From: Candidatus Omnitrophota bacterium | Lineage (GTDB): Bacteria; Ratteibacteria; UBA8468; B48-G9; DTJG01 | DNA: 64,000 nucleotides | Direction of reading: 5' to 3' | Assembly: GCA_023485205.1 (NCBI GenBank) | Contig: JAMCZX010000017.1 | Location: forward strand, 1-64,000 | Part shown: positions 1 to 64,000 of the stretch, piece by piece | Layout: every line of letters starts with the position of its first letter | Numbering within the stretch: the stretch's first letter is position 1 | Notes under the pieces: generated by a model | What the model was told of the DNA's origin: nothing | What the model saw: only the letters and a program-made list of their open reading frames with translations | The model's database searches: none | Translations under genes and position numbers: made by a program

Positions 1-1
1 T

Positions 2-103
2 GAATTGGAATATTCTGTACCGAATACGTGTGAAATTAGAAGGCGAATTTTAAAAATGGATGATGAACAGCAAAGTATCTACAATCTTATTCATAAATCT
101 TAG
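2..103 (+). CDS. C-terminal fragment of an unknown protein (runs off the window edge)
   Basis: An open frame enters from the left edge and stops at TAG 101-103, giving 33 residues that end in YNLIHKS. The peptide is charged (RRRILKMDDEQQ) and would be the tail of a helical or DNA-binding-like protein, but I recognise no family. The start lies outside the window. It could be chance, because 33 open codons are weak evidence. From 104 to 310 there is no gene, only the palindromic structure listed separately and a 7-bp stem at 185-203 (AAACTTC / GAAGTTT). Confidence 0.3.
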   Translation, partial: ELEYSVPNTCEIRRRILKMDDEQQSIYNLIHKS

Positions 104-212
104 GGTGTCCCATTGCGGAAGTCGGGAAGATTATTTCTAAGGTAATGAGTTCCACCCCATTGGACTGATTAAGGTACAGAGTTAAAACTTCTCTTTGAAG
201 TTTGCAAAGCTC

Positions 213-290
213 AGGCACAGAGACATAGAGTTTTTAAAAAATATTTGTTTTTACTTTGTGCCTAAGTAGGATTGCAATCCTACTTAGGCA
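213..290. repeat. Nested palindrome with a 32-bp perfect core
   Basis: Positions 259-290 form a perfect 32-bp palindrome (half-site TGCCTAAGTAGGATTG). An outer pair AGGCACA (213-219) / TGTGCCT (257-263) overlaps its left end. There is no T-tract, so it does not look like a standard terminator, although it lies just past the stop of the minus-strand ATPase gene. It may be a small dispersed palindromic element or a bidirectional transcript-end structure. Confidence 0.6.
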
Positions 291-310
291 AGCAGTAACT
301 TTCGGGAATT

Positions 311-1501
311 TTACAGGTCCGAAGCACAGATAAAACCATCATCGGGAACAAAAGTTTTTGAAATTACATAATCTTCTTGCAGGTCCAAGATTGTTTTCAT
401 TTGCCGTAGTGTCTGTTTATCGTATTTGGTACCCGTTTCCTTAACCTCAAACCCTGTTTTTTTTTTCTTCAAAAAGAAATCCATCTCTTTGCCGTTGCGG
501 CGCTGATAATAATGAACTTCATCCAATCTTTTGAGAGCGTTGAAAACCGCGTTTTCCAGTACAACACCGGAGGAAACTTTTGAAAAACGGTGGAGGATGC
601 CCGTATCGCAGAGATAAACTTTCTTTGCGCCGCTTATTTCACGGTCAACCTTGCTGCTGAACGGCGTCACTAAATTGACAAAATAGGTTGCTTCTAAAAA
701 CGACAGGTACGAATAGATGGTTGTCCGGGTAGCGCTCAATTCTGAAGATATACGGCTGATGTTTAGTTTAGAACCGACCCGTTGCATCAGTAAAAGTATA
801 AGGTCGCGCAATAAAGCAGCATCTCTGAAATCAGACATGGAACGCACATCTTTTTCAAAATAGGACGTAAATATATCATCCAGCACTGCGTTCTTCTCCA
901 CTGTGTCTGACGCGAGTACCACCCTTGGAAACCCTCCATATAAAAGATATTCTTCATAAAACTTGATAGTCCGCTCATAAGAAACCCTGTTTTTCCGACG
1001 GTCTTTTTCCCTGAACTCCCCGGGAAATTCTTTCTCTATGCCGTTAAACCAGAGGAATTCTTCAAAACTCAATGGATACAATTCAAGTAGAACTTTTCTT
1101 CCGGCCAGACTTTCCGGGAAAAAATTCTTCAGATAAAAACTGCTGGAGCCGGTTGCGAAAAATTGCACTTCATAATGGTCAAAAATGTATTTAATGACTT
1201 TTACAATTTCCGGCATCGCTTGAATTTCATCCAGGAAGATATATGCTTTTGTTTTGTTTTCTATTCCATAGTCTTTCAAATTGGCCCAGATATTATCATA
1301 GTTTTCTTCCTGAAAAGCCTTCTGTACTATCGGGTTTTCCACATCTAAAAAAACCTTGTTTGAACTTTGTATCTCGTCAAACAACATCCTGAAAAGCGTG
1401 GTCTTGCCGACTTGGCGCATACCGGTCATAACCACGATGAATTTCTTGTCCACCCAGGTTCTAAGTTCCCCCATCAATGCACGTCTATAAAGTTTCGCCA
1501 T
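311..1501 (-). CDS. AAA family ATPase with C-terminal DUF4143 domain
   Basis: An ATPase of the ATP-binding / DUF4143 family, 396 residues from the chosen start. The N-terminal half has the P-loop GMRQVGKTT near residue 27 and a Walker B FLDEIQ. The C-terminal third carries the DUF4143 hallmark RRNGKEMDFFLKKKK, a degenerate nuclease-like fold. Start: the longest frame begins at 1528, but that codon lies in a strong promoter (1527-1555), so the ATG at 1501 (MAKLYRR) is preferred; its ribosome site is weak. These genes are widespread, usually single and often linked to mobile or defence-like DNA; their cellular role is not established. A second member lies at 14791-15936. Confidence 0.85.
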   Translation of the reverse strand: MAKLYRRALMGELRTWVDKKFIVVMTGMRQVGKTTLFRMLFDEIQSSNKVFLDVENPIVQKAFQEENYDNIWANLKDYGIENKTKAYIFLDEIQAMPEIVKVIKYIFDHYEVQFFATGSSSFYLKNFFPESLAGRKVLLELYPLSFEEFLWFNGIEKEFPGEFREKDRRKNRVSYERTIKFYEEYLLYGGFPRVVLASDTVEKNAVLDDIFTSYFEKDVRSMSDFRDAALLRDLILLLMQRVGSKLNISRISSELSATRTTIYSYLSFLEATYFVNLVTPFSSKVDREISGAKKVYLCDTGILHRFSKVSSGVVLENAVFNALKRLDEVHYYQRRNGKEMDFFLKKKKTGFEVKETGTKYDKQTLRQMKTILDLQEDYVISKTFVPDDGFICASDL

Positions 1502-1526
1502 AATAATAGTCAATTTGATTATTATC

Positions 1527-1555
1527 AATATACAATTTTATATTAATTTTGTCAA
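1527..1555 (-). promoter_or_regulatory. Sigma-70 promoter of the DUF4143 ATPase gene
   Basis: On the minus strand TTGACA (1550-1555) and TATATT (1527-1532) are separated by 17 bp. Transcription would begin near 1520, about 19 nt before the ATG at 1501. This decides the gene start against the upstream in-frame codon at 1528. Confidence 0.7.
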
Positions 1556-1763
1556 GCAATGGTAGACAATTTTAGAGTGAACACTTCTATTGCAACTTAA
1601 ATATAAAAGACCGATATTTTATCCTGTTTCTGATAAAAAACCTGACCCGGAAAAATTAAATCTCCCTGTGGCAAGCCAACAGGGAATTCTCAAATTAAAT
1701 CCCATTCTTCTTAAATTGTTCTTCGCAGCTCCTCACTATATTTCAGGTCTTTTGGACTTTTCT

Positions 1764-1793
1764 TTGTATAATTTAGAAATTTTCTGTTATAAT
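1764..1793 (+). promoter_or_regulatory. Extended -10 promoter upstream of the UroD-like gene
   Basis: TGTTATAAT with TATAAT at 1788-1793 is an extended -10; a poor -35 (TTGTAT, 1764-1769) is 18 bp upstream. A second TATAAT lies at 1767-1772. The rest of 1556-1763 shows no convincing gene; it holds a small hairpin (TCCCTGT 1663-1669 / ACAGGGA 1679-1685). Confidence 0.5.
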
Positions 1794-1839
1794 GTAGATA
1801 GATTTTAAAATGAAAAGAATAAAGGGAGATAACCTGGAA

Positions 1840-2955
1840 ATGACTAAAAAACTTACACGACGGGGGAATTTTTTCAGAATAGCAAGAAGAGAGGGTGAAG
1901 GACAATGGCAGACACTTGATTTTGCTTTTTCTCAAGGAGCAAAAAAAACATTTGAAAAATATGCAGGAAAAGGAACTGACCCTTGTGAATATTTTAATTT
2001 TGATGGACGATGGCTTGGAATTTCACCTACCAAACGACAGACCCCTGACTGGAAAAATTTATACTATAAAAATAAAGATTTACCAAAAGGCATAAATATT
2101 GACCCTGAATGGGGAATTGCATCCGCTTATCTGAAAGATACTGATGACCAGCTCAGTTTTCCTCCTCTTAAAGAGGTAAAAACAGTAGAAGAGATTAAAA
2201 ATTATCCCTGGCCCGATATAGATACTGATTATAGATGGAAGGATGTAGCCGGAAAGGTGGAAGACGTAAAAAAATCAGACCATATTGCATTTCTCGGAAC
2301 AGGAGTATCAATTTTTGAATCTGCATGGGGCATAAGAGGTTTTGAAGAATTTATGATGGATATGGCTGAAGGAAATGGTATTGCTGAATCTATATTAGAC
2401 AAAATCTATGATATTACGATAAGATGCGCCCAAAATGTAGCAAAAAGCGGTTCAGACGTTTTACAAAGCGGTTCAGACGTTGCAACCCAAAGAGGTCCGC
2501 TTATGAGTAAAAAAATGTGGCGGGATTATCTTTTTCCGATAATGAAGGACTCTATAAAAGAGGCAAAAAAAATAAAGCCTGACATTCTTGTTATATATCA
2601 CTCCTGTGGTAATGTTATGGATTTGGTGGAGGGATTTATTGAAGCGGGTATTGACATACTTAATCCGTTGCAGCCGGAAGCAATGGATATCTTTGAATTA
2701 AAAAGAAGATATGGAGACGTTTTAACGTTTCACGGTGGAATAGGCGTTCAGAGCGTCTTACCGTTTGGGACACCCCAGCAGGTAAGAGACATTACAAGAA
2801 AAACCATAGATATTATGGGAAAAGGAGGGGGGTATCTTTGCAGTGCATCCCATAATATCAGACCGGAAACACCATGGGAAAACGTGATGGCATTCGTGGA
2901 AACTGTCCGTGAGTATGGAAAACCACCCCCATTAGAACACAAAACAGATGATTAA
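1840..2955 (+). CDS. Uroporphyrinogen decarboxylase superfamily protein (corrinoid/CoM methyltransferase-like)
   Basis: A UroD-fold TIM barrel of 371 residues. Start: the ATG at 1840 is preferred over 1810 because AGGGAGAT lies about 10 nt upstream. The C-terminal half has YHSCGNVMDLVEGFIEAG, with the H-x-C pair that in MtaA/CmuA-type members binds zinc for thiol methylation, then HGGIGVQSVLPFGTPQQV, then LCSASHN with a third Cys. The ring-decarboxylating UroD substrate residues are not obvious, so heme synthesis is unlikely and methyl transfer to or from a corrinoid is the better guess. A 17-bp direct repeat near 2443-2480 duplicates the residues SGSDV. A membrane protein follows on the same strand. 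Substrate unknown. Confidence 0.8.
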   Translation: MTKKLTRRGNFFRIARREGEGQWQTLDFAFSQGAKKTFEKYAGKGTDPCEYFNFDGRWLGISPTKRQTPDWKNLYYKNKDLPKGINIDPEWGIASAYLKDTDDQLSFPPLKEVKTVEEIKNYPWPDIDTDYRWKDVAGKVEDVKKSDHIAFLGTGVSIFESAWGIRGFEEFMMDMAEGNGIAESILDKIYDITIRCAQNVAKSGSDVLQSGSDVATQRGPLMSKKMWRDYLFPIMKDSIKEAKKIKPDILVIYHSCGNVMDLVEGFIEAGIDILNPLQPEAMDIFELKRRYGDVLTFHGGIGVQSVLPFGTPQQVRDITRKTIDIMGKGGGYLCSASHNIRPETPWENVMAFVETVREYGKPPPLEHKTDD

Positions 2956-3071
2956 CTCTTATTATAATTGGTATAAAAAATTATTTCAATCATTCAAGTC
3001 AATATTTTATAAAATATATATTTGACTATTTATCTTTTATGTGGTAAAAAATATAGAATTTTACGGATATT

Positions 3072-5012
3072 ATGAAAATCAATAAAAAGTTTCCACTGTG
3101 GGCATTATTCCTGGGATGTATTCTTTCAGCAGGCATAAGTTTTATCCAGGCGCGGGCACTTAATGGAATGGCAGCGGATTTTATAACAGGCAGTGCATTT
3201 CTTGGTCTTTTTATCATTGTGCTGATATTAAACCCTGTCCTTATGACAGTAAGAAAAACATGGTCATTATCCTCTTCTGAGATGCTTCTTATTTTTATAA
3301 TGGGGGCTGCTGCCTGTGTTCTTCCATCATGGGGGCTGATGGGCGGGTTTATTCCAATCATCGCGGGACTTAGTTATTATGCAACGTCTGAAAACAGGTG
3401 GACAGAAATTATCCTTCCACACATAAAAAAATATTTTATCCCCACAAACTCCCGGGCAATAAACCAGTATTTCACAGGTGTTCCCAATGGTGCTCATTAC
3501 AGTTATCTCCCATGGGTAAAACCCCTGATTGTATGGTTTTTGTTTCTGATGGCTTTTTATTTTCTTTCCATGTGTATAGCGGTTATATTAAGGAAACAAT
3601 GGGAGGAAAATGAACAGCTGATGTTTCCCCTTGCAATGCTGCCGGTAGACATGACAAAGATGCATGAAAACAGCAGGCTTCCAATTATTTTTAAAAACAA
3701 ATTATTCTGGACAGGATTTGCCATTACTTTCATAATTACAAGTTTCACGGCTATTCCTTCTTATTTTCCGTTTTTCCCGAATTTTATTCTCGGGAAAGGG
3801 ATTCCAATCTTTCGTAATACAACCATGCTTGTGTTTGTTTTAAGCTGGCCCATACTTGGTTTTGCATATCTTGTTAATTTGAATATCTCTTTTTCTCTTT
3901 TTTTCTTCCAGTTTCTCTCAAAAATAGAGACAGGCTGGTTTAACATAACAGGTTTTTCAATCCCTGGCCAGGGTGGAATATTTGCAGCCAGTTCTCCCAT
4001 GGTAGCCTTCCAGGGGGCGGGCGCCACAATCGTATTTTTTATATATCTTGTATGGCAGGCAAGAAAACACATCGGGGACGTTTTCAGAAAAGCATTCGGG
4101 GGTGGGAGTAAAAACATAGATGATTCTCCGGAGATGCTTTCTTACAGGACGTCTGTTTTGGGCGGGATAATTTCAATACTGATAATGGAAATATTTTTCC
4201 ATCTTATGGGAATGCCGCTCATTTTAAGTTTTGTATATCTGTTCTATCTTCTTGCGACGTTTGTGGTTTTAAACAGGGTTATATGCCAGGCAGGACTTGG
4301 TTTTGCAAGAAGCCAGTGTGACCCGCCCGGGTTTTCAGCATCCGTCCTTCCATCTAATTACGTAGGACATTCCGGATACATAGGACTTGGATTACAGTAT
4401 CCATATGCAGGGGATATAAGGACAACAGTTATGACATCCACCCAGACAGGCTTGAAAATAAATAAAGAAGCAGGAATAAACCCGAGATTTCTTTTCTGGG
4501 GGATTGTAATTGCAGTTATAATTGCCTACTTTGTAGCGGCCTTTTCCAATATTCAGAATGGATATTTGCATGGGGAGTTGAATGTCAGAGAGGCGTGGTT
4601 TTCCCAGGATTTTCCACAGCTTGTCGGACAGTTTATGGCAAACAAGATAAATAGTCCGCCAACCAAAGAGATAATTTTAAGCAGGTACTGGTTTATGGGG
4701 ATCGGGGCCGTAATAATGAGTGTTTTAATATTCTTTCAGAATAGTTTTTTATGGTGGCCCCTGCATTATATAGGATTTCCGATTTCTGACAGTTATATTA
4801 TTGACAGGGGATGGTTCTCAATTTTTCTTGCATGGATGATAAAGTTTCTTGTCCTGAAGTATGGCGGCGTCCAGGTTTACCGCAGGTCAATACCCATTTT
4901 TTATGGCATAATATTAGGGTCTGTCGTGGCAACCGGGGCATGGATGGGAGTCGGATACGTATATCACATTGTAACCGGTCAGACTGTTACTTCTCCATAC
5001 TTTGGCATTTGA
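3072..5012 (+). CDS. Polytopic membrane protein, DUF6785/DUF6784 type
   Basis: A 646-residue membrane protein with roughly 14 hydrophobic segments across its whole length and no signal peptide beyond the first segment (LWALFLGCILSAGISFI). The N-terminal region (SSSEMLLIFIMGAAACVLPSW) and the C-terminal YGGVQVYRRSIPIFYGIILG match what I know of DUF6785/DUF6784 proteins, which resemble oligopeptide-transporter-like permeases and are common in PVC and candidate-phylum genomes. The substrate is unknown. It lies 116 bp after the UroD-like gene and may share its transcript. It converges on the GH20-like gene with only 26 bp between the stops and no clear terminator. Confidence 0.65.
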   Translation: MKINKKFPLWALFLGCILSAGISFIQARALNGMAADFITGSAFLGLFIIVLILNPVLMTVRKTWSLSSSEMLLIFIMGAAACVLPSWGLMGGFIPIIAGLSYYATSENRWTEIILPHIKKYFIPTNSRAINQYFTGVPNGAHYSYLPWVKPLIVWFLFLMAFYFLSMCIAVILRKQWEENEQLMFPLAMLPVDMTKMHENSRLPIIFKNKLFWTGFAITFIITSFTAIPSYFPFFPNFILGKGIPIFRNTTMLVFVLSWPILGFAYLVNLNISFSLFFFQFLSKIETGWFNITGFSIPGQGGIFAASSPMVAFQGAGATIVFFIYLVWQARKHIGDVFRKAFGGGSKNIDDSPEMLSYRTSVLGGIISILIMEIFFHLMGMPLILSFVYLFYLLATFVVLNRVICQAGLGFARSQCDPPGFSASVLPSNYVGHSGYIGLGLQYPYAGDIRTTVMTSTQTGLKINKEAGINPRFLFWGIVIAVIIAYFVAAFSNIQNGYLHGELNVREAWFSQDFPQLVGQFMANKINSPPTKEIILSRYWFMGIGAVIMSVLIFFQNSFLWWPLHYIGFPISDSYIIDRGWFSIFLAWMIKFLVLKYGGVQVYRRSIPIFYGIILGSVVATGAWMGVGYVYHIVTGQTVTSPYFGI

Positions 5013-5038
5013 TAATGAAAAAAACAATAAAACAACAT

Positions 5039-6877
5039 TCATTTCACCGGTTTCATTTCAATCACTATGCTGTGTTTTATTTCTTTAAATTCATTCCATT
5101 TGAATCCAATTTTTGTATCTCTTAGCCCAAGATAAGTCCATCTTAAATTATCAATTAACAGGTCTACCTGATTTTCAACAATTCCCTGTGTTTCTTTTAT
5201 ACTGTATGGCACAAATACATCTCCATTTTTATCAATTATTTTAAGATAAGATATTCCCTGTCCACCGTAACCTGAAACCTCTATCTTAATATCCGGAACC
5301 TCACCATCCATGTTAAAAGGGAAGAAAAATGAGTAATAGCTTAGTTCCGGGTATGGAGGTTTTAAGGTTAAACCTTCACATATTTTTTTAAAATTACGGT
5401 TTTTATCAAAGATAGATATAGAAAGATTTGGCATAGCATAAATATCCGGTAGAAAAAACCGTAAAAATAAAAAATAATCACTTTTTCTCTTTTGTTCTAA
5501 GCATTCTAAAATTTCATTTTTTAACCTGTTGTAATGATTACTGATTTGTTCCGGTATGTTTTTTCTGTGTATACTCCATTTTTCCAGTTTTTCATTTTTT
5601 ATCTTATCAATTTCTGATATTAAATTTTTAAAAATCTTTTCATTGGATAAAAATAAATTTTCATATAGTGCTTTTCTTAATTCAAATCTTAAAATAAATT
5701 CCTTTAAATTCAGTTTTATATTTTCAACTATTTCATTTTTCCCTGTATCTTTTATTAACGTACTGAGAAGTTTTGCCGTCCTGTAATTTTCCTCCTCCAA
5801 TGGTTCAATCTCTCCGGTTATATAACCCGGCGAAAATCTATAATCCTGGAAGGAAAAATAATAATATCTTTTTAAAGACTCTGTCAAAACATCTTCTTTT
5901 CCTGTCAGTTCTTCAAGTACAAGACCTAATTCATTGTCAATGTCAAACTTATTTACGTCCCTGCAATTCCATAATTTACCGGTAAATGCAATAACAGGAA
6001 AATTATCAAACTGGAATTTTGTTGACCTCTCCCAGTTTGTTATAAGCCCGCCAAGCGGATTATATTTTTGTGCATATTTTGTAAAACTGCAGATATTGGG
6101 AATCAACACGTCTCTCGGGCAGAAAACATACCTGAAGCCTGTTTTTTCATATTTCTTAAATACGTCCTCTTTTTCATAGTTTGTAAAATGACTGTGAGGG
6201 GAATAAACAAAATAATCATAATCCCACGTACACATTATTATATCTTTTGGAGTTTTTTCAAGGGCTTGTGGATACATTTCAAACATATCATCCCACATCA
6301 TCATTTTTTTCTTAAGTTTTTTTACGATAATTTCATGGGTTTTTTCAATATGCATAGCAAATATATCTGATTGTGTTTCACCTTTTTTTATTCTTTCCTT
6401 ACATAAGGAACAGAATCCTATGTCCCAGACCTCGTCATTTCCTACATGAAAATATTCTGATGGAAACATTTGTGAAACTTCAGTAAAATATTTTTCAAAA
6501 AAACAGTATGTCTCATTAACAGACGGACAAACATTACTGAAAGAATCACTGAATCTTCCTTTTATGTATTCCCTGAGCTCTGCCAATTTCTGCAATCGCG
6601 GGAATTTCAGAAAGTGTTCTGTATGCCCGAAATTTGAGATTATAGGAATAATATCTATACCACTTTTTACAGCATATTGAACGATTTCTTCAATATCCCC
6701 GGGTTTATAGCTTTCTTTATCAGACGTATAAGGAAATGTTTCTGTCTTTATTCTTCCTTCAAGATAAAGAAAAAGTGTATTTAACCCGTATTTTTTTATG
6801 AAATCAATGAAAAACTTAATGAAAGAAACTGTCTCTTTCTGTCTTGCAAGGTCAAGCTGAACAGCTTTTATTTTCAT
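5039..6877 (-). CDS. GH20-like (beta-N-acetylhexosaminidase superfamily) protein
   Basis: A 612-residue protein without signal peptide, so probably cytoplasmic. Residues 1-320 look like a TIM barrel. FHVGNDEVW at about 143-151 matches the GH20 catalytic Asp-Glu pair (D148, E149), where the Asp orients the substrate acetamido group and the Glu is the acid. GFCSLCKERIKKG just after it gives a Cys pair. The C-terminal 280 residues are helical then beta-rich and match no family I can name. It is the last gene of the lysS-murJ-amidohydrolase transcript, 18 bp after its neighbour. It could trim amino sugars in envelope recycling, but this is inference. Confidence 0.65.
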   Translation of the reverse strand: MKIKAVQLDLARQKETVSFIKFFIDFIKKYGLNTLFLYLEGRIKTETFPYTSDKESYKPGDIEEIVQYAVKSGIDIIPIISNFGHTEHFLKFPRLQKLAELREYIKGRFSDSFSNVCPSVNETYCFFEKYFTEVSQMFPSEYFHVGNDEVWDIGFCSLCKERIKKGETQSDIFAMHIEKTHEIIVKKLKKKMMMWDDMFEMYPQALEKTPKDIIMCTWDYDYFVYSPHSHFTNYEKEDVFKKYEKTGFRYVFCPRDVLIPNICSFTKYAQKYNPLGGLITNWERSTKFQFDNFPVIAFTGKLWNCRDVNKFDIDNELGLVLEELTGKEDVLTESLKRYYYFSFQDYRFSPGYITGEIEPLEEENYRTAKLLSTLIKDTGKNEIVENIKLNLKEFILRFELRKALYENLFLSNEKIFKNLISEIDKIKNEKLEKWSIHRKNIPEQISNHYNRLKNEILECLEQKRKSDYFLFLRFFLPDIYAMPNLSISIFDKNRNFKKICEGLTLKPPYPELSYYSFFFPFNMDGEVPDIKIEVSGYGGQGISYLKIIDKNGDVFVPYSIKETQGIVENQVDLLIDNLRWTYLGLRDTKIGFKWNEFKEIKHSIVIEMKPVK

Positions 6878-6895
6878 CCGTCTCCTCCAATCCTT

Positions 6896-8128
6896 TCAGA
6901 CTCCATTGAAAATTCTTTCAGGGGCATTCCAGAATATTTCTTCAATCAGTGAGGGAACTTGTTTATCTTTCAGCCATCCCTGTTTTACTTTTTCATCCAA
7001 AACTATCTCCGTACATTTTTTTGCAAGAGATAATTTCCCATATACCCACTCAGCATTATATGCATCTGAAAAAAATGCGGTTGTTTTCCCGGCAGGCAGA
7101 AATTCAAGCCGGTCAGAAAGAATTTTTATAATCTGGTTTGGAAACATTGTATGAAGCCAGGTGCCTGACACGCTTACATTTGGAAGAAGTCTTGCTAAAT
7201 TATCTATCTCCCTTGACCTGCAACTACTTGAAACCAGTATGTTAAATTTTATTCCGGGAAATTCCATAAAAAGATTATGGTATGAAAAAATAATGTCTGA
7301 ATTCACCATGTCAAATATTCTGCCGGGCCAGTTTATACCTGAAGCAGTGTGTGCCCCTATAATCATCTGAACTACCACATTAGAGTTTTTTTCTTTCAGG
7401 CATTCCAGGATATTTTTGAACTGATAACATCCAATAGCAGAGTTCATTTCAGGGTTCCTGTCATCTTTAATTGCCCGTTCAATCTCCTTTTCACTTACGT
7501 CCCTGTATGGATAACGGCCAAGCCAGCACATGAAAGATACCACACCATGGTTTAGCGATGTTTCAATTGTTTTTCTTACATACTGACTTATGTCTTTAGG
7601 AGTAATAGCCTGTTTTCCAATCTGATTTTTCAAGTCCCCTGATACGGGCTTATTTATGCCAAGTCCAAAATTGAATTTTTCACAGACTCTTTTAAATTTC
7701 ACAAGAGAATCCGGCTCTTGAAAATCCCGGCTATATTCAGTTGAGGTGAATAATTTTTCTGTCCTGCAATATTCTTTCAATATTCTCCATGGCCATAATG
7801 GGTCTTTATATTTTATTCTTATCTTTTCCTCAAATTTTTCAATACTTCCCGACTCAAGGTCATCAAGAGATAATCCATATATGTCCTTCAGAATTTTATC
7901 AGCCATCCAGTAGCTGGACGTATTTCTTATTCCTGGCAGATATTCAAGAATAAGCTCAAACCATTCTGCATCCTGGATATCCGTCCTGAATTTTCCAGGG
8001 GCTAATCCAAGAGTAAGCATTTCTGAGAATAAAAAGTGATAGCCAACAATGTTTCTAAGTCTTCCTGCGCCAAGATTTTCCGGGTTTAAATGCGTATGAA
8101 CATCACATACTTTCTCTAATTTTATCAT
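6896..8128 (-). CDS. Amidohydrolase superfamily protein, glucuronate-isomerase-like
   Basis: A metal-dependent TIM-barrel protein of 410 residues. The N-terminal DVHTHLNP (about 9-16) is the H-x-H metal motif, followed by a stretch resembling the UxaC (uronate isomerase) N-terminus. FFSDAYNAEWVYGKL near the C-terminus supplies the metal-binding Asp (SDAYN) in the place where UxaC has a conserved Asp. Its first codons overlap the end of murJ by 26 bp, so translation is probably coupled. No other uronate-pathway gene is nearby, so the substrate may be a different sugar acid or amide; the family call is firmer than the reaction. Confidence 0.6.
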   Translation of the reverse strand: MIKLEKVCDVHTHLNPENLGAGRLRNIVGYHFLFSEMLTLGLAPGKFRTDIQDAEWFELILEYLPGIRNTSSYWMADKILKDIYGLSLDDLESGSIEKFEEKIRIKYKDPLWPWRILKEYCRTEKLFTSTEYSRDFQEPDSLVKFKRVCEKFNFGLGINKPVSGDLKNQIGKQAITPKDISQYVRKTIETSLNHGVVSFMCWLGRYPYRDVSEKEIERAIKDDRNPEMNSAIGCYQFKNILECLKEKNSNVVVQMIIGAHTASGINWPGRIFDMVNSDIIFSYHNLFMEFPGIKFNILVSSSCRSREIDNLARLLPNVSVSGTWLHTMFPNQIIKILSDRLEFLPAGKTTAFFSDAYNAEWVYGKLSLAKKCTEIVLDEKVKQGWLKDKQVPSLIEEIFWNAPERIFNGV

Positions 8129-9653
8129 CTCTATTCCCCCTTTTTTTCCAGCCTTCAGCCTCAGGTAATTTTAAAATAAAAGATAAACCTATGTACAACA
8201 AAAATCCAAGAACGAGTCCTATAATAATATTTTTATCCGGGCCTAAATTAAAAAATCTTTTCACGAGCCAAAGAAGTATACCCCATAACAGGGAAACTGC
8301 CAAAATTCTTAAAAAGCTTTTGGTTATGTACTTCCATGAAAATATGTTGAATTTTTTATTTAATATATACCCAAGAAAAAGAAAATTTTCAAGCCCCACA
8401 AAAGACGTGGAAAGGGCTATCCCCCCCTGTGAAAGAAACTGCATAAGCACATAATCCAGGACCGCATTCGTTGCTATGCTTATAAGTCCTATTTTTACAG
8501 GCGTCCGGGTATCATTAAAAGCATAAAAGGTATTTGTAAGAACCATTGCGGCGCCATAGAAAACAATTCCAAGACTAAAGAATAAAAGAGCAAAAGCAGT
8601 AATCTGGACAGAATATCCATTAAATGCTCCATGTTTAAAGAAAAGTGTTATCAGACTGTTCCTGTAAAGAGCTAACCATATACTTGAAGGAATCATAAGG
8701 AAAAAAATCTGGGATACGCCATGTTCCATATTTTCCCGGACAAGGTGGACATTCTTTTTTATTGCATCCTTTGAAAGCTGGGGCAGAAGAATAGTAGCCA
8801 TAGATACACTAAAAACCCCAAGTGGCAGCTGGTATATTCTTGTCGCATACCATAATGCCGATACCATACCGGGCTTCAGGAAATTGGCAAAGGAATAGTC
8901 CACAAGAAGGTTTATGGGACCTACTGAAACACCTATAATTATCGGGGTAAAGAGAAACAGCATTTTTTTTAATGCCGGGTGGCCCCAATCAAAATCTAAT
9001 TTGGGAAAGCCCTGGTATTTGACCACTTTTGGGAACTGAAAAAGGAATTGGCCTATACCTCCAAGAATAACTCCAATAATCAGTCCGTATATTTTTGCAT
9101 CAAAAGTTTTAAAAAAAGGGACAAAAACAAAAAGAGATAAAATCCACCAGCCATCAAAGATAACAGGACTTAACCCTGGCACAAGGAAATGATTGTATGA
9201 ATTCAGGATACCCATACACCATGCTGCTAAAGAAACGAATATAAGATACGGGAATGTAAATTTCAGCAATTCAAAAATTTCATCTACTTTTGGTGAAAAC
9301 AGGTGGGAATGCACAACAGAAAAACTTAAAACAATGAAAATCACATAAAGAGTTATGGTGGATACGAGAAAAAAAGTAAAAACCTTGGAGGATATTTTTT
9401 TTACTTCCCCTTTCTTTTCAGGGTCTGTCAGGTATTCAGTCAAAACAGGTATAAAAGCAGTACTTAGTGCTCCTTCTGCAAGAAGTCCCCTGAAAAAATT
9501 TGGTATCATAAAAGCAAGAAGAAAGGAGTCGTATATACCTGTTGTTCCAAAATAATTTGCCGTTGCTATTTCCCTGAAAAGTCCAAAGATTCTGCATAAA
9601 ATCGTAGCGCCTGTAAGAATAAAAAAAGATTTTCTTATACTCTTAAAGCTCAT
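8103..9653 (-). CDS. murJ: Lipid II flippase MurJ
   Basis: A MATE/MOP-superfamily membrane protein of 516 residues with about 14 hydrophobic segments, the normal size for MurJ. The N-terminus SFFILTGATILCRIFGLFREI and FFRGLLAEGALSTAFIPVL are characteristic of MviN/MurJ, including the charged residues lining the central cavity. It flips undecaprenyl-linked peptidoglycan precursor across the inner membrane. Its start overlaps the lysS stop by 4 bp (ATGA), so the two are translationally coupled. Confidence 0.93.
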   Translation of the reverse strand: MSFKSIRKSFFILTGATILCRIFGLFREIATANYFGTTGIYDSFLLAFMIPNFFRGLLAEGALSTAFIPVLTEYLTDPEKKGEVKKISSKVFTFFLVSTITLYVIFIVLSFSVVHSHLFSPKVDEIFELLKFTFPYLIFVSLAAWCMGILNSYNHFLVPGLSPVIFDGWWILSLFVFVPFFKTFDAKIYGLIIGVILGGIGQFLFQFPKVVKYQGFPKLDFDWGHPALKKMLFLFTPIIIGVSVGPINLLVDYSFANFLKPGMVSALWYATRIYQLPLGVFSVSMATILLPQLSKDAIKKNVHLVRENMEHGVSQIFFLMIPSSIWLALYRNSLITLFFKHGAFNGYSVQITAFALLFFSLGIVFYGAAMVLTNTFYAFNDTRTPVKIGLISIATNAVLDYVLMQFLSQGGIALSTSFVGLENFLFLGYILNKKFNIFSWKYITKSFLRILAVSLLWGILLWLVKRFFNLGPDKNIIIGLVLGFLLYIGLSFILKLPEAEGWKKRGNRDDKIRESM

Positions 9654-11077
9654 GTTTTTGGTCTTAAAAGAGGAAATAATATAACATCTCTTATAGAGGA
9701 AGAATCTGTTAACAGCATAACAAGCCTGTCTATTCCAATGCCGAGACCGCCTGCCGGCGGCATCCCGTATTCAAGTGCTTCAATATAATCCTCATCCACT
9801 GTTTTTGGCCTGTCGGGTGCTGCATTCCGAACTTCCTCTTCAAATCTTTTTTTCTGTTCAACAGGGTCATTAAGCTCAGAGTAGGCATTGGCAATCTCCA
9901 GCCCGGATATGTATAACTCAAATCTTTCTGTAAGGTCCGGATTATCCCTGTAGGATTTTGCCAGGGGTGATATTTCTTTTGGATAGCCGATTACAAACGT
10001 TGGCTGGACAAATGAAGACTGTATTTTTTTTGTGAAAATAAGGTCAAGAAGGTCATAAATATTTTCTTTACCCTCTATTTCCAGGTGGTATTCAACGGCT
10101 TTATCTTTTACCTCCCGGTAATTGTTCCATTGTGTAATTCCAACTTCTTTCCATACGTCTGTCCACATTATTCTTTTCCATGGTTTTTTAAAACCCAGTC
10201 TATTTTCCTGGTACGTACATTCTGTCCCGCCGTGGATCTTTTCTACGACGTAAAGAAGAATTTCCTCTGTCAGATTTATCATTTCCCCGCAATCCTTGTA
10301 GGCGGAATAAACTTCAAGCATCGTAAATTCCGGGTTATGGAGAGTGGATATGCCCTCGTTTCTGAATGACCTGTTTATCTCATAAACGTTTTCCAGTCCC
10401 CCTACAAGCAGTCTCTTGAGATAAAGTTCAGGCGCAATTCTTAGATACAGGTTCATGTCAAGGGAATTGTGATGGGTTATGAAAGGCTTAGCCTCGGCGC
10501 CCCCGGGAATAGGATGCATCATTGGCGTTTCAACTTCAAAAAACCCCTGATTGTTTAAGAATTCCCTCATAAGGGAAAGTATTTTTGTCCTTGTTATGAA
10601 TATTTTTTTTACGTCATGGTTCATAATAAGATCCAGATATCTTTTTCTGTACCTGATTTCCACGTCTTTCAGGCCATGCCATTTTTCAGGAAGAGGCATC
10701 AGGTTTTTTGAAAGAAGGACAAAACTTTTTGTAAGGAGCGTTAACTGCCCTGTATGGGTTTTAAATAATTCACCCTGGAGACCGATAATGTCGCCAACGT
10801 CAATGTTTTTAAAATCATCCCAGTGTTCATCACCCAGCAGGTCCTTTTTAAAATATACCTGGATTTTTCCTGAATTGTCTGAAACGTCACAAAACGCGGC
10901 TTTACCATGCCGTCTGATTCCCATTATTCTCCCGGCAATGGATGCTTCACCGCTTTCTTTTTGAAGAACCTTTAAAATATCCTCCTTTGAATACTTTCTT
11001 CCATAAGGTTCCACGCCTTTTCCCTTCCACCAGTCAAGCTTTATCTTTTTTTCCTCCAGCATATTATCTTCAGCCAT
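9650..11077 (-). CDS. lysS: Lysyl-tRNA synthetase, class II
   Basis: Charges tRNA-Lys. The 475 residues comprise an N-terminal OB-fold anticodon-binding domain (about 40-150) and a class II catalytic core with motif 2 (FRNEGISTLHNPEFTMLE) and motif 3 (GLGIGIDRLVMLLT). GGAGGATT lies just before the ATG, a strong ribosome site. It heads a four-gene transcript with murJ, an amidohydrolase and a GH20-like protein. Confidence 0.96.
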   Translation of the reverse strand: MAEDNMLEEKKIKLDWWKGKGVEPYGRKYSKEDILKVLQKESGEASIAGRIMGIRRHGKAAFCDVSDNSGKIQVYFKKDLLGDEHWDDFKNIDVGDIIGLQGELFKTHTGQLTLLTKSFVLLSKNLMPLPEKWHGLKDVEIRYRKRYLDLIMNHDVKKIFITRTKILSLMREFLNNQGFFEVETPMMHPIPGGAEAKPFITHHNSLDMNLYLRIAPELYLKRLLVGGLENVYEINRSFRNEGISTLHNPEFTMLEVYSAYKDCGEMINLTEEILLYVVEKIHGGTECTYQENRLGFKKPWKRIMWTDVWKEVGITQWNNYREVKDKAVEYHLEIEGKENIYDLLDLIFTKKIQSSFVQPTFVIGYPKEISPLAKSYRDNPDLTERFELYISGLEIANAYSELNDPVEQKKRFEEEVRNAAPDRPKTVDEDYIEALEYGMPPAGGLGIGIDRLVMLLTDSSSIRDVILFPLLRPKT

Positions 11078-11114
11078 AATCCTCCCCGTTGATTTAGTTT
11101 ATAATTTTAACACT

Positions 11115-11142
11115 CTTATACTATTGGGACAAAATTTTTCAA
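11115..11142 (-). promoter_or_regulatory. Promoter of the lysS-murJ operon
   Basis: On the minus strand TTGAAA (11137-11142) is followed after 16 bp by TATAAG (11115-11120), each 5 of 6 to consensus. The start of transcription would lie about 30 nt upstream of the lysS ATG. Confidence 0.55.
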
Positions 11143-11152
11143 ATGTATACTG

Positions 11153-12337
11153 TTATTGGGATTGAATAGATTCTCTTTTTGTTGATATCATTAATCCTGC
11201 CATCATTAACAGGGATGTTAAAACAACAACCTGAACAATAAGCGGTCTGCTTATGAATAATATTCTTTGTGTTGAGCCAATAGAAAGAAACAGTAATATC
11301 GTAACAAGTCCCCTTGGTGCGATGAACAGCAATGGCATTAATGGCAGTTTGGATATTTTAAGCTGGATTGTCCTGAAAACAAAAATAAAAGCAACAATAC
11401 ATATAGCCCATATTAAATCTGCCATATTTAAAACCATGGATGTTTCAATAAGATAACCGAATATGAGAAAAAAGAACGTTCTTACCAAAAAAGCTGATTC
11501 ATTTGTAAGCTCCCTGAATTTATTAATTTCAGTATCTAATTCCTTAGAATGAAACTTTTCCATCCTTTTAAACTTTTTTAATACATCAATATTCCCAAGA
11601 AAAAGTCCGAATAACAAAATGAAGATTAATGCCGGCAGGTTATAAAATTCTGCAATGGAATAAATTAAAATCACAATCAAAATAATAGGAATAAATTTTA
11701 TGTGATGTTCAATCTTACTTAATAAAAAAGAAAGTCCGACAATAGAAATAAATGAAACAAAGAGGATAATCAAACATTGTAAACCAAGGTATCCAAATGA
11801 ATAGAAATTAAAATTATTGTTAAGGACTATAAAATTGAAAAATACAACCCCTATGACATCTGACAAACTGCTTTCATAAATAATAAATTCCCGGTTGGCA
11901 GATGAAAGATTTATTGTGCTTGGAATAGCAAAAGCACTGCTTATAACACATAAAGGAATAGCATTGATTAAACTGATTTTAAAAGAATATCCTCCAAAAT
12001 ACATAATCAAACAAACAAGTGAAAATGCCAATGCAAACATAGGGAGCAGCGCGCCAAAAAATGATTTTACAATCAGGGCGGATTTTGCCCTGTTCATTTT
12101 AATACTTAATGAACCTTCAAGAACTATAAGGATAAGCCCGATTGTTCCGAGTATAGGCAGGATTAAAGAAAAATCAGGGATATGCCTGAATTTAAAAAAA
12201 TCAGTCAACTGTTTTATTGCCCAACCTAAAAGCAATAAAAGGATTACTGATGGAATTTTAGTCCGTGAAGAAGTAATATCAAACAGATAAGCAATTAAAA
12301 TAAAAAAACAGACGGCTATTATTATTGTTAATGTCAT
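11153..12337 (-). CDS. CPA1-type cation:proton antiporter
   Basis: A membrane protein of 394 residues with 11-12 hydrophobic segments, matching the Na+/H+ exchanger (PF00999) fold. TSSRTKIPSVILLLLLGW resembles the first conserved helix of CPA1 members and LSDVIGVVFFNF contains the expected Asp in the ion-binding helix. It has no C-terminal regulatory domain. It would exchange Na+ or K+ for H+ at the inner membrane; the ion cannot be read from the sequence. It stands alone, divergent from lpxI. Confidence 0.75.
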   Translation of the reverse strand: MTLTIIIAVCFFILIAYLFDITSSRTKIPSVILLLLLGWAIKQLTDFFKFRHIPDFSLILPILGTIGLILIVLEGSLSIKMNRAKSALIVKSFFGALLPMFALAFSLVCLIMYFGGYSFKISLINAIPLCVISSAFAIPSTINLSSANREFIIYESSLSDVIGVVFFNFIVLNNNFNFYSFGYLGLQCLIILFVSFISIVGLSFLLSKIEHHIKFIPIILIVILIYSIAEFYNLPALIFILLFGLFLGNIDVLKKFKRMEKFHSKELDTEINKFRELTNESAFLVRTFFFLIFGYLIETSMVLNMADLIWAICIVAFIFVFRTIQLKISKLPLMPLLFIAPRGLVTILLFLSIGSTQRILFISRPLIVQVVVLTSLLMMAGLMISTKRESIQSQ

Positions 12338-12400
12338 TTTATTTTCAGTCCTATTTTAACAGGATAAACAGTAAAATTCAAAATTTCAGAATGAACATGA

Positions 12401-12430
12401 TGATACCATTTTAAAAAAAGATGATATAAT
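12401..12430 (+). promoter_or_regulatory. Probable promoter of lpxI
   Basis: A perfect TATAAT at 12425-12430 lies 26 nt before the lpxI ATG. The best -35 at 18 bp spacing is the poor TGATAC (12401-12406). GGGGAA precedes the start codon as ribosome site. Confidence 0.45.
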
Positions 12431-12456
12431 ATTTTTCCTGAATTTATGGGGAAGAT

Positions 12457-13263
12457 ATGGAAAAAATAGGAATATTTGCAGGAAAAGGCGGGATTGTATC
12501 TTTAGCAGTTAATGAAATAAAAAAAAGGGGGAAAGAGCCTGTTATGTTTTCATTTTATGACATGGATTTCCCCGGTATTAAATTTTATAAGATTGGATTT
12601 GGCGCTCTGGATGAATTTTTGTACAAGGCACGGAAGGAAGGGGTTTCACGGATTATTCTTGTGGGCAAAATCCACCCGCAGGAAATATTTAAAAAGCCTC
12701 TTGATGCTTCAGGCGGGAACTTTATAAAGAGTCTCAAAACGTTCGTTCCTGAGGATATTTTATTAAACCTTGTCAGATACATTGAAAAACATCACATAAG
12801 AACCATACCTTTAACGAACGTTTTCAGGGACTGCATTGCCATGGAAAAAATGTATTCAAATGAAAAACCCGGACCAAAAGACCTTGTTGACATAGATTTT
12901 TCATGGAAAATTGCAAAATACGCTGCTAATAAAAAAATAGGCCAGGCGGTTTCTGTAAAAAATGGTATGGTCATTGCAGTTGAGGGAATTGAAGGAACTG
13001 ATGAAATGATAAAGAGGTCAGGAAATTACTGCGAGGATTTTACTGTAATGAAGGTTATAAGAGCAGGTCAAAGCACAAAGTTTGATTTACCAACAGTCGG
13101 GCCGGACACTGTGAAAAATTTTGTAGAATCCAAAGGCAGGGTTCTTGTTTTTGAAGCAGGTAAAACAATAATTCTGGATGAGGAAAAAATAAAAGACATG
13201 GCTGATAAAAACAAAATAATCGTTCTCGGCTATAAAGGCAGAAAAAACAAACATGTTAATTAA
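12457..13263 (+). CDS. lpxI: UDP-2,3-diacylglucosamine pyrophosphatase LpxI
   Basis: Hydrolyses UDP-2,3-diacylglucosamine to lipid X and UMP, the fourth step of lipid A synthesis, replacing LpxH in many bacteria. The 268 residues match the usual length. The N-terminal GIFAGKGGIVSLAVNEIKKRG, the central AVEGIEGTDEMI and the C-terminal FDLPTVGPDTV (which holds the Asp needed for catalysis in the Caulobacter enzyme) are the family signatures. The next gene overlaps it by 11 bp. It is direct evidence for a lipid A outer membrane. Confidence 0.92.
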   Translation: MEKIGIFAGKGGIVSLAVNEIKKRGKEPVMFSFYDMDFPGIKFYKIGFGALDEFLYKARKEGVSRIILVGKIHPQEIFKKPLDASGGNFIKSLKTFVPEDILLNLVRYIEKHHIRTIPLTNVFRDCIAMEKMYSNEKPGPKDLVDIDFSWKIAKYAANKKIGQAVSVKNGMVIAVEGIEGTDEMIKRSGNYCEDFTVMKVIRAGQSTKFDLPTVGPDTVKNFVESKGRVLVFEAGKTIILDEEKIKDMADKNKIIVLGYKGRKNKHVN

Positions 13264-14680
13264 ATCCCTGAAAGAGGAAATATTAAGTTATCTTGAGGAT
13301 TCTTCAAACCTGAGAACTGGAACCTGCGAAGGTGTTTTTATACCTGAAGATGAAAAAGAGACTCTTGAAGCTGTAAACATATGCCTGTCAAAAAAAGAGC
13401 CATTTACTGTTTCCGGTGGCGGAACCGGAACGGTGGGAGGAAGAATCCCGTTTTCCGGTTATGTTATATCCACGGAAAAACTGAATAAAATAAAAAATTC
13501 TGAAAATAATAAAGTCTGTCTCCAGTCAGGGGTTGTTATACATAATTTTTTAAATGAGATTGAAAATGCGGGAAAATTTTATCCACCCTATCCAACAGAA
13601 AAAAGCGCTTTTATCGGCGGGAACGTTTCAACCAACGCCTCCGGCGAATATAGCTTTCGTTTTGGGGCAACAAGAAGGTATGTGGAAAAAATACGGATGG
13701 TTACAGGCGCAGGACGTCTTATTGAAATACAAAGGGGTAAACATTTTGCAGATGCAGACGGGATTATAAGATATGCAGACATGAAAATACCTGTCCCCTC
13801 TTACAAAACGCCAGAGATAAAATGTTCGGCCGGGTATTTTTCAAAGACGGGAATGGATTTAATAGACCTTATTATTGGTTCTGAAGGAACTCTCGGGGTT
13901 ATTACTGAGGTTGAAGTCCGACTGATGGAAAAACTGCCGGAAAGATTTATTCTGATTCTTTTTTTGAAAAATGAAGAAAGGGTTATAGAGTTTTTATCTG
14001 ATGTCCAAAAGAAATTTGCAAATGAGCTCTATATGCTTGAATTTTTTGATAATTTCAGCCTTGAATTTCTTAAATCCGATTTCCCTGAAATACCCGGGAA
14101 AACGTGTGCATTTTATATTGAAAGCGTTTACAATGATAACATTCTTGAAAAATGGATGAACTTAAGCGAGACATATAATGCTGTAGACGTTATTGCAGGC
14201 AGTGATAAAAAAAATTATGAGCGGCTTATTAATTTCAGGCACAGACTTCCTGAAAACATTAATACCTATTTCAAAAAGCTCAACATAACAAAAATATCCC
14301 TTGACCTTGCGGTAAGTAAAGAAAATTTTTCATCCTTATTTTCTTTTTACAGGAGTCTTACGTCAAAAACAAATACCAGGACAGTTCTTTTTGGCCATAT
14401 AGGGGAAAGCCATCTTCATTTCAATCTTTTTCCTGTTGATGAAAATGAAAGAAACGAGGTAAAAGAAATATACATAAAGTGCCTAAGGAAAGTCCTTTCA
14501 ATGGGTGGAACCGTATCTGCAGAGCATGGAATCGGAAAGATTAAACACCGGTATCTTGAAATGATGTATGGACAGAAAGGTATTGGGGATATGCTAAGAG
14601 TTAAAAAGATTTTTGACCCGCAGGGGCTTACCGGGCCGGATAATCTTTTTGATTACTCTCTTGTAAAAAGCTATCAATAA
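13253..14680 (+). CDS. FAD-linked oxidase, GlcD/D-lactate dehydrogenase family
   Basis: A flavoprotein of 475 residues with an N-terminal PCMH FAD-binding domain (SGGGTGTVGGRIPFSG at about 60, SEGTLGVITEVEVRLM at about 210) and a C-terminal FAD-oxidase domain ending with HIGESHLHFN and AEHGIGKIKHRYL. Such enzymes oxidise 2-hydroxy acids (glycolate, D-lactate). There is no GlcE/GlcF or electron-transfer flavoprotein gene beside it, so the electron acceptor is unknown. It overlaps lpxI by 11 bp and must be co-translated with it, an odd pairing for a lipid A gene. Confidence 0.85.
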   Translation: MLIKSLKEEILSYLEDSSNLRTGTCEGVFIPEDEKETLEAVNICLSKKEPFTVSGGGTGTVGGRIPFSGYVISTEKLNKIKNSENNKVCLQSGVVIHNFLNEIENAGKFYPPYPTEKSAFIGGNVSTNASGEYSFRFGATRRYVEKIRMVTGAGRLIEIQRGKHFADADGIIRYADMKIPVPSYKTPEIKCSAGYFSKTGMDLIDLIIGSEGTLGVITEVEVRLMEKLPERFILILFLKNEERVIEFLSDVQKKFANELYMLEFFDNFSLEFLKSDFPEIPGKTCAFYIESVYNDNILEKWMNLSETYNAVDVIAGSDKKNYERLINFRHRLPENINTYFKKLNITKISLDLAVSKENFSSLFSFYRSLTSKTNTRTVLFGHIGESHLHFNLFPVDENERNEVKEIYIKCLRKVLSMGGTVSAEHGIGKIKHRYLEMMYGQKGIGDMLRVKKIFDPQGLTGPDNLFDYSLVKSYQ

Positions 14681-14755
14681 TTCCCATATCTTAACTTGTT
14701 TTACGGCATAAATCCTTATTTTTAGATGATTTTAAGGATTTCAACTCCTTGAAAT

Positions 14756-14782
14756 TTGACAAAAATCAGGAATTGTTATAAA
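14756..14782 (+). promoter_or_regulatory. Promoter of the second DUF4143 ATPase
   Basis: TTGACA at 14756-14761 and TATAAA at 14777-14782 with a 15-bp spacer, shorter than ideal. The ATG is only 8 nt past the -10, so the transcript would be leaderless or nearly so. Confidence 0.5.
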
Positions 14783-14790
14783 TTAAGGAT

Positions 14791-15936
14791 ATGATACATA
14801 GATTTTATCAAAAATTGGGGAATTATTTAAAACCCAATAACGTATTGGTAATTTATGGACCAAGACAGGTAGGTAAAACCACCCTTCTAAAAAACTTTTT
14901 ATCTAAAACAAACCTAAAATACAAATTGGATTCTGGAGAAAATATCAGAACACAACAAATTTTAAGCTCCCAGAATTTTTCTCAAATTTTTGATTATGTA
15001 AGTGGATATCAACTTATTGCGGTTGATGAAGCCCAGCATATTCCCAATGTTGGACAAGGTCTTAAAATTATTGTTGATAATGTGCCAAGAATTATGATTA
15101 TAGCAACAGGGTCATCTTCTTTTGAACTTTCCGGGCAAATCGGAGAACCTTTAACAGGGAGAAAAAAAACACTCACTCTTTTTCCTGTTGCATTATTAGA
15201 ACTTTCCATGATTTATAATCCTTATGAAATTAACGAGAAACTTTCTGAATTACTTGTTTTTGGCTCTTATCCAAAGGTTTTAACTGCAAAAAACAAAAAT
15301 GAAAAAATAGAAGTTCTGGAAGAACTTGCACATTCTTATTTATTAAAAGATATTTTAGAGTTTGAAAGAATTAAATCCTCCAAAATTCTTCTGGATTTAA
15401 TAAGATCGCTTGCTTTTCAGATTGGAAACGAAGTTTCATTATCAGAATTAAGCGGAAAAATTGGTGTTGATTATAAAACAGTAGCAAGATATCTTGATAT
15501 TTTAGAAAAAACATTTGTTATTATTAATATTCGTGGTTTTTCAAGAAATTTAAGAAAAGAAATAACAAAAAAGAGTAAATATTATTTTTATGATATTGGC
15601 ATTCGTAATGCCATTGTTTCAAATTTCAATGAATTGGATATACGGGATGATTGCGGAAAACTCTGGGAGAATTTTCTTGTAGTGGAAAGATTAAAAACCC
15701 AGTCCTATTTGAATATTATATCTAATAATTATTTCTGGAGAACATGGGACCAAAAAGAAATTGACTGGATTGAAGAAAGACAGGGACAAATTTTTGGTTA
15801 TGAATTTAAGTTTTCAAAAAAGAAAAAAGAAAAAATCAAAATACCAAAAGAATTTTTGTCAGCATATCCAGGAGCACAAGTAAAAGTTATACATCCTGAA
15901 AATTATCATGATTTTTTATTACCAGGTAGAATATAG
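14791..15936 (+). CDS. AAA family ATPase with C-terminal DUF4143 domain
   Basis: Same family as the gene at 311-1501 but clearly diverged. The 381 residues carry the P-loop GPRQVGKTT near residue 24, Walker B IAVDEAQ, sensor-like ATGSSSFELSG and a C-terminal RTWDQKEIDWIEE that matches the DUF4143 nuclease-like core. Function is unknown for the family. It stands alone between the oxidase gene and convergent waaA; AAGGAT sits directly before the ATG. The stops of this gene and waaA are only 12 bp apart, inside a copy of the intergenic repeat. Confidence 0.85.
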   Translation: MIHRFYQKLGNYLKPNNVLVIYGPRQVGKTTLLKNFLSKTNLKYKLDSGENIRTQQILSSQNFSQIFDYVSGYQLIAVDEAQHIPNVGQGLKIIVDNVPRIMIIATGSSSFELSGQIGEPLTGRKKTLTLFPVALLELSMIYNPYEINEKLSELLVFGSYPKVLTAKNKNEKIEVLEELAHSYLLKDILEFERIKSSKILLDLIRSLAFQIGNEVSLSELSGKIGVDYKTVARYLDILEKTFVIINIRGFSRNLRKEITKKSKYYFYDIGIRNAIVSNFNELDIRDDCGKLWENFLVVERLKTQSYLNIISNNYFWRTWDQKEIDWIEERQGQIFGYEFKFSKKKKEKIKIPKEFLSAYPGAQVKVIHPENYHDFLLPGRI

Positions 15937-15968
15937 GTAAATACTCAATCAACGGTGTTTGAAATAAG
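15936..15968. repeat. Intergenic repeat, M2 module (copy 1)
   Basis: GGTAAATACTCAATCAACGG followed by TGTTTGAAATAAG is the reverse complement of the module at 40241-40271. The module overlaps the last codons of waaA, so the waaA tail (YFKHR) is encoded by repeat sequence. Confidence 0.6.
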
Positions 15969-17214
15969 ATGGAAGGAAATTTTCAATAATTTTAATACTT
16001 TCCTCTATTGCCCCTTTATTTTCAAGTATTACGTTATACCCATTTTCCCCCATTTTTTTTGAAACAGCAGGGTTTTTGATAAATTCTAAAACTCTAGTAT
16101 GAAGCTCATTAAAATCATTGACTTCAATTCCTGCGTTTTTTTGTTTCAGTAATTCCCATTCCTCTCTGAAGTCCCAGTTATATTTCCCCAGAATAACACA
16201 TTTTTTAAATGCAAACGGCTCAATCGGATTCTGTCCGCCTGCAGGAACAAGACTCCCGCCAACAAAAGCGAATTCACATATGCTGTAAAAATTTGTTAAT
16301 TCACCGTATATATCAAGAATAAGAATTTTAAAATCATCCCTGTTCCATCTGCTTTTTCTTACATAATCCATATTTTTTTGAGCAAGAATTGAAAAGATGT
16401 TTGTTTTATCAAGATATCTCGGGGCAATAACAATTGATATATCAGAAAATGAATTCAGAATATCCCTGCATATGTTAACAACAGGTTCTTCTTCAGCGGG
16501 ATGTATGGAGCCAAAAACAATAATTCTTTTATTTGTAAAATCTTCGGGTTTTTCAGAAAAACCAAGGATGTATGCCTTATCAAATTTCAGGCTTTTGCTT
16601 ATCTGTACTTTTTCCTTTTCAGCCCCGAGTTTTATGATTCTTTCTGCATCCTCCCCACCACGCATAACAAAAGTATCAATATAAGACAGGATATTTCTGA
16701 AAAAGAAGTGAAACTTTTTATAAATTTTAAAAGAACCAGGGGATATTCTGCCATTCAACATAATAATGATGCAATTTTTATTTTTTAACATCCTTAAAAG
16801 ATTTGGCCAGATTTCTGCTTCAACAAGAATAAAAAGTGATGGTTTTATAAGGTCTATGGTTTTCCGGACAATAAAATAGAAATCAACCGGAAGAAATATA
16901 ACAGGTATATCAGGAATCTGTTTGTTTGCGATTTCACGGCCGGATTTTGAACTGCAGCTTAAGATTATTTTTATACATGGAAATCTATCCCTTATTTCAG
17001 TGATAAATGGAATTATTGCTGAAATCTCACCGATTGAAACGGCATGTATCCATATTGTTTTTTTATGGGGCTCTTTTTTTATTATTTTCGGATAGATACC
17101 TATTCTTTCCTTCCAGTGTGAGTTTTCCCCTGAAATTCTTTTAAAATAAAAAATAATTGCCAGTGGAAGTATAAAAATTCCGGCTATTTCATATAAGAGA
17201 TACAATATTCCCAT
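15949..17214 (-). CDS. waaA: 3-deoxy-D-manno-octulosonic acid (Kdo) transferase
   Basis: Adds Kdo to lipid IVA at the inner membrane. The 421 residues are typical for WaaA/KdtA. An N-terminal membrane anchor (IAGIFILPLAIIFYF) is followed by HAVSIGE, whose Glu is the catalytic base, by LVEAEIWPNLLR, NGRISPGSF, and in the nucleotide-binding domain VPAGGQNPIEPFAF. With lpxI and a heptose phosphatase it shows an LPS-type outer membrane. No other LPS gene is adjacent. Confidence 0.93.
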   Translation of the reverse strand: MGILYLLYEIAGIFILPLAIIFYFKRISGENSHWKERIGIYPKIIKKEPHKKTIWIHAVSIGEISAIIPFITEIRDRFPCIKIILSCSSKSGREIANKQIPDIPVIFLPVDFYFIVRKTIDLIKPSLFILVEAEIWPNLLRMLKNKNCIIIMLNGRISPGSFKIYKKFHFFFRNILSYIDTFVMRGGEDAERIIKLGAEKEKVQISKSLKFDKAYILGFSEKPEDFTNKRIIVFGSIHPAEEEPVVNICRDILNSFSDISIVIAPRYLDKTNIFSILAQKNMDYVRKSRWNRDDFKILILDIYGELTNFYSICEFAFVGGSLVPAGGQNPIEPFAFKKCVILGKYNWDFREEWELLKQKNAGIEVNDFNELHTRVLEFIKNPAVSKKMGENGYNVILENKGAIEESIKIIENFLPSYFKHR

Positions 17215-17270
17215 TCTTTTATACTAACATATTTTTTACTTGCAGACACGAGTAAGAAAAAGAAAAAACA

Positions 17271-17412
17271 GAAATTCCGACATAAGAAATGTTTACTTTA
17301 CTAAAGTAAGAAAGATAAGTTCTGGATTGCTCTTCTCTTCTTTATAACTGCGCTCTTTCAAATAAAGATTCAAAGACAATTCAAACTTATCTTGTTCTTA
17401 TGTCGGAGTTTC
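17271..17412. repeat. Intergenic inverted-repeat element (copy 2), most complete
   Basis: Outer arms GAAATTCCGACATAAGAA (17271-17288) and TTCTTATGTCGGAGTTTC (17395-17412) pair at 17 of 18 positions. Inside, GATAAGTTCTGGATTG (from 17314) pairs with CAATTCAAACTTATC (ending 17391). A small palindrome TTACTTTA-C-TAAAGTAA lies between the left arms. No open frame is present. The element fills the gap between waaA and amtB; similar arms recur at 20430, 21928, 37772, 40225 and 50590. Confidence 0.8.
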
Positions 17413-17428
17413 AGAAAGAAATAACAGG

Positions 17429-18664
17429 CTACTCCATAAGGGTATAGCCCGTTTCATGATGCTGGGATAAATCAATACCCATGTGCTCCTCTTTTTCACT
17501 CACCCTTACCCCCAGGACAACGTCTATCAACTTATAAATTATAAACGTTGCTCCAAACGTATAGGCAACTGTTACCCCGACTGCAAGCATCTGTATCAAA
17601 ACCTGTTTCCCGTTTCCATATACCAGACCATTTGCACCACCCGGGTTTATCAGTATTGAAGCAAAAATCCCGGTGGAAATTGCCCCCCACATTCCACCGA
17701 TACCATGGACCCCGAATGCATCCAATGAATCATCATAACCAAATTTTGGTTTGAGGAAACTTACTGCAAGGAAACAGAAAGTTCCTGCAAAAAACCCTAT
17801 GATTATGGAATTTACCGGGCTGACAAAACCTGCCGCAGGCGTAACCGCAACAAGCCCTGCCACTGCACCTGATATTACCCCAAGCAGCGTTGCCTGTCCA
17901 TTGAATATCCAGTCCATAAACATCCATGCCAAACCCGCTGCAGCTGTTGCTACGTTAGTCGTAACAAAAGCATTGGCAGCAAGCCCATTTGCGGCAAGCG
18001 CGCTTCCTGCATTAAACCCAAACCATCCAAACCATAACAGCGCCGCACCAAGAGCAGCAAAAGGCAGGTTATGGGGCGGCGGCGTCCTGTCAATGGTTCT
18101 TTTTCCAATAATCAGAGCCGTTACCAGGGCTGCAATACCGGCATTAATGTGAACGACCGTACCACCCGCAAAATCAAGAACACCAAGTGTCCTTAACCAT
18201 CCCCCTATTCCCCATACCCAGTGTGCAATAGGGTCATAAACAAACGTTGTCCATAAAACCGTAAACAAAAGAAAAGATGAAAATTTCATCCTCTCTGCAA
18301 AAGCACCAATTATCAAGGCAGGCGTGATAACCGCAAACATCATCTGGAATATCATAAATGCCTCAAAAGGTATTGTTGGCGCATAAGCAGGGTTTGGAGC
18401 AAATCCAACGCCTTTTAATCCTGCAAAGGCAAACCCACCCCAGAACCCGTGTGATGGAGCAAAAGCAAGGCTAAACCCGAAAAGAACCCACTGAATGCTT
18501 ACCACGCATAAGGCGGCAAAACATTGCATAAGAACACCAAGAATGTTTTTTCTACGGACAAGACCACCATAAAAAAATGCTAATCCGGGTGTCATAAGCA
18601 TAACCAGAGCTGCAGATATCAAAACCCATGCAGTATCCCCTGCATTTATCATTGTATTTCCCAT
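17429..18664 (-). CDS. amtB: Ammonium transporter
   Basis: An Amt/Rh channel of 411 residues with 11 hydrophobic segments that conducts ammonia across the inner membrane. GLAFFYGGLVRRKN follows the first helix, and the twin pore histidines appear in GTVVHINAG and GVHGIGGMWG. AGGAG precedes the chosen ATG. The usual PII gene (glnK) is not on either side. Two terminator-like hairpins lie upstream; the nearer one could be a leader attenuator. The acs operon ends just upstream, so amtB needs its own promoter or read-through. Confidence 0.95.
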   Translation of the reverse strand: MGNTMINAGDTAWVLISAALVMLMTPGLAFFYGGLVRRKNILGVLMQCFAALCVVSIQWVLFGFSLAFAPSHGFWGGFAFAGLKGVGFAPNPAYAPTIPFEAFMIFQMMFAVITPALIIGAFAERMKFSSFLLFTVLWTTFVYDPIAHWVWGIGGWLRTLGVLDFAGGTVVHINAGIAALVTALIIGKRTIDRTPPPHNLPFAALGAALLWFGWFGFNAGSALAANGLAANAFVTTNVATAAAGLAWMFMDWIFNGQATLLGVISGAVAGLVAVTPAAGFVSPVNSIIIGFFAGTFCFLAVSFLKPKFGYDDSLDAFGVHGIGGMWGAISTGIFASILINPGGANGLVYGNGKQVLIQMLAVGVTVAYTFGATFIIYKLIDVVLGVRVSEKEEHMGIDLSQHHETGYTLME

Positions 18665-18711
18665 TATTTTTCTCCTTATTACTTAGTTATTTTATTTATT
18701 CCCTTGAAAAC

Positions 18712-18756
18712 AAAAAAAAGGACGTCTTCTTCTTTGAAAGAAAGAAAAACGTCCTT
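18712..18756 (-). terminator. Hairpin with T-tract directly upstream of amtB (terminator or leader attenuator)
   Basis: Minus strand: AAGGACGT (18749-18756) pairs with ACGTCCTT (18718-18725) around a pyrimidine-rich loop and runs straight into eight T residues (18712-18719). It lies about 50 bp before the amtB start, downstream of the stronger acs terminator, so it may act as a conditional attenuator if amtB transcription starts between the two. Confidence 0.6.
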
Positions 18757-18781
18757 GTTATTATTAATGCAACTTTGCAAA

Positions 18782-18820
18782 TAAAAAAGCCTCCAGAAGC
18801 AGCTTTGCATTCTGGAGGCT
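18782..18820 (-). terminator. Rho-independent terminator of the acs operon
   Basis: Minus strand: AGCCTCCAGAA (18810-18820) pairs perfectly with TTCTGGAGGCT (18788-18798), 11 bp and GC-rich, followed by TTTTTTAT. It lies about 100 bp past the DUF3786 stop and closes the operon that begins at cooC. Confidence 0.88.
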
Positions 18821-18921
18821 ACATTGTCTCCAACTTTATATGTAAAATAGCATTTTAAAGTATTCCAGTCAAATTTATTTTGAAAGTAGGGTACCAGATG
18901 GATTTCACTTAACAATTCCTC

Positions 18922-19494
18922 TTATGAGCAGAGTTTGATGACAATTTCTTCACACATGACAACAATATTTTCAATATCAAATATTTCAGAGATACTTGCG
19001 TCAAAAAGGACTTTGGCATCTGCGGAAAATTCTTCATCTGCAGGATAAAGAATAAAAATCAGGTGAATTTTGGGAAAAACAGAAAATCGGACTGAAAATT
19101 CTGAAATATCAAAAGGTTTTCCATTTAATTTTTTTGCTTTTTCCATGAAATTCAGGGGATGGTCTCCAAATTTTTTAATCAGGGGCTTATAAATCCGGGA
19201 GTGGAGCGCAGGATAATACATTTCTCCGGATGGAATATCTTTAAAACCGATAAAGCCATTCTCTTTTATATATTTTTTGGCTCCAATCAGATAGTGAAGG
19301 ATTAAAATTTTTTCTCTGTTTTTTAGTGTTTCATCTAAAAATTTTATTTCAGGATATTGGATAGAATAAAATGTGTCTAAATAAAAAACCGTAAGGATAT
19401 TTTTCACTTTATCCCATGTTCCACCAATATTTATGGCAATCTGCCCAGGAGAAGATTCTTTTAATTTTTTTAATGCTACTTCAAAGGCATTCAT
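18922..19494 (-). CDS. DUF3786 protein, acs-operon associated
   Basis: A soluble protein of 190 residues. The opening FEVALKKLKESSPGQIAIN and the later IPSGEMYYPALHSRI and FSVFPKIHLIFILYPADEEF fit the DUF3786 family, which is found in anaerobes next to CO dehydrogenase or corrinoid-protein genes. No cofactor motif is visible and the biochemical role is unknown. It is the last gene of the acs operon, 7 bp after acsE, before the terminator. A role in assembly or regulation of the corrinoid protein is a guess from context. Confidence 0.7.
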   Translation of the reverse strand: MNAFEVALKKLKESSPGQIAINIGGTWDKVKNILTVFYLDTFYSIQYPEIKFLDETLKNREKILILHYLIGAKKYIKENGFIGFKDIPSGEMYYPALHSRIYKPLIKKFGDHPLNFMEKAKKLNGKPFDISEFSVRFSVFPKIHLIFILYPADEEFSADAKVLFDASISEIFDIENIVVMCEEIVIKLCS

Positions 19495-19501
19495 CAGAGA
19501 T

Positions 19502-20377
19502 TTATATCTTAAGCCAGGAATGAGAATATAAAGATTTTCCTTTTAATACATTTACGGTCTTTACATAATTTCTTTCCTCTTCTGAAAGGTCATCAATTTT
19601 TATATCCTCTTCCATTGCTTTCCATATCAGGTTTTTTATTGCTTCTTTTTTACCTTTTGACATTTCAATAATTTCTTTATCAAGGCCATCAAGGATTGCT
19701 CCTTCCATGCTATATTTGGAAAGCATTGTAAGATATGTCCTGTTAATCAAGGGTCTTAGTTTTTCAGGGGCGCCATTTGAAACATTTGAAAGTCCGCAGG
19801 TAGAACTAAAATCAGGAAACATATCCTTAAACATCTGCATGAATTCCAACGTTGCAACCACCTGGTCCTGCTGATAGGGAACAGGCAGAACAATCGGGTC
19901 AAATAAAACATTCTGATGTGGGATTTCCATTTCATCTGTTTTTGCTGAAAATGCTGCTGCAAGAGCGCCTCTTTCATTTACATCCCGGGGCATCCCTTCT
20001 TTTCCAATCAGCAACGCAATACACTTACATTTGTATTCTTTCATCAGGGGTAAAAGACTATCCATCTTTTCTTCTGTTGCCTGAATTGAATTTATAATTG
20101 TATTTTCCCCTTCAATTTTCAGCCCGGCTTTTATTGCTTCTATATTGGTTGTATCAATGGATAAAGGAAGATTGCTTACCTCTCTGATTGTTTTTATGAG
20201 CCATTCCATAAGTTGTGCTCCATCTTTTCTGGCGGGTCCAATATTTATATCCAAATAATCAACGCCGTTTTTCTGGCTTTCCATTGCAATTTCCTGAATA
20301 GGTTGTTTTATTTTTTCCTTCATTGCAGACTTCAGGATTTTATTCATTATATTGATGTTCTCACCTATTAATAACAT
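19502..20377 (-). CDS. acsE: 5-methyltetrahydrofolate:corrinoid/iron-sulfur protein methyltransferase
   Basis: Transfers the methyl group from methyl-tetrahydrofolate to Co(I) of the corrinoid protein AcsCD. The 291 residues form a pterin-binding TIM barrel. GENINIMNK at the start, GVDYLDINIGPA, LPLSIDTTN and the asparagine-bearing GLSNVSNGAP are the AcsE/MetH pterin-site motifs. Start: the ATG at 20377 has AGGGGG just upstream; the frame extends to 20422 without a ribosome site. It sits between a repeat element and the DUF3786 gene. Confidence 0.93.
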   Translation of the reverse strand: MLLIGENINIMNKILKSAMKEKIKQPIQEIAMESQKNGVDYLDINIGPARKDGAQLMEWLIKTIREVSNLPLSIDTTNIEAIKAGLKIEGENTIINSIQATEEKMDSLLPLMKEYKCKCIALLIGKEGMPRDVNERGALAAAFSAKTDEMEIPHQNVLFDPIVLPVPYQQDQVVATLEFMQMFKDMFPDFSSTCGLSNVSNGAPEKLRPLINRTYLTMLSKYSMEGAILDGLDKEIIEMSKGKKEAIKNLIWKAMEEDIKIDDLSEEERNYVKTVNVLKGKSLYSHSWLKI

Positions 20378-20429
20378 TTTATCCCCCTGAAATTCCGGCC
20401 TGAGAATATTTATAATATTCAATGAAAGA

Positions 20430-20557
20430 GATAAGTTATGGATTGCTCTTTATATCTTTATAAAGATAAATGCTTCAAATAAAGATTTAAAGACAATCCA
20501 AACTTACTTCAGACGTCGTTCACTAAGAATTTACAATTCTTCTTATGTCAGAATTTC
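20430..20557. repeat. Intergenic inverted-repeat element (copy 3)
   Basis: GATAAGTTATGGATTGCTCT (from 20430) pairs with AAAGACAATCCAAACTTAC (20489-20507). Then come the M2-like ACGTCGTTCACTAAGAATTT and the outer arm TTCTTATGTCAGAATTTC (20540-20557), matching the outer arm of the copy at 17271. The left outer arm is missing, probably lost towards acsE. It separates acsC from acsE. Confidence 0.8.
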
Positions 20558-20558
20558 A

Positions 20559-21899
20559 TTAATGTGCTGTTGATAAAGTTTTTAAAAATGCAGGCAGATG
20601 TGCTGCTTCCCTTGGGCCCAGGACTATTTTCCATCCCGGCAGTTCCTCTTCAAGTTCTCCGGCAATCTGTGCAACCATACCGGGCAATATTAACGTTCTG
20701 TTTGAAGTTTTTTCCTCAATCTTTGATTTTTTTACAAGAGTGGCAATCGTCTCAGCATTAAATTTGTCTGCCGCCCATGCAGTTAAAACAGATAAACCTT
20801 CTGCATCCTGGATTAGTAAATGTATACCGGTTCTTGCATTTTCAATCTCACCGGAAACGATAAAATAAGTAAGTGAAAAATTAGTAGTTACAAGAACAGG
20901 GGAATTTGAGTCAGGTTTTCCAACTTCATATATTCCTTCAGGGGTCGCCATTGGTTTCTGGGGGTCCGTAAATATGTTGAGCCTTTCAAGAAAAAGAGGG
21001 AAAAGAGATTCCCCCCTTAACGAGGAAAGTAGAACAATACTCCCGTATTTTGCAATAAAAGTTCCTGCATATACAGTTTCCTTAAGCGGGTCTTTTGTCA
21101 TAAATGCAGGAATAGTAAGAACCGGGTATCCGATCTCTTTTATCTTTCCAAGAATTGCACCCCTCCTGATTAATACCATGTTTTTATATACTTCATTTAT
21201 TGTACCTTCAGGATAAAGAATAATGTTTTCTACACCCATGGCAGTAATTTTTCTTGAAACGTCTGCTAATTCCTCAATGGTTTTTCCTTTTACCACGACA
21301 GGCACAGAAAACTGTTTTGCAATATTCCCCATTTCCGAATAGTTATTTGTATCTGCATAAAAAATTATTGGATTGTTCTCTTTACATAATGGTATTGCCT
21401 CTTTTAGAAGAGATGCATTTTGACTCATAAGAATCAGGGATTTATTCGTTGGACAGGCTTTTTTTACAATCTCAATGAATTTCCCCACACCTTCATCTTT
21501 TATGGCAATCGTATTGGGTTTAAGTGTAACCCCTACCCTGTCATAGGTAAGGTCCATTATGTTTTTGAATGATGCATCTATCTCCTCATCAGGCATGGAC
21601 TCATTGATTATAAAACCAATGGCAGATGGATTGTAAAAGGTTTTTTCATGCCTGAACATAACCGTCTCACCGCCAATATTAATCTTTTCATTCTCTCTGC
21701 CAATGCTTATTATTTTCATTGGAGGCGCTGCATCCTGTAATAATTGTGTTTGGGCTTCCTTTGAAACGTGCGGACATTTTTTGATGTCCTCTTTTCCCAT
21801 TGCTATCTGCATGGCGAATGCAAGACACGTGGGAAATCCACATTCCTTGCAATTGGTTTTTGGTAATAGTTTAAAAATATCAAGTGGTTTTAAAGCCAT
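20559..21899 (-). CDS. acsC: Corrinoid/iron-sulfur protein large subunit
   Basis: The gamma subunit of the CFeSP that carries the methyl group on cobalt to acetyl-CoA synthase. It has 446 residues. The N-terminal cysteines C17, C20, C25 and C42 (CKECGFPTC...KKCPH) bind the [4Fe-4S] cluster that reactivates Co(II). A TIM barrel and the C-terminal B12-binding Rossmann domain (NFSLTYFIVSGEIE, ILPGMVAQIAGELEE) follow. Start: ATG 21899, since GGAAGGAG directly precedes it; the upstream in-frame ATG at 21920 overlaps that site. It is separated from acsB by a repeat element. Confidence 0.95.
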   Translation of the reverse strand: MALKPLDIFKLLPKTNCKECGFPTCLAFAMQIAMGKEDIKKCPHVSKEAQTQLLQDAAPPMKIISIGRENEKINIGGETVMFRHEKTFYNPSAIGFIINESMPDEEIDASFKNIMDLTYDRVGVTLKPNTIAIKDEGVGKFIEIVKKACPTNKSLILMSQNASLLKEAIPLCKENNPIIFYADTNNYSEMGNIAKQFSVPVVVKGKTIEELADVSRKITAMGVENIILYPEGTINEVYKNMVLIRRGAILGKIKEIGYPVLTIPAFMTKDPLKETVYAGTFIAKYGSIVLLSSLRGESLFPLFLERLNIFTDPQKPMATPEGIYEVGKPDSNSPVLVTTNFSLTYFIVSGEIENARTGIHLLIQDAEGLSVLTAWAADKFNAETIATLVKKSKIEEKTSNRTLILPGMVAQIAGELEEELPGWKIVLGPREAAHLPAFLKTLSTAH

Positions 21900-21927
21900 T
21901 TTCTTCTCCTTCCTATCCAAAGTTAGT

Positions 21928-22005
21928 AATAAGTTCTGCTTTCTCTTTACTGCTTTATAACTACCAATACTTCAAATAAAGCCGTAAAGAAAAGCCAAAC
22001 TTATT
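21928..22005. repeat. Intergenic inverted-repeat element (copy 4)
   Basis: A 78-bp element whose two halves pair almost completely: AATAAGTTCTGCTTTCTCTT (from 21928) against AAGAAAAGCCAAACTTATT (ending 22005), continuing inwards to TGCTTTA / TAAAGCC. The arm sequence differs from copies 2 and 3 at matching positions on both sides, so base-pairing is kept by compensatory change. It lies between acsB and acsC. Confidence 0.8.
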
Positions 22006-22014
22006 TTTCCCATT

Positions 22015-24219
22015 TTACATAATGGGATCCATACTTAAAGCAGGATGTTTTTTCTCCTGTAAGAAAGGAAGAATCTCCTCTTCCGTGGAACCGATTGTTT
22101 CATCAGCAATCATATCTACTAAATCCGGTATCCCCATATCCTGTGCTCTTTTTTGAAGCCGCTCCATTATCTCTTCTTTTAACATTTTTGGCATCCATAC
22201 AAGCCGCTTCAGTCCATCCTCTGCATACAGGAATTTTGGTTGTGTAATGTTAAACTTTGCATGACCTAAAAAGCCAGGGGTTTGTTTTCCCCCGCCTATT
22301 GTCCCTGCAAGGGTGGAAAATTTCATCCCGCATGGGGTCTCTCCTTTAAATTCCCTGTTTACGGTCATGATACCGTTGCACAGGGGAAGAACCACTGCTA
22401 TACATTCACAGCACCCGCACGTTGTCATAGGGTCTACCATCAAACTGTAAATGCTGATATTTTCAACCGCGCCCTTACTTGCAGTATCTATAAATTTATT
22501 ACAGCCCTCCCATTTTCCATATTTTGCATCAATGACAGCACCCTTTTTTATGGGCTGATTTGGACCCTGGGGATTTATTTTGTGTGATGCCCTGCCATCA
22601 AGCCATGAAACTGCTCCACACAGCCCGGTTCTTTCCGGCGTTACGATACACACGTGGGATGGGGCAAACGACTGGCAAAGCGTGCAGGAGTAATACGTAT
22701 CAATGTCTTCATCCTTCATATCTGCCAATCTTTCATCCCTTATTGCCCATGTTTTTCTTGCTTTCTCAAGAATTTCCCTGACCTTTTCCTCTTCTGTATA
22801 TATTTTTACCTGGACCTTGTCAATAATGCTTGAAAAATCCTCATGAAACTTTCCCTGGATGGCAACGCCGAGATGTTTTAACTGTAATCCTTTTTCTTTT
22901 GCTTTTTGGGATAATCTTATCCAGATAATGTCTCTCTGACCAATATGCATTGCTCCATTTACATAGTTGACGTAATCATGTATACGTCTTTCAAGAATAG
23001 GTTCAAAATCCTCCTGCATTTCTCTTCCTGCAACCTCTGCAACGATACCAAACGGGACCAAACTTCCCTCAGGAAGAACGTCTACGTCAGGGCCAATAAC
23101 CTCAACCTTTCCATCTTCAACCTCATTAAGCGGCTTTGAAGTCGTCCATTCAAATGCCGGCGTTTTTGTCCCGCCCGCCTCCACGTATATGTCTTCCTTT
23201 CTTATTCTTTCACCTTCAAAAGCAGGGCCAAAAGGAACAGGAAGAGGAATTTTGACGACGGATACTTTTAATCCTCTCACCTCAACTGCTTTTGCTACGA
23301 GCCGGTCATAAGGAATACCTGAAACAACGTGTTCATAAGTGCAAACCCCTGTAGGAAGTATCTGCGGAATATGGGTATCCGCTATTGTTGGAAATCCAAA
23401 ATTTATGGCTCCTGCTGCAGTGGCATACCACTGCTCATCAACATGTCCAAGAGCAAGAACGAATGCAAATATTCTATCCTTGTTATATATAAGTATTCTC
23501 CTGTAATCCCCTGCCTCAATTCCTCCAAAACTCATTGCCGCCCTTACTGCAAAACCAAGTGAAAAAACAGCCTCGTATATATCAGGACCAAAAGGAACTA
23601 ATCTTACAGGCCAGCCAACCTGAACGTTTGCTTTTTTCAACTGCTCTGAAAATCTTTCTCCATTATGTGATGCGCACATAAAAACGTAAAGATTTTTTTC
23701 CTGCAGCTCCTGGGCGATTCTTGCTGCGGTTTTCTCGTCAGGGGCAGAGCCTGCTATAGCGGCAAATCCCGGTGCGGTTCCATCAACAAATTCTATGCCT
23801 CTTTTTCTCAAAATAATGTCATTTGCTGCTCCAAGCCATAATTTCTCATCTGTCGGGTCCTCTTCAGATAAATAAAAACCCGGCTCATTCAGATATTTTA
23901 CAGCCTCATACATCTCTTCAGCAAACAACGTTGCCATCCCGGCATCAAGTGTTGGGCCAAGATATGGAAGATGATAATTACGGGAAACAGGTTCCGGTAT
24001 GATTTTTTTACATATTTTAAACACTTTTTCCATATCCGCTAAATTTTTTACGGGTATGCCAAGAATACCATAAATTACAGGCAGGTAATACGCGGTTTCA
24101 GGAAATCCCACCTCCTGCTTACCGCCATATTTGTCCATTGCCTGTTTCCAGTATTTCTCAGACATATCAAGAATCTTATGTGCTCCATTGATTGCAGCAG
24201 AAGCAATTATTTTAGACAT
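22015..24219 (-). CDS. acsB: Acetyl-CoA synthase (CODH/ACS alpha subunit)
   Basis: Condenses CO, the CFeSP methyl group and CoA to acetyl-CoA at the nickel A-cluster. The 734 residues match the Moorella enzyme in length, so the N-terminal CODH-contact domain is present, unlike the shorter archaeal CdhC. The [4Fe-4S] ligands are C512, C515, C524 and C534 (SCTLCQSFAPSHVC...GLCG) and the distal nickel site is C601-G602-C603 in TTCGCCECIAV. All key residues are intact. It follows acsA by 33 bp. Confidence 0.96.
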   Translation of the reverse strand: MSKIIASAAINGAHKILDMSEKYWKQAMDKYGGKQEVGFPETAYYLPVIYGILGIPVKNLADMEKVFKICKKIIPEPVSRNYHLPYLGPTLDAGMATLFAEEMYEAVKYLNEPGFYLSEEDPTDEKLWLGAANDIILRKRGIEFVDGTAPGFAAIAGSAPDEKTAARIAQELQEKNLYVFMCASHNGERFSEQLKKANVQVGWPVRLVPFGPDIYEAVFSLGFAVRAAMSFGGIEAGDYRRILIYNKDRIFAFVLALGHVDEQWYATAAGAINFGFPTIADTHIPQILPTGVCTYEHVVSGIPYDRLVAKAVEVRGLKVSVVKIPLPVPFGPAFEGERIRKEDIYVEAGGTKTPAFEWTTSKPLNEVEDGKVEVIGPDVDVLPEGSLVPFGIVAEVAGREMQEDFEPILERRIHDYVNYVNGAMHIGQRDIIWIRLSQKAKEKGLQLKHLGVAIQGKFHEDFSSIIDKVQVKIYTEEEKVREILEKARKTWAIRDERLADMKDEDIDTYYSCTLCQSFAPSHVCIVTPERTGLCGAVSWLDGRASHKINPQGPNQPIKKGAVIDAKYGKWEGCNKFIDTASKGAVENISIYSLMVDPMTTCGCCECIAVVLPLCNGIMTVNREFKGETPCGMKFSTLAGTIGGGKQTPGFLGHAKFNITQPKFLYAEDGLKRLVWMPKMLKEEIMERLQKRAQDMGIPDLVDMIADETIGSTEEEILPFLQEKKHPALSMDPIM

Positions 24220-24252
24220 AGTAATTTCATCTCCTTAACATCATTATTGGTA

Positions 24253-26178
24253 TTATTCTAATTCCCTTCTCATAGCCATATCATACAAAACTCTTTCTCT
24301 TGCCTTGTCAATTCCGAGTTTTTTCCTTTTTTCATCAATGTGGTCTATCATTAATTTTGCCATTTTAACAGGGTCTGGCTCAAAAGCCCATTTCCCGCCT
24401 AATTCATTTTCAATGCCTTCAAATAAATATTTTGTCAGGTTCTTACTTCCAAGTGTAGGCCAGGTAACTCCAAAAACCGTAAAAACCCCGGATGCCACAA
24501 AATACTGGCCAATGGCAATCGCTTTTTCACTCATCCATTCAGGAGCAGCACCAGCAGCAGGAAGTTCAGAAATATCATCTCCAAGCCCGCCTTCTTTTAC
24601 CATTGCCGTTGCCGCTATAAGAATCCTTGAATTATCAACACATGAACCGAGATGTAAAACAGGAGGAATCCCTACAGCCTCGCAAACCTCCCTTAAACCG
24701 GGACCGCAATAGTCAAGTCCTTTCACAGGGTCCATCAATCCCGCCTTTGCAGTTGCTATTGCAGAGCAGCCTGTTTGTAAAACAAGCACGTCGTTTTTTA
24801 TAAGTTCCTTGACAAGAGTTAAATGATTTTCATCAGTTGTAATCTTGGGATTGTTACATCCAACGACTCCTGCAACACCCCGTATTTTCCCGTTAATGAT
24901 ATTATCATTCAATGGCCTGTATGATGCGCGGAATAGCCCTCCAAGGATATAGCTTATAGTCTCATGAGAAAATCCCGCAACAAGACTAACCTCTTCCTTT
25001 GGGATTGATACCTTTTCTTTTTTTCTGTTCTCAAAGTTTTCAATAGCCATATCCACAAGTTCTTTTGCTTTTTCAAGGGCATTTTCCTCGGTAAACTCTA
25101 CATGGGTTGCACCAGGCAGTTTTGCCTTGGGGGACGTTGTTATAATCTTTGTGTGGAAACAGGAAGCTACCATTGGAAGGGACTGCATAATACACTGGAT
25201 ATCCACAGTCATTATCTCAACCGCACCTGTTGTTATTGCCATTTCCTGGTTTAAGAAATTTCCAAGAATAGGGATACCATGTCTCATAAGAACCTCATTT
25301 GCAGTGCAGCATATACCACCGAGATTTATTCCTTTTGCCCCTTTTTGCCGGGCTTTATCAACAAATTCCGGCATATCAACAACAATTGCGAGCATTTCTG
25401 AAAGTAGCGGTTCATGCCCATGAACCACAATGTTTACGTATTCTTTGTCAAGAACACCAAGGTTGACTTTTCCCACCAGGGGCTGAGGGGTTCCAAAAAT
25501 AATATCCTGCAGTTCAGTAGCAATCATGGAGCCGCCCCATCCGTCAGAAAGAGAACATCTTGATGCCTGTCCCATTAAATGCTTATACTCCTGGTCTGTC
25601 CCCATAACTGTTCTTTCTATTGATTCTGAGATTTCCCGGTCAACTCCCCTTGGTTCTACTTTATATTTTTTCCATAGATTCTGTCTTTTTGCCGGCGCCA
25701 TTTTTAAAAAAGTCAGCCTACCTTCCTGCTGACCAAATTCAGACAGGGCTTTTTCTCCGAGTTCAAGGGCAATGTCTTCCGTTTTTTTGCCTGAAGTCTC
25801 TATTCCAAAAATTTTGCATAATTTGATTAGTTTATATGTATCCTTGATTTGATATCCCGGAGCCTCATTTTTGGCAATCTTTATGAGTGCTTCTGCAACT
25901 GACCTGCCATGCCCTGAATGTGCAGAAGAACCTGCCGCCACCATTCTTAAAAAATGACGGGCAGCGATTGTATCGGCATCTGCCCCACAAACTCCATATT
26001 GAAACTTACCTCCAGACCCAAATGGAGCTATTCTGCAAGGACCCATTGCACAAAAACGACAACAAAGTCCAAGCTGCCCGAATTTACACTGTGGCTGTTG
26101 CTTTTCAAGCCGTTCCCATACAAGTTCAAATCTTTCTCCTGATTTCATCGTATCCACCTGCTTTTGTTCTGTAGACAT
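24253..26178 (-). CDS. acsA: Carbon monoxide dehydrogenase (CODH/ACS beta subunit)
   Basis: Reduces CO2 to CO at the Ni-Fe-S C-cluster. The 641 residues are the usual size for the bacterial homodimeric CODH. The N-terminus has the D- and B-cluster cysteines (C31, C39, C40, C43, C48 in CKFGQLGLCCRFCAMGPC). C-cluster motifs include NLGGICCTANEVL, GVVGCNNPK, LQTGCSAIATAKAG and HLGSCVDNSR. Its place between acsD and acsB argues for the ACS-bound enzyme rather than a free CooS. It starts 1 bp after the acsD stop on the opposite side of a tight junction. Confidence 0.96.
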   Translation of the reverse strand: MSTEQKQVDTMKSGERFELVWERLEKQQPQCKFGQLGLCCRFCAMGPCRIAPFGSGGKFQYGVCGADADTIAARHFLRMVAAGSSAHSGHGRSVAEALIKIAKNEAPGYQIKDTYKLIKLCKIFGIETSGKKTEDIALELGEKALSEFGQQEGRLTFLKMAPAKRQNLWKKYKVEPRGVDREISESIERTVMGTDQEYKHLMGQASRCSLSDGWGGSMIATELQDIIFGTPQPLVGKVNLGVLDKEYVNIVVHGHEPLLSEMLAIVVDMPEFVDKARQKGAKGINLGGICCTANEVLMRHGIPILGNFLNQEMAITTGAVEIMTVDIQCIMQSLPMVASCFHTKIITTSPKAKLPGATHVEFTEENALEKAKELVDMAIENFENRKKEKVSIPKEEVSLVAGFSHETISYILGGLFRASYRPLNDNIINGKIRGVAGVVGCNNPKITTDENHLTLVKELIKNDVLVLQTGCSAIATAKAGLMDPVKGLDYCGPGLREVCEAVGIPPVLHLGSCVDNSRILIAATAMVKEGGLGDDISELPAAGAAPEWMSEKAIAIGQYFVASGVFTVFGVTWPTLGSKNLTKYLFEGIENELGGKWAFEPDPVKMAKLMIDHIDEKRKKLGIDKARERVLYDMAMRRELE

Positions 26179-26179
26179 T

Positions 26180-27130
26180 TTATTTACCCTCCATTATTTC
26201 TTCTATTATTCCATCCATTAACTGCACCGCTTTTGGATGTCGCATAACAAGTATGTCGGCTCCTGCTGAAGCAAGAAGAACCGCAGTAAGCGCCTCCATC
26301 AAGATACCTCTTTCCTCCTGTTTACCCATTCCGGGGAATTCATCAGAGGAAAGACCTGCCTCTTTTGTTTTCCATGTTTCCCTTCCAACATAGCATATCA
26401 TAGGAAAAGCAAGTTTATCATCCTGCTGGATAAGTCCCGCGATTCTATCTCTTTCCATCACAGAATACGTATATTCAATCCCGTAGCCAAGCCCTCCTGT
26501 TGTCGGGTCCATGATAATCTTGTTTTCGGGTACTCCAAGTTCAAGAAGAAGAATGTTTAATTGTTTTGCAAGATTTACGTCAACCGGAGAGGAAGCAAGT
26601 ATAACCTGTTTATAGGCAATACCTGCTGCACCGAGTTGTTTATAGTTTTTATCAATGACAGGACCTATTCCCACGTTTTTCCCGTCACAAACCTCTGCAA
26701 TGAGTTTTAAGGTTTCCGTATCCTTTTCAGGGTTATCACAACCCCAGAATAGAAGAGGAACGTCCACCTCTTTTATGAGATTTTCAACAATTTTGGCAAT
26801 ATCTGAAGCAGACCTGTTCATTCCGATGGGGTCTATGCTTGTGAGAGATATTGTGAGAAGTTTTGCAGAATATTCCTCCACACACTTTTTAGCCCAGCGG
26901 ACAGGGTCATTTAAAACAGACTGGAAAGGTTTTTTGCATACATCAGGCCATTCTTCAGGTGCAGAGTCCATAACTTCATAAGAGATTAAAGGCGGATGAG
27001 AAATTGGGCATTCAAACGTGTGAAAATTAAAACAGGTTTGTCCCCCGATTGTAACTGCCTTATTCCCTGTTCCGATTGTTACTTCCCTGATTTTACCCGT
27101 ATAATTAACCGATGGTATTTTAACTTCCAT
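26180..27130 (-). CDS. acsD: Corrinoid/iron-sulfur protein small subunit
   Basis: The beta (delta) subunit of the CFeSP, a TIM barrel that pairs with AcsC and caps the corrinoid. It has 316 residues. FHTFECPISHPPLISYEVMD, IMDPTTGGLGYGIEYTYSVMERDRI (in part) and LRHP-type ending VMRHPKAVQLM are family features. Start: ATG 27130 with GGAG just upstream; an in-frame ATG at 27142 overlaps that ribosome site. The same arrangement, with GGAGAAGAAAATG around the true start, is seen at acsC. Confidence 0.94.
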   Translation of the reverse strand: MEVKIPSVNYTGKIREVTIGTGNKAVTIGGQTCFNFHTFECPISHPPLISYEVMDSAPEEWPDVCKKPFQSVLNDPVRWAKKCVEEYSAKLLTISLTSIDPIGMNRSASDIAKIVENLIKEVDVPLLFWGCDNPEKDTETLKLIAEVCDGKNVGIGPVIDKNYKQLGAAGIAYKQVILASSPVDVNLAKQLNILLLELGVPENKIIMDPTTGGLGYGIEYTYSVMERDRIAGLIQQDDKLAFPMICYVGRETWKTKEAGLSSDEFPGMGKQEERGILMEALTAVLLASAGADILVMRHPKAVQLMDGIIEEIMEGK

Positions 27131-27153
27131 TTTCTTCTCCATGTTTGAGAGTA

Positions 27154-27330
27154 TTATGCCTCTGTTTTTCTTTTTTCACTTCCATATCCTTCTCCAAACC
27201 AGTATCTTTCAGCATTCTTCAAAAATTTATCCATTTCTTCCTTCCCCTCTATTTTTTGAAGCCATTGCAATGGTTTTTGTGGTTTTCCCTGCTGATACGT
27301 TTCTCCAAGAATTTTTTCTTTTTCTTCCAT
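27154..27330 (-). CDS. Hidden 58-residue protein coupled to cooC in the acs operon
   Basis: A short gene between cooC and acsD. The cooC stop and this start overlap as TAATG, and GGAGG lies 5 nt upstream of the ATG, so translation is almost certainly real and coupled. The product begins MEEKEKILGETYQQGKPQKP, is strongly charged and lysine-rich, has aromatic residues in ERYWFGEGYG and ends SEKRKTEA. It has no Cys, signal peptide or membrane segment. I recognise no family. Position suggests a small assembly or adaptor protein for CODH/ACS or the CFeSP, but nothing in the sequence proves this. Confidence 0.75.
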   Translation of the reverse strand: MEEKEKILGETYQQGKPQKPLQWLQKIEGKEEMDKFLKNAERYWFGEGYGSEKRKTEA

Positions 27331-28085
27331 TACGCCTCCATCTTTTTTATTATTTTTTCTATGTCTTTCAGAAAGGAAGGCTCATTCTCCCAGAAGCAGG
27401 TTCCTTTTATTTCTGATTCTCTTATTTTTTCATAATATGGTATGGTACCAAGAATTTGAAATTTATCAAGATTACTGTCTAAAAATTCTTTTTCTTTTTC
27501 CCCCCTGACCATATTTTCAATGATACCTATGTTTTTTATTTTCACTTCTTTTGCAAGTTTATTGATTTTCAGTGCGGTATCAACGGATTTTTGCCCCGGC
27601 TCAGTTACTACAATAAGCCAGTCCATACCGGCAACCGTCCCTCTCCCAAGATGTTCAATACCCGCCTCCATATCAAGGATTACAACGTCATCTCTTGCAA
27701 ATATAATATGCCTGAGAAATGCTTTCAGAAAAGTATTTTCCGGGCACATACATCCCAACCCGGCTCCTTTCACGGTTCCCATGATTCCAAACAGGATATT
27801 CCCGCTTCTAAGAAAAAATTTTTCAGGAACGTCATCAACCTTTGGATTCATTTTAAATATTAAGGAGGGATTTTCAGTATCTACACCTGTTCTTTCATAA
27901 ATAAGCGATTTCATTTCAGAAAGAGGAGTGATTTCCCCTTTTATTCCCAATGTAATCTGCAAATTCGTATCAGGGTCTGCATCAATAACAATTACTCTTT
28001 TCCCTTTTTGTGAAAAGTAGGTTGCGAACCCTGCTGAAAGTGTTGTTTTACCTGTTCCACCCTTCCCTGATAAAGCTATTTTCAT
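27330..28085 (-). CDS. cooC: CODH nickel-insertion ATPase CooC/AcsF
   Basis: A MinD/SIMIBI-class ATPase that matures the nickel cluster of CODH or ACS. It has 251 residues. The deviant Walker A GKGGTGKTT (8-16), the switch DADPDTN (35-41) and the metal-binding C112-x-C114 (GCMCPEN) that forms the nickel/zinc site at the dimer interface are all present. It is the first gene of the acs operon. The ATG lies 8 nt after a perfect TATAAT and has no ribosome site, so it is probably translated from a leaderless mRNA. Confidence 0.93.
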   Translation of the reverse strand: MKIALSGKGGTGKTTLSAGFATYFSQKGKRVIVIDADPDTNLQITLGIKGEITPLSEMKSLIYERTGVDTENPSLIFKMNPKVDDVPEKFFLRSGNILFGIMGTVKGAGLGCMCPENTFLKAFLRHIIFARDDVVILDMEAGIEHLGRGTVAGMDWLIVVTEPGQKSVDTALKINKLAKEVKIKNIGIIENMVRGEKEKEFLDSNLDKFQILGTIPYYEKIRESEIKGTCFWENEPSFLKDIEKIIKKMEA

Positions 28086-28093
28086 ATATTGTT

Positions 28094-28122
28094 ATTATAT
28101 CAAAAACTTATAATTATGTCAA
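28094..28122 (-). promoter_or_regulatory. Consensus sigma-70 promoter of the acs operon
   Basis: On the minus strand TTGACA (28117-28122) and TATAAT (28094-28099) are both perfect with an ideal 17-bp spacer. Transcription should start at or within a few nt of the cooC ATG (28085). Such a promoter implies strong, largely constitutive expression of the CODH/ACS genes. Confidence 0.85.
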
Positions 28123-28140
28123 AAAAAATTACTAAAATTT

Positions 28141-28166
28141 GCCATAAAATTGTAAAATTTTATGGC
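28141..28166 (-). terminator. Hairpin after gmhB, probable terminator
   Basis: GCCATAAAATT and AATTTTATGGC pair perfectly (11 bp, 4-nt loop) immediately after the gmhB stop. On the minus strand it is followed by AAATTTTAGTAATTTTTTTT, a broken T-tract. It separates the rpsI-gmhB transcript from the acs promoter. Confidence 0.6.
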
Positions 28167-28714
28167 TATGGAGATGAGATTACGATTTCTGCGGCTTCAA
28201 GAAGGGTTTTTGCTGTATAATCAGGTTTACACTTCCATTCTTTTGTCTCTTCCTCTGATTTTGTTTTTCCTGATAAAACAAGTATTGTTTTTGCCCCTAT
28301 ATTTTTTCCTGCTTCTATGTCAATGGAGCTGTCACCAATAAAAAACGCTTTTGAGAAATCAATAGGACCAAAGTCATTGTCAGCCTGCTGGAAAAGTCCT
28401 GCCCTGGGTTTTCTGCACTCACAATTTTCTTCAGTGGTATGAGGACAGTAATATGCTTTTAAAACATTAATCCCTTGAGATTTTAAAATCATTTGCATTT
28501 TTTTTGTAATGTCATCCAGGGTTTCCATTGTAAGCAATCCCTTGTTCACACCTGCCTGGTTGGATATAATAATGATTTGGAAGCAATTGGAAACAAGTTT
28601 TTTCAGCCCGTCAATGGCTGACGGCAAAAAATTAAATTCCTCCCGGCTTTTTACGTAATCGTTAGGGGTATAATCGGAAATAACACCGTCTCTGTCAAGG
28701 AATACAAGTTTCAT
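28166..28714 (-). CDS. gmhB: D-glycero-D-manno-heptose-1,7-bisphosphate 7-phosphatase-like HAD protein
   Basis: A HAD-IIIA phosphatase of 182 residues. FLDRDGVISDY holds the nucleophile and acid Asp residues, IIIISNQAGVNKG is motif II, CPH...CECRKP is the zinc-binding loop typical of GmhB, and FIGDSSIDIEAG is motif IV. It removes the C7 phosphate of heptose bisphosphate on the way to ADP-heptose for LPS core. Start: ATG 28714, one nt after the rpsI stop, rather than the in-frame ATG inside rpsI. Histidinol-phosphatase-type activity is an alternative. Confidence 0.82.
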   Translation of the reverse strand: MKLVFLDRDGVISDYTPNDYVKSREEFNFLPSAIDGLKKLVSNCFQIIIISNQAGVNKGLLTMETLDDITKKMQMILKSQGINVLKAYYCPHTTEENCECRKPRAGLFQQADNDFGPIDFSKAFFIGDSSIDIEAGKNIGAKTILVLSGKTKSEEETKEWKCKPDYTAKTLLEAAEIVISSP

Positions 28715-28715
28715 T

Positions 28716-29108
28716 CTATCTTTTCGTCCACTGAAATCTTTTTCTGGCACCTTTTCTTCCGTATTTTTTCCTTTCCTTCATTTTTGGATTACGGGTAAGA
28801 AGGTCAAATTTCCTGAGGTCGGGTATAAGTTGAGGATTAAATTTGGCAATGGCTCTTGCAATAGCAAGCTTGGAAGCATCCACCTGACCATGGATACCAC
28901 CGCCCTGGGCCTTCAATTCAATGTCAAACTGGTTGTCAAGATTTGTCACTTTTAAGGGTTTTAAGACTTCATCCTGAAGATAAAACAGAGGAAAATATTC
29001 GGAAAGTTTTTTACCATTTATGACAACGTTTCCTGTCCCCTGTTTCATTTTTGCAATCGTATGCGATGATTTTCTTCTTCCTACTGCAATTAAAAGATTA
29101 CTGTCCAT
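28716..29108 (-). CDS. rpsI: Small ribosomal subunit protein uS9
   Basis: A ribosomal protein of 130 residues. AVGRRKSSHTIAKMKQGTG near the N-terminus, GGGIHGQVDASKLAIARAI in the middle and the basic tail RKKYGRKGARKRFQWTKR that reaches the ribosomal P site are diagnostic. In most bacteria rplM (uL13) is directly upstream; here a FGGY kinase gene is, and no rplM appears in the window. Confidence 0.96.
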   Translation of the reverse strand: MDSNLLIAVGRRKSSHTIAKMKQGTGNVVINGKKLSEYFPLFYLQDEVLKPLKVTNLDNQFDIELKAQGGGIHGQVDASKLAIARAIAKFNPQLIPDLRKFDLLTRNPKMKERKKYGRKGARKRFQWTKR

Positions 29109-29154
29109 TTCTTCTCCATTTTTATAAAGAATAAGTGTGAGATAAAAAAATATA

Positions 29155-30660
29155 TTACATTAATTCTGAAAGGATGTCAAAAGAATTTTTTAAGTCTTTA
29201 TACAACTTTACGTATAATGGATAAAATCTTTCATAGGTTTTTTGAGTTTTTTCCCCGGGATGAAATGTGTCTTTTCTTTTAATGAATTTTTTACATGTTT
29301 TTTCAATTTCAGGAAATACCTTGAGCCCGGTTCCTGCAAGAAGCGCTGCCCCGTATGCGGGACCTTCCTCTGATTTTAGCCTTTCCATGTTTTTGTTGAA
29401 AATATCCGCCTGCATCTGACACCAGAATGAACTTTTTCCCCCACCTCCTGATGCTCTGAATGAATTACCCATAGGCAGACCTATTTCCTTCATAATTTCA
29501 ATTGTATCCTTTAATCCAAATGTTACACCCTCCATTACTGCTCTTGCCATATGGGATTTTGTATGTTTCAGGGAAAGCCCAAAAAATACACCCCGGGCAT
29601 CAGGGTCAGGATATGGTGTTCTTTCCCCTGTTAAGTATGGAAGAAAAAACAACCCTTCAGACCCTGGAGGAATCTTTTTCGCCTCTTCAGTAATGGTCTT
29701 ATAGGATTTTTCCTTCATAATATCCCTGAACCATCGCAGGGACCCGCCGGCTGAAAGCATGACTCCCATGAGATGCCACTTGTTAGTAACAGCATGGCAA
29801 AAAGTATGAAGTCTTCCTCCGGGGTCAACAAAAACTTTGTCTGAATGGGCAAAAACCACGCCGCTGGTTCCAAGAGTAACTGATACAAGGCCTTCTTCCA
29901 CTATCCCATTTCCAATCCCGCCTGCTGCCTGGTCTCCTGCTCCTGCCACGACAGGAGTTCCTTCCAAAAGTCCTGTTATTTCCCCTGCCTGTTTTGTAAT
30001 TTTTCCTGTTATTTCCATGGATTCATAAGAACGGGGAAGAGATTCCGGAGGAATCCGGAGCCTTTCAAGAATTTCTTTTGACCACGTCCTGTTTTTTACG
30101 TCAAACAAGGACGTTCCTGATGCATCTGAAACGTCCGTTGCAAATTCACCTGTCAGGCAGAACCGGATATAATCTTTTGGAAGAAGAATTTTTTTTACCT
30201 TGTCATAGATTTTTCTATGATTGTTTTTAAGCCAGAGAATTTTGGGCGCCTGGAATCCGGTAAGAACAGGATTGCACGTAATTTCAAAAACTTTTTCCTT
30301 TCCTATCGTCTCATTTATTTCATCACATTCTTTTTGGGTCCTCTGGTCACACCAGAGAAGAGCAGGATAAACCACCCTGTTTTGAGCATCAAGAAAAACA
30401 GAGCCATGCATCTGGCCCGTAAGTCCTACACCGAGAACATGGTTTCCGGTTATTTTTTTTGAGGATAAAATTTTTCTTATGGCTTTTGAGGCCGCTTCCC
30501 ACCATTCTGAAGGATGCTGTTCTGCCCAGCCCGGCCTCGGCGTAATTAACCCGTATTCCTCTGTAACGGCTGCTTTAATTACGCCATCCATGTTTACAAG
30601 AACTACTTTTACGCCTGTCGTTCCAAGGTCAATGCCAAGCAGATATTTTTCTTTTCCCAT
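29155..30660 (-). CDS. xylB: FGGY-family carbohydrate kinase, probably xylulokinase
   Basis: Phosphorylates a ketopentose, most likely D-xylulose, with ATP. The 501 residues match XylB. LGIDLGTTGVKVVLVN at the N-terminus is the ATP-site phosphate loop, GQMHGSVFLD is the XylB-specific substrate region, WCDQRT and GAGDQAAGGIGNGIV are FGGY signatures, and FRASGGGGKSSFWCQMQAD is the C-terminal motif. No xylose isomerase or transporter is nearby. It starts 2 bp after the OsmC gene stop, so the two are cotranscribed. Confidence 0.85.
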   Translation of the reverse strand: MGKEKYLLGIDLGTTGVKVVLVNMDGVIKAAVTEEYGLITPRPGWAEQHPSEWWEAASKAIRKILSSKKITGNHVLGVGLTGQMHGSVFLDAQNRVVYPALLWCDQRTQKECDEINETIGKEKVFEITCNPVLTGFQAPKILWLKNNHRKIYDKVKKILLPKDYIRFCLTGEFATDVSDASGTSLFDVKNRTWSKEILERLRIPPESLPRSYESMEITGKITKQAGEITGLLEGTPVVAGAGDQAAGGIGNGIVEEGLVSVTLGTSGVVFAHSDKVFVDPGGRLHTFCHAVTNKWHLMGVMLSAGGSLRWFRDIMKEKSYKTITEEAKKIPPGSEGLFFLPYLTGERTPYPDPDARGVFFGLSLKHTKSHMARAVMEGVTFGLKDTIEIMKEIGLPMGNSFRASGGGGKSSFWCQMQADIFNKNMERLKSEEGPAYGAALLAGTGLKVFPEIEKTCKKFIKRKDTFHPGEKTQKTYERFYPLYVKLYKDLKNSFDILSELM

Positions 30661-30662
30661 CT

Positions 30663-31052
30663 TTATTTATTGACATTCAGGACAATCTCCGGAATGTTAT
30701 TTAATGTATTATGGATAGTACATTTATTTGCCCATTCAAGAACCCCTTTTTTATATTCTTCTGTTGTAGCAGATGGCAGGGATATGTCAAAAACCATCTT
30801 TCCTATTCTATCAGGAAGATGTTGATAATCAACCTTTATCCGGAGTCCTGAATACGAGATTTTGGCTCTCTCACAATAAAAAATAACGTACATTCCTATA
30901 CATGAAGCAAAAGAAGTTACAAAAATCTCAGGCGGAGTAGGACCCGTGTCCTGTCCTTTAAGTTCTTTCGGAAGATCAATGTCTATCTTATGATTTCTTA
31001 CAATTGCCTCAAATTTTCTGCCCTCAATGTTTTTCACTATTATTGTTGCCAT
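30663..31052 (-). CDS. OsmC/Ohr family protein
   Basis: A small alpha-beta protein of 129 residues of the OsmC superfamily. TPPEIFVTSFASCIGMYVIF holds the first redox Cys and WANKCTIHNTL the second, the pair used for organic hydroperoxide reduction in OsmC/Ohr. It may protect the oxygen-sensitive metabolism here, or belong to the less defined OsmC-like proteins. It sits between the Cys-rich mini-gene and xylB. Confidence 0.85.
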   Translation of the reverse strand: MATIIVKNIEGRKFEAIVRNHKIDIDLPKELKGQDTGPTPPEIFVTSFASCIGMYVIFYCERAKISYSGLRIKVDYQHLPDRIGKMVFDISLPSATTEEYKKGVLEWANKCTIHNTLNNIPEIVLNVNK

Positions 31053-31069
31053 TTTTTCTCCCGGTACAA

Positions 31070-31119
31070 ATATCTGTAAAAGCCAGTGTTTTGATTTTCG
31101 TACTGGCTTTTACAGATAT
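31070..31119 (-). repeat. Perfect 18-bp hairpin between two genes
   Basis: ATATCTGTAAAAGCCAGT (31070-31087) and its exact complement (31102-31119) flank a 14-nt loop. There is no T-tract on either strand. It lies in the 95-bp gap between the Cys-rich gene and the OsmC gene and may block exonucleases or attenuate transcription, giving more of the upstream small message. Confidence 0.65.
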
Positions 31120-31147
31120 CCCAAAATCCTGCTTTCATATTATTTTT

Positions 31148-31255
31148 TTACTTCTTGCATGTACACTGCTCATAGGGCTTCTTACAACCTTCACACACTC
31201 CATTTACTATTTTTTTACCGCACTTGCACGGAGAACACCCGCAGGTTTTACACAT
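31148..31255 (-). CDS. Hidden 35-residue cysteine-rich protein
   Basis: A very short gene with an excellent ribosome site (AAGGGGGGTG 7 nt before the ATG). The product begins MCKTCGCSPCKCGKK and ends YEQCTCKK. Nine of its 35 residues are Cys, arranged as C-x2-C-x-C-x2-C-x-C, then C-x2-C, then C-x-C, consistent with a zinc-ribbon or metallothionein-like metal-binding knuckle. I have a general memory of similar small Cys-rich proteins in anaerobes but cannot name a family. It precedes an OsmC redox protein, hinting at metal or thiol stress, which is inference. Confidence 0.75.
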   Translation of the reverse strand: MCKTCGCSPCKCGKKIVNGVCEGCKKPYEQCTCKK

Positions 31256-31297
31256 TATAATTCACCCCCCTTATTTATTTTTTTCAAATCCTGACAT

Positions 31298-31328
31298 TTA
31301 TAGTATGTTTTACTTTTTATTTTTCAAA
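31298..31328 (-). promoter_or_regulatory. Possible promoter of the Cys-rich gene
   Basis: Minus strand TTGAAA (31323-31328) and TATAAA (31298-31303) are 19 bp apart, slightly long. A perfect TTGACA lies just upstream (31331-31336) but 27 bp from the -10. Confidence 0.35.
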
Positions 31329-31348
31329 TTGTCAACAAATTGAGATTC

Positions 31349-32482
31349 CTAAAATTTTTCTACCACCTCTATTATTTTTTCATAGTTTTTCAACGTCAGG
31401 TCTGAAAGAATTCTGCCATAAGGACATGCAGATGGCATAAGTACAAATCCTCTCCCCTCTCCTGCAGTACCCTCCTGCAATGCTTTTATAACTTTTTTTT
31501 CAAATTCCGGTTCCGGCAGATTTTCAATGTCGCTTACTTCCAAATTACCAAATAACGTTAAATTTTTACCATATTTATTTCTGACATATGAAAGCTCCAC
31601 GTCTCCCTGGGGCGGAGGTTCAATTGGGTCAAGACCCGTACAACCGGTTGTAATAATTCCACCAAGAATATCCTTAATCCTGCCATGACAGTGTATTCTT
31701 GGATATCCCCCGGATTTACGTATCAAGTCTATCAGCGGCTTATCATATTTAACCACATATTCAGTGAAAAAAGATGGAGGAAGATATGGGGGGGATGCAA
31801 ATTCAGGTCCATAAATACGCCATAATTTACCGGGAAGAACCCTGGCAATGGCTTCAATTCTGAAATAAAGGGCACTGAAAAATCTTTCAAGTAACTTATG
31901 AAACATATCAGGATAGGAAAAAGCAGTCATTATGTAATCCTGCATGGAAAAAAGTTCTGCTGCATTACAAAGCGGGTCAGAAGTATCAATCATGACAATA
32001 CCCGTATCTCCAAGTAACTCCTCTGTTTTTAATATCCCGGATATGTCCGGTTCTCCACCGGGTGGTGTTTCCGGCAGGTCAAGATATGTTTTAAAATCGT
32101 CCATATTTTTTAAAAGATGTTCCAATCTCCATGTTGTTCTTACGTCCATGTCCCGCCGGCTCATACTTCTTAAAATACGATTTCCTGCTTTTATCGTTAT
32201 AGTCGTAAATTCACTTTTTCCTTCAATCCTTGTATTTATTTCTGTAAACTCTTTCAGACTATCTTCAGGAGTATTTTTAAATGGAACTCCCCTCATAACG
32301 ATTCTGTCAGTTTTTTCTCTTGTTAAATTTAGCAATGGTTTCCATGAAGGATGAGAATAGATATTAAATGGGTCGGAGTTCTCAGGATTTTCGTCCAGTC
32401 CATTCAATTCATAAAAGGATACCGGGGGTCTGTCCACTGCCTCACCTTTGATTGAAGCCATTAACCTTTCTTGTCTGAACAT
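31349..32482 (-). CDS. UroD-superfamily protein, methyltransferase-like
   Basis: A UroD-fold protein of 377 residues. The N-terminal RLMASIKGEAVDRPPV is typical of the superfamily. RIHCHGRIKDILGGIITTGCTGLDPIEPPP has the H-x-H region equivalent to the metal site, with a further Cys in MPSACPYG near the end, as in the zinc-dependent corrinoid/CoM methyltransferases. It differs from the protein at 1840-2955, which has H-S-C-G, so the ligand set may differ. It follows the prenyl synthase gene by 2 bp at the end of the operon that begins with the regulators. Substrate unknown. Confidence 0.75.
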   Translation of the reverse strand: MFRQERLMASIKGEAVDRPPVSFYELNGLDENPENSDPFNIYSHPSWKPLLNLTREKTDRIVMRGVPFKNTPEDSLKEFTEINTRIEGKSEFTTITIKAGNRILRSMSRRDMDVRTTWRLEHLLKNMDDFKTYLDLPETPPGGEPDISGILKTEELLGDTGIVMIDTSDPLCNAAELFSMQDYIMTAFSYPDMFHKLLERFFSALYFRIEAIARVLPGKLWRIYGPEFASPPYLPPSFFTEYVVKYDKPLIDLIRKSGGYPRIHCHGRIKDILGGIITTGCTGLDPIEPPPQGDVELSYVRNKYGKNLTLFGNLEVSDIENLPEPEFEKKVIKALQEGTAGEGRGFVLMPSACPYGRILSDLTLKNYEKIIEVVEKF

Positions 32483-32484
32483 TT

Positions 32485-33531
32485 TCAGTTATTGAGAATA
32501 TCCATTGAATAGGTTTCCAGCATCTGCCTATAACCTGGTCTCATTCTTGAATCTGTATTTGCCAATAATGCTTTGTTAAGGTAATCGTCAATCTGGTTTT
32601 TAGCGTAATTTAATGCATCTGAGTCACGTATAATCCCGCATATCTTAAGCTGTTCGTTTTTAGTTATATTTTTTTTGGATATTATCTTTTTTATACAGGA
32701 CTTAACATTTAGACCGGATTTATTGTATGCACGCCATATAAGAATAGTCTTTTTGGATTCTTTTATATCGTTTAAATTGGATTTATACAAGCCCGGCTTT
32801 TTACTGAACATATCCGTAATGTCATCCTTAATCTGGAACGCCCTTCCCAAATATATACCGAATTTAAAAAGTTTATCTATGTCCTTTTTCCCGGCACCGG
32901 CAAGTATTGCACCTATTGTAAGAGGCGCAGAAAAAGTATAAATGGCAGTTTTTAAATCATATATCTTATAAATGTCATTCAGGGTGATTTTATCTATATT
33001 TTCAAGGCTTGAAATAATGTCAAGAAATTCCCCGTTTCCGGTGTAAACAGCCGCATCAACCAATTTTTTAAAGGCAATTTCCTTGCGACGGGCATCTTCC
33101 TTGACGGATAAGAATGAATACGTCCCAAGAGCATACATGATATCACCCATTATAATGGCAAGGTCATTGCCATTGAATTTAGTATTTTTATGTCTTGCAA
33201 CGTATTCATTTAAAATTCTATGCAATGAGGGTTTTCCTCTCCTGATGCTGGATTTATCTATGATGTCATCATGAACAAGTATGGAATTATGTAATAATTC
33301 CAATGACATTGCCGTCCTGTAGAGCCCATCCGGCTTTTTTTTAGTAAAACCTGAATATCCAAGAATAAACAGGACAGGCCTTATCCTTTTACCTTTCCTC
33401 AAGATAAAACCCTTGATATTATTTAATAATACAGGAGGAAATTTATTCAAGTGGTATGCCCGGCTTAAATCATTGAAATAGTTAACAAGCTCCATCTCCA
33501 CGCTCTTCTTTATTTCCGTAATCATAGCCAA
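32485..33531 (-). CDS. Trans-isoprenyl diphosphate synthase
   Basis: Builds a linear polyprenyl diphosphate for quinone, carotenoid or similar lipids. The 348 residues carry the first Asp-rich motif DDIID (88-92) in HNSILVHDDIIDKSSIRRG and the second, DDITD, in FQIKDDITDMF; the basic GKRIRPVLF precedes the first. Chain length cannot be set from this reading. Its start is 2 bp after the stop of the REC-acetyl-CoA synthetase gene. Confidence 0.9.
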   Translation of the reverse strand: MAMITEIKKSVEMELVNYFNDLSRAYHLNKFPPVLLNNIKGFILRKGKRIRPVLFILGYSGFTKKKPDGLYRTAMSLELLHNSILVHDDIIDKSSIRRGKPSLHRILNEYVARHKNTKFNGNDLAIIMGDIMYALGTYSFLSVKEDARRKEIAFKKLVDAAVYTGNGEFLDIISSLENIDKITLNDIYKIYDLKTAIYTFSAPLTIGAILAGAGKKDIDKLFKFGIYLGRAFQIKDDITDMFSKKPGLYKSNLNDIKESKKTILIWRAYNKSGLNVKSCIKKIISKKNITKNEQLKICGIIRDSDALNYAKNQIDDYLNKALLANTDSRMRPGYRQMLETYSMDILNN

Positions 33532-33533
33532 GG

Positions 33534-35930
33534 TTAATTTTCCCTCTCTTCATATTTTTTCTTTAATCCCTCTACAACGTTCGGGTCTGATAAAGTGGTG
33601 GTATCCCCGAGAACTTTACCTTCTGCAATATCCCGTAATAACCGGCGCATAATCTTGCCGCTGCGTGTCTTGGGAAGTTCTTTGGTAAAAATTATTTTTT
33701 CCGGCTTTGCAATAGAACCTATTTTTTTTACTACATGTTCTTTTAGCTCCTGTTCCTTCTGGAGAGAGGGGGTATTACCCTCTTTCAGAATAACAAAAGC
33801 AGCAATTGCCTGCCCCTTGATTTCATGATAAATTCCAACTACTGCTGATTCTGCCACACCGGAATGGTCCACTAAAGCGCTTTCCACCTCCATCGTGCTT
33901 ATCCTGTGTGCAGAGATGTTCATTACGTCATCCACCCTGCCTAACAGCCAGAAATATCCCTCTTCATCACGCCTGGCACCATCACCTGTAAAATAAGTTC
34001 CTTTGTTCCATTTTGACCAGTATTGTGAAACGTATCTTTCCGGGTCCCCGTATATGCCTCTTAACATGGCAGGCCAGGGTTTTTTGATTGCAAGGTATCC
34101 ACCGCCTACGTTGATTTTATTACCTTTTTCATCTAATATGTCCGCAACAATGCCGGGAAACGGTTTGGTAGCCGAACCAGGCTTTAAAGTAGTCAGACCT
34201 GGAAGCGGTGTTATAAGAATCATTCCCGTCTCAGTCTGCCACCACGTATCAACAACCGGACAGCGTTCCTGTCCGATATTTTTATAATACCACATCCATG
34301 CCTCCGGGTTTATTGGCTCTCCTACTGAGCCAAGCAGACGCAGTGAAGAAAGATTATGTTTTTCCGTCCATCCTGTTCCACACTTCATAAAAGCACGTAT
34401 TGCAGTAGGCGCAGTATAAAAAATCGTTACCCCATATTTTTCTATTATTGACCAGAATCTATCTATTTCAGGCCAATCCGGAGCACCTTCATACATTAAA
34501 ACTGTTGCTCCGCAGGATAATGGCCCGTAAACCACGTAACTATGCCCGGTTACCCATCCGATGTCTGCGCTGCACCAGTAAAGGTCATCATCTTTTATGT
34601 CAAAAACCCATTTTGTAGTGGCATATACACCTGTCAAATACCCGCCCGTAGTATGAATAATTCCTTTTGGCTTGCCCGTAGTTCCTGACGTATAAAGCGT
34701 ATAAAGAATATCCTCGCTATCCATTGGTTCCGGTCTGTAATAAACCGGAGCCCCATCCATCAACTGGTGCCACCAGTGGTCTCTTCCCTCTTTCATCGTA
34801 ATCGGAAAATCACTCCTGCTTCTTTGTACTACAACCACGTTTTTTATAGAGGGTGTTTTTGCCAGGGCATTATCTGATATGTGCTTAAGTGGAATGAATT
34901 TACCTCTGCGATATCCTCCGTCTGCCGTAATTAAAACCGTTGCCTGTGCATCGTTGATACGGTCAGCCAATGCCTCGGCACTGAACCCGCCAAAAACCAC
35001 GGAATGAATAGCTCCCAATCTGGCACAAGCAAGTAATGCCACGGGAAGTTCAGGAAGCATCGGCATGTAAATTATCACCCTGTCTCCTTTGCGTACGCCT
35101 AATTTATAAAGAACGTTCGTAAACTTGTTTACCTCCTGGTATAATTCCCAGTAGGTTAAAACACGCTGGTCCCCGGGCTCGCCTTCCCATATGATTGCCG
35201 CCTTATTACGTTTACCTGCATGTATATGTCTGTCAATACAGTTATAAGAAGCATTTAATCTTCCCCCTACAAACCATTTTGCATGAGGAGGATTCCATTC
35301 CAACACCTTATCCCACTTCCTGAACCAGTACAACTCCCCGGCAAAATTCTCCCAGAATTTTTCAGGGTTTTTATTTGCGGTCTCATAGATTGACTCATCT
35401 TTTATGTTTGCCTGGCTGACAAAATTGGATTTGGACGGGATCCGACGTTCCTCGTCTAACAAAACTGTCAGTTCACCTTTAATTTTTTCTTTATGCCGTT
35501 TTTCTTTTTTTACTTCAGTACAGGAAATCTGATTTACCTGATTTTCCATTGATTTAATAGTACTGACAATCTGTTTCTTCAGTTCATCATATCCTGCAGT
35601 CTTGGATACGTAAGTATCAAAATGCGGTTGAATTCCAATCTTTTGCATATATTGCATAAAAGAGAACTTATCTCCAAAAGCAGTTAAAAGAATCACGGGT
35701 ATCTTATTCAATTCCGGGTCATTTTTGACTTCCCTGCAAATGTCACTTCCATCAATACCAGGCAGCATTAAATCCAATAATATTATATCGGGCTTGTATT
35801 TCCGGATAGACTTAATTCCTTCAGTCCCGTCATAAGCAGTAAAAATCCGATATTTGTCTTCAAGAAACATCCTTGTTGTCTCAACAAAATCATGGTCATC
35901 ATCAATTAATACAATTGATTTCTTTTCCAT
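33534..35930 (-). CDS. Response-regulator receiver domain fused to AMP-forming acetyl-CoA synthetase
   Basis: One continuous 798-residue frame. Residues 1-125 are a receiver domain with all phosphorylation residues intact: acidic pair D10/D11, phospho-acceptor D53 (LLDLMLPG), T83 and K110. A charged linker (about 127-175) leads to a full-length acetyl-CoA synthetase: [35 protein letters not shown], the ATP loop [11 protein letters not shown] (about 413-423) and the C-terminal [11 protein letters not shown] with catalytic K759, the lysine that acetylation silences in Acs. GGAGG precedes the ATG, and no ribosome site precedes the internal Met at 128, so separate translation of the enzyme is unlikely. 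It activates acetate to acetyl-CoA, presumably under control of the kinase encoded 23 bp upstream. Confidence 0.9.
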
Positions 35931-35953
35931 TTATCCTCCTAAGAAAGTTTTAT

Positions 35954-37309
35954 TTAACTTGCAGGCACTGCAACCACCCTTGTCTGACAGGGTAAAAAAA
36001 AACTCGTACCTTTGCCAGGGATACTTTCCACCCGGATATTGCTCTTGTGTAATTTAAGAACCTCTTTAACTATGCTTAAACCGAGTCCTGTTCCCTGCTT
36101 ATCCATATCCTGGGCATTCCTGCTCCTGTAAAATTCATCAAATATTTTATTTATGTCAGAAGCGGGAATACCAATTCCCGTATCCCATATCTTTATGTGA
36201 AAACATCCTTTTTTGTCTGGTACGGACTTAACATGGATGCCTATTTTTCCATATGATGGAGTATACTTGATGGCATTATTCAAAAGATTTATAAACACCT
36301 CCTTAAGGGTTTCCTTGTTGGCATAAACAAAAATCTTCTCCATTGGAATTTCACAGGATAACGTTAATTTTTTATCTTCTATGAAAGGTTTATATTCCTC
36401 TATTACATTATTTATTATATCATTCAGGGGGAATTCCTCTTTTTTAAATTCCTCTGAAGCTCTTATTTTTGAAAGATGCAAAAGGTCTCTCACAAAATTA
36501 AGCAGGGACAAAGTTCTCCTGTCTGCCCTGCCGAGCATTTCTTTTGTTTTTTCTGTTATGTCCCCTGTAAACCCCTCCAATACAACTTTTATACAATTCT
36601 GTATCGCGGCAAGACCGGATTGTATGTCATGGGTAACTGTCAGAACGTATCGTGATTTTATCCTGTCCTGTTCTGCAAGCTGTTTGTTAGCAAGTGTCAA
36701 AGCCCGCTCTCTCTCTATTAATTTTTCACTGATACTGCTGGTTAAATAAACGGCTAAATACAGGGTACTTGCCATAGCACCAAACACCCCCCAGGTATAT
36801 ACCCTGCTGAAAATCAGAGTCTGTCCTTCTGAAATCAAACTTCCAATAGGGTAATATGGTATAACTTTCATGGACTCAAGAATAATCACAAAACCCAAAA
36901 TGCCCACTGCCAGAGTAGCCTGCATGTATGCATCCCTCTTAGGCAAAATAATGCTTGCGGTAATCATATGAAAGATGAAATAAAATATAAAAGGATTTTC
37001 AATTCCACCGGAAAAATAAAGTAAATACATGAGCATTATCAAATCAGTGGAAATCTGGATATTTGCGAACGTGTTTGCCCTTCCATGCCAGGTATCTGTT
37101 TCACTTGTTTTTTTTAATTTAGAGTGGTAAAAATAAAAAATGACGTTAAACAAAAAAAGTGCAGCAACACCTGCATATAAAAAATTAAAAGGCAGTTTAA
37201 TTTTAAGAATGAAAACACTTGCTGAGATAATCAAAAAAATGCCGATAACTGCCAGCCATCTTAATTTTATAAACCATCCCAAACGGATATTCAGTTCTCT
37301 TGCCGTCAT
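35954..37309 (-). CDS. Membrane histidine kinase
   Basis: A sensor kinase of 451 residues. Five to six hydrophobic segments fill residues 15-190 with short loops and no large periplasmic domain, so it probably senses a membrane or intracellular signal. HisKA has the phospho-acceptor H227 in VTHDIQSG. The HATPase domain has the N-box NLLNNAIKYT (341-350), DTGIG (376-380) and GTGLGLSIV. It lies 2 bp after a response regulator and 23 bp before the REC-acetyl-CoA synthetase, its likely output partners. Confidence 0.92.
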   Translation of the reverse strand: MTARELNIRLGWFIKLRWLAVIGIFLIISASVFILKIKLPFNFLYAGVAALFLFNVIFYFYHSKLKKTSETDTWHGRANTFANIQISTDLIMLMYLLYFSGGIENPFIFYFIFHMITASIILPKRDAYMQATLAVGILGFVIILESMKVIPYYPIGSLISEGQTLIFSRVYTWGVFGAMASTLYLAVYLTSSISEKLIERERALTLANKQLAEQDRIKSRYVLTVTHDIQSGLAAIQNCIKVVLEGFTGDITEKTKEMLGRADRRTLSLLNFVRDLLHLSKIRASEEFKKEEFPLNDIINNVIEEYKPFIEDKKLTLSCEIPMEKIFVYANKETLKEVFINLLNNAIKYTPSYGKIGIHVKSVPDKKGCFHIKIWDTGIGIPASDINKIFDEFYRSRNAQDMDKQGTGLGLSIVKEVLKLHKSNIRVESIPGKGTSFFLPCQTRVVAVPAS

Positions 37310-37311
37310 TT

Positions 37312-37758
37312 TTACGGGTTTTTTTCAGGCCAGTTAGACCATTTACTTTCTTTTTGGTTCAAAAGCAGTTTTACTTTTTCCACCAGTTCATCTGATTTGA
37401 CCGGTTTATTCAAAAAATCATCAACAGGCAGATATTCATTATCCGTTTTATCTGAAAAACCGAATTGCGGATATTCAACATTTATAGCAGTAAGCATTAA
37501 AACAGGGATTTTTGCCAAAGATTTATCCTGTTTCAATTTAAGACAAAAGTCAAAACCAAGTGTCTTATGTTCAGAGCCGAACATTACGTCAAGAATTATA
37601 AGGTCAGGTTTATCTTCTTTGATTTTTTGTAAGCCATTGTCAGGGTCAATGGCAGAAGTAATGGTGAAATTGTGGGCTTGAAGAATGATTTTCAGCGCTT
37701 CAATTATGTCAGTATCATCCTCAATAAGAATTATCTTCGGATTTTTTATTTCTTCCAT
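37312..37758 (-). CDS. Single-domain response regulator
   Basis: A stand-alone receiver protein of 148 residues with no output domain. Acidic E13/D14/D15, phospho-acceptor D57 (LIILDVMFG), a Thr in LMLTA and a Lys in FLNKP are present. AGGAG precedes the ATG at 37758; the frame extends to 37803 but without a ribosome site. Between ftsZ and the kinase gene, it could carry phosphate between proteins or act by contact. An insertion after the Asp loop (GSEHKTLG) and a long loop before the Lys make it unusual. Confidence 0.88.
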   Translation of the reverse strand: MEEIKNPKIILIEDDTDIIEALKIILQAHNFTITSAIDPDNGLQKIKEDKPDLIILDVMFGSEHKTLGFDFCLKLKQDKSLAKIPVLMLTAINVEYPQFGFSDKTDNEYLPVDDFLNKPVKSDELVEKVKLLLNQKESKWSNWPEKNP

Positions 37759-37771
37759 AGCGTTCTCCTGT

Positions 37772-37827
37772 AGTAAATATTCACTAAACAGTGTTTCCTC
37801 CAAAAAGACAATCCAAACTTATTTACT
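37772..37827. repeat. Intergenic repeat element (copy 5)
   Basis: Bounded by AGTAAATA (37772-37779) and TATTTACT (37820-37827). It contains a TATTCACTAAACAGTGTTTC module and then AAAGACAATCCAAACTTATT, the M1 arm shared with copies 2, 3 and 6. It fills the gap between ftsZ and the response regulator and includes part of the ftsZ stop codon. Confidence 0.75.
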
Positions 37828-38953
37828 ATTTATTATCATTTCCCTGTTGAGAACCAGGTTTTCTTCTCAATGAAGGTGGAATTTTATATTCCTCCTCTCT
37901 GGTCTCTTCCGTATTAAATATGCCTAATTCCGGTGGATTAATCTTTTGTTCAGCCTGCGTCTTTTTTTTGGGACTCCTGGATTCTTCTATGCCTGTTGCC
38001 ATAAGCGTTACGTTTGCCTCGTCATTTAGATTTTCATCAATTGACAATCCAAAAGCAACCTTGTTCAGAGAGGATATGTCCTGTATAGTCTGCATTGCTT
38101 CAGCAACGTCTGGAAGGCTTAAATCATGACTGCCTATAATACTTACAAGAATATTTTTGGCATCAGGAAGCTCGTGTTCCCCTAAAAGCGGGTCGGATAA
38201 AGCGTTTTTCAGGGCTTTTACCGCCTTTTTTTCTCCGTTTGCTTTTCCTATGCCGACAATGCCTTTTCCCCCGTTTTCAAGCACCCTTTTTATGTCCGTA
38301 AAGTCCAGGTCCATTATATGAGAAGGCTTGTTAATAAGGTCTGAAACAGAAGATATACACCTGCTCACTACTTCATCAACCCTTTTAAATGCCTCCATAA
38401 AAGGTGTATCCCTGTCAACTATTTCCTGTAATTTTTCATTAGGGATACAGATTAATGTATCCACAACATTTTTTAAGTTTTCATGTCCAAGTTGTGCATT
38501 TATATCTTTTTTTTCCCATTTAAAAGGTGTAGTGGCAATACCTATTACAAGACTGCCCAGGTCTTTTGCTATCTTTCCAATTACGGGTCCTGCACCGGTA
38601 CCGGTTCCGCCTCCAAGTCCCAAAACAAGGAAAAGTATGTGTGTATTTTTAAATAATTCAGATATTTTTCCCCTGTCTTCATTTGCCGCGAATTTTCCTT
38701 TTTCAGGGTCACAGCCTGCCCCGCCAACTCCACCGGTAATTTTTTCACCTATCTGAACCTTGTAAGGAACAGGAAGAAGATGTAAAGCCTGGGCATCTGT
38801 ATCTATACCAATAAAATCAATTCCATCAAAATTGGGGCCAACCCTGCCTACAATTTTTCCACCCCCGCCTCCAACACCGACAACCTTAAGTTTTATTGGT
38901 GTTACTTTACTATCTTCAAGCATTACTTTCATGTTTGTCATTTTAATTACCAT
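37826..38953 (-). CDS. ftsZ: Cell division GTPase FtsZ
   Basis: Polymerises into the Z ring. The 375 residues hold the nucleotide-binding core with VVGVGGGGGKIV and the tubulin signature GGGTGTGAGP (114-123), the T7 catalytic loop MDLDFTDIKRV, a short linker and a C-terminal IPPSLRRKP that matches the FtsA/ZipA-binding peptide. The start is ambiguous: ATG 38953 overlaps the ftsA stop by 7 bp, and in-frame ATGs follow at 38941, 38932 and 38923. The region before GVGGGG is longer than usual, so a later start is possible. Confidence 0.96.
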   Translation of the reverse strand: MVIKMTNMKVMLEDSKVTPIKLKVVGVGGGGGKIVGRVGPNFDGIDFIGIDTDAQALHLLPVPYKVQIGEKITGGVGGAGCDPEKGKFAANEDRGKISELFKNTHILFLVLGLGGGTGTGAGPVIGKIAKDLGSLVIGIATTPFKWEKKDINAQLGHENLKNVVDTLICIPNEKLQEIVDRDTPFMEAFKRVDEVVSRCISSVSDLINKPSHIMDLDFTDIKRVLENGGKGIVGIGKANGEKKAVKALKNALSDPLLGEHELPDAKNILVSIIGSHDLSLPDVAEAMQTIQDISSLNKVAFGLSIDENLNDEANVTLMATGIEESRSPKKKTQAEQKINPPELGIFNTEETREEEYKIPPSLRRKPGSQQGNDNK

Positions 38954-40203
38954 TTATCCCATATATCGGAAAATTTATTTTTTATGTTTGTTATTTTTTT
39001 TAAAAACGGGGCACTATGTTTTAATTTTTTTTCCCCGGGTTCTTTTAATGATAAAAGTAAAGTCCCAATACCGGAACTAAAAGCCGGTGTCTGATGTTGT
39101 TTTGGAAGCCCGGTGATTTTTTTTGAAATTCCAAGCCGTACGGGTTTTACAAAAATCTGCTCATTCATTTTTATCAGTCCTTTTAATAAAGAAGAACCTC
39201 CTGTAATTATAACACTTCCAATCTTTCTCGTGGAAAACTTGTGTTCCTTTTCAAGGAGCGCTTTTATTACGGAAAAAATATCATCCACTCTATCATAAAC
39301 TATTTCTGATATTTTACCAATAGATACTTCATTTTTCAATCTTCCTGAAGAATATGGAATTTCCACCTGTTTTTCAAGCGCATCAGATTTCTCTTCTTTC
39401 AGGATGTCAAAATTACACCATCCATAATTTTTTTTAAGCTCTTCTGCAATGGCAGGTGTCGTATTAAGAATCTGTGAAATATCTGAATCTATAAGACCTC
39501 CACCTAATACCAGTGAGTATGTTCCTACAAGATTTCCTGAAACGTAGAGTAAAAAATTTGTAGTCCCTTTCCCGAAATCAATAAGCAGACTTCCCAGCTG
39601 TTTCTCTTCATCGCTTAATAAAAGCTCAGCACAAGCCCATGAATGTGGAAAAATCTTATCAACCATGGAGCCTGATTTTTTAATACACTGTATAAAATTC
39701 TGCAAAGGGTTTGAAAGCGCAACGAGAACGTGTATTTTTGCCTCCAAAGAATTTCCGAACATACCCTCGGGATTTTTTTTGACATTGGTTTCCTTGTCTA
39801 TTACGTATTCCTGCGGGAACAGATTTAATATTTTCTGGTCAGGTTCTGCAGATATTTCCCCTGTTGCCGCTTTTATGATATTCTGAATATCCTCCTGTTC
39901 AATCTGGTTATTGGAAATTGTTGCTTCTCTGGATGTCAGGGACCCTTTAATAAATCCTCCCCCGATACCAATATTAACAAACTGGAGAGGCTTGTCTGTC
40001 TGGGTTTCAAGTTCTCTCATAATATCAGAAACGTACTGGGTAGTGCCTTCAAGGTCTATGACTTTTCCATTCTGTATAATCTCCGTTTCAGGATATACTA
40101 CATGGCTTCCTATAACCTCAACCTTGTTTTCTCTGCCCATACCAACAATTCCAAAAATCTTATTTGAACCCAAATCCAGGGCTACAACAATTTCTTCTCT
40201 CAT
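38947..40203 (-). CDS. ftsA: Cell division protein FtsA
   Basis: An actin-fold ATPase that ties FtsZ to the membrane. The 418 residues show the phosphate-1 loop VVALDLGSNKIFGIVG, the SHS2 1C domain (MRELETQTDKPLQFVNIGIG), phosphate-2 SLLIDFGKGTTNFLLY and the adenosine motif SVIITGGSSLLKGL. The C-terminus NIKNKFSDIWDKW is the amphipathic membrane-targeting helix. No clear ribosome site precedes the ATG, and a repeat element lies between it and ftsQ. Confidence 0.94.
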   Translation of the reverse strand: MREEIVVALDLGSNKIFGIVGMGRENKVEVIGSHVVYPETEIIQNGKVIDLEGTTQYVSDIMRELETQTDKPLQFVNIGIGGGFIKGSLTSREATISNNQIEQEDIQNIIKAATGEISAEPDQKILNLFPQEYVIDKETNVKKNPEGMFGNSLEAKIHVLVALSNPLQNFIQCIKKSGSMVDKIFPHSWACAELLLSDEEKQLGSLLIDFGKGTTNFLLYVSGNLVGTYSLVLGGGLIDSDISQILNTTPAIAEELKKNYGWCNFDILKEEKSDALEKQVEIPYSSGRLKNEVSIGKISEIVYDRVDDIFSVIKALLEKEHKFSTRKIGSVIITGGSSLLKGLIKMNEQIFVKPVRLGISKKITGLPKQHQTPAFSSGIGTLLLSLKEPGEKKLKHSAPFLKKITNIKNKFSDIWDKW

Positions 40204-40224
40204 TTTTTATACCAATAAAGTCTC

Positions 40225-40271
40225 AAAGACAATCCAAACTTATTTCAAACACCGTTCTACTTGAGTATTTA
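40225..40271. repeat. Intergenic repeat element (copy 6)
   Basis: AAAGACAATCCAAACTTATT followed by TCAAACACCGTTCTACTTGA and GTATTTA. This gives the M1 and M2 modules joined in one piece and fixes their order. It spans the ftsA-ftsQ gap. Confidence 0.75.
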
Positions 40272-40275
40272 TGTA

Positions 40276-41025
40276 TTACTTTTGCTTTTTTTCTACATAT
40301 GGCTGATTAAACCGAAGATCAATGTACTTAAATGGAAAATTTTCTTTTTTACATGTTTCAAGAACAATCTGCAATTGTTCAAATTTTCGCTTAAAGTTTT
40401 TGGGATACAAAAAAACATCACCTTCCCTGCCTGACATTTTAATTTTTTCAAGATTTTCAAGCGATACAGTATCAGCCTGGAACAAATTACCTATATTATA
40501 ATAATTATACCATCTTTCAATTTTTAAAAGTATCTTCAACTTTTCATCATCTGTAGATTTTTCACCTATAGAGCCGACCTGCATCCCTTTAACCACCCAT
40601 CCCTTAAAATTTGAATCAAATGGAAGAAAATAACCATCTTTATCCATTAAAGCGAATTTATCCCCATCAATCACTTCAAACAAGGGTATTCTCAGACTAA
40701 GATTAATTAATAACGTTCCGGGCAATATTTTTTTTAGACTGCAATTTTCTACAAAATAACATTTTTTTATAGTATTGTAAATGGGATTAAGGTCTAAAAA
40801 AAGTATATTTTCTGACATTACGTTACCGACGTATGCAGACATAAGAGGCTGATAGACAGCAGGTTCAACGACAATTTTTCGTACTTTAAAAATAGATAAA
40901 TGATGAAAATATTTTGGAACCATGATTCTTAAAAATACGAGTAAAAAAATTCCTGCAAGTGAGATGAAAATAAAAAAAGCCCTTTTCAACTTCTTTATTC
41001 TTTCCTGTTTTAACCTTTCCCGCAT
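40276..41025 (-). CDS. ftsQ: Cell division protein FtsQ
   Basis: A bitopic divisome protein of 249 residues. A basic cytoplasmic tail (RERLKQERIKKLKR) is followed by one membrane helix (FFIFISLAGIFLLVFLRI) and a periplasmic POTRA domain (LSIFKVRKIVVEP...SENILFLDLN). The beta domain includes LSLRIPLFEVIDGDKFALMD, matching the FtsQ pattern. Sequence alone is weakly diagnostic, but position between ddl and ftsA supports it. It overlaps ddl by 16 bp. Confidence 0.88.
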   Translation of the reverse strand: MRERLKQERIKKLKRAFFIFISLAGIFLLVFLRIMVPKYFHHLSIFKVRKIVVEPAVYQPLMSAYVGNVMSENILFLDLNPIYNTIKKCYFVENCSLKKILPGTLLINLSLRIPLFEVIDGDKFALMDKDGYFLPFDSNFKGWVVKGMQVGSIGEKSTDDEKLKILLKIERWYNYYNIGNLFQADTVSLENLEKIKMSGREGDVFLYPKNFKRKFEQLQIVLETCKKENFPFKYIDLRFNQPYVEKKQK

Positions 41026-41918
41026 TTTTCCACTCCTGAACGGATTAATTTTTCACATAGCCGTGTAAATGATATTCCTGCACGTTTTGCTGCATCAGGC
41101 AGAAGACTGATGTCTGTCAGTCCCGGTATCGTATTTACGTCAAGCACCCAGCACTTTCCATACCTGTCAATTATCATTTCCATTCTTGCAAATCCTTTAC
41201 ATTTAAGAATCTCATAGGTTTTAATGGCTATATTTTCAGCATTTTTCAAGGCTTTTACGGGTATTTCAGGAGGTATAACGTGAATACTCCCCCCTATTTT
41301 GTACTTTGCGATATAGTCATAGAATTTTCTTTTTGTCCGTATCTCAATGGCAGGCAGAACCTGGAGTTTTTCATTGCCGAGAATACCAATGGTTATTTCA
41401 GTTCCCTTTATAAATTTTTCAATAAAAGACTCCCTGTCAACTTTCCATGCAGTCCTGACAGCCTTTTTTAAAACTTCTTCAGATTCAACAATGGAAATCC
41501 CTATTGTTGAACCCGAGCTTGCAGGCTTTACCACGATAGGATATCCAAAAGGAATTTCAGGGGATAAATCATTAATTTCAATAAAATCCGGGGTGGGTAT
41601 ACCATAGGATAAAAGAAGTCTTTTTGAAATGATTTTATTCATACAGATTGCACTTGAAAGAACTGACGAGCCTGTATAAGGTAAACCAAACGTTTCAAGA
41701 AATCCCTGTATTATCCCGCTTTCACCTTTCCCCCCATGAAGAGCGATAAAAACAAAATCAGGCTTTGCAGAAATAAATTCTTTTATAAAATTTTTCCCGG
41801 ATGGGTCCAAAATGGAAACCTTATATTTTTTTTTAAGAGCATTAAACACAGATTTACCGGACATAAGAGAAATTTCTCTTTCAGGACTATCCCCGCCTGC
41901 AAGTATTACGATTTTCAT
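41010..41918 (-). CDS. ddl: D-alanine--D-alanine ligase
   Basis: Makes the D-Ala-D-Ala dipeptide for peptidoglycan. The 302 residues are an ATP-grasp ligase with AGGDSPEREISLMSG (N-terminal catalytic Glu), FIALHGGKGESGIIQG, VVKPASSGSTIGISIV and WVLDVNTIPGLTDISLLP near the end. GGAG lies upstream of ATG 41918; the extra TTG codon before it is not needed. The murB stop and this start overlap as TGATG. Confidence 0.95.
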   Translation of the reverse strand: MKIVILAGGDSPEREISLMSGKSVFNALKKKYKVSILDPSGKNFIKEFISAKPDFVFIALHGGKGESGIIQGFLETFGLPYTGSSVLSSAICMNKIISKRLLLSYGIPTPDFIEINDLSPEIPFGYPIVVKPASSGSTIGISIVESEEVLKKAVRTAWKVDRESFIEKFIKGTEITIGILGNEKLQVLPAIEIRTKRKFYDYIAKYKIGGSIHVIPPEIPVKALKNAENIAIKTYEILKCKGFARMEMIIDRYGKCWVLDVNTIPGLTDISLLPDAAKRAGISFTRLCEKLIRSGVEKCGKG

Positions 41919-42817
41919 CAAAAGTCTCCAATAAATTCTATTTCTGGTTCAAGAATTATACCATATTTACTGAAAATCTTTTCTTTTACATTCATGATAA
42001 GCTCATATACATCAGATGAATTTGCATTACCCGTATTTATAATAAAATTTGCATGTTTCTCTGATATTTCCACACCCCCGGTTTTTGTTCCCTTAAGTCC
42101 TGCATCCTCAATAAGTTTTCCTGCAAAGAATCCCGGTGGATTTTTAAAAATTGAACCTGCTGAGGGATGTTCAAGCGGCTGTATGTTCATACGGGTTTTC
42201 ATTATCTCCTTCATTTTTTGCTTTATTTCCCCACTATTTCCACGTTCAAGTTTAAAGATTGCTGAAACAATAAAGAATGCCTCTTCTTTTAATGAGGACA
42301 TCCTGTATCCGGTTATGATTTCAGAAACGTTTTTTTCAACCCATCCGCCCTTTTTGTCAAGAAAGTTTATTTTATCAGTTATTGAACTGATAAACAGGTC
42401 TTTTGTTCCGGCATTCATAATGATGGCTCCTCCAATAGAGCCGGGTATACCCGTAAGAAACTCCATGTTCTTTAGGTTGTTGTCCATGCAAAAGCTGAGG
42501 AACCCGCTTATTTTTACGCCCGATTCTGCATAAACGTTTTCATTTTCAAGGGAGAGCTTTGAGAAATTTTCCGTCATGGCAAGAATACCGTTATATCCTT
42601 TATCACTTATAAGAACGTTAGAGCCTCGTCCCAAAAATTTTACCGGGACATTATGTTGTTTTTCAAGATTATATAGAGTCTCTATATCCTTTTTATCCAG
42701 GGGAAATAAAAGGATTGATATCTTTCCTCCTGTCTTGAAACTTGTAATCTCTGAGGCAGGAAATTCAAAAAAGACTCTATCCTTGAAATTTTCTTTTAGC
42801 TCATCTTTTAATTCCAT
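41918..42817 (-). CDS. murB: UDP-N-acetylenolpyruvoylglucosamine reductase
   Basis: An FAD enzyme that reduces the enolpyruvyl group to give UDP-MurNAc. It has 299 residues. TSFKTGGKISILLFP and KFLGRGSNVLISDKGYNGI form the FAD domain; GIPGSIGGAIIMNAGT is the core signature; PSAGSIFKNPPG carries the catalytic Ser; the C-terminal EPEIEFIGDF holds the Glu. It begins the murB-ddl-ftsQ-ftsA-ftsZ run; murC and murG are not adjacent. Confidence 0.95.
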   Translation of the reverse strand: MELKDELKENFKDRVFFEFPASEITSFKTGGKISILLFPLDKKDIETLYNLEKQHNVPVKFLGRGSNVLISDKGYNGILAMTENFSKLSLENENVYAESGVKISGFLSFCMDNNLKNMEFLTGIPGSIGGAIIMNAGTKDLFISSITDKINFLDKKGGWVEKNVSEIITGYRMSSLKEEAFFIVSAIFKLERGNSGEIKQKMKEIMKTRMNIQPLEHPSAGSIFKNPPGFFAGKLIEDAGLKGTKTGGVEISEKHANFIINTGNANSSDVYELIMNVKEKIFSKYGIILEPEIEFIGDF

Positions 42818-42896
42818 TTTGATATGATATGTGAATTTGATAATTATCTCAAGTAGATTAAAAACAGTGGATTCAATTAGTTTATCGTAGGCAGGA

Positions 42897-42922
42897 GAAC
42901 GTCGTTCACTGAAGATTTATCC
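42897..42922. repeat. Intergenic repeat, M2-only copy (copy 7)
   Basis: GAACGTCGTTCACTGAAGAT TTATCC matches the second module of copy 3 (ACGTCGTTCACTAAGAATTT). It lies in the 134-bp gap between hicB and murB, where there is no other feature. Confidence 0.5.
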
Positions 42923-42951
42923 TTGGATTCTGTATCCTGGAAATGATACAT

Positions 42952-43170
42952 TTAAATCGCAGGAACTTCCACTCTTCCGATTACAAAATCTCTATCGTCC
43001 GGAATAGAATTTTTTTCTTTCAAGTCTTCCAAATGAAATTCTATAGCCTCTTTGATATTTTCCATAGTTTCTTCAATTGTTTCACCTTGAGAAAAACAAC
43101 CTGGTAAAGCAGGAACTTCTGCCCAGTATCCACCTTCTTCCGCCTTATGAAATATTACCGTATATTCCAT
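42952..43170 (-). CDS. hicB: HicB family antitoxin
   Basis: A partial RNase H-fold antitoxin of 72 residues that binds and silences HicA. YTVIFHKAEEGGYWAEVPAL and CFSQGETIEETMENIKEAI are the family signature. Start: ATG 43170 with GGAGGTG directly upstream; the in-frame GTG at 43182 overlaps that site. No DNA-binding domain follows the core, so operator binding is not obvious. It lies 13 bp after hicA. Confidence 0.9.
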   Translation of the reverse strand: MEYTVIFHKAEEGGYWAEVPALPGCFSQGETIEETMENIKEAIEFHLEDLKEKNSIPDDRDFVIGRVEVPAI

Positions 43171-43183
43171 TTTCACCTCCACT

Positions 43184-43405
43184 TTATAAATATTTCAAAA
43201 ATTCTTTTTCTGTTAGTCCAGCTTTTTTAATGGCACTCTTTAAAAGTCCAATTTTTAATTCTTTATTGGCAGGTATAGTTATCAATTGCCCATTAGGCAT
43301 TTTTATATTTACATGGTCTCCCTTACCTTTTCTGACAATTCCCCCCACATTAACGAAAACTTTTATAGCGTTTTTTCCTTTAACTCCACGTAGTATTTTA
43401 GTCAT
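43184..43405 (-). CDS. hicA: HicA family mRNA interferase toxin
   Basis: A double-stranded-RNA-binding-fold RNase of 73 residues. GIVRKGKGDHVNIKMPNGQ contains the catalytic His (H31) followed by the usual beta strand, and LITIPANKELKIGLLKSAIKKAGL completes the family pattern. Toxin-first order is normal for hicAB. It has its own near-consensus promoter. Confidence 0.88.
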   Translation of the reverse strand: MTKILRGVKGKNAIKVFVNVGGIVRKGKGDHVNIKMPNGQLITIPANKELKIGLLKSAIKKAGLTEKEFLKYL

Positions 43406-43441
43406 TCAAATCCCCTAAAATAAATTACAGATTCAGTAAAA

Positions 43442-43471
43442 ATTATACTCTTTCTAAAATTTCCCTGTCAA
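43442..43471 (-). promoter_or_regulatory. hicAB promoter
   Basis: Minus strand TTGACA (43466-43471) and TATAAT (43442-43447) are both perfect with an 18-bp spacer. AGGGGA precedes the hicA ATG. It lies in the truA-hicA gap. Confidence 0.75.
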
Positions 43472-43484
43472 TAAAATGTGTAAA

Positions 43485-44279
43485 CTACCTCGGTAACACT
43501 TTTTGGTTGTAATATACTTTTTTAAGATATAATCCATATCCGGGTGCCGTCTGTGAAGCCTTTTTCCTGTCTTTACTTTCAAGAATTTTTTTAACGTCTT
43601 CCGGGGATAATCTGCCTCTTCCTACATCCACAAGAGTTCCTACGATTGTTCTCGCCATTTTATAAAGAAATCCTGATGCATAAATTTCAATGGAAAGAAG
43701 TTTTATATTAGGGTCCATGGTAAATCTTTCCTTTTTTATTCTTATCCGGTAGATTTCCCTTACATGGGATTTTGCAGAACTGCCTGTGGAACAGAAAGAT
43801 GAAAAATCATGTTTACCAATAAGACATTCACTAACTTTTTTCATTTTTTCAATGTCTATATCTGTCCTGACAAGCCATGCAAGATTTTTTAAAAAAGGGG
43901 AAAAATCACGGGAAATCAAATACCTGTAAATTTTGCCTTTTGCATCATACCGGGGATGAAAAGTGATTTTTGCTGTTGATAATTTTTTAATATAGACGTC
44001 CTGTTTTTTAAGTTTGCTGTTAAGAGCATTTTTTATGCCGGTAGCATCCATTTTTGTGTCAATCTCAAAAGAGATGGTCTGGGAAAGCCCATGAACGCCG
44101 CTATCTGTTCTTCCGCTTGCTTTGACAGGGATTGTTTTTTTAAAAACATGCTGAAAAGTTCGTTCAATAATAGACTGGATGCTTTTTTTGTCTTTCTGCC
44201 TCTGCCATCCGTAAAATCCCGTTCCCTTATACGTAACTATTGCCTTATATTTTTTCAATGGTAATGGAACCTTCAGCAT
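43485..44279 (-). CDS. truA: tRNA pseudouridine(38-40) synthase TruA
   Basis: Modifies U38-40 in the tRNA anticodon arm. From ATG 44279 it has 264 residues. KAIVTYKGTGFYGWQRQ is the N-terminal signature and ASGRTDSGVHGLSQ holds the catalytic Asp; FLYKMARTIVGTLVDVGRG is the C-terminal motif. The start is uncertain: a TTG at 44258 (LKKYKAIV) has AAGG upstream and matches the first residues of the truA scrap at 45497. An overlapping decayed ORF extends into its 5' end. Confidence 0.93.
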   Translation of the reverse strand: MLKVPLPLKKYKAIVTYKGTGFYGWQRQKDKKSIQSIIERTFQHVFKKTIPVKASGRTDSGVHGLSQTISFEIDTKMDATGIKNALNSKLKKQDVYIKKLSTAKITFHPRYDAKGKIYRYLISRDFSPFLKNLAWLVRTDIDIEKMKKVSECLIGKHDFSSFCSTGSSAKSHVREIYRIRIKKERFTMDPNIKLLSIEIYASGFLYKMARTIVGTLVDVGRGRLSPEDVKKILESKDRKKASQTAPGYGLYLKKVYYNQKVLPR

Positions 44280-44624
44280 CCATGCATGGAAGCATTTTTT
44301 TAACAACAATTGCTCTATTGTTCACTTTATTTTTATAACATATTTGACAGGTTTTGTTTCTATTGGAGTGCCACTTAAATTCATGTTTCTTGGCTTCACA
44401 TTTAAAAATATATAGTGTTTCTTTGCAAAAATCTTTGCCAATTATACGATAAACAAAATAATCAATTAAACAAGGACTTTCTATGGCATCTGCAGGATAT
44501 TTTCTGTTCCACATTTCCCATATTTTTTCCCAATTTCTATATTCGGGGTATTTTTTATCTTCTCTTCTAAAATCAATTTTTGGAGTTCCTTTACGGCTTG
44601 GCGATATAACTGTTTAGTAGACAT
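44245..44624 (-). pseudogene. Decayed unknown ORF upstream of truA, possible frameshift
   Basis: A frame open from 44613 to 44245 encodes protein-like sequence (KGTPKIDFRREDKKYPEY, WEMWNRKYPADAIESPCLID, CQICYKNK) with two Cys pairs, but it has no ATG before 44514. An ATG at 44624 in another frame (MSTKQL) would join it if one A were restored near 44609, giving MSTKQLISPSRKGTPKIDF. I read it as a small gene broken by a 1-bp deletion. It overlaps the truA start by about 35 bp. No family recognised; a plain non-coding explanation is possible. Confidence 0.35.
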
Positions 44625-44694
44625 AGTATTATGTTAAATAAATAAATTTGCTATTAGAAAGTTTGCGTGGTATTTTTCCCATAAATATGCGATT

Positions 44695-45438
44695 TTACCC
44701 ACCATTCGGCTTTCTACCCCCGAAAATTGCCAATTCAAAAATTTTAAAATAACAGTCAACATCCTGATATCCAATTTTACGAAGCCACTGACATTGAGTT
44801 TCAACTGAAACCAAAATGTTTGCTTCTTTATCAGGACGCTTGTAATACTCTTTAGATAGTTGTGCTCTTGTACATTTTCCACCTTGATGAACATGAATTT
44901 TATAAAGTGAATCAATGAAAATTTCATTAAAAATCTTGTTAAGCCACTTCGTTTTAAAAGATACATGTTCTATATTTAAAAATAATCCTCCATGTTTTAG
45001 TAAATCGTAAATTTCAGTGTAAATCTCACGTTTTCTCTTATTCGATTGATGATGAATTGAAAAACCAGAAATTACTGTGTCAAATGGAGCTTTAGGTAAT
45101 ACCTTTTTAATCCAATATGGATCTGAATAATCAAAGTTAACAAAATCTATATTTTGAACATAGATAGAAAGATTTTCTTTTGCTGATTGTATCATATGGT
45201 CAGAAAAATCTAAAAGAACACCTTGGGCTCTGGGGTATTTCTGTAATATAGCCGCTGATAGTATCCCATTTCCACAACCTAAGTCTAGAAAACTCCTAAT
45301 TTTTTTCTGAGATAACTCAATAAGTTTAATCATTATATCTATCTGTTCTCTACTCAAAGGAATAGCGACACGAACTTCTGACAAATACTTTTCTGCTAGT
45401 TCCGCTGATTTCCAAACTTCTGCTTTTTTAATTGCCAT
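44695..45438 (-). CDS. Class I SAM-dependent methyltransferase
   Basis: A methyltransferase of 247 residues. SFLDLGCGNGILSAAI (about 55-70) is the SAM-binding motif I, VLLDFSDHMIQSAKENL follows, and FDTVISGFSIHHQSNKRKREIY matches the motif around the catalytic loop of UbiE/TAM-type small-molecule methyltransferases. The C-terminal part is helical (EYYKRPDKEANILVS). Substrate unknown. It starts within a scrap of truA and sits in an accessory patch with toxin-antitoxin genes, which suggests horizontal arrival. About 70 bp of non-coding sequence separates it from the decayed ORF. Confidence 0.8.
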   Translation of the reverse strand: MAIKKAEVWKSAELAEKYLSEVRVAIPLSREQIDIMIKLIELSQKKIRSFLDLGCGNGILSAAILQKYPRAQGVLLDFSDHMIQSAKENLSIYVQNIDFVNFDYSDPYWIKKVLPKAPFDTVISGFSIHHQSNKRKREIYTEIYDLLKHGGLFLNIEHVSFKTKWLNKIFNEIFIDSLYKIHVHQGGKCTRAQLSKEYYKRPDKEANILVSVETQCQWLRKIGYQDVDCYFKIFELAIFGGRKPNGG

Positions 45439-45497
45439 TATAAGTTTTTTTTCAATTCTGTTCCTTTATATACAACTACAGCCTTATATTTTTTCAC
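45438..45497 (-). pseudogene. Duplicated 5' fragment of truA
   Basis: GTG at 45497 opens VKKYKAVVVYKGTEL and then stops after four more codons. It matches the functional TruA N-terminus LKKYKAIVTYKGTGF at 10 of 15 residues, and the DNA tract GCCTTATATTTTTTCA (plus strand) is identical at 44242 and 45481. The match ends just before the methyltransferase ATG, to which the scrap is joined by TAATG. It looks like the stump of an older truA copy displaced by the inserted genes. Confidence 0.65.
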
Positions 45498-45505
45498 AGG
45501 TGTAA

Positions 45506-45910
45506 TCAAATTACTAATATTTTAATCCCGGGAATACCTTCAAAATCTTTGCGATTTCGGGTAAGAACAGCCATATTATGCTGAATAGCAAGAGCGGCAA
45601 TCCATAAATCATGAGTACGATATGTAGACGGTTTACTTCGTTTATCAACATCAGCCGCAAGACGTCCAAAAATAATAGCCGTTTCTATATCAATCATAAG
45701 ACATGGCTTGTGTTTTATTCTGATAAGAGCACTTGCCCGTTTATTACGACTGGAAGCATTAGCAGCACGATTAACTCCATATTCCAGTTCCGCAACTACG
45801 ATTGGGGTCAAATAAACAGATTCATCACCGGTTATTGATGCTACATCCGCCGGAGCAAGGTTGCCTCGTTCAATATCTACCCATATACAACTATCCAGAA
45901 TTATCGCCAT
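45506..45910 (-). CDS. vapC: VapC-like PIN-domain toxin
   Basis: A PIN-domain ribonuclease of 134 residues. IILDSCIWVDIERG has the first catalytic Asp, VAELEYGVNRA the conserved Glu, and THDLWIAALAIQHNMAVLTRNRKDF the distal acidic residues. Its start overlaps the antitoxin end by 10 bp, the usual coupling in vapBC loci. It probably cuts tRNA or rRNA when free of antitoxin. Confidence 0.88.
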   Translation of the reverse strand: MAIILDSCIWVDIERGNLAPADVASITGDESVYLTPIVVAELEYGVNRAANASSRNKRASALIRIKHKPCLMIDIETAIIFGRLAADVDKRSKPSTYRTHDLWIAALAIQHNMAVLTRNRKDFEGIPGIKILVI

Positions 45911-46164
45911 GGATTACGCACCTTTCCGGAAATACGCTGATTAATTTTAGATAAATCTTTTAACCAACGTTCTCCTTCTATCGGCTCAATTGTACGATAC
46001 AAATCGGCAAGAGCTTCAAGAGCAGTCATCTGCATAACTTCCGGCAAAATACGAGCAACCGGTCTATTATTCCGAATAATAGTAACCTCTTCTAAAGTAT
46101 TTTCTATTCCATCAAGTACATGCCTGAAATTACGAACAACTTCTGTAGCTGTCATCTCTTTCAT
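45901..46164 (-). CDS. Phd/YefM-type antitoxin
   Basis: An antitoxin of 87 residues. TATEVVRNFRHVLDGIE and VTIIRNNRPVARILP form the Phd/YefM DNA-binding dimer fold; the C-terminal helix (EGERWLKDLSKINQRI) would wrap the toxin. GGGAGGT lies upstream of the ATG. The promoter immediately upstream carries a short palindrome suited to autorepression. Confidence 0.85.
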   Translation of the reverse strand: MKEMTATEVVRNFRHVLDGIENTLEEVTIIRNNRPVARILPEVMQMTALEALADLYRTIEPIEGERWLKDLSKINQRISGKVRNPWR

Positions 46165-46207
46165 ATTGTACCTCCCAAAATAGTAAATATTATTTATGTC
46201 GTATTGT

Positions 46208-46235
46208 ATTTTACATATTCTATGTATTTTGTCAA
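46208..46235 (-). promoter_or_regulatory. Promoter and operator of the vapBC-like pair
   Basis: Minus strand TTGACA (46230-46235) and TAAAAT (46208-46213) with 16 bp between. A palindrome TACATA-TTC-TATGTA (46212-46226) covers the spacer and -10, placed for repression by the antitoxin. The remaining 46236-46425 shows no gene. Confidence 0.65.
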
Positions 46236-46425
46236 AATTTACACATAGAACGGAATGGATATCCGAGCCATATTATTTTGATGATAAATTAGAAAATTTT
46301 GACGTTAGGTTGAAATCCTTATGGTTGATAGAATATTTTTGCAAGTTGTTTTTGAAGTAAAGCCATAAACATTTTAGCGCATTTTGAAGATAAAGTTTCA
46401 TATCATCAATAAATTTGTAATAATT

Positions 46426-46962
46426 CTATTGTTCAAGTAAAGTAAGTGTTTTTGAATAATTAGCAAGAAGATTTAAAATTTCTTGTTCTTGCCCAGCAAG
46501 CAATTCATGTTTAGTTTTTTCTTGTAAAAAAGAAATTGCGCCTTGTAATTCTTTTAATTGATTTTGTACCTGCAAAAGTCTTTTTTCATTAATAGTATAT
46601 CCTTTAACTAAATGATTTTTTAAGGTTTGGGTAGCCCAAATACGAAATTGAGTGGCTCGTTTGGAATTAACCCGATAGCCAACAGAAATAATTGCATCTA
46701 AATTATAGAGATTCATTTTACGGACTTTGCCATCGGCGGCAATCTGTTCCAAAATGGAACAGGTTGAATTCTTATCTAATTCACCAGTTTTATAAATATT
46801 ATTGATATGTTTCACTATTGCAGGCCTATTAACATCAAAAAGATGAGCAATTAAATGTGCATCCAACCAAACTGTATCTTTATCCAATTTCACCTGGATT
46901 TCCGGTCCATATAGAGATTTATAAATAATTATCTCACCTTTTTTAAATTCTTGTTTTTTCAT
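46426..46962 (-). CDS. RhuM-family protein, short form
   Basis: A RhuM-like (virulence protein RhuM) N-terminal domain, 178 residues. KGEIIIYKSLYGPEIQVKLD, TVWLDAHLIAHLFDVNR, HINNIYKTGELDKNSTCS and MNLYNLDAIISVGYRVNSKR are diagnostic, followed by a coiled-coil. Full RhuM proteins are usually near 300 residues, so the C-terminal half is missing; the frame ends after LTLLEQ and nothing similar continues downstream. Start: ATG 46962 (MKKQEF) rather than the upstream GTG that lies inside a repeat element. No ribosome site is evident. Function unknown; often linked to mobile or toxin loci. Confidence 0.75.
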   Translation of the reverse strand: MKKQEFKKGEIIIYKSLYGPEIQVKLDKDTVWLDAHLIAHLFDVNRPAIVKHINNIYKTGELDKNSTCSILEQIAADGKVRKMNLYNLDAIISVGYRVNSKRATQFRIWATQTLKNHLVKGYTINEKRLLQVQNQLKELQGAISFLQEKTKHELLAGQEQEILNLLANYSKTLTLLEQ

Positions 46963-46971
46963 AGAATTGTT

Positions 46972-47023
46972 GTAAATATTCACTAAATGGCGTTGACTGA
47001 GTATTTACCTCCAAACTTATATA
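46972..47023. repeat. Intergenic repeat element (copy 8)
   Basis: GTAAATATTCA (46972-46982) pairs with TGAGTATTTAC (46998-47008) at 10 of 11 positions around GGCGTTGAC, showing that the M2 module is itself a hairpin; CCAAACTTAT, part of M1, follows. It lies between phoU and the RhuM gene. Confidence 0.65.
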
Positions 47024-47035
47024 CCACTAAACGAT

Positions 47036-47689
47036 TCACTCTTCTATGTTGTGTTTAATAACTCTTCCTTCTGCCATGAATATTACATCCTCACATATAT
47101 TTGTCGTAAGGTCGGCTATTCGTTCAAGATTATTTGATACCCTGATAAGATACAAGGCAGGCTGAATTACAGAAGAATCTGATATCATAAACGTTATAAG
47201 CTCTCTGTAAACCTGCTCATGCAAACTATCTACAATATCATCTCTTTCACATACGTTTCTTGCAAGTTTCGCATCTTCATTGATAAAAGACTCTATGCTG
47301 TCTTTTAACATTTTAGTTGCCTCATCTGCCATCCTTGGTATGTCAATAAGAGGCTTGATAGGAGGCTTGTCAATAAGAAAAATGGCACTTTCTGATATGT
47401 TTACGGCATGGTCTCCCATCCTTTCAAGGTCATTGTTCATCTTTAGAGACATAAGAATCGTTCTTAAATCTTTTGCTTTTGGTTCAAACTGCGCAATAAT
47501 AGTCGTGCATAACTCATCAATGTCAATTTCCCACCTGTTCGCTCTCGGCTCATCAACCTGTATAACTTCGTTTAATAAATTTCTTTCCCTTTTAAGTAAC
47601 CCCTCTATGCTTTTCTGTATCATTTTTTCTATAAGATTGGCATATTCAATTATTTCTTTCTTTAGATTGATTTCTTTATCTTCAAACAT
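47036..47689 (-). CDS. phoU: Phosphate transport system regulator PhoU
   Basis: A cytoplasmic helical-bundle protein of 217 residues with two PhoU repeats. MNNDLERMGDHAVNISESAIF and VSNNLERIADLTTNICEDVIFM are the twin metal-binding motifs (E/D-x-x-x-D) that bind Fe or Mn clusters. It links the Pst transporter to the phosphate two-component system. Start: ATG 47689 with AAAGGAG upstream; the longer frame runs into the MITE and is an artefact. Confidence 0.95.
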   Translation of the reverse strand: MFEDKEINLKKEIIEYANLIEKMIQKSIEGLLKRERNLLNEVIQVDEPRANRWEIDIDELCTTIIAQFEPKAKDLRTILMSLKMNNDLERMGDHAVNISESAIFLIDKPPIKPLIDIPRMADEATKMLKDSIESFINEDAKLARNVCERDDIVDSLHEQVYRELITFMISDSSVIQPALYLIRVSNNLERIADLTTNICEDVIFMAEGRVIKHNIEE

Positions 47690-47711
47690 TTTTTCTCCTT
47701 TCCTAGCCAAA

Positions 47712-47962
47712 GGTTCTGTCAAAAATGAAATAAATATACCTGTCCGCTCAGGTGCTCCGTCACAGACAAAACTACAAAGAAATCGTGCCAAAAACAACTC
47801 ACTCCTGTCCGCATACTACTGCGGCCAGCGAGTTCAAACATGTTTTTGCAAAGAGACTAAAGTCTGATTGCACGAACGCTGACGCTTTTCTTCTTGTTTT
47901 GTTCCTGTGACTGTGCAATTCGCTATCAGGTATATTTGTTTCATTTCTTATTTGACAGAACC
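47712..47962. mobile_element. MITE: 251-bp fold-back element with terminal repeats and 8-bp target duplication
   Basis: The ends are inverted repeats: GGTTCTGTCAAAAATGAAAT at the left and, read inwards on the other strand, GGTTCTGTCAAATAAGAAAT at the right; pairing continues to ATATACCTG and then GTCACAG further in. The element is flanked by perfect direct repeats TAGCCAAA (47704-47711 and 47963-47970). It has no transposase frame. Removing it and one repeat restores TTTGGCTAGGAAAGGAG, that is, the pstB stop 15 nt before the phoU ATG. The terminal GGTTCTGT and 8-bp duplication resemble IS6-type ends, though IS1595-like ends are also possible. Confidence 0.85.
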
Positions 47963-48720
47963 TAGCCAAATTTCCCTGTAAGATATTCCTCTGTTCTTTT
48001 ATCTTTTGGAACTGTAAACATTTTTTCTGTAGTATCATACTCAACCATTTCTCCAAGATACAGAAATGCAGTCCAGTCAGAAATACGCGCAGCCTGGGCA
48101 GTATTATGCGTGACAATAACAATGGTAATGTTTTTTTTAAGTTCCACTATCAGGGATTCTATTGCTGACGTGGATTTCGGGTCTAATGCAGACGTTGGTT
48201 CATCAAGAAGTATTATATCCGGATTCATTGCAAGCGCCCTTGCTATACATAGCCGCTGCTGCTGCCCTCCTGATAAGAACGTTCCCCTTCTATAAATATT
48301 TTTTTTTACCTCCTCCCATAGTTCCGCTTTTTTTAAAGAATCTTCCACAATTTTATCTTTTTCACTTTTTTTAAGTTTTATACCATTAAGAGTAAAACCG
48401 GATATAACATTCTCATATATACTCATTGTAGGAAAAGGATTTGGTTTCTGGAATACCATCCCGATTTTTCTTCTAATTACAATCGGATTGGCGGAATAGA
48501 TATCCTGCTGGTGAAGAAAAATCCTGCCGGAAACTTTTGTATTATTGGCAAGTTCATGCATCCTGTTGATACATCTTATCAACGTTGTTTTTCCACATCC
48601 TGACGGACCCATAATTGCCGTAACTTCATTGGGTAATATTGAAAGATTTATATTTTTTAAAATCTCGGTTTCCCCAAAATATGCATAAAAATTCTCAATT
48701 CTTAAAATTGGACTTTCCAT
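47962..48720 (-). CDS. pstB: Phosphate ABC transporter ATPase PstB
   Basis: Powers phosphate import. The 252 residues include Walker A GPSGCGKTT, the Q-loop VFQKPNPFPTMSIYENV, the signature LSGGQQQRLCIARAL and Walker B ILLDEPTSALDP with a downstream THNTAQAARISD switch His. The first base of the MITE supplies the last G of its TAG stop, so the coding sequence is intact despite the insertion. It overlaps pstA by 19 bp. Confidence 0.97.
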   Translation of the reverse strand: MESPILRIENFYAYFGETEILKNINLSILPNEVTAIMGPSGCGKTTLIRCINRMHELANNTKVSGRIFLHQQDIYSANPIVIRRKIGMVFQKPNPFPTMSIYENVISGFTLNGIKLKKSEKDKIVEDSLKKAELWEEVKKNIYRRGTFLSGGQQQRLCIARALAMNPDIILLDEPTSALDPKSTSAIESLIVELKKNITIVIVTHNTAQAARISDWTAFLYLGEMVEYDTTEKMFTVPKDKRTEEYLTGKFG

Positions 48721-49544
48721 TTTTTTATCACGACCTTTGCTACAATGTTTAAAATCAAAATCAGTACTATAAGAACCAGTGCAGCACCCCAGGCTATTTT
48801 ATGCCAGTCATTGTAAGGGCTCATTACGTAATTAAAAATCAGCAAAGGCAGGGAATTTACCGGTTTTAAAACATTAAGATTCATAAAAGGATTGCCAAAA
48901 GCAGTAAAAAGCAGCGGGGCCGTTTCCCCTGCAACCCTTGCCACGCCAAGAAGGATACCTGTAACAATCCCGCTTATTCCTGCCGGAAGAATAACCTTCA
49001 GAATTGTCCTGTAGTAAGGAACACCCAGTGCCAGAGATGCCTCCTTCAAATGGTCAGGAACAAGATTTAACGTTTCTTCCGTAGATTTTATTATAACAGG
49101 AAGCATCATAATTGCAAGTGCCACCCCACCAGAGAGTGCAGAAAATCCGCCCATTGATTTTACCACCCATATATAAGCAATTATTCCTATGACAATTGAA
49201 GGAATACCCTGAAGTATATCAGTGCTTATTCTTACTATTTCAGCCAGTCTGCTTTTTCTGTTTTCTGATAAAAAAACACCCGATATAATACCCACAGGTA
49301 TTGAGATTACAGAAGCAATAATAACAATCATAAACGTCCCCACAATGGCATTTGATATTCCACCACCCTTTTCACCAACAGGTTTTGGCAGATGTGTAAA
49401 AAACCCCGGGGTTATGGATGAAATCCCGTTTTTTAAAATATAACCAAGTATAAATACAAGCGGGATAACAGAAATAAAAGAAAGGCCAATTATAATATAC
49501 CTGAATATTTTATCCTTAAGAGTTCTCTTTAATGTATTATCCAT
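48702..49544 (-). CDS. pstA: Phosphate ABC transporter permease PstA
   Basis: An inner-membrane permease of 280 residues with six hydrophobic segments. GGISNAIVGTFMIVIIASV and the coupling-helix motif EASLALGVPYYRTILKVILPAGISGI (in part) match PstA. It pairs with PstC and PstB. Confidence 0.94.
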   Translation of the reverse strand: MDNTLKRTLKDKIFRYIIIGLSFISVIPLVFILGYILKNGISSITPGFFTHLPKPVGEKGGGISNAIVGTFMIVIIASVISIPVGIISGVFLSENRKSRLAEIVRISTDILQGIPSIVIGIIAYIWVVKSMGGFSALSGGVALAIMMLPVIIKSTEETLNLVPDHLKEASLALGVPYYRTILKVILPAGISGIVTGILLGVARVAGETAPLLFTAFGNPFMNLNVLKPVNSLPLLIFNYVMSPYNDWHKIAWGAALVLIVLILILNIVAKVVIKKWKVQF

Positions 49545-49547
49545 TTC

Positions 49548-50495
49548 TTATGTTTCCACCATCAGTTTTTTGATTATAATTCTTCCTATGATATTAATGA
49601 TGCCTGTAATGATAAAAAGGACCACGCCTATTTCAATTAAACTTGATAGATAAAGTGTGCCTGTTGCCTCTGTAAACTCATTTGCTATAACACTCGCCAT
49701 TGTATTTGCCGGGCTGAAAATACTATGTGGTAAAAAATCAGCATTGCCAATTATCATTGTGACAGCCATTGTTTCCCCTAATGCCCTTCCAAGAGCAAGC
49801 AGGATTCCGGCGAAAATACCACTTTTGGCATAAGGTATTACTGCGCTTCTTACCACTTCATACCTTGTCCCGCCTAAAGAATAAGCCGCCTCTTTGATAT
49901 CTGCCGGGACCATATTAATTACTTCTCTTCCAATGGAAGCGGAAAACGGAATAATCATAACTGAAAGTATAAGAGACGCCGTAAAAATCCCTACACCATA
50001 TGGCAACACTCCAATCTTTATTTCAAAAATTCTCATAACAGGAACAAGAACAAACAAACCAAAAAATCCATAAACAACCGACGGAATACCGGCAAGAAGT
50101 TCAATCATACTTTTTAAAAGATTTGACAAAAATCCTTCTTTATAAAATTCACCCGTAAAAATTGAAATGGCAATAGAAAACGGGACTGTTATGATTATTG
50201 CAATAAATGAGGTAAGTAACGTCCCGGCAATGAAAGGTAAAGCCCCAAACTGTTCAGCAGGAGGAGACCATGACTTTGTAACAAAAAAATTGAAGCCAAA
50301 TGCCCTGATTGATGGAAGAGAATTTAAAACAAGGGAGATACCTATTGCAAGAAAAAGTATTAAAACACCCAACCCGGATAAAAAAAGAAATCTTTTAAAA
50401 ACCACATCTCCATGTTGTACTTTTGGGATACTTAGACTATCATTTCTATAGTTTTTTAAATTTTCTGCGGTATTACCGGCATTCCCGTTATTCAT
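49548..50495 (-). CDS. pstC: Phosphate ABC transporter permease PstC
   Basis: The second permease, 315 residues with six hydrophobic segments after a hydrophilic N-terminal tail of about 30 residues. LPFIAGTLLTSFIAIIITV, LLAGIPSVVYGFFGLFVL and EAAYSLGGTRYEVVRSAVIP are PstC-typical. It starts after a terminator-like hairpin that follows pstS, so it may be expressed less than pstS. Confidence 0.94.
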   Translation of the reverse strand: MNNGNAGNTAENLKNYRNDSLSIPKVQHGDVVFKRFLFLSGLGVLILFLAIGISLVLNSLPSIRAFGFNFFVTKSWSPPAEQFGALPFIAGTLLTSFIAIIITVPFSIAISIFTGEFYKEGFLSNLLKSMIELLAGIPSVVYGFFGLFVLVPVMRIFEIKIGVLPYGVGIFTASLILSVMIIPFSASIGREVINMVPADIKEAAYSLGGTRYEVVRSAVIPYAKSGIFAGILLALGRALGETMAVTMIIGNADFLPHSIFSPANTMASVIANEFTEATGTLYLSSLIEIGVVLFIITGIINIIGRIIIKKLMVET

Positions 50496-50519
50496 ATTTT
50501 ATTTCCCCGAGAAAAATGC

Positions 50520-50588
50520 AAAAAGAGACAGGCATCATGGATATTATAACAGATTTGATGAATTTTTTCCCATAGCCTGTCTCTTTTT
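50520..50588 (-). terminator. Long-stem hairpin between pstS and pstC (attenuator)
   Basis: AAAAAGAGACAGGC (50520-50533) and GCCTGTCTCTTTTT (50575-50588) pair perfectly over 14 bp with a 41-nt loop. On the minus strand the stem ends in TTTTT, as in a rho-independent terminator. Lying inside the operon, it would raise PstS over the permeases. Confidence 0.65.
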
Positions 50589-50589
50589 A

Positions 50590-50651
50590 AAATTCTGACA
50601 CAAGAAAAAAGGAACAGGATAAGTTTGGGTTTTCTTTCCGAAACCTATCTC
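50590..50651. repeat. Intergenic repeat element (copy 9)
   Basis: AAATTCTGACACAAGAA (from 50590) matches the outer arm of copies 2 and 3, and GATAAGTTTGGGTTTTC (50618-50634) the M1 arm, partly paired with GAAACCTATC (50639-50648). It lies directly after the pstS stop. Confidence 0.65.
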
Positions 50652-51737
50652 CTACTTTGACAAAAGTGGTGCACCGTTATAATTTATTGACCTGATAATC
50701 GCCTCATCGTTCTTGACTGCGGCGCTGGAAAGAGAAGCATAGTAAAGAGGTTTTGTATATTTCTGCCCCTGATGAATAATCCACCATAAAAGATTTACGA
50801 GTTCCTTTGCCTCTTCTTTACTTCTGCCTGCATAGTCCTGGTTTTTATATACCAAAATCCATGTAAACCCACTGATGGGATAGCCACTTTTTTCCGATGT
50901 GTCGGTTATGGAAACTCTCATATCAGCAGGAAGATTGACATTCCCTGCAACACTTGTAGAATCAAGAGTTGCTTCTACATATTTTCCCATTTTATTCCGG
51001 ATTAAAGCATAAGGGATATTATTCTGTAAAGCATAGATAAGCTCCACATATCCTATGCTTCCAGGTGTTTCCTGAACAATGCCTGAAACCCCGGGGCTCC
51101 CTTTTCCGGCAAGACTCCCCTGTGGCCATGTCAAAGATATTCCATATCCAATCTTTTTTCTCCATTCTTTGCTTACCTTGCTTAGATAATTACTGAAAAT
51201 GAATGTCGTTCCACTGCCATCCGCCCTATGGACACCGATTATATTCATATCTGGTAATTTTACACCCGGGTTGATTTTTTGTATCCTGGGGTCATTCCAT
51301 TTTTTGATATTACCAAGAAATATATCAGCAAGGGCACCAGGAGTAAATCTGAGTTTGGGACTTCCGGGCAGGTTATACATGATAACAACCGAGCCCATAC
51401 AGGTAGCGATATGAACAACAGGTGCACCCATTTCAGATAATTGTTTGTCTGACAGGAAAGCATCTGAAGCACCAAAATCCACAACATGATTTTTGAGCTG
51501 TCTTATTCCACCACCTGAGCCAATTGCCTGGTAATTAATTTTTATCCCATGTTTTTTGTAATAAACATCAAAAATCTTGGAATAAAGCGGATAGCCAAAA
51601 GTTGACCCTGCACCAAGAAGTGTTTTTGTCTGTCCCATGGAGGCTTTTTCCGAAGAGGATCTGCTCTTTTTTGAGATAAAAACACCCAGAGTCACCAATA
51701 TTATGATTACCACTAATACAGTTAAAAATTTTTTCAT
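50652..51737 (-). CDS. pstS: Phosphate-binding protein PstS
   Basis: The periplasmic phosphate receptor, 361 residues. An N-terminal hydrophobic segment (FLTVLVVIIILVTLGVFI) without a lipobox Cys suggests a signal anchor or cleaved signal. GAGSTFGYPLYSKIF, GSGGGIRQL, DFGASDAFLSD and GVHRADGSGTTFIF line the phosphate site. It is the first gene of pstSCAB-phoU, behind a Pho-box-like array. Confidence 0.94.
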   Translation of the reverse strand: MKKFLTVLVVIIILVTLGVFISKKSRSSSEKASMGQTKTLLGAGSTFGYPLYSKIFDVYYKKHGIKINYQAIGSGGGIRQLKNHVVDFGASDAFLSDKQLSEMGAPVVHIATCMGSVVIMYNLPGSPKLRFTPGALADIFLGNIKKWNDPRIQKINPGVKLPDMNIIGVHRADGSGTTFIFSNYLSKVSKEWRKKIGYGISLTWPQGSLAGKGSPGVSGIVQETPGSIGYVELIYALQNNIPYALIRNKMGKYVEATLDSTSVAGNVNLPADMRVSITDTSEKSGYPISGFTWILVYKNQDYAGRSKEEAKELVNLLWWIIHQGQKYTKPLYYASLSSAAVKNDEAIIRSINYNGAPLLSK

Positions 51738-51880
51738 GTTTTCTTTTCTCCTTTCAGGTTTTTATTTTTTTACTATTTTTTTACTATGTACCATTTTATT
51801 ATCCTGCACGCCTTTTAGCAAATTTTCTCACCCCCTCTCCTTGTAAATCCGTTAAATTTATTTTTGTTTTTTTAATTTTA

Positions 51881-51939
51881 CTTATATGATAAATGTAAAT
51901 GGTTAAAACAAAATTAAGAAATTGTTAATTTTGTGTTAA
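51881..51939 (-). promoter_or_regulatory. Pho-box-like array and -10 upstream of pstS
   Basis: Read on the minus strand towards pstS there are four 6-mers at exact 11-bp steps: TTAACA (51934-51939), TTAACA (51923-51928), TTAATT (51912-51917) and TTAACC (51901-51906). This matches the TTAACA direct repeats with about 11-bp period known for Bacillus PhoP sites. A TATAAG (51881-51886) follows 14 bp after the last unit. The leader to pstS would be about 140 nt and has no other feature. No phoB/phoR gene is in the window. Confidence 0.6.
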
Positions 51940-51964
51940 TTTTTTACCCGGCACATTATAAATT

Positions 51965-53188
51965 ATGAATAAAGACATAAAAAAATTATTGGCTGCAAGA
52001 GTTCTCAGAAGCCTGGGACAGGGTATATTAATAGTTAATTTTGCCCTGTATTTAAGAGCCCTGCATTATAGCGGCATATTGATTGGCATCTTATACGCTT
52101 TTACAAGCTTGTTCAGTGCTGGTGGAACGTTAGCCGTGGGATTATTAAGTGATAGATATAAAAGAAAACCATTTTTAATAGTGTATACTCTCCTCTTGTT
52201 TTTTTCAGCAGTCATACTGCTTTTCACGACAAATTATTATTTTTTATTAATCGCTTCTGCTTTTGGAAGCTTTGGATTAGGACAAATGGGTGGGGCAGGC
52301 ATGTTTGGCCCGGCAGAAATTGCATGGCTTGCAGAAAAGATCAAAGCACGTGAAAGGGGCCATATACTCAGCTTGAGAAATTCTTTAAGCGCTTTTGGAA
52401 TGGGGGTAGGCGCAATGCTCGCCATGTTACACCCGGCATTAGTACATATTTATCAGAATAACATCCTCTCTTACAGGCCATTTTTTCTTCTTATTGCCTT
52501 GATAACATTAATTACACTGCCTATCCTGATAACGACAAAAGAAGAATACAAATATAAACATGAAAAAATCATGGAAGAAGATAAAAAGATTACTGATGCC
52601 GATGAAATAAAAATCTATAAAAAAGAAAACCATAATTTAAAAAAATTGATTTTCTTAAATTCTATAAATGGTATTGCAATAGGATTAAAAGGGCCGCTGA
52701 TTGCTTATTGGTTCGCAGTGAGGTTTAACGTCGGGGCAGACCTGATTGCACCTGTTTTAGCTATAACATTCTTTTTAACAGGCATATTATCATTTTGGAC
52801 AGGACATCTTACAAAACATATGGGACTTATAAAATTAGCTACAATTTCAAGGGGTATAGGGGTTATTTTTCTTTTTCTTCTGCCAATTACACCTGTTTAT
52901 AATTTAGCTGCAATTATATTTATATTACACCAAATATTCAACATAAGTTCTGCAGGACCACGCCAAGCTGTTTCAATAAGTCTTGTCAGGGATAAAAGAC
53001 GTGGACTTGCAACAAGCTTAGATGCATTTTCCATGCAATTACCCCGTTCTATCGGGCCATATTTAGTCGGACTTTTGCTGGATGGAGGATATTTTGAACT
53101 TCCTTTTTTCCTGGCAGCAGGTCTGCAGGCTATTTATGTAATATATTACAGGAAGTTATTTAAAAAATATGATTTCCCTGATACCTGA
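51965..53188 (+). CDS. Major facilitator superfamily transporter
   Basis: A 12-helix MFS protein of 407 residues. GLLSDRYKRKPFLI between helices 2 and 3 is the MFS motif A, and a charged loop (EEDKKITDADEIKIYKKEN) separates the two six-helix halves. The substrate is unknown; drug or metabolite efflux is typical. The ATG has no ribosome site and lies just past TATAAA (51957-51962), so the start or the promoter assignment may be off. It is divergent from pstS and 25 bp from the Pho-like array. It precedes the mobilisation genes by 22 bp. Confidence 0.8.
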   Translation: MNKDIKKLLAARVLRSLGQGILIVNFALYLRALHYSGILIGILYAFTSLFSAGGTLAVGLLSDRYKRKPFLIVYTLLLFFSAVILLFTTNYYFLLIASAFGSFGLGQMGGAGMFGPAEIAWLAEKIKARERGHILSLRNSLSAFGMGVGAMLAMLHPALVHIYQNNILSYRPFFLLIALITLITLPILITTKEEYKYKHEKIMEEDKKITDADEIKIYKKENHNLKKLIFLNSINGIAIGLKGPLIAYWFAVRFNVGADLIAPVLAITFFLTGILSFWTGHLTKHMGLIKLATISRGIGVIFLFLLPITPVYNLAAIIFILHQIFNISSAGPRQAVSISLVRDKRRGLATSLDAFSMQLPRSIGPYLVGLLLDGGYFELPFFLAAGLQAIYVIYYRKLFKKYDFPDT

Positions 53189-53210
53189 AAATTAAAGGAG
53201 AATAATAAAA

Positions 53211-54008
53211 ATGGAGCAAAAAGGAATTGTATTTCAATCAGACGTTCATGAAAAAATCATTAAGCTTGTGGCGGAATACGGGTATATAACAAGCAGCGAG
53301 GTTAAACTTTTAATATCTTCAGATGAGAACCCTGTCCCGGACAAAACGTCATTAGAACAAAAAGCACAGAATATCCTGTATTATATGTCAAAAAGAAAAA
53401 TTATAGCCTCGTTTCAGACGCACCTGTCGCCTGCTTATGCATATACTCTTACCCCATCAACAAAAACCATCATTATACAATCCGGGCTGGTGGAATTTAT
53501 CCGGCCATTTATTATAAGCAGGTATAAGCCGATAACTTTTTATCATGATACAGCCATGCTCAAAATGCACATTATATTTGAAGAGATTTTAGGGGACATG
53601 CTAAAAAGACATCTCTCCTCGTACAGGCTGGCAAAGCAGCAAACAAAAAAAATATGCGATGCTGAAATTTATTATACAGGACATAATCCTGCAGATAACA
53701 AGCCCCTGAATAAGGTTGCTGCTATGGAAATAGAGCTTACCGCCAAATCAAAAAACTTACTCCTGAACACGGCAAAAGACTTATTGCTACAGGCAAAAAA
53801 CAAGTATAATTCAGTTATAATAATATACACATCCACCGGCATAAAACAAAACTGGCAAAATACACTTAAACAAATGGAATTTTTTTCCCCGCCCTATTTC
53901 TTTTTTATCCAATACCTTGACGTTATCCGGAATAAAAAAAATTGCAAAGCATATGACATAAATGATAATATCATCCCTCTTTTTAACCCTGAGGAGCAGA
54001 AATGTTAA
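53211..54008 (+). CDS. Replication-relaxation (Replic_Relax) family protein
   Basis: A 265-residue protein resembling the Replic_Relax family of plasmid and conjugative-element proteins. A winged-helix-like N-terminus (IIKLVAEYGYITSSEVKLL) leads to YYMSKRKIIASFQTHLSPAYAYTLT (in part), then a central AMEIELTAKSKNLLLNTAKDLL and VIIIYTSTGIKQNW, which resemble the degenerate nuclease-like core. AAAGGAG precedes the ATG. It overlaps the start of the coupling-ATPase gene by 7 bp, the pairing expected of a mobilisation module. The family call is moderate. Confidence 0.6.
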   Translation: MEQKGIVFQSDVHEKIIKLVAEYGYITSSEVKLLISSDENPVPDKTSLEQKAQNILYYMSKRKIIASFQTHLSPAYAYTLTPSTKTIIIQSGLVEFIRPFIISRYKPITFYHDTAMLKMHIIFEEILGDMLKRHLSSYRLAKQQTKKICDAEIYYTGHNPADNKPLNKVAAMEIELTAKSKNLLLNTAKDLLLQAKNKYNSVIIIYTSTGIKQNWQNTLKQMEFFSPPYFFFIQYLDVIRNKKNCKAYDINDNIIPLFNPEEQKC

Positions 54009-55663
54009 GAACAATATCCGGGATTATAAAAACTTTTATTGGAAGTTTAATAAATGTCACAAGATTTTTATGGAGGAGAAAAATATGGAAAATAAGAGCT
54101 TTGGTGATAGTTTGTTTAATAGGAACACTACTTTATATTATTGTATATCACTTTGAAAAACCTTCAACAACATACCTGATACTTCTTATTTATGCAGGTA
54201 TAGTATGGATTGGAACAGCAGTAGTAGAAAAATTCATTCCTGAAGATGATTTTAAAGAACCACTCAATGAATACAGCAAATATAACGTAAAACCCCTTTA
54301 AAATATCCCTTTTGAAAAATTCAGAAAAGAAGGCGAGAAAAATAATCTCGGGTGTCTCCTTGCAGTTACAATATATAACAAACCAATATATTTATCTACA
54401 AAACAAAGAAATTTTCATACCCTTTTAATAGGAGCAACAGGAGCAGGAAAAACATTAGGAGTACTTTTGCCGCTTATCAAAGATGACATAAAAAATAAAA
54501 GATCTCTTATAATTATAGATGCAAAAGGTGACAAAAATATTATAAAACAGATAAATAAATCTGTAAGAGATTTTGGCAGAGAAAAAGATTTCCAGCCATT
54601 TATTCTTGATGAAGTAGAACGTTCTTGTACATACAATCCTTTACAAAAAGGGAATTCCACACAGCTAAAAGATAAAATAATAAGTGCTATGGATTGGCCT
54701 ACGAATCTGTTTTCCACAGATTCTTCCCATTATAAAAATAAATGTGCAAATGCCTTACAGATTTTATTTAATGAACATAACGAAAAAAAAGATAAAGAGC
54801 CTTTAACTCTTTCACAGGTTTATGATATTTTACAAAATTCAGATATAAACCAATATCCTAAACTCGCAAAATTTCTTAAAAACAACTTAAAGGATATAAG
54901 TTCTCTTACAACTGAATTATCATTGCTTATAAACTCAGAATTTGGTTCTCTTTTTGAATCCCCCAAAGGTGAAATAGATTTTATGGATGCTTATAAGAAC
55001 AATAAAATAATCTACTTTTCACTAAATACACAATCTTATTCAAAAGCAGCAACGAAATTAGGTAAAATTATAACCGAAGAATTAAAAATCCTCAATGGAG
55101 AAATTATAAATTCAGATTTTAAAGATCGCCATCCAATGGGAATTTTTATTGATGAATTTCAGCTTTTTGGGACAGAATCATTTATGGATATTCTTGCTAC
55201 AGGAAGAACAAGCGGATTTATGATTTTACTTTCCATTACATGTATCGAAGATCTTGATAAAATAGGAGGTAAAGCATACAGAGCGCAAATAATACAGAAT
55301 ACAAATATAAAAATTGCCATGAAAATGAATAACATGGAATCTGCTAAAGCACTTAGTGATGTTTTAGGGGTATACAAAACAATAGAAAGAACACATCAAA
55401 CTATAGTTGACAGAATTTTTTCAAGACTGCATACAATAACAGAAAAGGTAGTGGATAAAAAAATTATACCCACACAGGTTTTCCTGGAATTAAAAATTTT
55501 TGAAGCAATTTTAATACATGGTAAAAATTCAGATAAAATAATTTGTGATCCTATTTTTCCAAATGTAAAAAATGAACCGTTACCTCCAATAAGACATAGA
55601 AAAAATCCAGATAAAGACCAATCATCTTCTAACAAACCACAGCCCCCAAAATCAGTTTTTTAA
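54002..55663 (+). pseudogene. TraG/VirD4-like coupling ATPase interrupted by an in-frame TAA
   Basis: One reading frame carries the whole protein, but TAA at 54299-54301 splits it. The first 99 codons encode a cytoplasmic start and two membrane helices (ALVIVCLIGTLLYIIVY, YLILLIYAGIVWIGTAVV). Directly after the stop, in the same frame, come NIPFEKFRKEG, FHTLLIGATGAGKTLGVLLP (Walker A), IIIDAKGDKN, GIFIDEFQLFGTE (Walker B) and a proline-rich tail. No start codon lies between the stop and the Walker A, so the ATPase part cannot be made alone. It is a nonsense mutant, a sequencing error or a recoded stop. Confidence 0.75.
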
Positions 55664-55679
55664 CTTATTCGCCGAAAAT

Positions 55680-55708
55680 TTGACAAAAATACTGGGGGAT
55701 AGTATATT
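55680..55708 (+). promoter_or_regulatory. copA promoter with CsoR/RcnR-type operator
   Basis: TTGACA (55680-55685) and TATATT (55703-55708) have an ideal 17-bp spacer. The spacer is filled by TACT-GGGGG-AT-AGTA (55690-55704), the dyad-plus-G-tract layout of CsoR/RcnR-family metal-sensor sites (TACT-G6-N-AGTA). Repressor binding there would block the polymerase until metal is in excess. Confidence 0.7.
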
Positions 55709-55761
55709 CTCACTTGAAAGTAAGATAAAAAACCCTTACGATTCAGGAGAAATATAAAATT

Positions 55762-57882
55762 ATGGATACTTCAAATATATACACATGTCCAATGCACCCG
55801 GAGGTAAAACAGCCAACTTCAGGGGATTGTCCTGTCTGTGGTATGGCTCTTGAGTTGCAATCCATTTCTGTAGAAGAAGAAAAAAATATTGAACTTATAT
55901 ATATGTCAAGACGCTTTTGGATTAGTCTTGCTTTAACCATTCCGCTTCTTTTTATTGTTATGAGTGGTTACATTCCTGCAATATCAATTAAAAATATCCT
56001 TTCCTTTAAAATAGTTGAATGGCTGGAGATTATAATTACTACACCTGTAGTTTTGTGGGGAGGATGGCCATTTTTTGTCAAAGGGTTCAATTCTATAAAA
56101 AATCGCAGTCTAAATATGTTTACCCTGATAAGTTTAGGTGTGGGAGTTGCATATTTATATAGTCTTATAGCCGCACTTATACCATGGATATTTCCAGTGT
56201 CTTTTCGCAATAAAAGCGGACAGGTGGCAGTATATTTTGAAGCCGCCGCATTTATTGTAACGCTTGTACTCCTTGGCCAAATGCTTGAACTTAAAGCACG
56301 GAGTAAAACCGGAGCAGCGATTAAATTGCTTCTTGGTATGGCGCCAAAAACAGCACGGCTGCTCAAAGATGGTAAAGAAGAGGATATACCTCTTGATGAA
56401 GTCCATCCGGGAAATTTGCTTCGCATCAGACCAGGTGAAAAAATACCGGTTGATGGCATAGTAATAGAAGGTGTAAGTTCAATTGATGAATCAATGATTA
56501 CAGGGGAACCTCTCCCTGTAGAAAAACATAAAAAAGATAAAATAATAGGCGGAACCATCAATGGCACAGGTTCAATTATAATGAAGGCTGAAAAAGTCGG
56601 GGCTGATACGTTGCTTTCCCAAATAGTTCAAATGGTTGCAGAAGCGCAAAGAAGCCGCGCTCCTATTCAAAAACTTGTTGATATTGTTGCAGGATACTTT
56701 GTTCAGCTCGTTGTTGCCGTTGCTGTTTTAACATTTATTATCTGGTCTTTATTGGGTCCACAGCCAAGAATGGCTATTGCAATTGTCAATGCTGTTGCCG
56801 TACTGATAATTGCATGTCCATGCGCGCTTGGACTTGCAACACCTATGTCAATAATGGTAGCCACTGGAAAAGGAGCTACAGAAGGCGTACTCTTCAAAAA
56901 TGCCGAGGCTATAGAAATTATGAAAAAAGTGGATACTCTTGTAGTGGATAAAACAGGAACCCTCACAACAGGCAAACCGAGACTCATGGAAATAATTCCT
57001 GAAAAAGGATTTGATGAAAAAAGCCTCTTATATTTTGCCGCCAGCCTTGAAAAAGGAAGCGAACATCCTCTTGCAATGGCAATTGTTTCCGGAGCAATTG
57101 AAAGGGGTATAAACCCTGTGGAAACAGAATCTTTTGAATCATTAACAGGTAAAGGAGTTATAGGCAATATTGAAAAACATCATGCCGCGTTAGGGAACAA
57201 TATACTTCTTGATGACTTGAAAATAGACCATAAGAGTATTGATTTAAAAGCTGAGGAAATGAGAAAAGATGGCAAGATAGTGGTATTTCTTGTAATAGAT
57301 GGAAAAGTATCCGGATTACTCACAGTGGCAGACCCGATAAAAAATACAACCCCTGCAGCAATAAATCAGCTTCATAAGGAAGGGCTTCGCATAGTCATGC
57401 TCACTGGAGATAACCACACTACAGCCGAATATGTTTCCAAAAAGACAGGCATTGATGAAATAATCAGCGGAATTTTGCCCAACCAAAAGGCTTTGGTGAT
57501 AAAAAAATTACAGGATGAAGGGAAAATTGTTGCAATGGCGGGGGATGGAATAAATGATGCCCCTGCACTTGCGCAAGCTCATGTTGGTATAGCAATGGGA
57601 ACAGGTACCGATGTTGCAATGGAAAGTGCCGGGGTAACATTGATTAAAGGCGACTTAAATGGAATTGTACGTGCAAGACATTTAAGCCGGTTAACGATGC
57701 GCAATATAAAACAAAACCTGTTTTTTGCTTTTGTTTACAATACGGTGGGTATTCCTATTGCAGCTGGAGTTCTTTATCCTTTTTTTGGGATTTTACTCAG
57801 TCCTGTTATAGCGGCTGCAGCAATGAGTTTTAGTTCTGTATCTGTAGTAAGCAATTCTTTAAGGATGAGAAGAGTTAAGTGA
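55762..57882 (+). CDS. copA: Copper-exporting P1B-type ATPase
   Basis: Exports Cu(I) from the cytoplasm. The 706 residues begin with a heavy-metal-binding domain (CPMHPEV...CPVCGM) in place of the usual HMA domain. [13 protein letters not shown] holds the CPC metal site, [11 protein letters not shown] the phosphorylated Asp (about 396), SEHPLAMAI the HP motif and [12 protein letters not shown] the hinge. YNTVGIP in helix 7 and [12 protein letters not shown] in helix 8 are the P1B-1 copper determinants. AGGAG precedes the ATG. Confidence 0.95.
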
Positions 57883-57909
57883 CACTTCAATCTTACCCAG
57901 GGACTAAAG

Positions 57910-58437
57910 TCATTTCAAAAAAAGGATAATAAGAACAATCAGGATTATAAACCAGTTTTTATATTCATGATTTTCTTTAAACCGGCTGAATGAAAAACTA
58001 CGTCTATAGTTTCCTGAAAAAATATTAGATACCGGGAAAAAGCAGGGAACGTCTTTTTGATATTTTCTATAAGCCTCTCCAAATTTATTCAAGAGATATT
58101 CTTCTTCACTTTTAATTGCAGAAATGTAGGTTGCTGTAAAAAAAACCAGAAAATATATCCATACAACAGGATTATTTACAAAGACTGCAAACCCCAGCCC
58201 CATTAAACAGCTTCCAAAATATAATGGATGACGGACAATTCCATATATTCCTTCTGAAGAAATAATCTGGTTTTTTTTTATAACTCCGGCAGAAATGGTC
58301 CTGATAAACTCCCCGGTAAAAATCAGGATTAAACCCCAAATTAAATATCCGGGATTTTTTATATTACCTGTAACTACGAGAAGAATAAAATATATCCAGC
58401 CGGCAGGAACTCTTATTTTTGTGAAAAATCTTTTCAT
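57910..58437 (-). CDS. ICMT/PEMT-type membrane methyltransferase
   Basis: A membrane methyltransferase of the isoprenylcysteine carboxyl methyltransferase-like family, 175 residues with about five hydrophobic segments. GIYGIVRHPLYFGSCLMGLG and EEEYLLNKFGEAYRKYQKDVPCFFP form the SAM and substrate site. The bacterial substrate is unknown and may be a lipid or small molecule. Start: ATG 58437 is preferred because the membrane domain begins there; the longer frame to 58488 is possible. Confidence 0.8.
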   Translation of the reverse strand: MKRFFTKIRVPAGWIYFILLVVTGNIKNPGYLIWGLILIFTGEFIRTISAGVIKKNQIISSEGIYGIVRHPLYFGSCLMGLGFAVFVNNPVVWIYFLVFFTATYISAIKSEEEYLLNKFGEAYRKYQKDVPCFFPVSNIFSGNYRRSFSFSRFKENHEYKNWFIILIVLIILFLK

Positions 58438-58573
58438 CTGGTATATTTTAACTTTATATGAAATAAATTTCCAATTCACGGAAAACATTCACTACTCTAC
58501 AGAAAAATTCTATATCCTGGCATGGTAATATTTTAATTGCTCAAGAATGGATTATGGTAGTAACTTATGATAT

Positions 58574-59065
58574 TCAGTGTGGGTTTAACTTTAAAAAACC
58601 TTTGTTTTTTGAATTTTGAAGAAGTTGCTTATATTTTCTTAAAGATTTCTCACCTATATAAGAATTCGGCGCTAACCTGTAAGCTTTGTGAAATTCTTTA
58701 ATTGCGCTTTCTGTGTAAGAAGAATCCAGAAGAGCACACGCATAAGCATAGTGGCATTCAGGGCTGTTATAATTTAATTTTATTGCTTTTTTAAGGCTTT
58801 TTCTTGCTTCTTTAAACCAACCCTTTTTTGAGTATGCAATACCGAGATAATAATATCCATCAACTCTGTTAGGATGTAAAGAAATGGCGTCTTGAAAATC
58901 TTTAATAGCCGTATCTAAAAAACTTTTATCTGTAGTATTGCTATTTAAATTAGAAATGCTGTTTAAAGCAAGTCTCCCATTATTTATTAATGTTTTATAA
59001 TTTTCTGCAAAACATATTCCAACAATCCCCAAGAATAAAACTATAAAAATTATTTTTTTTATCAT
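58574..59065 (-). CDS. Exported TPR-repeat protein
   Basis: A 163-residue protein with a signal peptide (KKIIFIVLFLGIVGICFA, cleavage before ENYK) and three to four tetratricopeptide repeats, such as VDGYYYLGIAYSKKGWFKEA and SPECHYAYACALLDSSYTESA. It would act as a periplasmic protein-binding scaffold. GGGGAA precedes the ATG, and it starts 1 bp after the large TPR gene, so the two are coupled. Confidence 0.85.
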   Translation of the reverse strand: MIKKIIFIVLFLGIVGICFAENYKTLINNGRLALNSISNLNSNTTDKSFLDTAIKDFQDAISLHPNRVDGYYYLGIAYSKKGWFKEARKSLKKAIKLNYNSPECHYAYACALLDSSYTESAIKEFHKAYRLAPNSYIGEKSLRKYKQLLQNSKNKGFLKLNPH

Positions 59066-59066
59066 T

Positions 59067-61739
59067 TTATTTTCCCCATATTTTTTGATTTATTTCTTTC
59101 TTTATAAACTGATAAAGAATCGGATTTTTAATATTATAAGAAGCTGCTAATGCAGACGGAATATCATTTTCCACTAAGTAGTCTAATGTCATTCTAAACC
59201 ATATTTCTGAATTTGTTTCAGGATTTTTACCTAAGGAAGTATCTAAAATTTGATTTAACACATCTATATCTATTTGGGCCATTGCTGGAGAATATGGTAA
59301 TGCTGTTTTTTGCCCTTGGGCAGCCTTTTGCTTAGACTTACCCGATGAACTATTTGATGTTTGTTGACTAACACCTGATTTATTCCCCTCTTGTGTCATT
59401 CCCGATGGTCCCGGTGGCATTCCTTGTTGATTTTGTGTAGAAACTGCAGTTGAAGAAGATTTATTGGTTGTAGATATTTTTTGTAAAGATATTTGTCCTA
59501 AATTATATTCTTGATATAGTATAGGAAGGTCTGTTCCTGTATAAAAATTATTGGTATATGGGGTAAAATCTTTTATATCTCGTGAAACTGAAAGAAATAA
59601 AGGTTCTAAGATAATTGCTTTTGTTAAATATTCTACAGCCAATGTTTGATAATTTTCAGCTTTAGAATTTTCTGAATATAAATTCGCATATTCCAAACCT
59701 AAGTAATAGTAAGCATCCGGTAAATAAAAACTTTGAGAATTAGAACCTTTTCCAATTTTTATTGCTTCTTGTAAAAGTAAAATAACATCCGGTTCTTTTG
59801 ATTCCGTAATTGTACCTTTCTTTCCTGTAATTGTACCTTTCTTTTCTGTAGTAGTAGAAGTATTAGAAATAGTAGATAGTTCTAATAAAGGACTTTCTTG
59901 TAAAATTGATGTAAGTACATCAGGATAATTAGTATGCAACATAGCTAAGGTAATATAAAATAGACAATTTTGATTTTTTCTTCTTTCAATAGATGTTAAA
60001 AACAGATTTGGTAATTGGTTAAGTTTCCATTGACTTTCTTCGTGGTATTTTACAGAAAGCGCCTTTGCTGTCCAAGAATATAACTTATATAGTTGACTCT
60101 CCTTATACCGCTCATTTGCAAAACCTGAAGCATGAGATTTTTCTGCAATATTAAGTTGCTCTTTGCTCTTGTTTTTATAAAAATCTGCTAATGCTTGTTC
60201 TTTGTCAGATTTTTCTTGTAAGTTTTCTGCCTGTTGAACAAATAAGGTACATAAATAAAATAGAATTTTGGGATTTAAAGGGTCTAAATCAGATGCCTCC
60301 TGTAAGTAAGTTGTTATTTTCTTTGGGCTAAAAGATTTTAAAGATATTAAAATATTGTTTTCCCATTCCTTTGCTATCGCCAATTCTGATGTATGATTGT
60401 TCCGTTCTTTTATATATCTTTCTTTTCTTCTTTTATGTGTTTGTATTTCAGATTCATAATATTGGCTACAATTATTATTTGCTATGTTTACCAATTCTGT
60501 TTTGTCATTATCAATTTCTGTTTGGTCATTTTCTTGTTCAGTTTTTAATTGTGTTTTTTGTTCAGCAGTTAATCCTGTCTTCTCAACTAAGTGTTGGGTT
60601 TGAATAACAGGACCAGTAGAACCAATTGGAGGAATATTTTCTGGTATAGTTGCACCAGTAACACCTTTACTGTTTTTAACCAGTGTATTATTTATGGCCT
60701 TTATTCTCTTTTTTAAATTTTTTATTTCACCGTGCAAAACTTTTACTTGATTTATAAGACTTTGATAGGCATCTTCACCTAACATATTCACCAAAAGAGG
60801 AAATTTTACACTTGATTGAGAAGAAGTTGTAGAAGAAGAATTAACCTGATTTTGCGATGGCATACCTGGCATACCCTGAGGAATTAATTGAGAAGATGGT
60901 TGCCCAGTATTTTTTTGCTGCGGTGTTTTTTGTTCTATTACCCAATTATAAAAAGATGTTTCTTCTTGAGTAAGACTTTGAATTTTTACTATTTCTGTTT
61001 CTATTTGCAGATTTTCACTTATAATTTTTGTGTTTAAATGGTTAATACGTGTTGATAATGTATTTAAAGCTTGTAAATTTGTATCTGATTCAATGTGTTC
61101 TCTTAACTTTTGCATATAATCTCTTACTGTTGAATTCGCAGTTTCTATTTTAAGATATTTAGATTCAGGTTTTTCTAATAATAAGTCTACTCTTAAAAAT
61201 TTAGTATTACTTACTTCTGAATATATCCTTGCAAGAGAAAGATAAATATTTACTTTTTCAGAGGTATTATAAACATACTTATGCTTTAATAAGTCTGTAA
61301 GAATATTTATGCTTTTTAGATAATCTTCAAAAGATTTCTGAAAGTCTCTGTTTGCCAATAAAACATCTGCTTTTTTTTCTAAAGAAAGAGCATCGTTTAT
61401 TGAAAGAGAAGAAGAAGATACAGGGTTAAGCATAATATCTATTGATTTTCTTTTAAAAAACCCTCTATATATATAAAATTCATCGGTATCATAATTTGTT
61501 TTTGATATTAGTTGGGTAGGTATCTGAACGAAAAGACCGGAATTGGGAATTTTTATTTTTTTTACAGGAGAGGTACCATCAAATAATGGGTTACTGCTAT
61601 CATATCCCTTTTTAGTAAAAGTTTTTTTATATATTTTTATTTCGGCAGGGGGATATGTGCGAATAGTAATTTCGTTTGACCTGTTTTCATAAGCTGAAAG
61701 ATGTTTGGGGGCAATGAAACAGGCTAAAATAAAAAACAA
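59067..61739 (-). CDS. Large exported protein with TPR-like helices; 5' end at a tetranucleotide tract
   Basis: About 890 residues, acidic to neutral, with no named family. The N-terminus [18 protein letters not shown] is a signal-peptide core. [25 protein letters not shown] and [23 protein letters not shown] stretches near residues 440-480 are TPR-like; [15 protein letters not shown] and [20 protein letters not shown] are coiled coil. Q/S/P/G-rich linkers ([25 protein letters not shown]) join domains. The start is unresolved: the only initiation codon after the tract is TTG 61739, without ribosome site, and the frame runs on upstream through the tract without ATG. It probably works with the small TPR protein at the envelope. 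Confidence 0.7.
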
Positions 61740-61761
61740 AAAAACTATTTTAGAGAGAGAA

Positions 61762-61830
61762 GATGGATGGATGGATGGATGGATGGATGGATGGATGGAT
61801 GGATGGATGGATGGATGGATGGATGGATGG
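61762..61830. repeat. (GATG)17 tetranucleotide tract
   Basis: Seventeen full GATG units plus one base. On the minus strand it encodes Pro-Ser-Ile-His repeats when read through. An ATG at 61878 ([16 protein letters not shown]) enters the tract in a frame that stops at 61750, one base out of step with the TPR gene; losing one unit or gaining two would put them in frame. A TTGACA (61930-61935, minus) lies about 55 bp further upstream. The rest of 61840-62015 holds no other feature. Confidence 0.9.
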
Positions 61831-62015
61831 GAAATTCTCTCTTACATAACTACCCGGAATTTTTTCGTTTTTGTTCATATTTTATTTATGTTAAACTACT
61901 GAGTGTATTTTTGCATATATATTTTTCTGTGTCAAGTTTATTGACTCAAATCGTGAAGAAATTTTTTGGAAAATATTAAAAAAAGTAAAGATAAAAATGA
62001 GAAAATAAGGATAAA

Positions 62016-62738
62016 ATGTTTTTATATGGCAGAAATTCAATTGTTGAAAGAGTAAAAAGAAATCCGCAGACTATAAAAAAAATATTTCTGCAGAAGGATT
62101 TTAATGACGGGCTGCTTTTAAAGGAAATAAAAAATATAAACGTTCCCATAATATATAAAGATATTTCACACCTGCAATTTAAAAAATTTTCAAATCGCGC
62201 CTACAAAATAGCCGCAGAGGTTAGTAATTTTCAATATGCCTCATTTAAAGATATAATAAATACACCTGATGATAAAAAACCTGTCCTGATTTTTCTTGAT
62301 AACATAACGGACCCGCAAAATCTCGGAAGTATCATACGCACATCAGGATGCTTCGGAAATTTTGGAATTGTTATACCAAAACAAAGGGCATGTGAAATCA
62401 ATGAAACTGTTCTTGCAGTAGCTGAAGGCGGAGAAAACCACGTTCCGGTATGCATGGTTACAAATCTCACCTATTCAATCATTGAAGCCAAAAAACACGG
62501 ATACTGGATTATGGGTGCGGTTATGGATAAAGGTACAAGTATTTTTAAAACATCATTTCTTTTCCCCCTGAGCGTTGTTCTTGGTTCAGAAAACAGGGGA
62601 ATTCACCCTGGTATGTTAAAACACATAGACCTGAAGGTTTCCATTCCCATGTCAGAAGCATCCTTATCTTTTAATGTTGCCATTGCAGCATCTATCTTTT
62701 GTTACGAAGCATCCAGACAGAAAAATACACAATTATAA
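62016..62738 (+). CDS. rlmB: TrmH/SpoU family 2'-O-ribose RNA methyltransferase (RlmB-like)
   Basis: Methylates ribose in RNA, most likely G2251 of 23S rRNA. The 240 residues have an L30e-like substrate domain (about 1-75) and a SPOUT knot with the three motifs DPQNLGSIIRT, VLGSENRGI and IPMSEASLSFNVAIAASI. AAGGAT precedes the ATG. A tRNA target is possible for this family. It is followed by a hairpin and murG. Confidence 0.88.
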   Translation: MFLYGRNSIVERVKRNPQTIKKIFLQKDFNDGLLLKEIKNINVPIIYKDISHLQFKKFSNRAYKIAAEVSNFQYASFKDIINTPDDKKPVLIFLDNITDPQNLGSIIRTSGCFGNFGIVIPKQRACEINETVLAVAEGGENHVPVCMVTNLTYSIIEAKKHGYWIMGAVMDKGTSIFKTSFLFPLSVVLGSENRGIHPGMLKHIDLKVSIPMSEASLSFNVAIAASIFCYEASRQKNTQL

Positions 62739-62739
62739 A

Positions 62740-62770
62740 GTAATTTCACTCAATGATTGAGTAAAATTAC
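62740..62770. repeat. Near-perfect hairpin between rlmB and murG
   Basis: GTAATTT-C-ACTCAAT pairs with ATTGAGT-A-AAATTAC around a single G, with one mismatch. There is no T-tract. ACTCAA resembles part of the M2 repeat module, but the match is short. Confidence 0.55.
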
Positions 62771-62794
62771 TCAACCACAAAATATTTTGTATTA

Positions 62795-63868
62795 ATGGAT
62801 AAAAAAATATTGGTTATCGTAGGGTCTACAGGCGGACATTATATTCCAGGAACTGTTCTTGCAGAAAACATAAGGAAAATTTTACCTTCAGTTCAAATCA
62901 TTTTTGCAGGGGAGAAAAAGCTCAAAGACCTTGAAATATGGAAAACCAAATGTTTTCCTTTCATTCCAATACCCGTTATTAAAAGACCAAAAAAAATCAG
63001 GATTTTCTTTTTTCCTTTCAGGTTTATGTACGTCCTGCTATACTCTTTTATCCTGATAAACAGGCAAAAACCGCAACTTATTGTCGGAATGGGAAGTTAT
63101 ACCACTATCGTGCCAATTTTAACGGGTATTATATTAAAACAAAAGATTATCATCCATGAGCAGAATTATGTTCCAGGACTTACAACCAAAATTCTTAACT
63201 TTTTTGGCGCTCCCGTGGCTTTAACCTTTCCTGAAACAAAAAAGTATCTTTTAAAAAAAAGGTTCCATATTACAGGGCTTCCTGTAAGGGAGGAATTTTA
63301 TTCCGGTGATAAAATATCTTTAAATAATTCGGGGCTAAAAGAAAACAAAACCACAATACTTGTTACGGGCGGCAGCCAGGGGGCAAAATTTATCAATGAC
63401 CTTATAGTGCAGGCCATATCTTTGTTGGACCCTTTAAAATACCAGATTATTCACATAACAGGTAAAAAAGATTTTGAAAGGGTTAAAGAATTTTATAAAA
63501 AATCTGAAATCAACTCCTATGTTTTAGATTTTTCACTAAAAATTTATGATTTTTTTAAATCTTCTGATATTATAATAAGCAGATGCGGCGCAGGAACAAT
63601 AGCAGAAATCACCTCAGTGAAAAAACCTGCCATACTCATTCCTTTCAGGTTTGCAGAAGGACACCAGCTATTTAATGCCAAATACTGTGAAGAAAAAGGT
63701 GCCTGTATTGTGATGGAAGAAAAAAATACAGGTCCCCTGACATTATTTCACTCCATTGAAACAATAAAAGCAAACATTGAAAAATTCAAGTCAAATTTTG
63801 AAAATATCAAGATATCAGATACTGAGGGTAATTTTGCTAAATTATGTATTGAAAAAATACGAAAATAG
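62795..63868 (+). CDS. murG: UDP-N-acetylglucosamine--MurNAc-(pentapeptide) transferase MurG
   Basis: A GT28 glycosyltransferase of 357 residues that turns lipid I into lipid II on the inner membrane face. VGSTGGHYIPGTVLAENI is the N-terminal glycine-rich loop; IIHEQNYVPGLTTKI, LVTGGSQGAKFIND and RCGAGTIAEITSVKKPAILIPF are MurG signatures. It lies apart from the murB-ddl-fts cluster. The ATG has no clear ribosome site. Confidence 0.94.
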   Translation: MDKKILVIVGSTGGHYIPGTVLAENIRKILPSVQIIFAGEKKLKDLEIWKTKCFPFIPIPVIKRPKKIRIFFFPFRFMYVLLYSFILINRQKPQLIVGMGSYTTIVPILTGIILKQKIIIHEQNYVPGLTTKILNFFGAPVALTFPETKKYLLKKRFHITGLPVREEFYSGDKISLNNSGLKENKTTILVTGGSQGAKFINDLIVQAISLLDPLKYQIIHITGKKDFERVKEFYKKSEINSYVLDFSLKIYDFFKSSDIIISRCGAGTIAEITSVKKPAILIPFRFAEGHQLFNAKYCEEKGACIVMEEKNTGPLTLFHSIETIKANIEKFKSNFENIKISDTEGNFAKLCIEKIRK

Positions 63869-64000
63869 TCTGTCTCCTGCCGGTGAAATAAACAAAATAG
63901 AGATTGCGGATTGTATTCCAATGAACAAAAGTTTTTTTAAACTTACAAAATAGAATCTATTTTATTCCAACTGACAATTTCGCCAAAAGACCTTTTTTGA
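63869..64000. other. Window-end region without a supported gene
   Basis: No convincing frame. AAAATAGA-A-TCTATTTT (63946-63962) is a short AT-rich palindrome. On the minus strand the last 40 bases could be the tail of an incoming gene, but too little is present to say. Confidence 0.4.

Follow-up and report, generated by a model that had tools for sequence, protein, structure and literature searches.

What does a two-component receiver do when it shares a polypeptide with a metabolic enzyme, and could the enzyme then answer directly to a kinase? This question is raised by a gene in the 64,000-nucleotide stretch of DNA analysed here (the window, to which all coordinates refer), which comes from an uncultured anaerobic bacterium. 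The gene encodes a receiver (REC) in one chain with an AMP-forming acetyl-CoA synthetase (Acs). The original prediction described an uninterrupted frame with an intact receiver (D10/D11, D53, T83, K110) and a full synthetase with its ATP loop and K759, and proposed that acetate activation is controlled by a phosphorelay. The fusion gene and its parts are as follows.

33534-35930, minus strand: REC-Acs fusion gene, 798 aa, a single ATG-started frame without an internal stop
35935..35940, minus strand: Shine-Dalgarno sequence AGGAGG of the fusion gene, 4 nt ahead of the ATG (read directly)
35556..35930, minus strand: REC, residues 1-125 (Pfam Response_reg at residues 6-121, E 3.8e-19)
35772-35774, minus strand: codon of the phospho-acceptor D53, within REC
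35475..35555, minus strand: linker, residues 126-152, charged and little conserved in the alignment of fusions
33534..35474, minus strand: Acs domain, residues 153-798 (TIGR02188 and 2p20 alignment)

The predicted continuity of the frame across both domains was borne out. The receiver proved intact by both the residue check and Pfam, with D10, D11, D53, T83, Y107 and K110 all present. Based on Pfam, the enzyme part consists of ACAS_N (180-231), AMP-binding (239-625) and AMP-binding_C (681-759), and the fusion scores 983.5 bits against the NCBIfam acetate--CoA ligase model TIGR02188, whose curated cut-off is 724.95. Solved Acs chains align with the enzyme part; in the alignment with 2p20, where positions were counted by hand, K759 corresponds to K609 and W564 to W414 of the acetate pocket. 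We take this pocket to comprise V310, T311, V386 and W414, and K609 to be the catalytic lysine. The ATP loop at 413 and the residues V460, T461, V536, W564 and K759 are present in the window protein, and together with the TIGR02188 score this alignment confirms a full synthetase. Position 460 is I in two of five fusions, while the other named ATP-loop, pocket and lysine positions are invariant in 5/5.

Three in-frame ATG/TTG codons lie at residues 120-200 (128, 157 and 200), and a separate REC-less product from an internal start appears unlikely because none of them has an AGGAGG. Some such product would still be possible, since weaker purine runs precede TTG 157 (AAAGGTG) and TTG 200 (GGGGAG).

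The fusion is not confined to the window. A protein search seeded with residues 1-240 gave 1400 proteins at E <= 0.001, and among the 120 of these that were listed, Response_reg and Acs domains were combined in three: the window protein, P0002 and P0003, the latter two with 60% and 50% identity to the window protein over residues 1-165. A profile built from four fusions, with which 8000 candidates were scored, added P0121 among the 120 matches listed. In the 35 genomes of the phylum to which genome G001 belongs, an Acs match at E <= 1e-60 was found in two, G012 and G017; the former is a full-length fusion, 88% identical, and the latter is an Acs without REC (P0005). A sixth related REC, in G001, shows 70% identity over residues 1-105 and ends at a contig edge, so that its Acs part falls outside the sequence. 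The original prediction had staked itself on the fusion not being absent from all relatives, and this concern does not hold, with five distinct full-length fusions at hand (window, G012, P0002, P0003 and P0121). A frameshift, a misassembly or a chance joining was considered as the source of the architecture and rejected, because homologous fusions exist on other contigs and align end to end. No independent fusions in other groups were seen among the matches listed (120 of 1400 and 120 of 8000). Their absence cannot be claimed, because the word search misses known fusions: seeded with the REC of P0121, it returned 25 proteins and missed the known other ones. Among the best 5 matches in each of the phage and plasmid collections (107 and 3840 further records), no REC was found and the matches begin at residue 154 at the earliest, so these read as Acs without REC.

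The receiver itself is well kept. D10, D11 and D53 occur in 6/6 RECs, position 83 is T or S in 6/6, and Y107 and K110 are retained in all five of the six that are long enough to include them. Two features set the fused RECs apart. The motif GD[KN]xSF follows T83 in 6/6 fusion-type RECs, whereas no other row of the comparison has it (83 of these rows span 85 aa or more), and the proline after K110 is missing in all five fusions reaching it and present in 34/35 other printed rows. Because of both features the fused RECs look specialised. GD[KN]xSF is a candidate coupling surface, and since the proline is missing, the behaviour of the REC may be atypical.

Between the window and G012, dN/dS was 0.117 for REC, 1.07 for the linker and 0.040 for Acs (Nei-Gojobori with Jukes-Cantor; the values are approximate, the synonymous distances being 0.5-1.2 and the linker 27 codons long). 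On the same footing, the neighbouring kinase gave 0.16 for its sensor part and 0.11 for its catalytic part, the response regulator RR1 0.14 and the polyprenyl synthetase 0.15. By these values REC and Acs are under purifying constraint and the linker is free, and the whole therefore resembles a working two-domain protein. Could REC have been joined by accident and tolerated without function? The closeness of REC-less Acs proteins in the tree (P0005 and P0122) would fit this, yet we regard it as very improbable in view of the dN/dS of REC, the active-site residues kept in six sequences, including P0002 and P0003, and the joint occurrence of REC, kinase and RR1.

The neighbours of the fusion gene lie on one strand, in the order murB, D-Ala ligase ... 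ftsA, ftsZ, RR1, kinase, REC-Acs, PPS and URO-D.

37826-42817, minus strand, as the cassette: murB, D-Ala ligase, probable ftsQ (name tentative), ftsA and ftsZ, directly upstream of the cassette
37312..37803, minus strand: RR1, a single-domain response regulator of up to 163 aa, with Pfam Response_reg alone
35954..37309, minus strand: membrane sensor histidine kinase, 451 aa (Pfam HATPase_c and 6TM_PilS)
32485..33531, minus strand: polyprenyl diphosphate synthase (PPS; Pfam polyprenyl_synt, E 9.2e-49); G012 has a relative at 70% in the corresponding position
31349-32482, minus strand, as the cassette: URO-D family protein, directly after PPS

As listed, the gaps are 22 bp between ftsZ and RR1, 2 bp between RR1 and the kinase, 23 bp between the kinase and REC-Acs, and 2 bp each for REC-Acs to PPS and PPS to URO-D. 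The predicted kinase gene 23 bp upstream of the fusion, with a second receiver protein ahead of it, is thus in place; PPS, the RegB-type motif of the kinase and the CODH/ACS cluster described below were no part of the original prediction. Comparison with G012 makes ATG at 37758 the likelier start of RR1, and for PPS the ATG at 33525 is to be preferred over the TTG of the gene list; if the starts follow G012, the gap from ftsZ to RR1 becomes about 67 bp and that from REC-Acs to PPS about 8 bp. The ftsZ product scores 291 bits against the TIGR00065 cut-off of 295.

The cassette RR1-kinase-REC-Acs-PPS is common to the window and G012. Its flanks differ: ftsZ adjoins it in the window, whereas an MFS-type transporter and a glutamyl-tRNA-reductase-like gene (named by eye) do so in G012, where the cassette does not adjoin division or wall genes. 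In G001 the order is MenA-like UbiA, kinase, RR1, polyprenyl synthetase and REC, the UbiA gene overlapping the kinase by 4 bp. The polyprenyl_synt protein beside this REC has 270 aa and 27% identity, and is perhaps a different gene from the PPS of the window. Linkage to a histidine kinase therefore extends to the relatives, as a kinase gene shares the cassette with REC in G012 and G001 too. A full-length kinase relative (E <= 1e-35) was found in G012 and G001 alone among the 35 genomes of the phylum, the same two that carry a fusion-type REC, although this match rests on two genomes that may be incomplete. A third kinase match, in G034, is limited to the catalytic part.

RR1 has relatives of 79% identity in G012 and 62% in G001, and its phosphorylation residues are present by eye. 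Based on Pfam, no DNA-binding domain was found in RR1 or REC-Acs, which hold the only response-regulator domains of the cassette, and Acs is therefore its only recognisable output. The Pfam scan also gave no HPt domain or hybrid kinase in the cassette.

In the kinase, HATPase_c is clear and 6TM_PilS scores 29.2 bits (cut-off 27), whereas HisKA, with H227 in the box HDIQS, reaches 24.6 bits and lies just under its cut-off of 26.9. Against the ActS/PrrB/RegB model NF033792 the kinase scores 117 bits, below the cut-off of 350, with a match over residues 4-427 of 451. One further element of its sensor part was located.

36989..37009, minus strand: GGIENPF, kinase residues 101-107, fitting the RegB ubiquinone motif GGXXNPF

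GGXXNPF is described as the quinone-binding heptapeptide of RegB in the available portions of PMC10525716 and PMC8191878. Six of the seven kinases compared carry GGIENPF (window, G012, G001 and the Chloroflexota loci L009, L018 and L045), and Chloroflexota L017 has GGIENLF. A cysteine 12 residues past the phospho-His is common to the three cassette kinases; in RegB, the redox-box Cys265 lies about 40 residues after the phospho-His.

Based on the above results, we suggest that REC-Acs is a response regulator with an enzyme as its output, set by the adjacent kinase; as a whole we consider this reading somewhat probable. The RegB-like membrane kinase would autophosphorylate on H227, and the phosphoryl group would pass to D53 of REC-Acs and to RR1. 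Phosphorylated REC would change shape via T83/Y107 and the beta4-alpha4 surface, and this change would alter the turnover or assembly of Acs across the free linker, acting either as a brake or as an accelerator. Direct phospho-control is the best-supported possibility, because REC is intact and constrained, the cassette is conserved and there is no DNA-binding output. Kinase control of Acs, as originally predicted, accordingly stands as a reading of the sequence, but the word phosphorelay was too strong, since a single His-to-Asp step to each receiver would suffice where neither HPt domain nor hybrid kinase was seen. Counting against the proposal are the HisKA score under its cut-off, the 27% identity of the polyprenyl synthetase in G001, and the presence of two receivers for one kinase, by which RR1 might be the true output.

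The same cassette admits two other roles for REC. It might be a docking device, holding Acs at the membrane kinase or at RR1 and so localising acetate activation, with catalysis unchanged by phosphorylation. A free linker fits a tether and the kinase does carry a membrane sensor domain; however, pure docking would not need the kept phosphorylation residues, and the motif specific to fused RECs belongs to the switch region, directly following T83, so that we find this role quite unlikely. Alternatively, the signal might run backwards: Acs would do the sensing, the dephosphorylation of REC would be altered by the ligand or turnover state of Acs, and REC-Acs would serve as a metabolite-sensitive phosphate sink that sets the phosphorylation of RR1, whose target would lie elsewhere. 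One kinase with two receivers, and the conservation of RR1 at 79% and 62%, are consistent with this. RR1 has, however, no recognisable output domain or known target here, and such a reverse flow is not known for another REC-enzyme fusion; both the sensing by Acs and the sink it would create have, in our estimate, a low probability. Control of Acs through phosphorylated REC remains the reading that we favour.

What signal would the kinase read? Probably the kinase responds to the redox state of a membrane quinone or of another prenylated carrier; this is the least certain step of the proposal. A prenyl link would be supported by the polyprenyl synthetase present in all three cassettes and by the UbiA gene overlapping the kinase in G001. 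Evidence against a quinone comes from the kinase score under the RegB cut-off and from the 35 genomes of the phylum, in which neither MqnA/MqnD of the futalosine route nor MenD above its cut-off was found (0/35 each); sub-cut-off MenD matches occur in 34/35 genomes but equally in 14/14 controls, seven of which score above the cut-off. The MenA-like UbiA proteins of G001 and G012 score under their cut-offs, and none was found in G017. In the available part of an Omnitrophota survey, some groups are reported to have quinone genes and another to lack them (PMC10066038).

The metabolic surroundings give the proposed control a possible purpose. Two further features of the window are relevant.

20559-27142, minus strand, as the cassette: CODH/acetyl-CoA synthase cluster with two CdhD-type subunits, CdhC/ACS beta and CODH
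19502-20422: pterin-binding protein, just beyond the CODH/ACS cluster

A CbiA/ParA-type ATPase extends the cluster to 28085. DUF3786 and the pterin-binding protein together occupy 18922-20422, just beyond it. Because this cluster lies in the window, the organism has Wood-Ljungdahl core genes. CdhC occurs in 12/35 genomes of the phylum, in G012 and not in G001 or G017, and acetate kinase occurs in 28/35, including all three. The ATP-consuming activation of acetate would thus be gated in a cell with the Wood-Ljungdahl pathway and, as seen in relatives, probably acetate kinase. Fast control of Acs would be needed because such a cell can make acetate with an energy gain and activate it at an energy cost, and it would be useful because Acs left unchecked would fuel a futile cycle.

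Acetyl phosphate can serve receivers as a phosphoryl donor, and REC might then be charged mainly by the acetyl phosphate of acetate kinase and phosphotransacetylase. Flux through this low-affinity route would set the activity of the high-affinity Acs, with the kinase mainly a phosphatase or fine-tuner. The breadth of acetate kinase in the phylum, and the fact that the partner enzyme Acs itself belongs to acetate metabolism, speak for such charging; it leaves unexplained why the kinase and RR1 accompany REC in three genomes. We judge it unlikely as the main source of phosphate, and the dependent roles of flux and kinase equally so, and retain the kinase as the favoured donor.

As for the lysine switch of Acs, SIR2 was found in 10/35 genomes, with none in G012 or G017 and, in G001, a match of 38 positions where a contig ends. 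That a REC switch has replaced the lysine-acetylation switch is at most suggested by this. The URO-D family protein after PPS has a weak, sub-cut-off similarity to MtaA/CmuA methyltransferases, and a C1 link through it is possible. Elsewhere in the window, an ORF resembling a TraD/TraG-type coupling protein (54467-55663, plus strand) is possibly a mobile remnant. A promoter scan of the window gave 45 sites against 38.0 in shuffles (sd 6.5) and was uninformative; terminator-like sites, which were set aside, numbered 21 against 10.1 (sd 3.7), and an Rfam scan of the window gave no match.

The history of the fusion was approached with an Acs tree of 55 sequences, comprising the five fusions with REC removed and 50 REC-less proteins. 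The five fusions fall into one clade (100/99) with P0005 of G017 and P0122, both REC-less; P0005 is nested inside the fusions (97/91). The simplest reading of this topology would be one fusion event with later losses of REC. In G017, a CRISPR array at L092:51-382, with repeats spaced 72-73 bp and the last repeat cut, runs straight into the linker-coding 5' end of the gene for P0005. The junction may be an insertion or a misassembly, and we treat the loss of REC in G017 as unsafe because the start of P0005 abuts the cut repeat and may be a misjoin. In the 1.1 Mb of G017, which may be incomplete, there was no kinase relative at E <= 1e-35, no RR1 at E <= 1e-15 and no close REC, the best match being 34%.

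Relatives of the receiver were collected as 80 loci kept out of 120 confirmed. Of the 17 loci that rank best behind the G001 piece (L002-L018), 16 have a methylene-THF reductase (MTHFR) homologue within 6 kb (tblastn E <= 1e-5, with three queries drawn from L002, L009 and L017 themselves); the 17 come mainly from two groups, Desulfobulbales-type bacteria and Chloroflexota, and are not independent. The exception is L008, on a 5.8-kb contig. By the same search, 2 of the 62 remaining loci (L019-L080) have such a neighbour. Pfam confirmed the reductase in the three loci scanned (L002, L009 and L017). Receiver-only proteins occur at L002 and L012, and L016 encodes a double receiver. A kinase homologous to the sensor part of the window kinase is present at four loci besides L001 (L009, L017, L018 and L045); at three of these four, MTHFR is close by.

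Unfused receivers and kinases near MTHFR (MetF) were observed in Chloroflexota (L002, L009 and L017) and in Desulfobulbales-type bacteria (L003, L005, L007 and L012), with MetV-like (Pfam, L009 only) and HdrA-like (by eye) neighbours. They form a candidate regulatory class for the methyl branch of the Wood-Ljungdahl pathway. L009:5176-7044, between the MetV-like and MetF genes, encodes a kinase whose RegB-like sensor is preceded by an N-terminal cyclic-nucleotide-binding domain. These gene neighbourhoods suggest that a lineage of receivers and kinases goes with genes of the acetyl-CoA pathway, and REC-Acs would be its covalent version. By a Rosetta-stone argument from REC-Acs, targets are suggested for the unfused receivers beside Wood-Ljungdahl genes. 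In the REC tree, which was built by a quick method on 129 columns, has SH-aLRT as its only support measure and contains many long branches, the fusions group at 94. Descent of the fused REC from MetF-linked receivers was also considered, but this tree does not single out the nearest unfused receivers. The label 'metF_linked' of the tree was set by eye, ahead of the tblastn count, on 18 rows, including L008 and without L026, whereas the tblastn count has L026 and not L008.

How does REC-Acs compare with known systems? According to section 14 of PMC5847659 (citing Galperin 2006 and 2010), response regulators with a metabolic enzyme as partner domain form a recognised class, whose phyletic ranges are narrow. 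Like the enzymatic-output response regulators treated there, REC-Acs has receiver and enzyme in one chain, a narrow range and no DNA binding. Its acidic pair, phospho-Asp, Thr/Ser and Lys are intact and its conserved enzyme domain is complete. REC-Acs is thus, on its domain composition, an Acs variant of this published class. The original prediction held that the architecture had not been described; no description of an Acs-receiver fusion was found in the open-access papers searched, mostly at title and abstract level, and an earlier mention elsewhere is possible, but novelty does not extend to fusions of receivers with metabolic enzymes as such (PMC5847659, same section).

Two-component control of acetate activation by Acs is shared with CrbS/CrbR, as described in the available portions of PMC5715377 and PMC5436829. 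According to the same portions, CrbR controls acs transcription and CrbS has an SLC5 transporter sensor, whereas here the enzyme itself is the regulator. Features of the CrbS/R type are absent from the cassette, in which the kinase sensor is 6TM_PilS rather than SLC5/STAC and the regulators are without a DNA-binding domain. Acs is also controlled by lysine acetylation at K609 through Pat/CobB. This control is likewise post-translational and its target lysine is kept as K759, although the switch itself differs from REC. RegB/RegA (PrrB/PrrA, ActS/ActR) shares the 6TM-type sensor, GGXXNPF, HisKA and HATPase_c, as far as the available portions of PMC8191878 and PMC10525716 describe it. Unlike in RegB/RegA, the kinase here scores below the family cut-off, its partner is an enzyme and both regulators are without a DNA-binding domain. 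RegA is a DNA-binding regulator. FilI/FilR1/FilR2 of Methanosaeta harundinacea likewise has one kinase and two receivers, one of them receiver-only, tied to acs; FilR1 binds acs promoters, and a receiver fused to Acs is not described for this system in the available portions of PMC3991700.

A wider possibility, which we hold to be conceivable but doubtful, is that these proteins belong to an unrecognised two-component class acting directly on acetyl-CoA/Wood-Ljungdahl enzymes. In it, a RegB-like membrane kinase would read a quinone or prenyl carrier and set Acs in cis without transcription. One-carbon enzymes would be set in trans, by way of the sister receivers that stand unfused next to MetF in Dehalococcoidia, other Chloroflexota and Desulfobulbales-type bacteria.

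Acs is the entry of acetate into central metabolism, and its known control is mainly by transcription and lysine acetylation. If the proposed reading is true, a receiver-controlled Acs would be a third, fast mode of control, by which the cell adjusts a central metabolic enzyme directly rather than through genes. It would offer an example of two-component output on core carbon metabolism in anaerobes.
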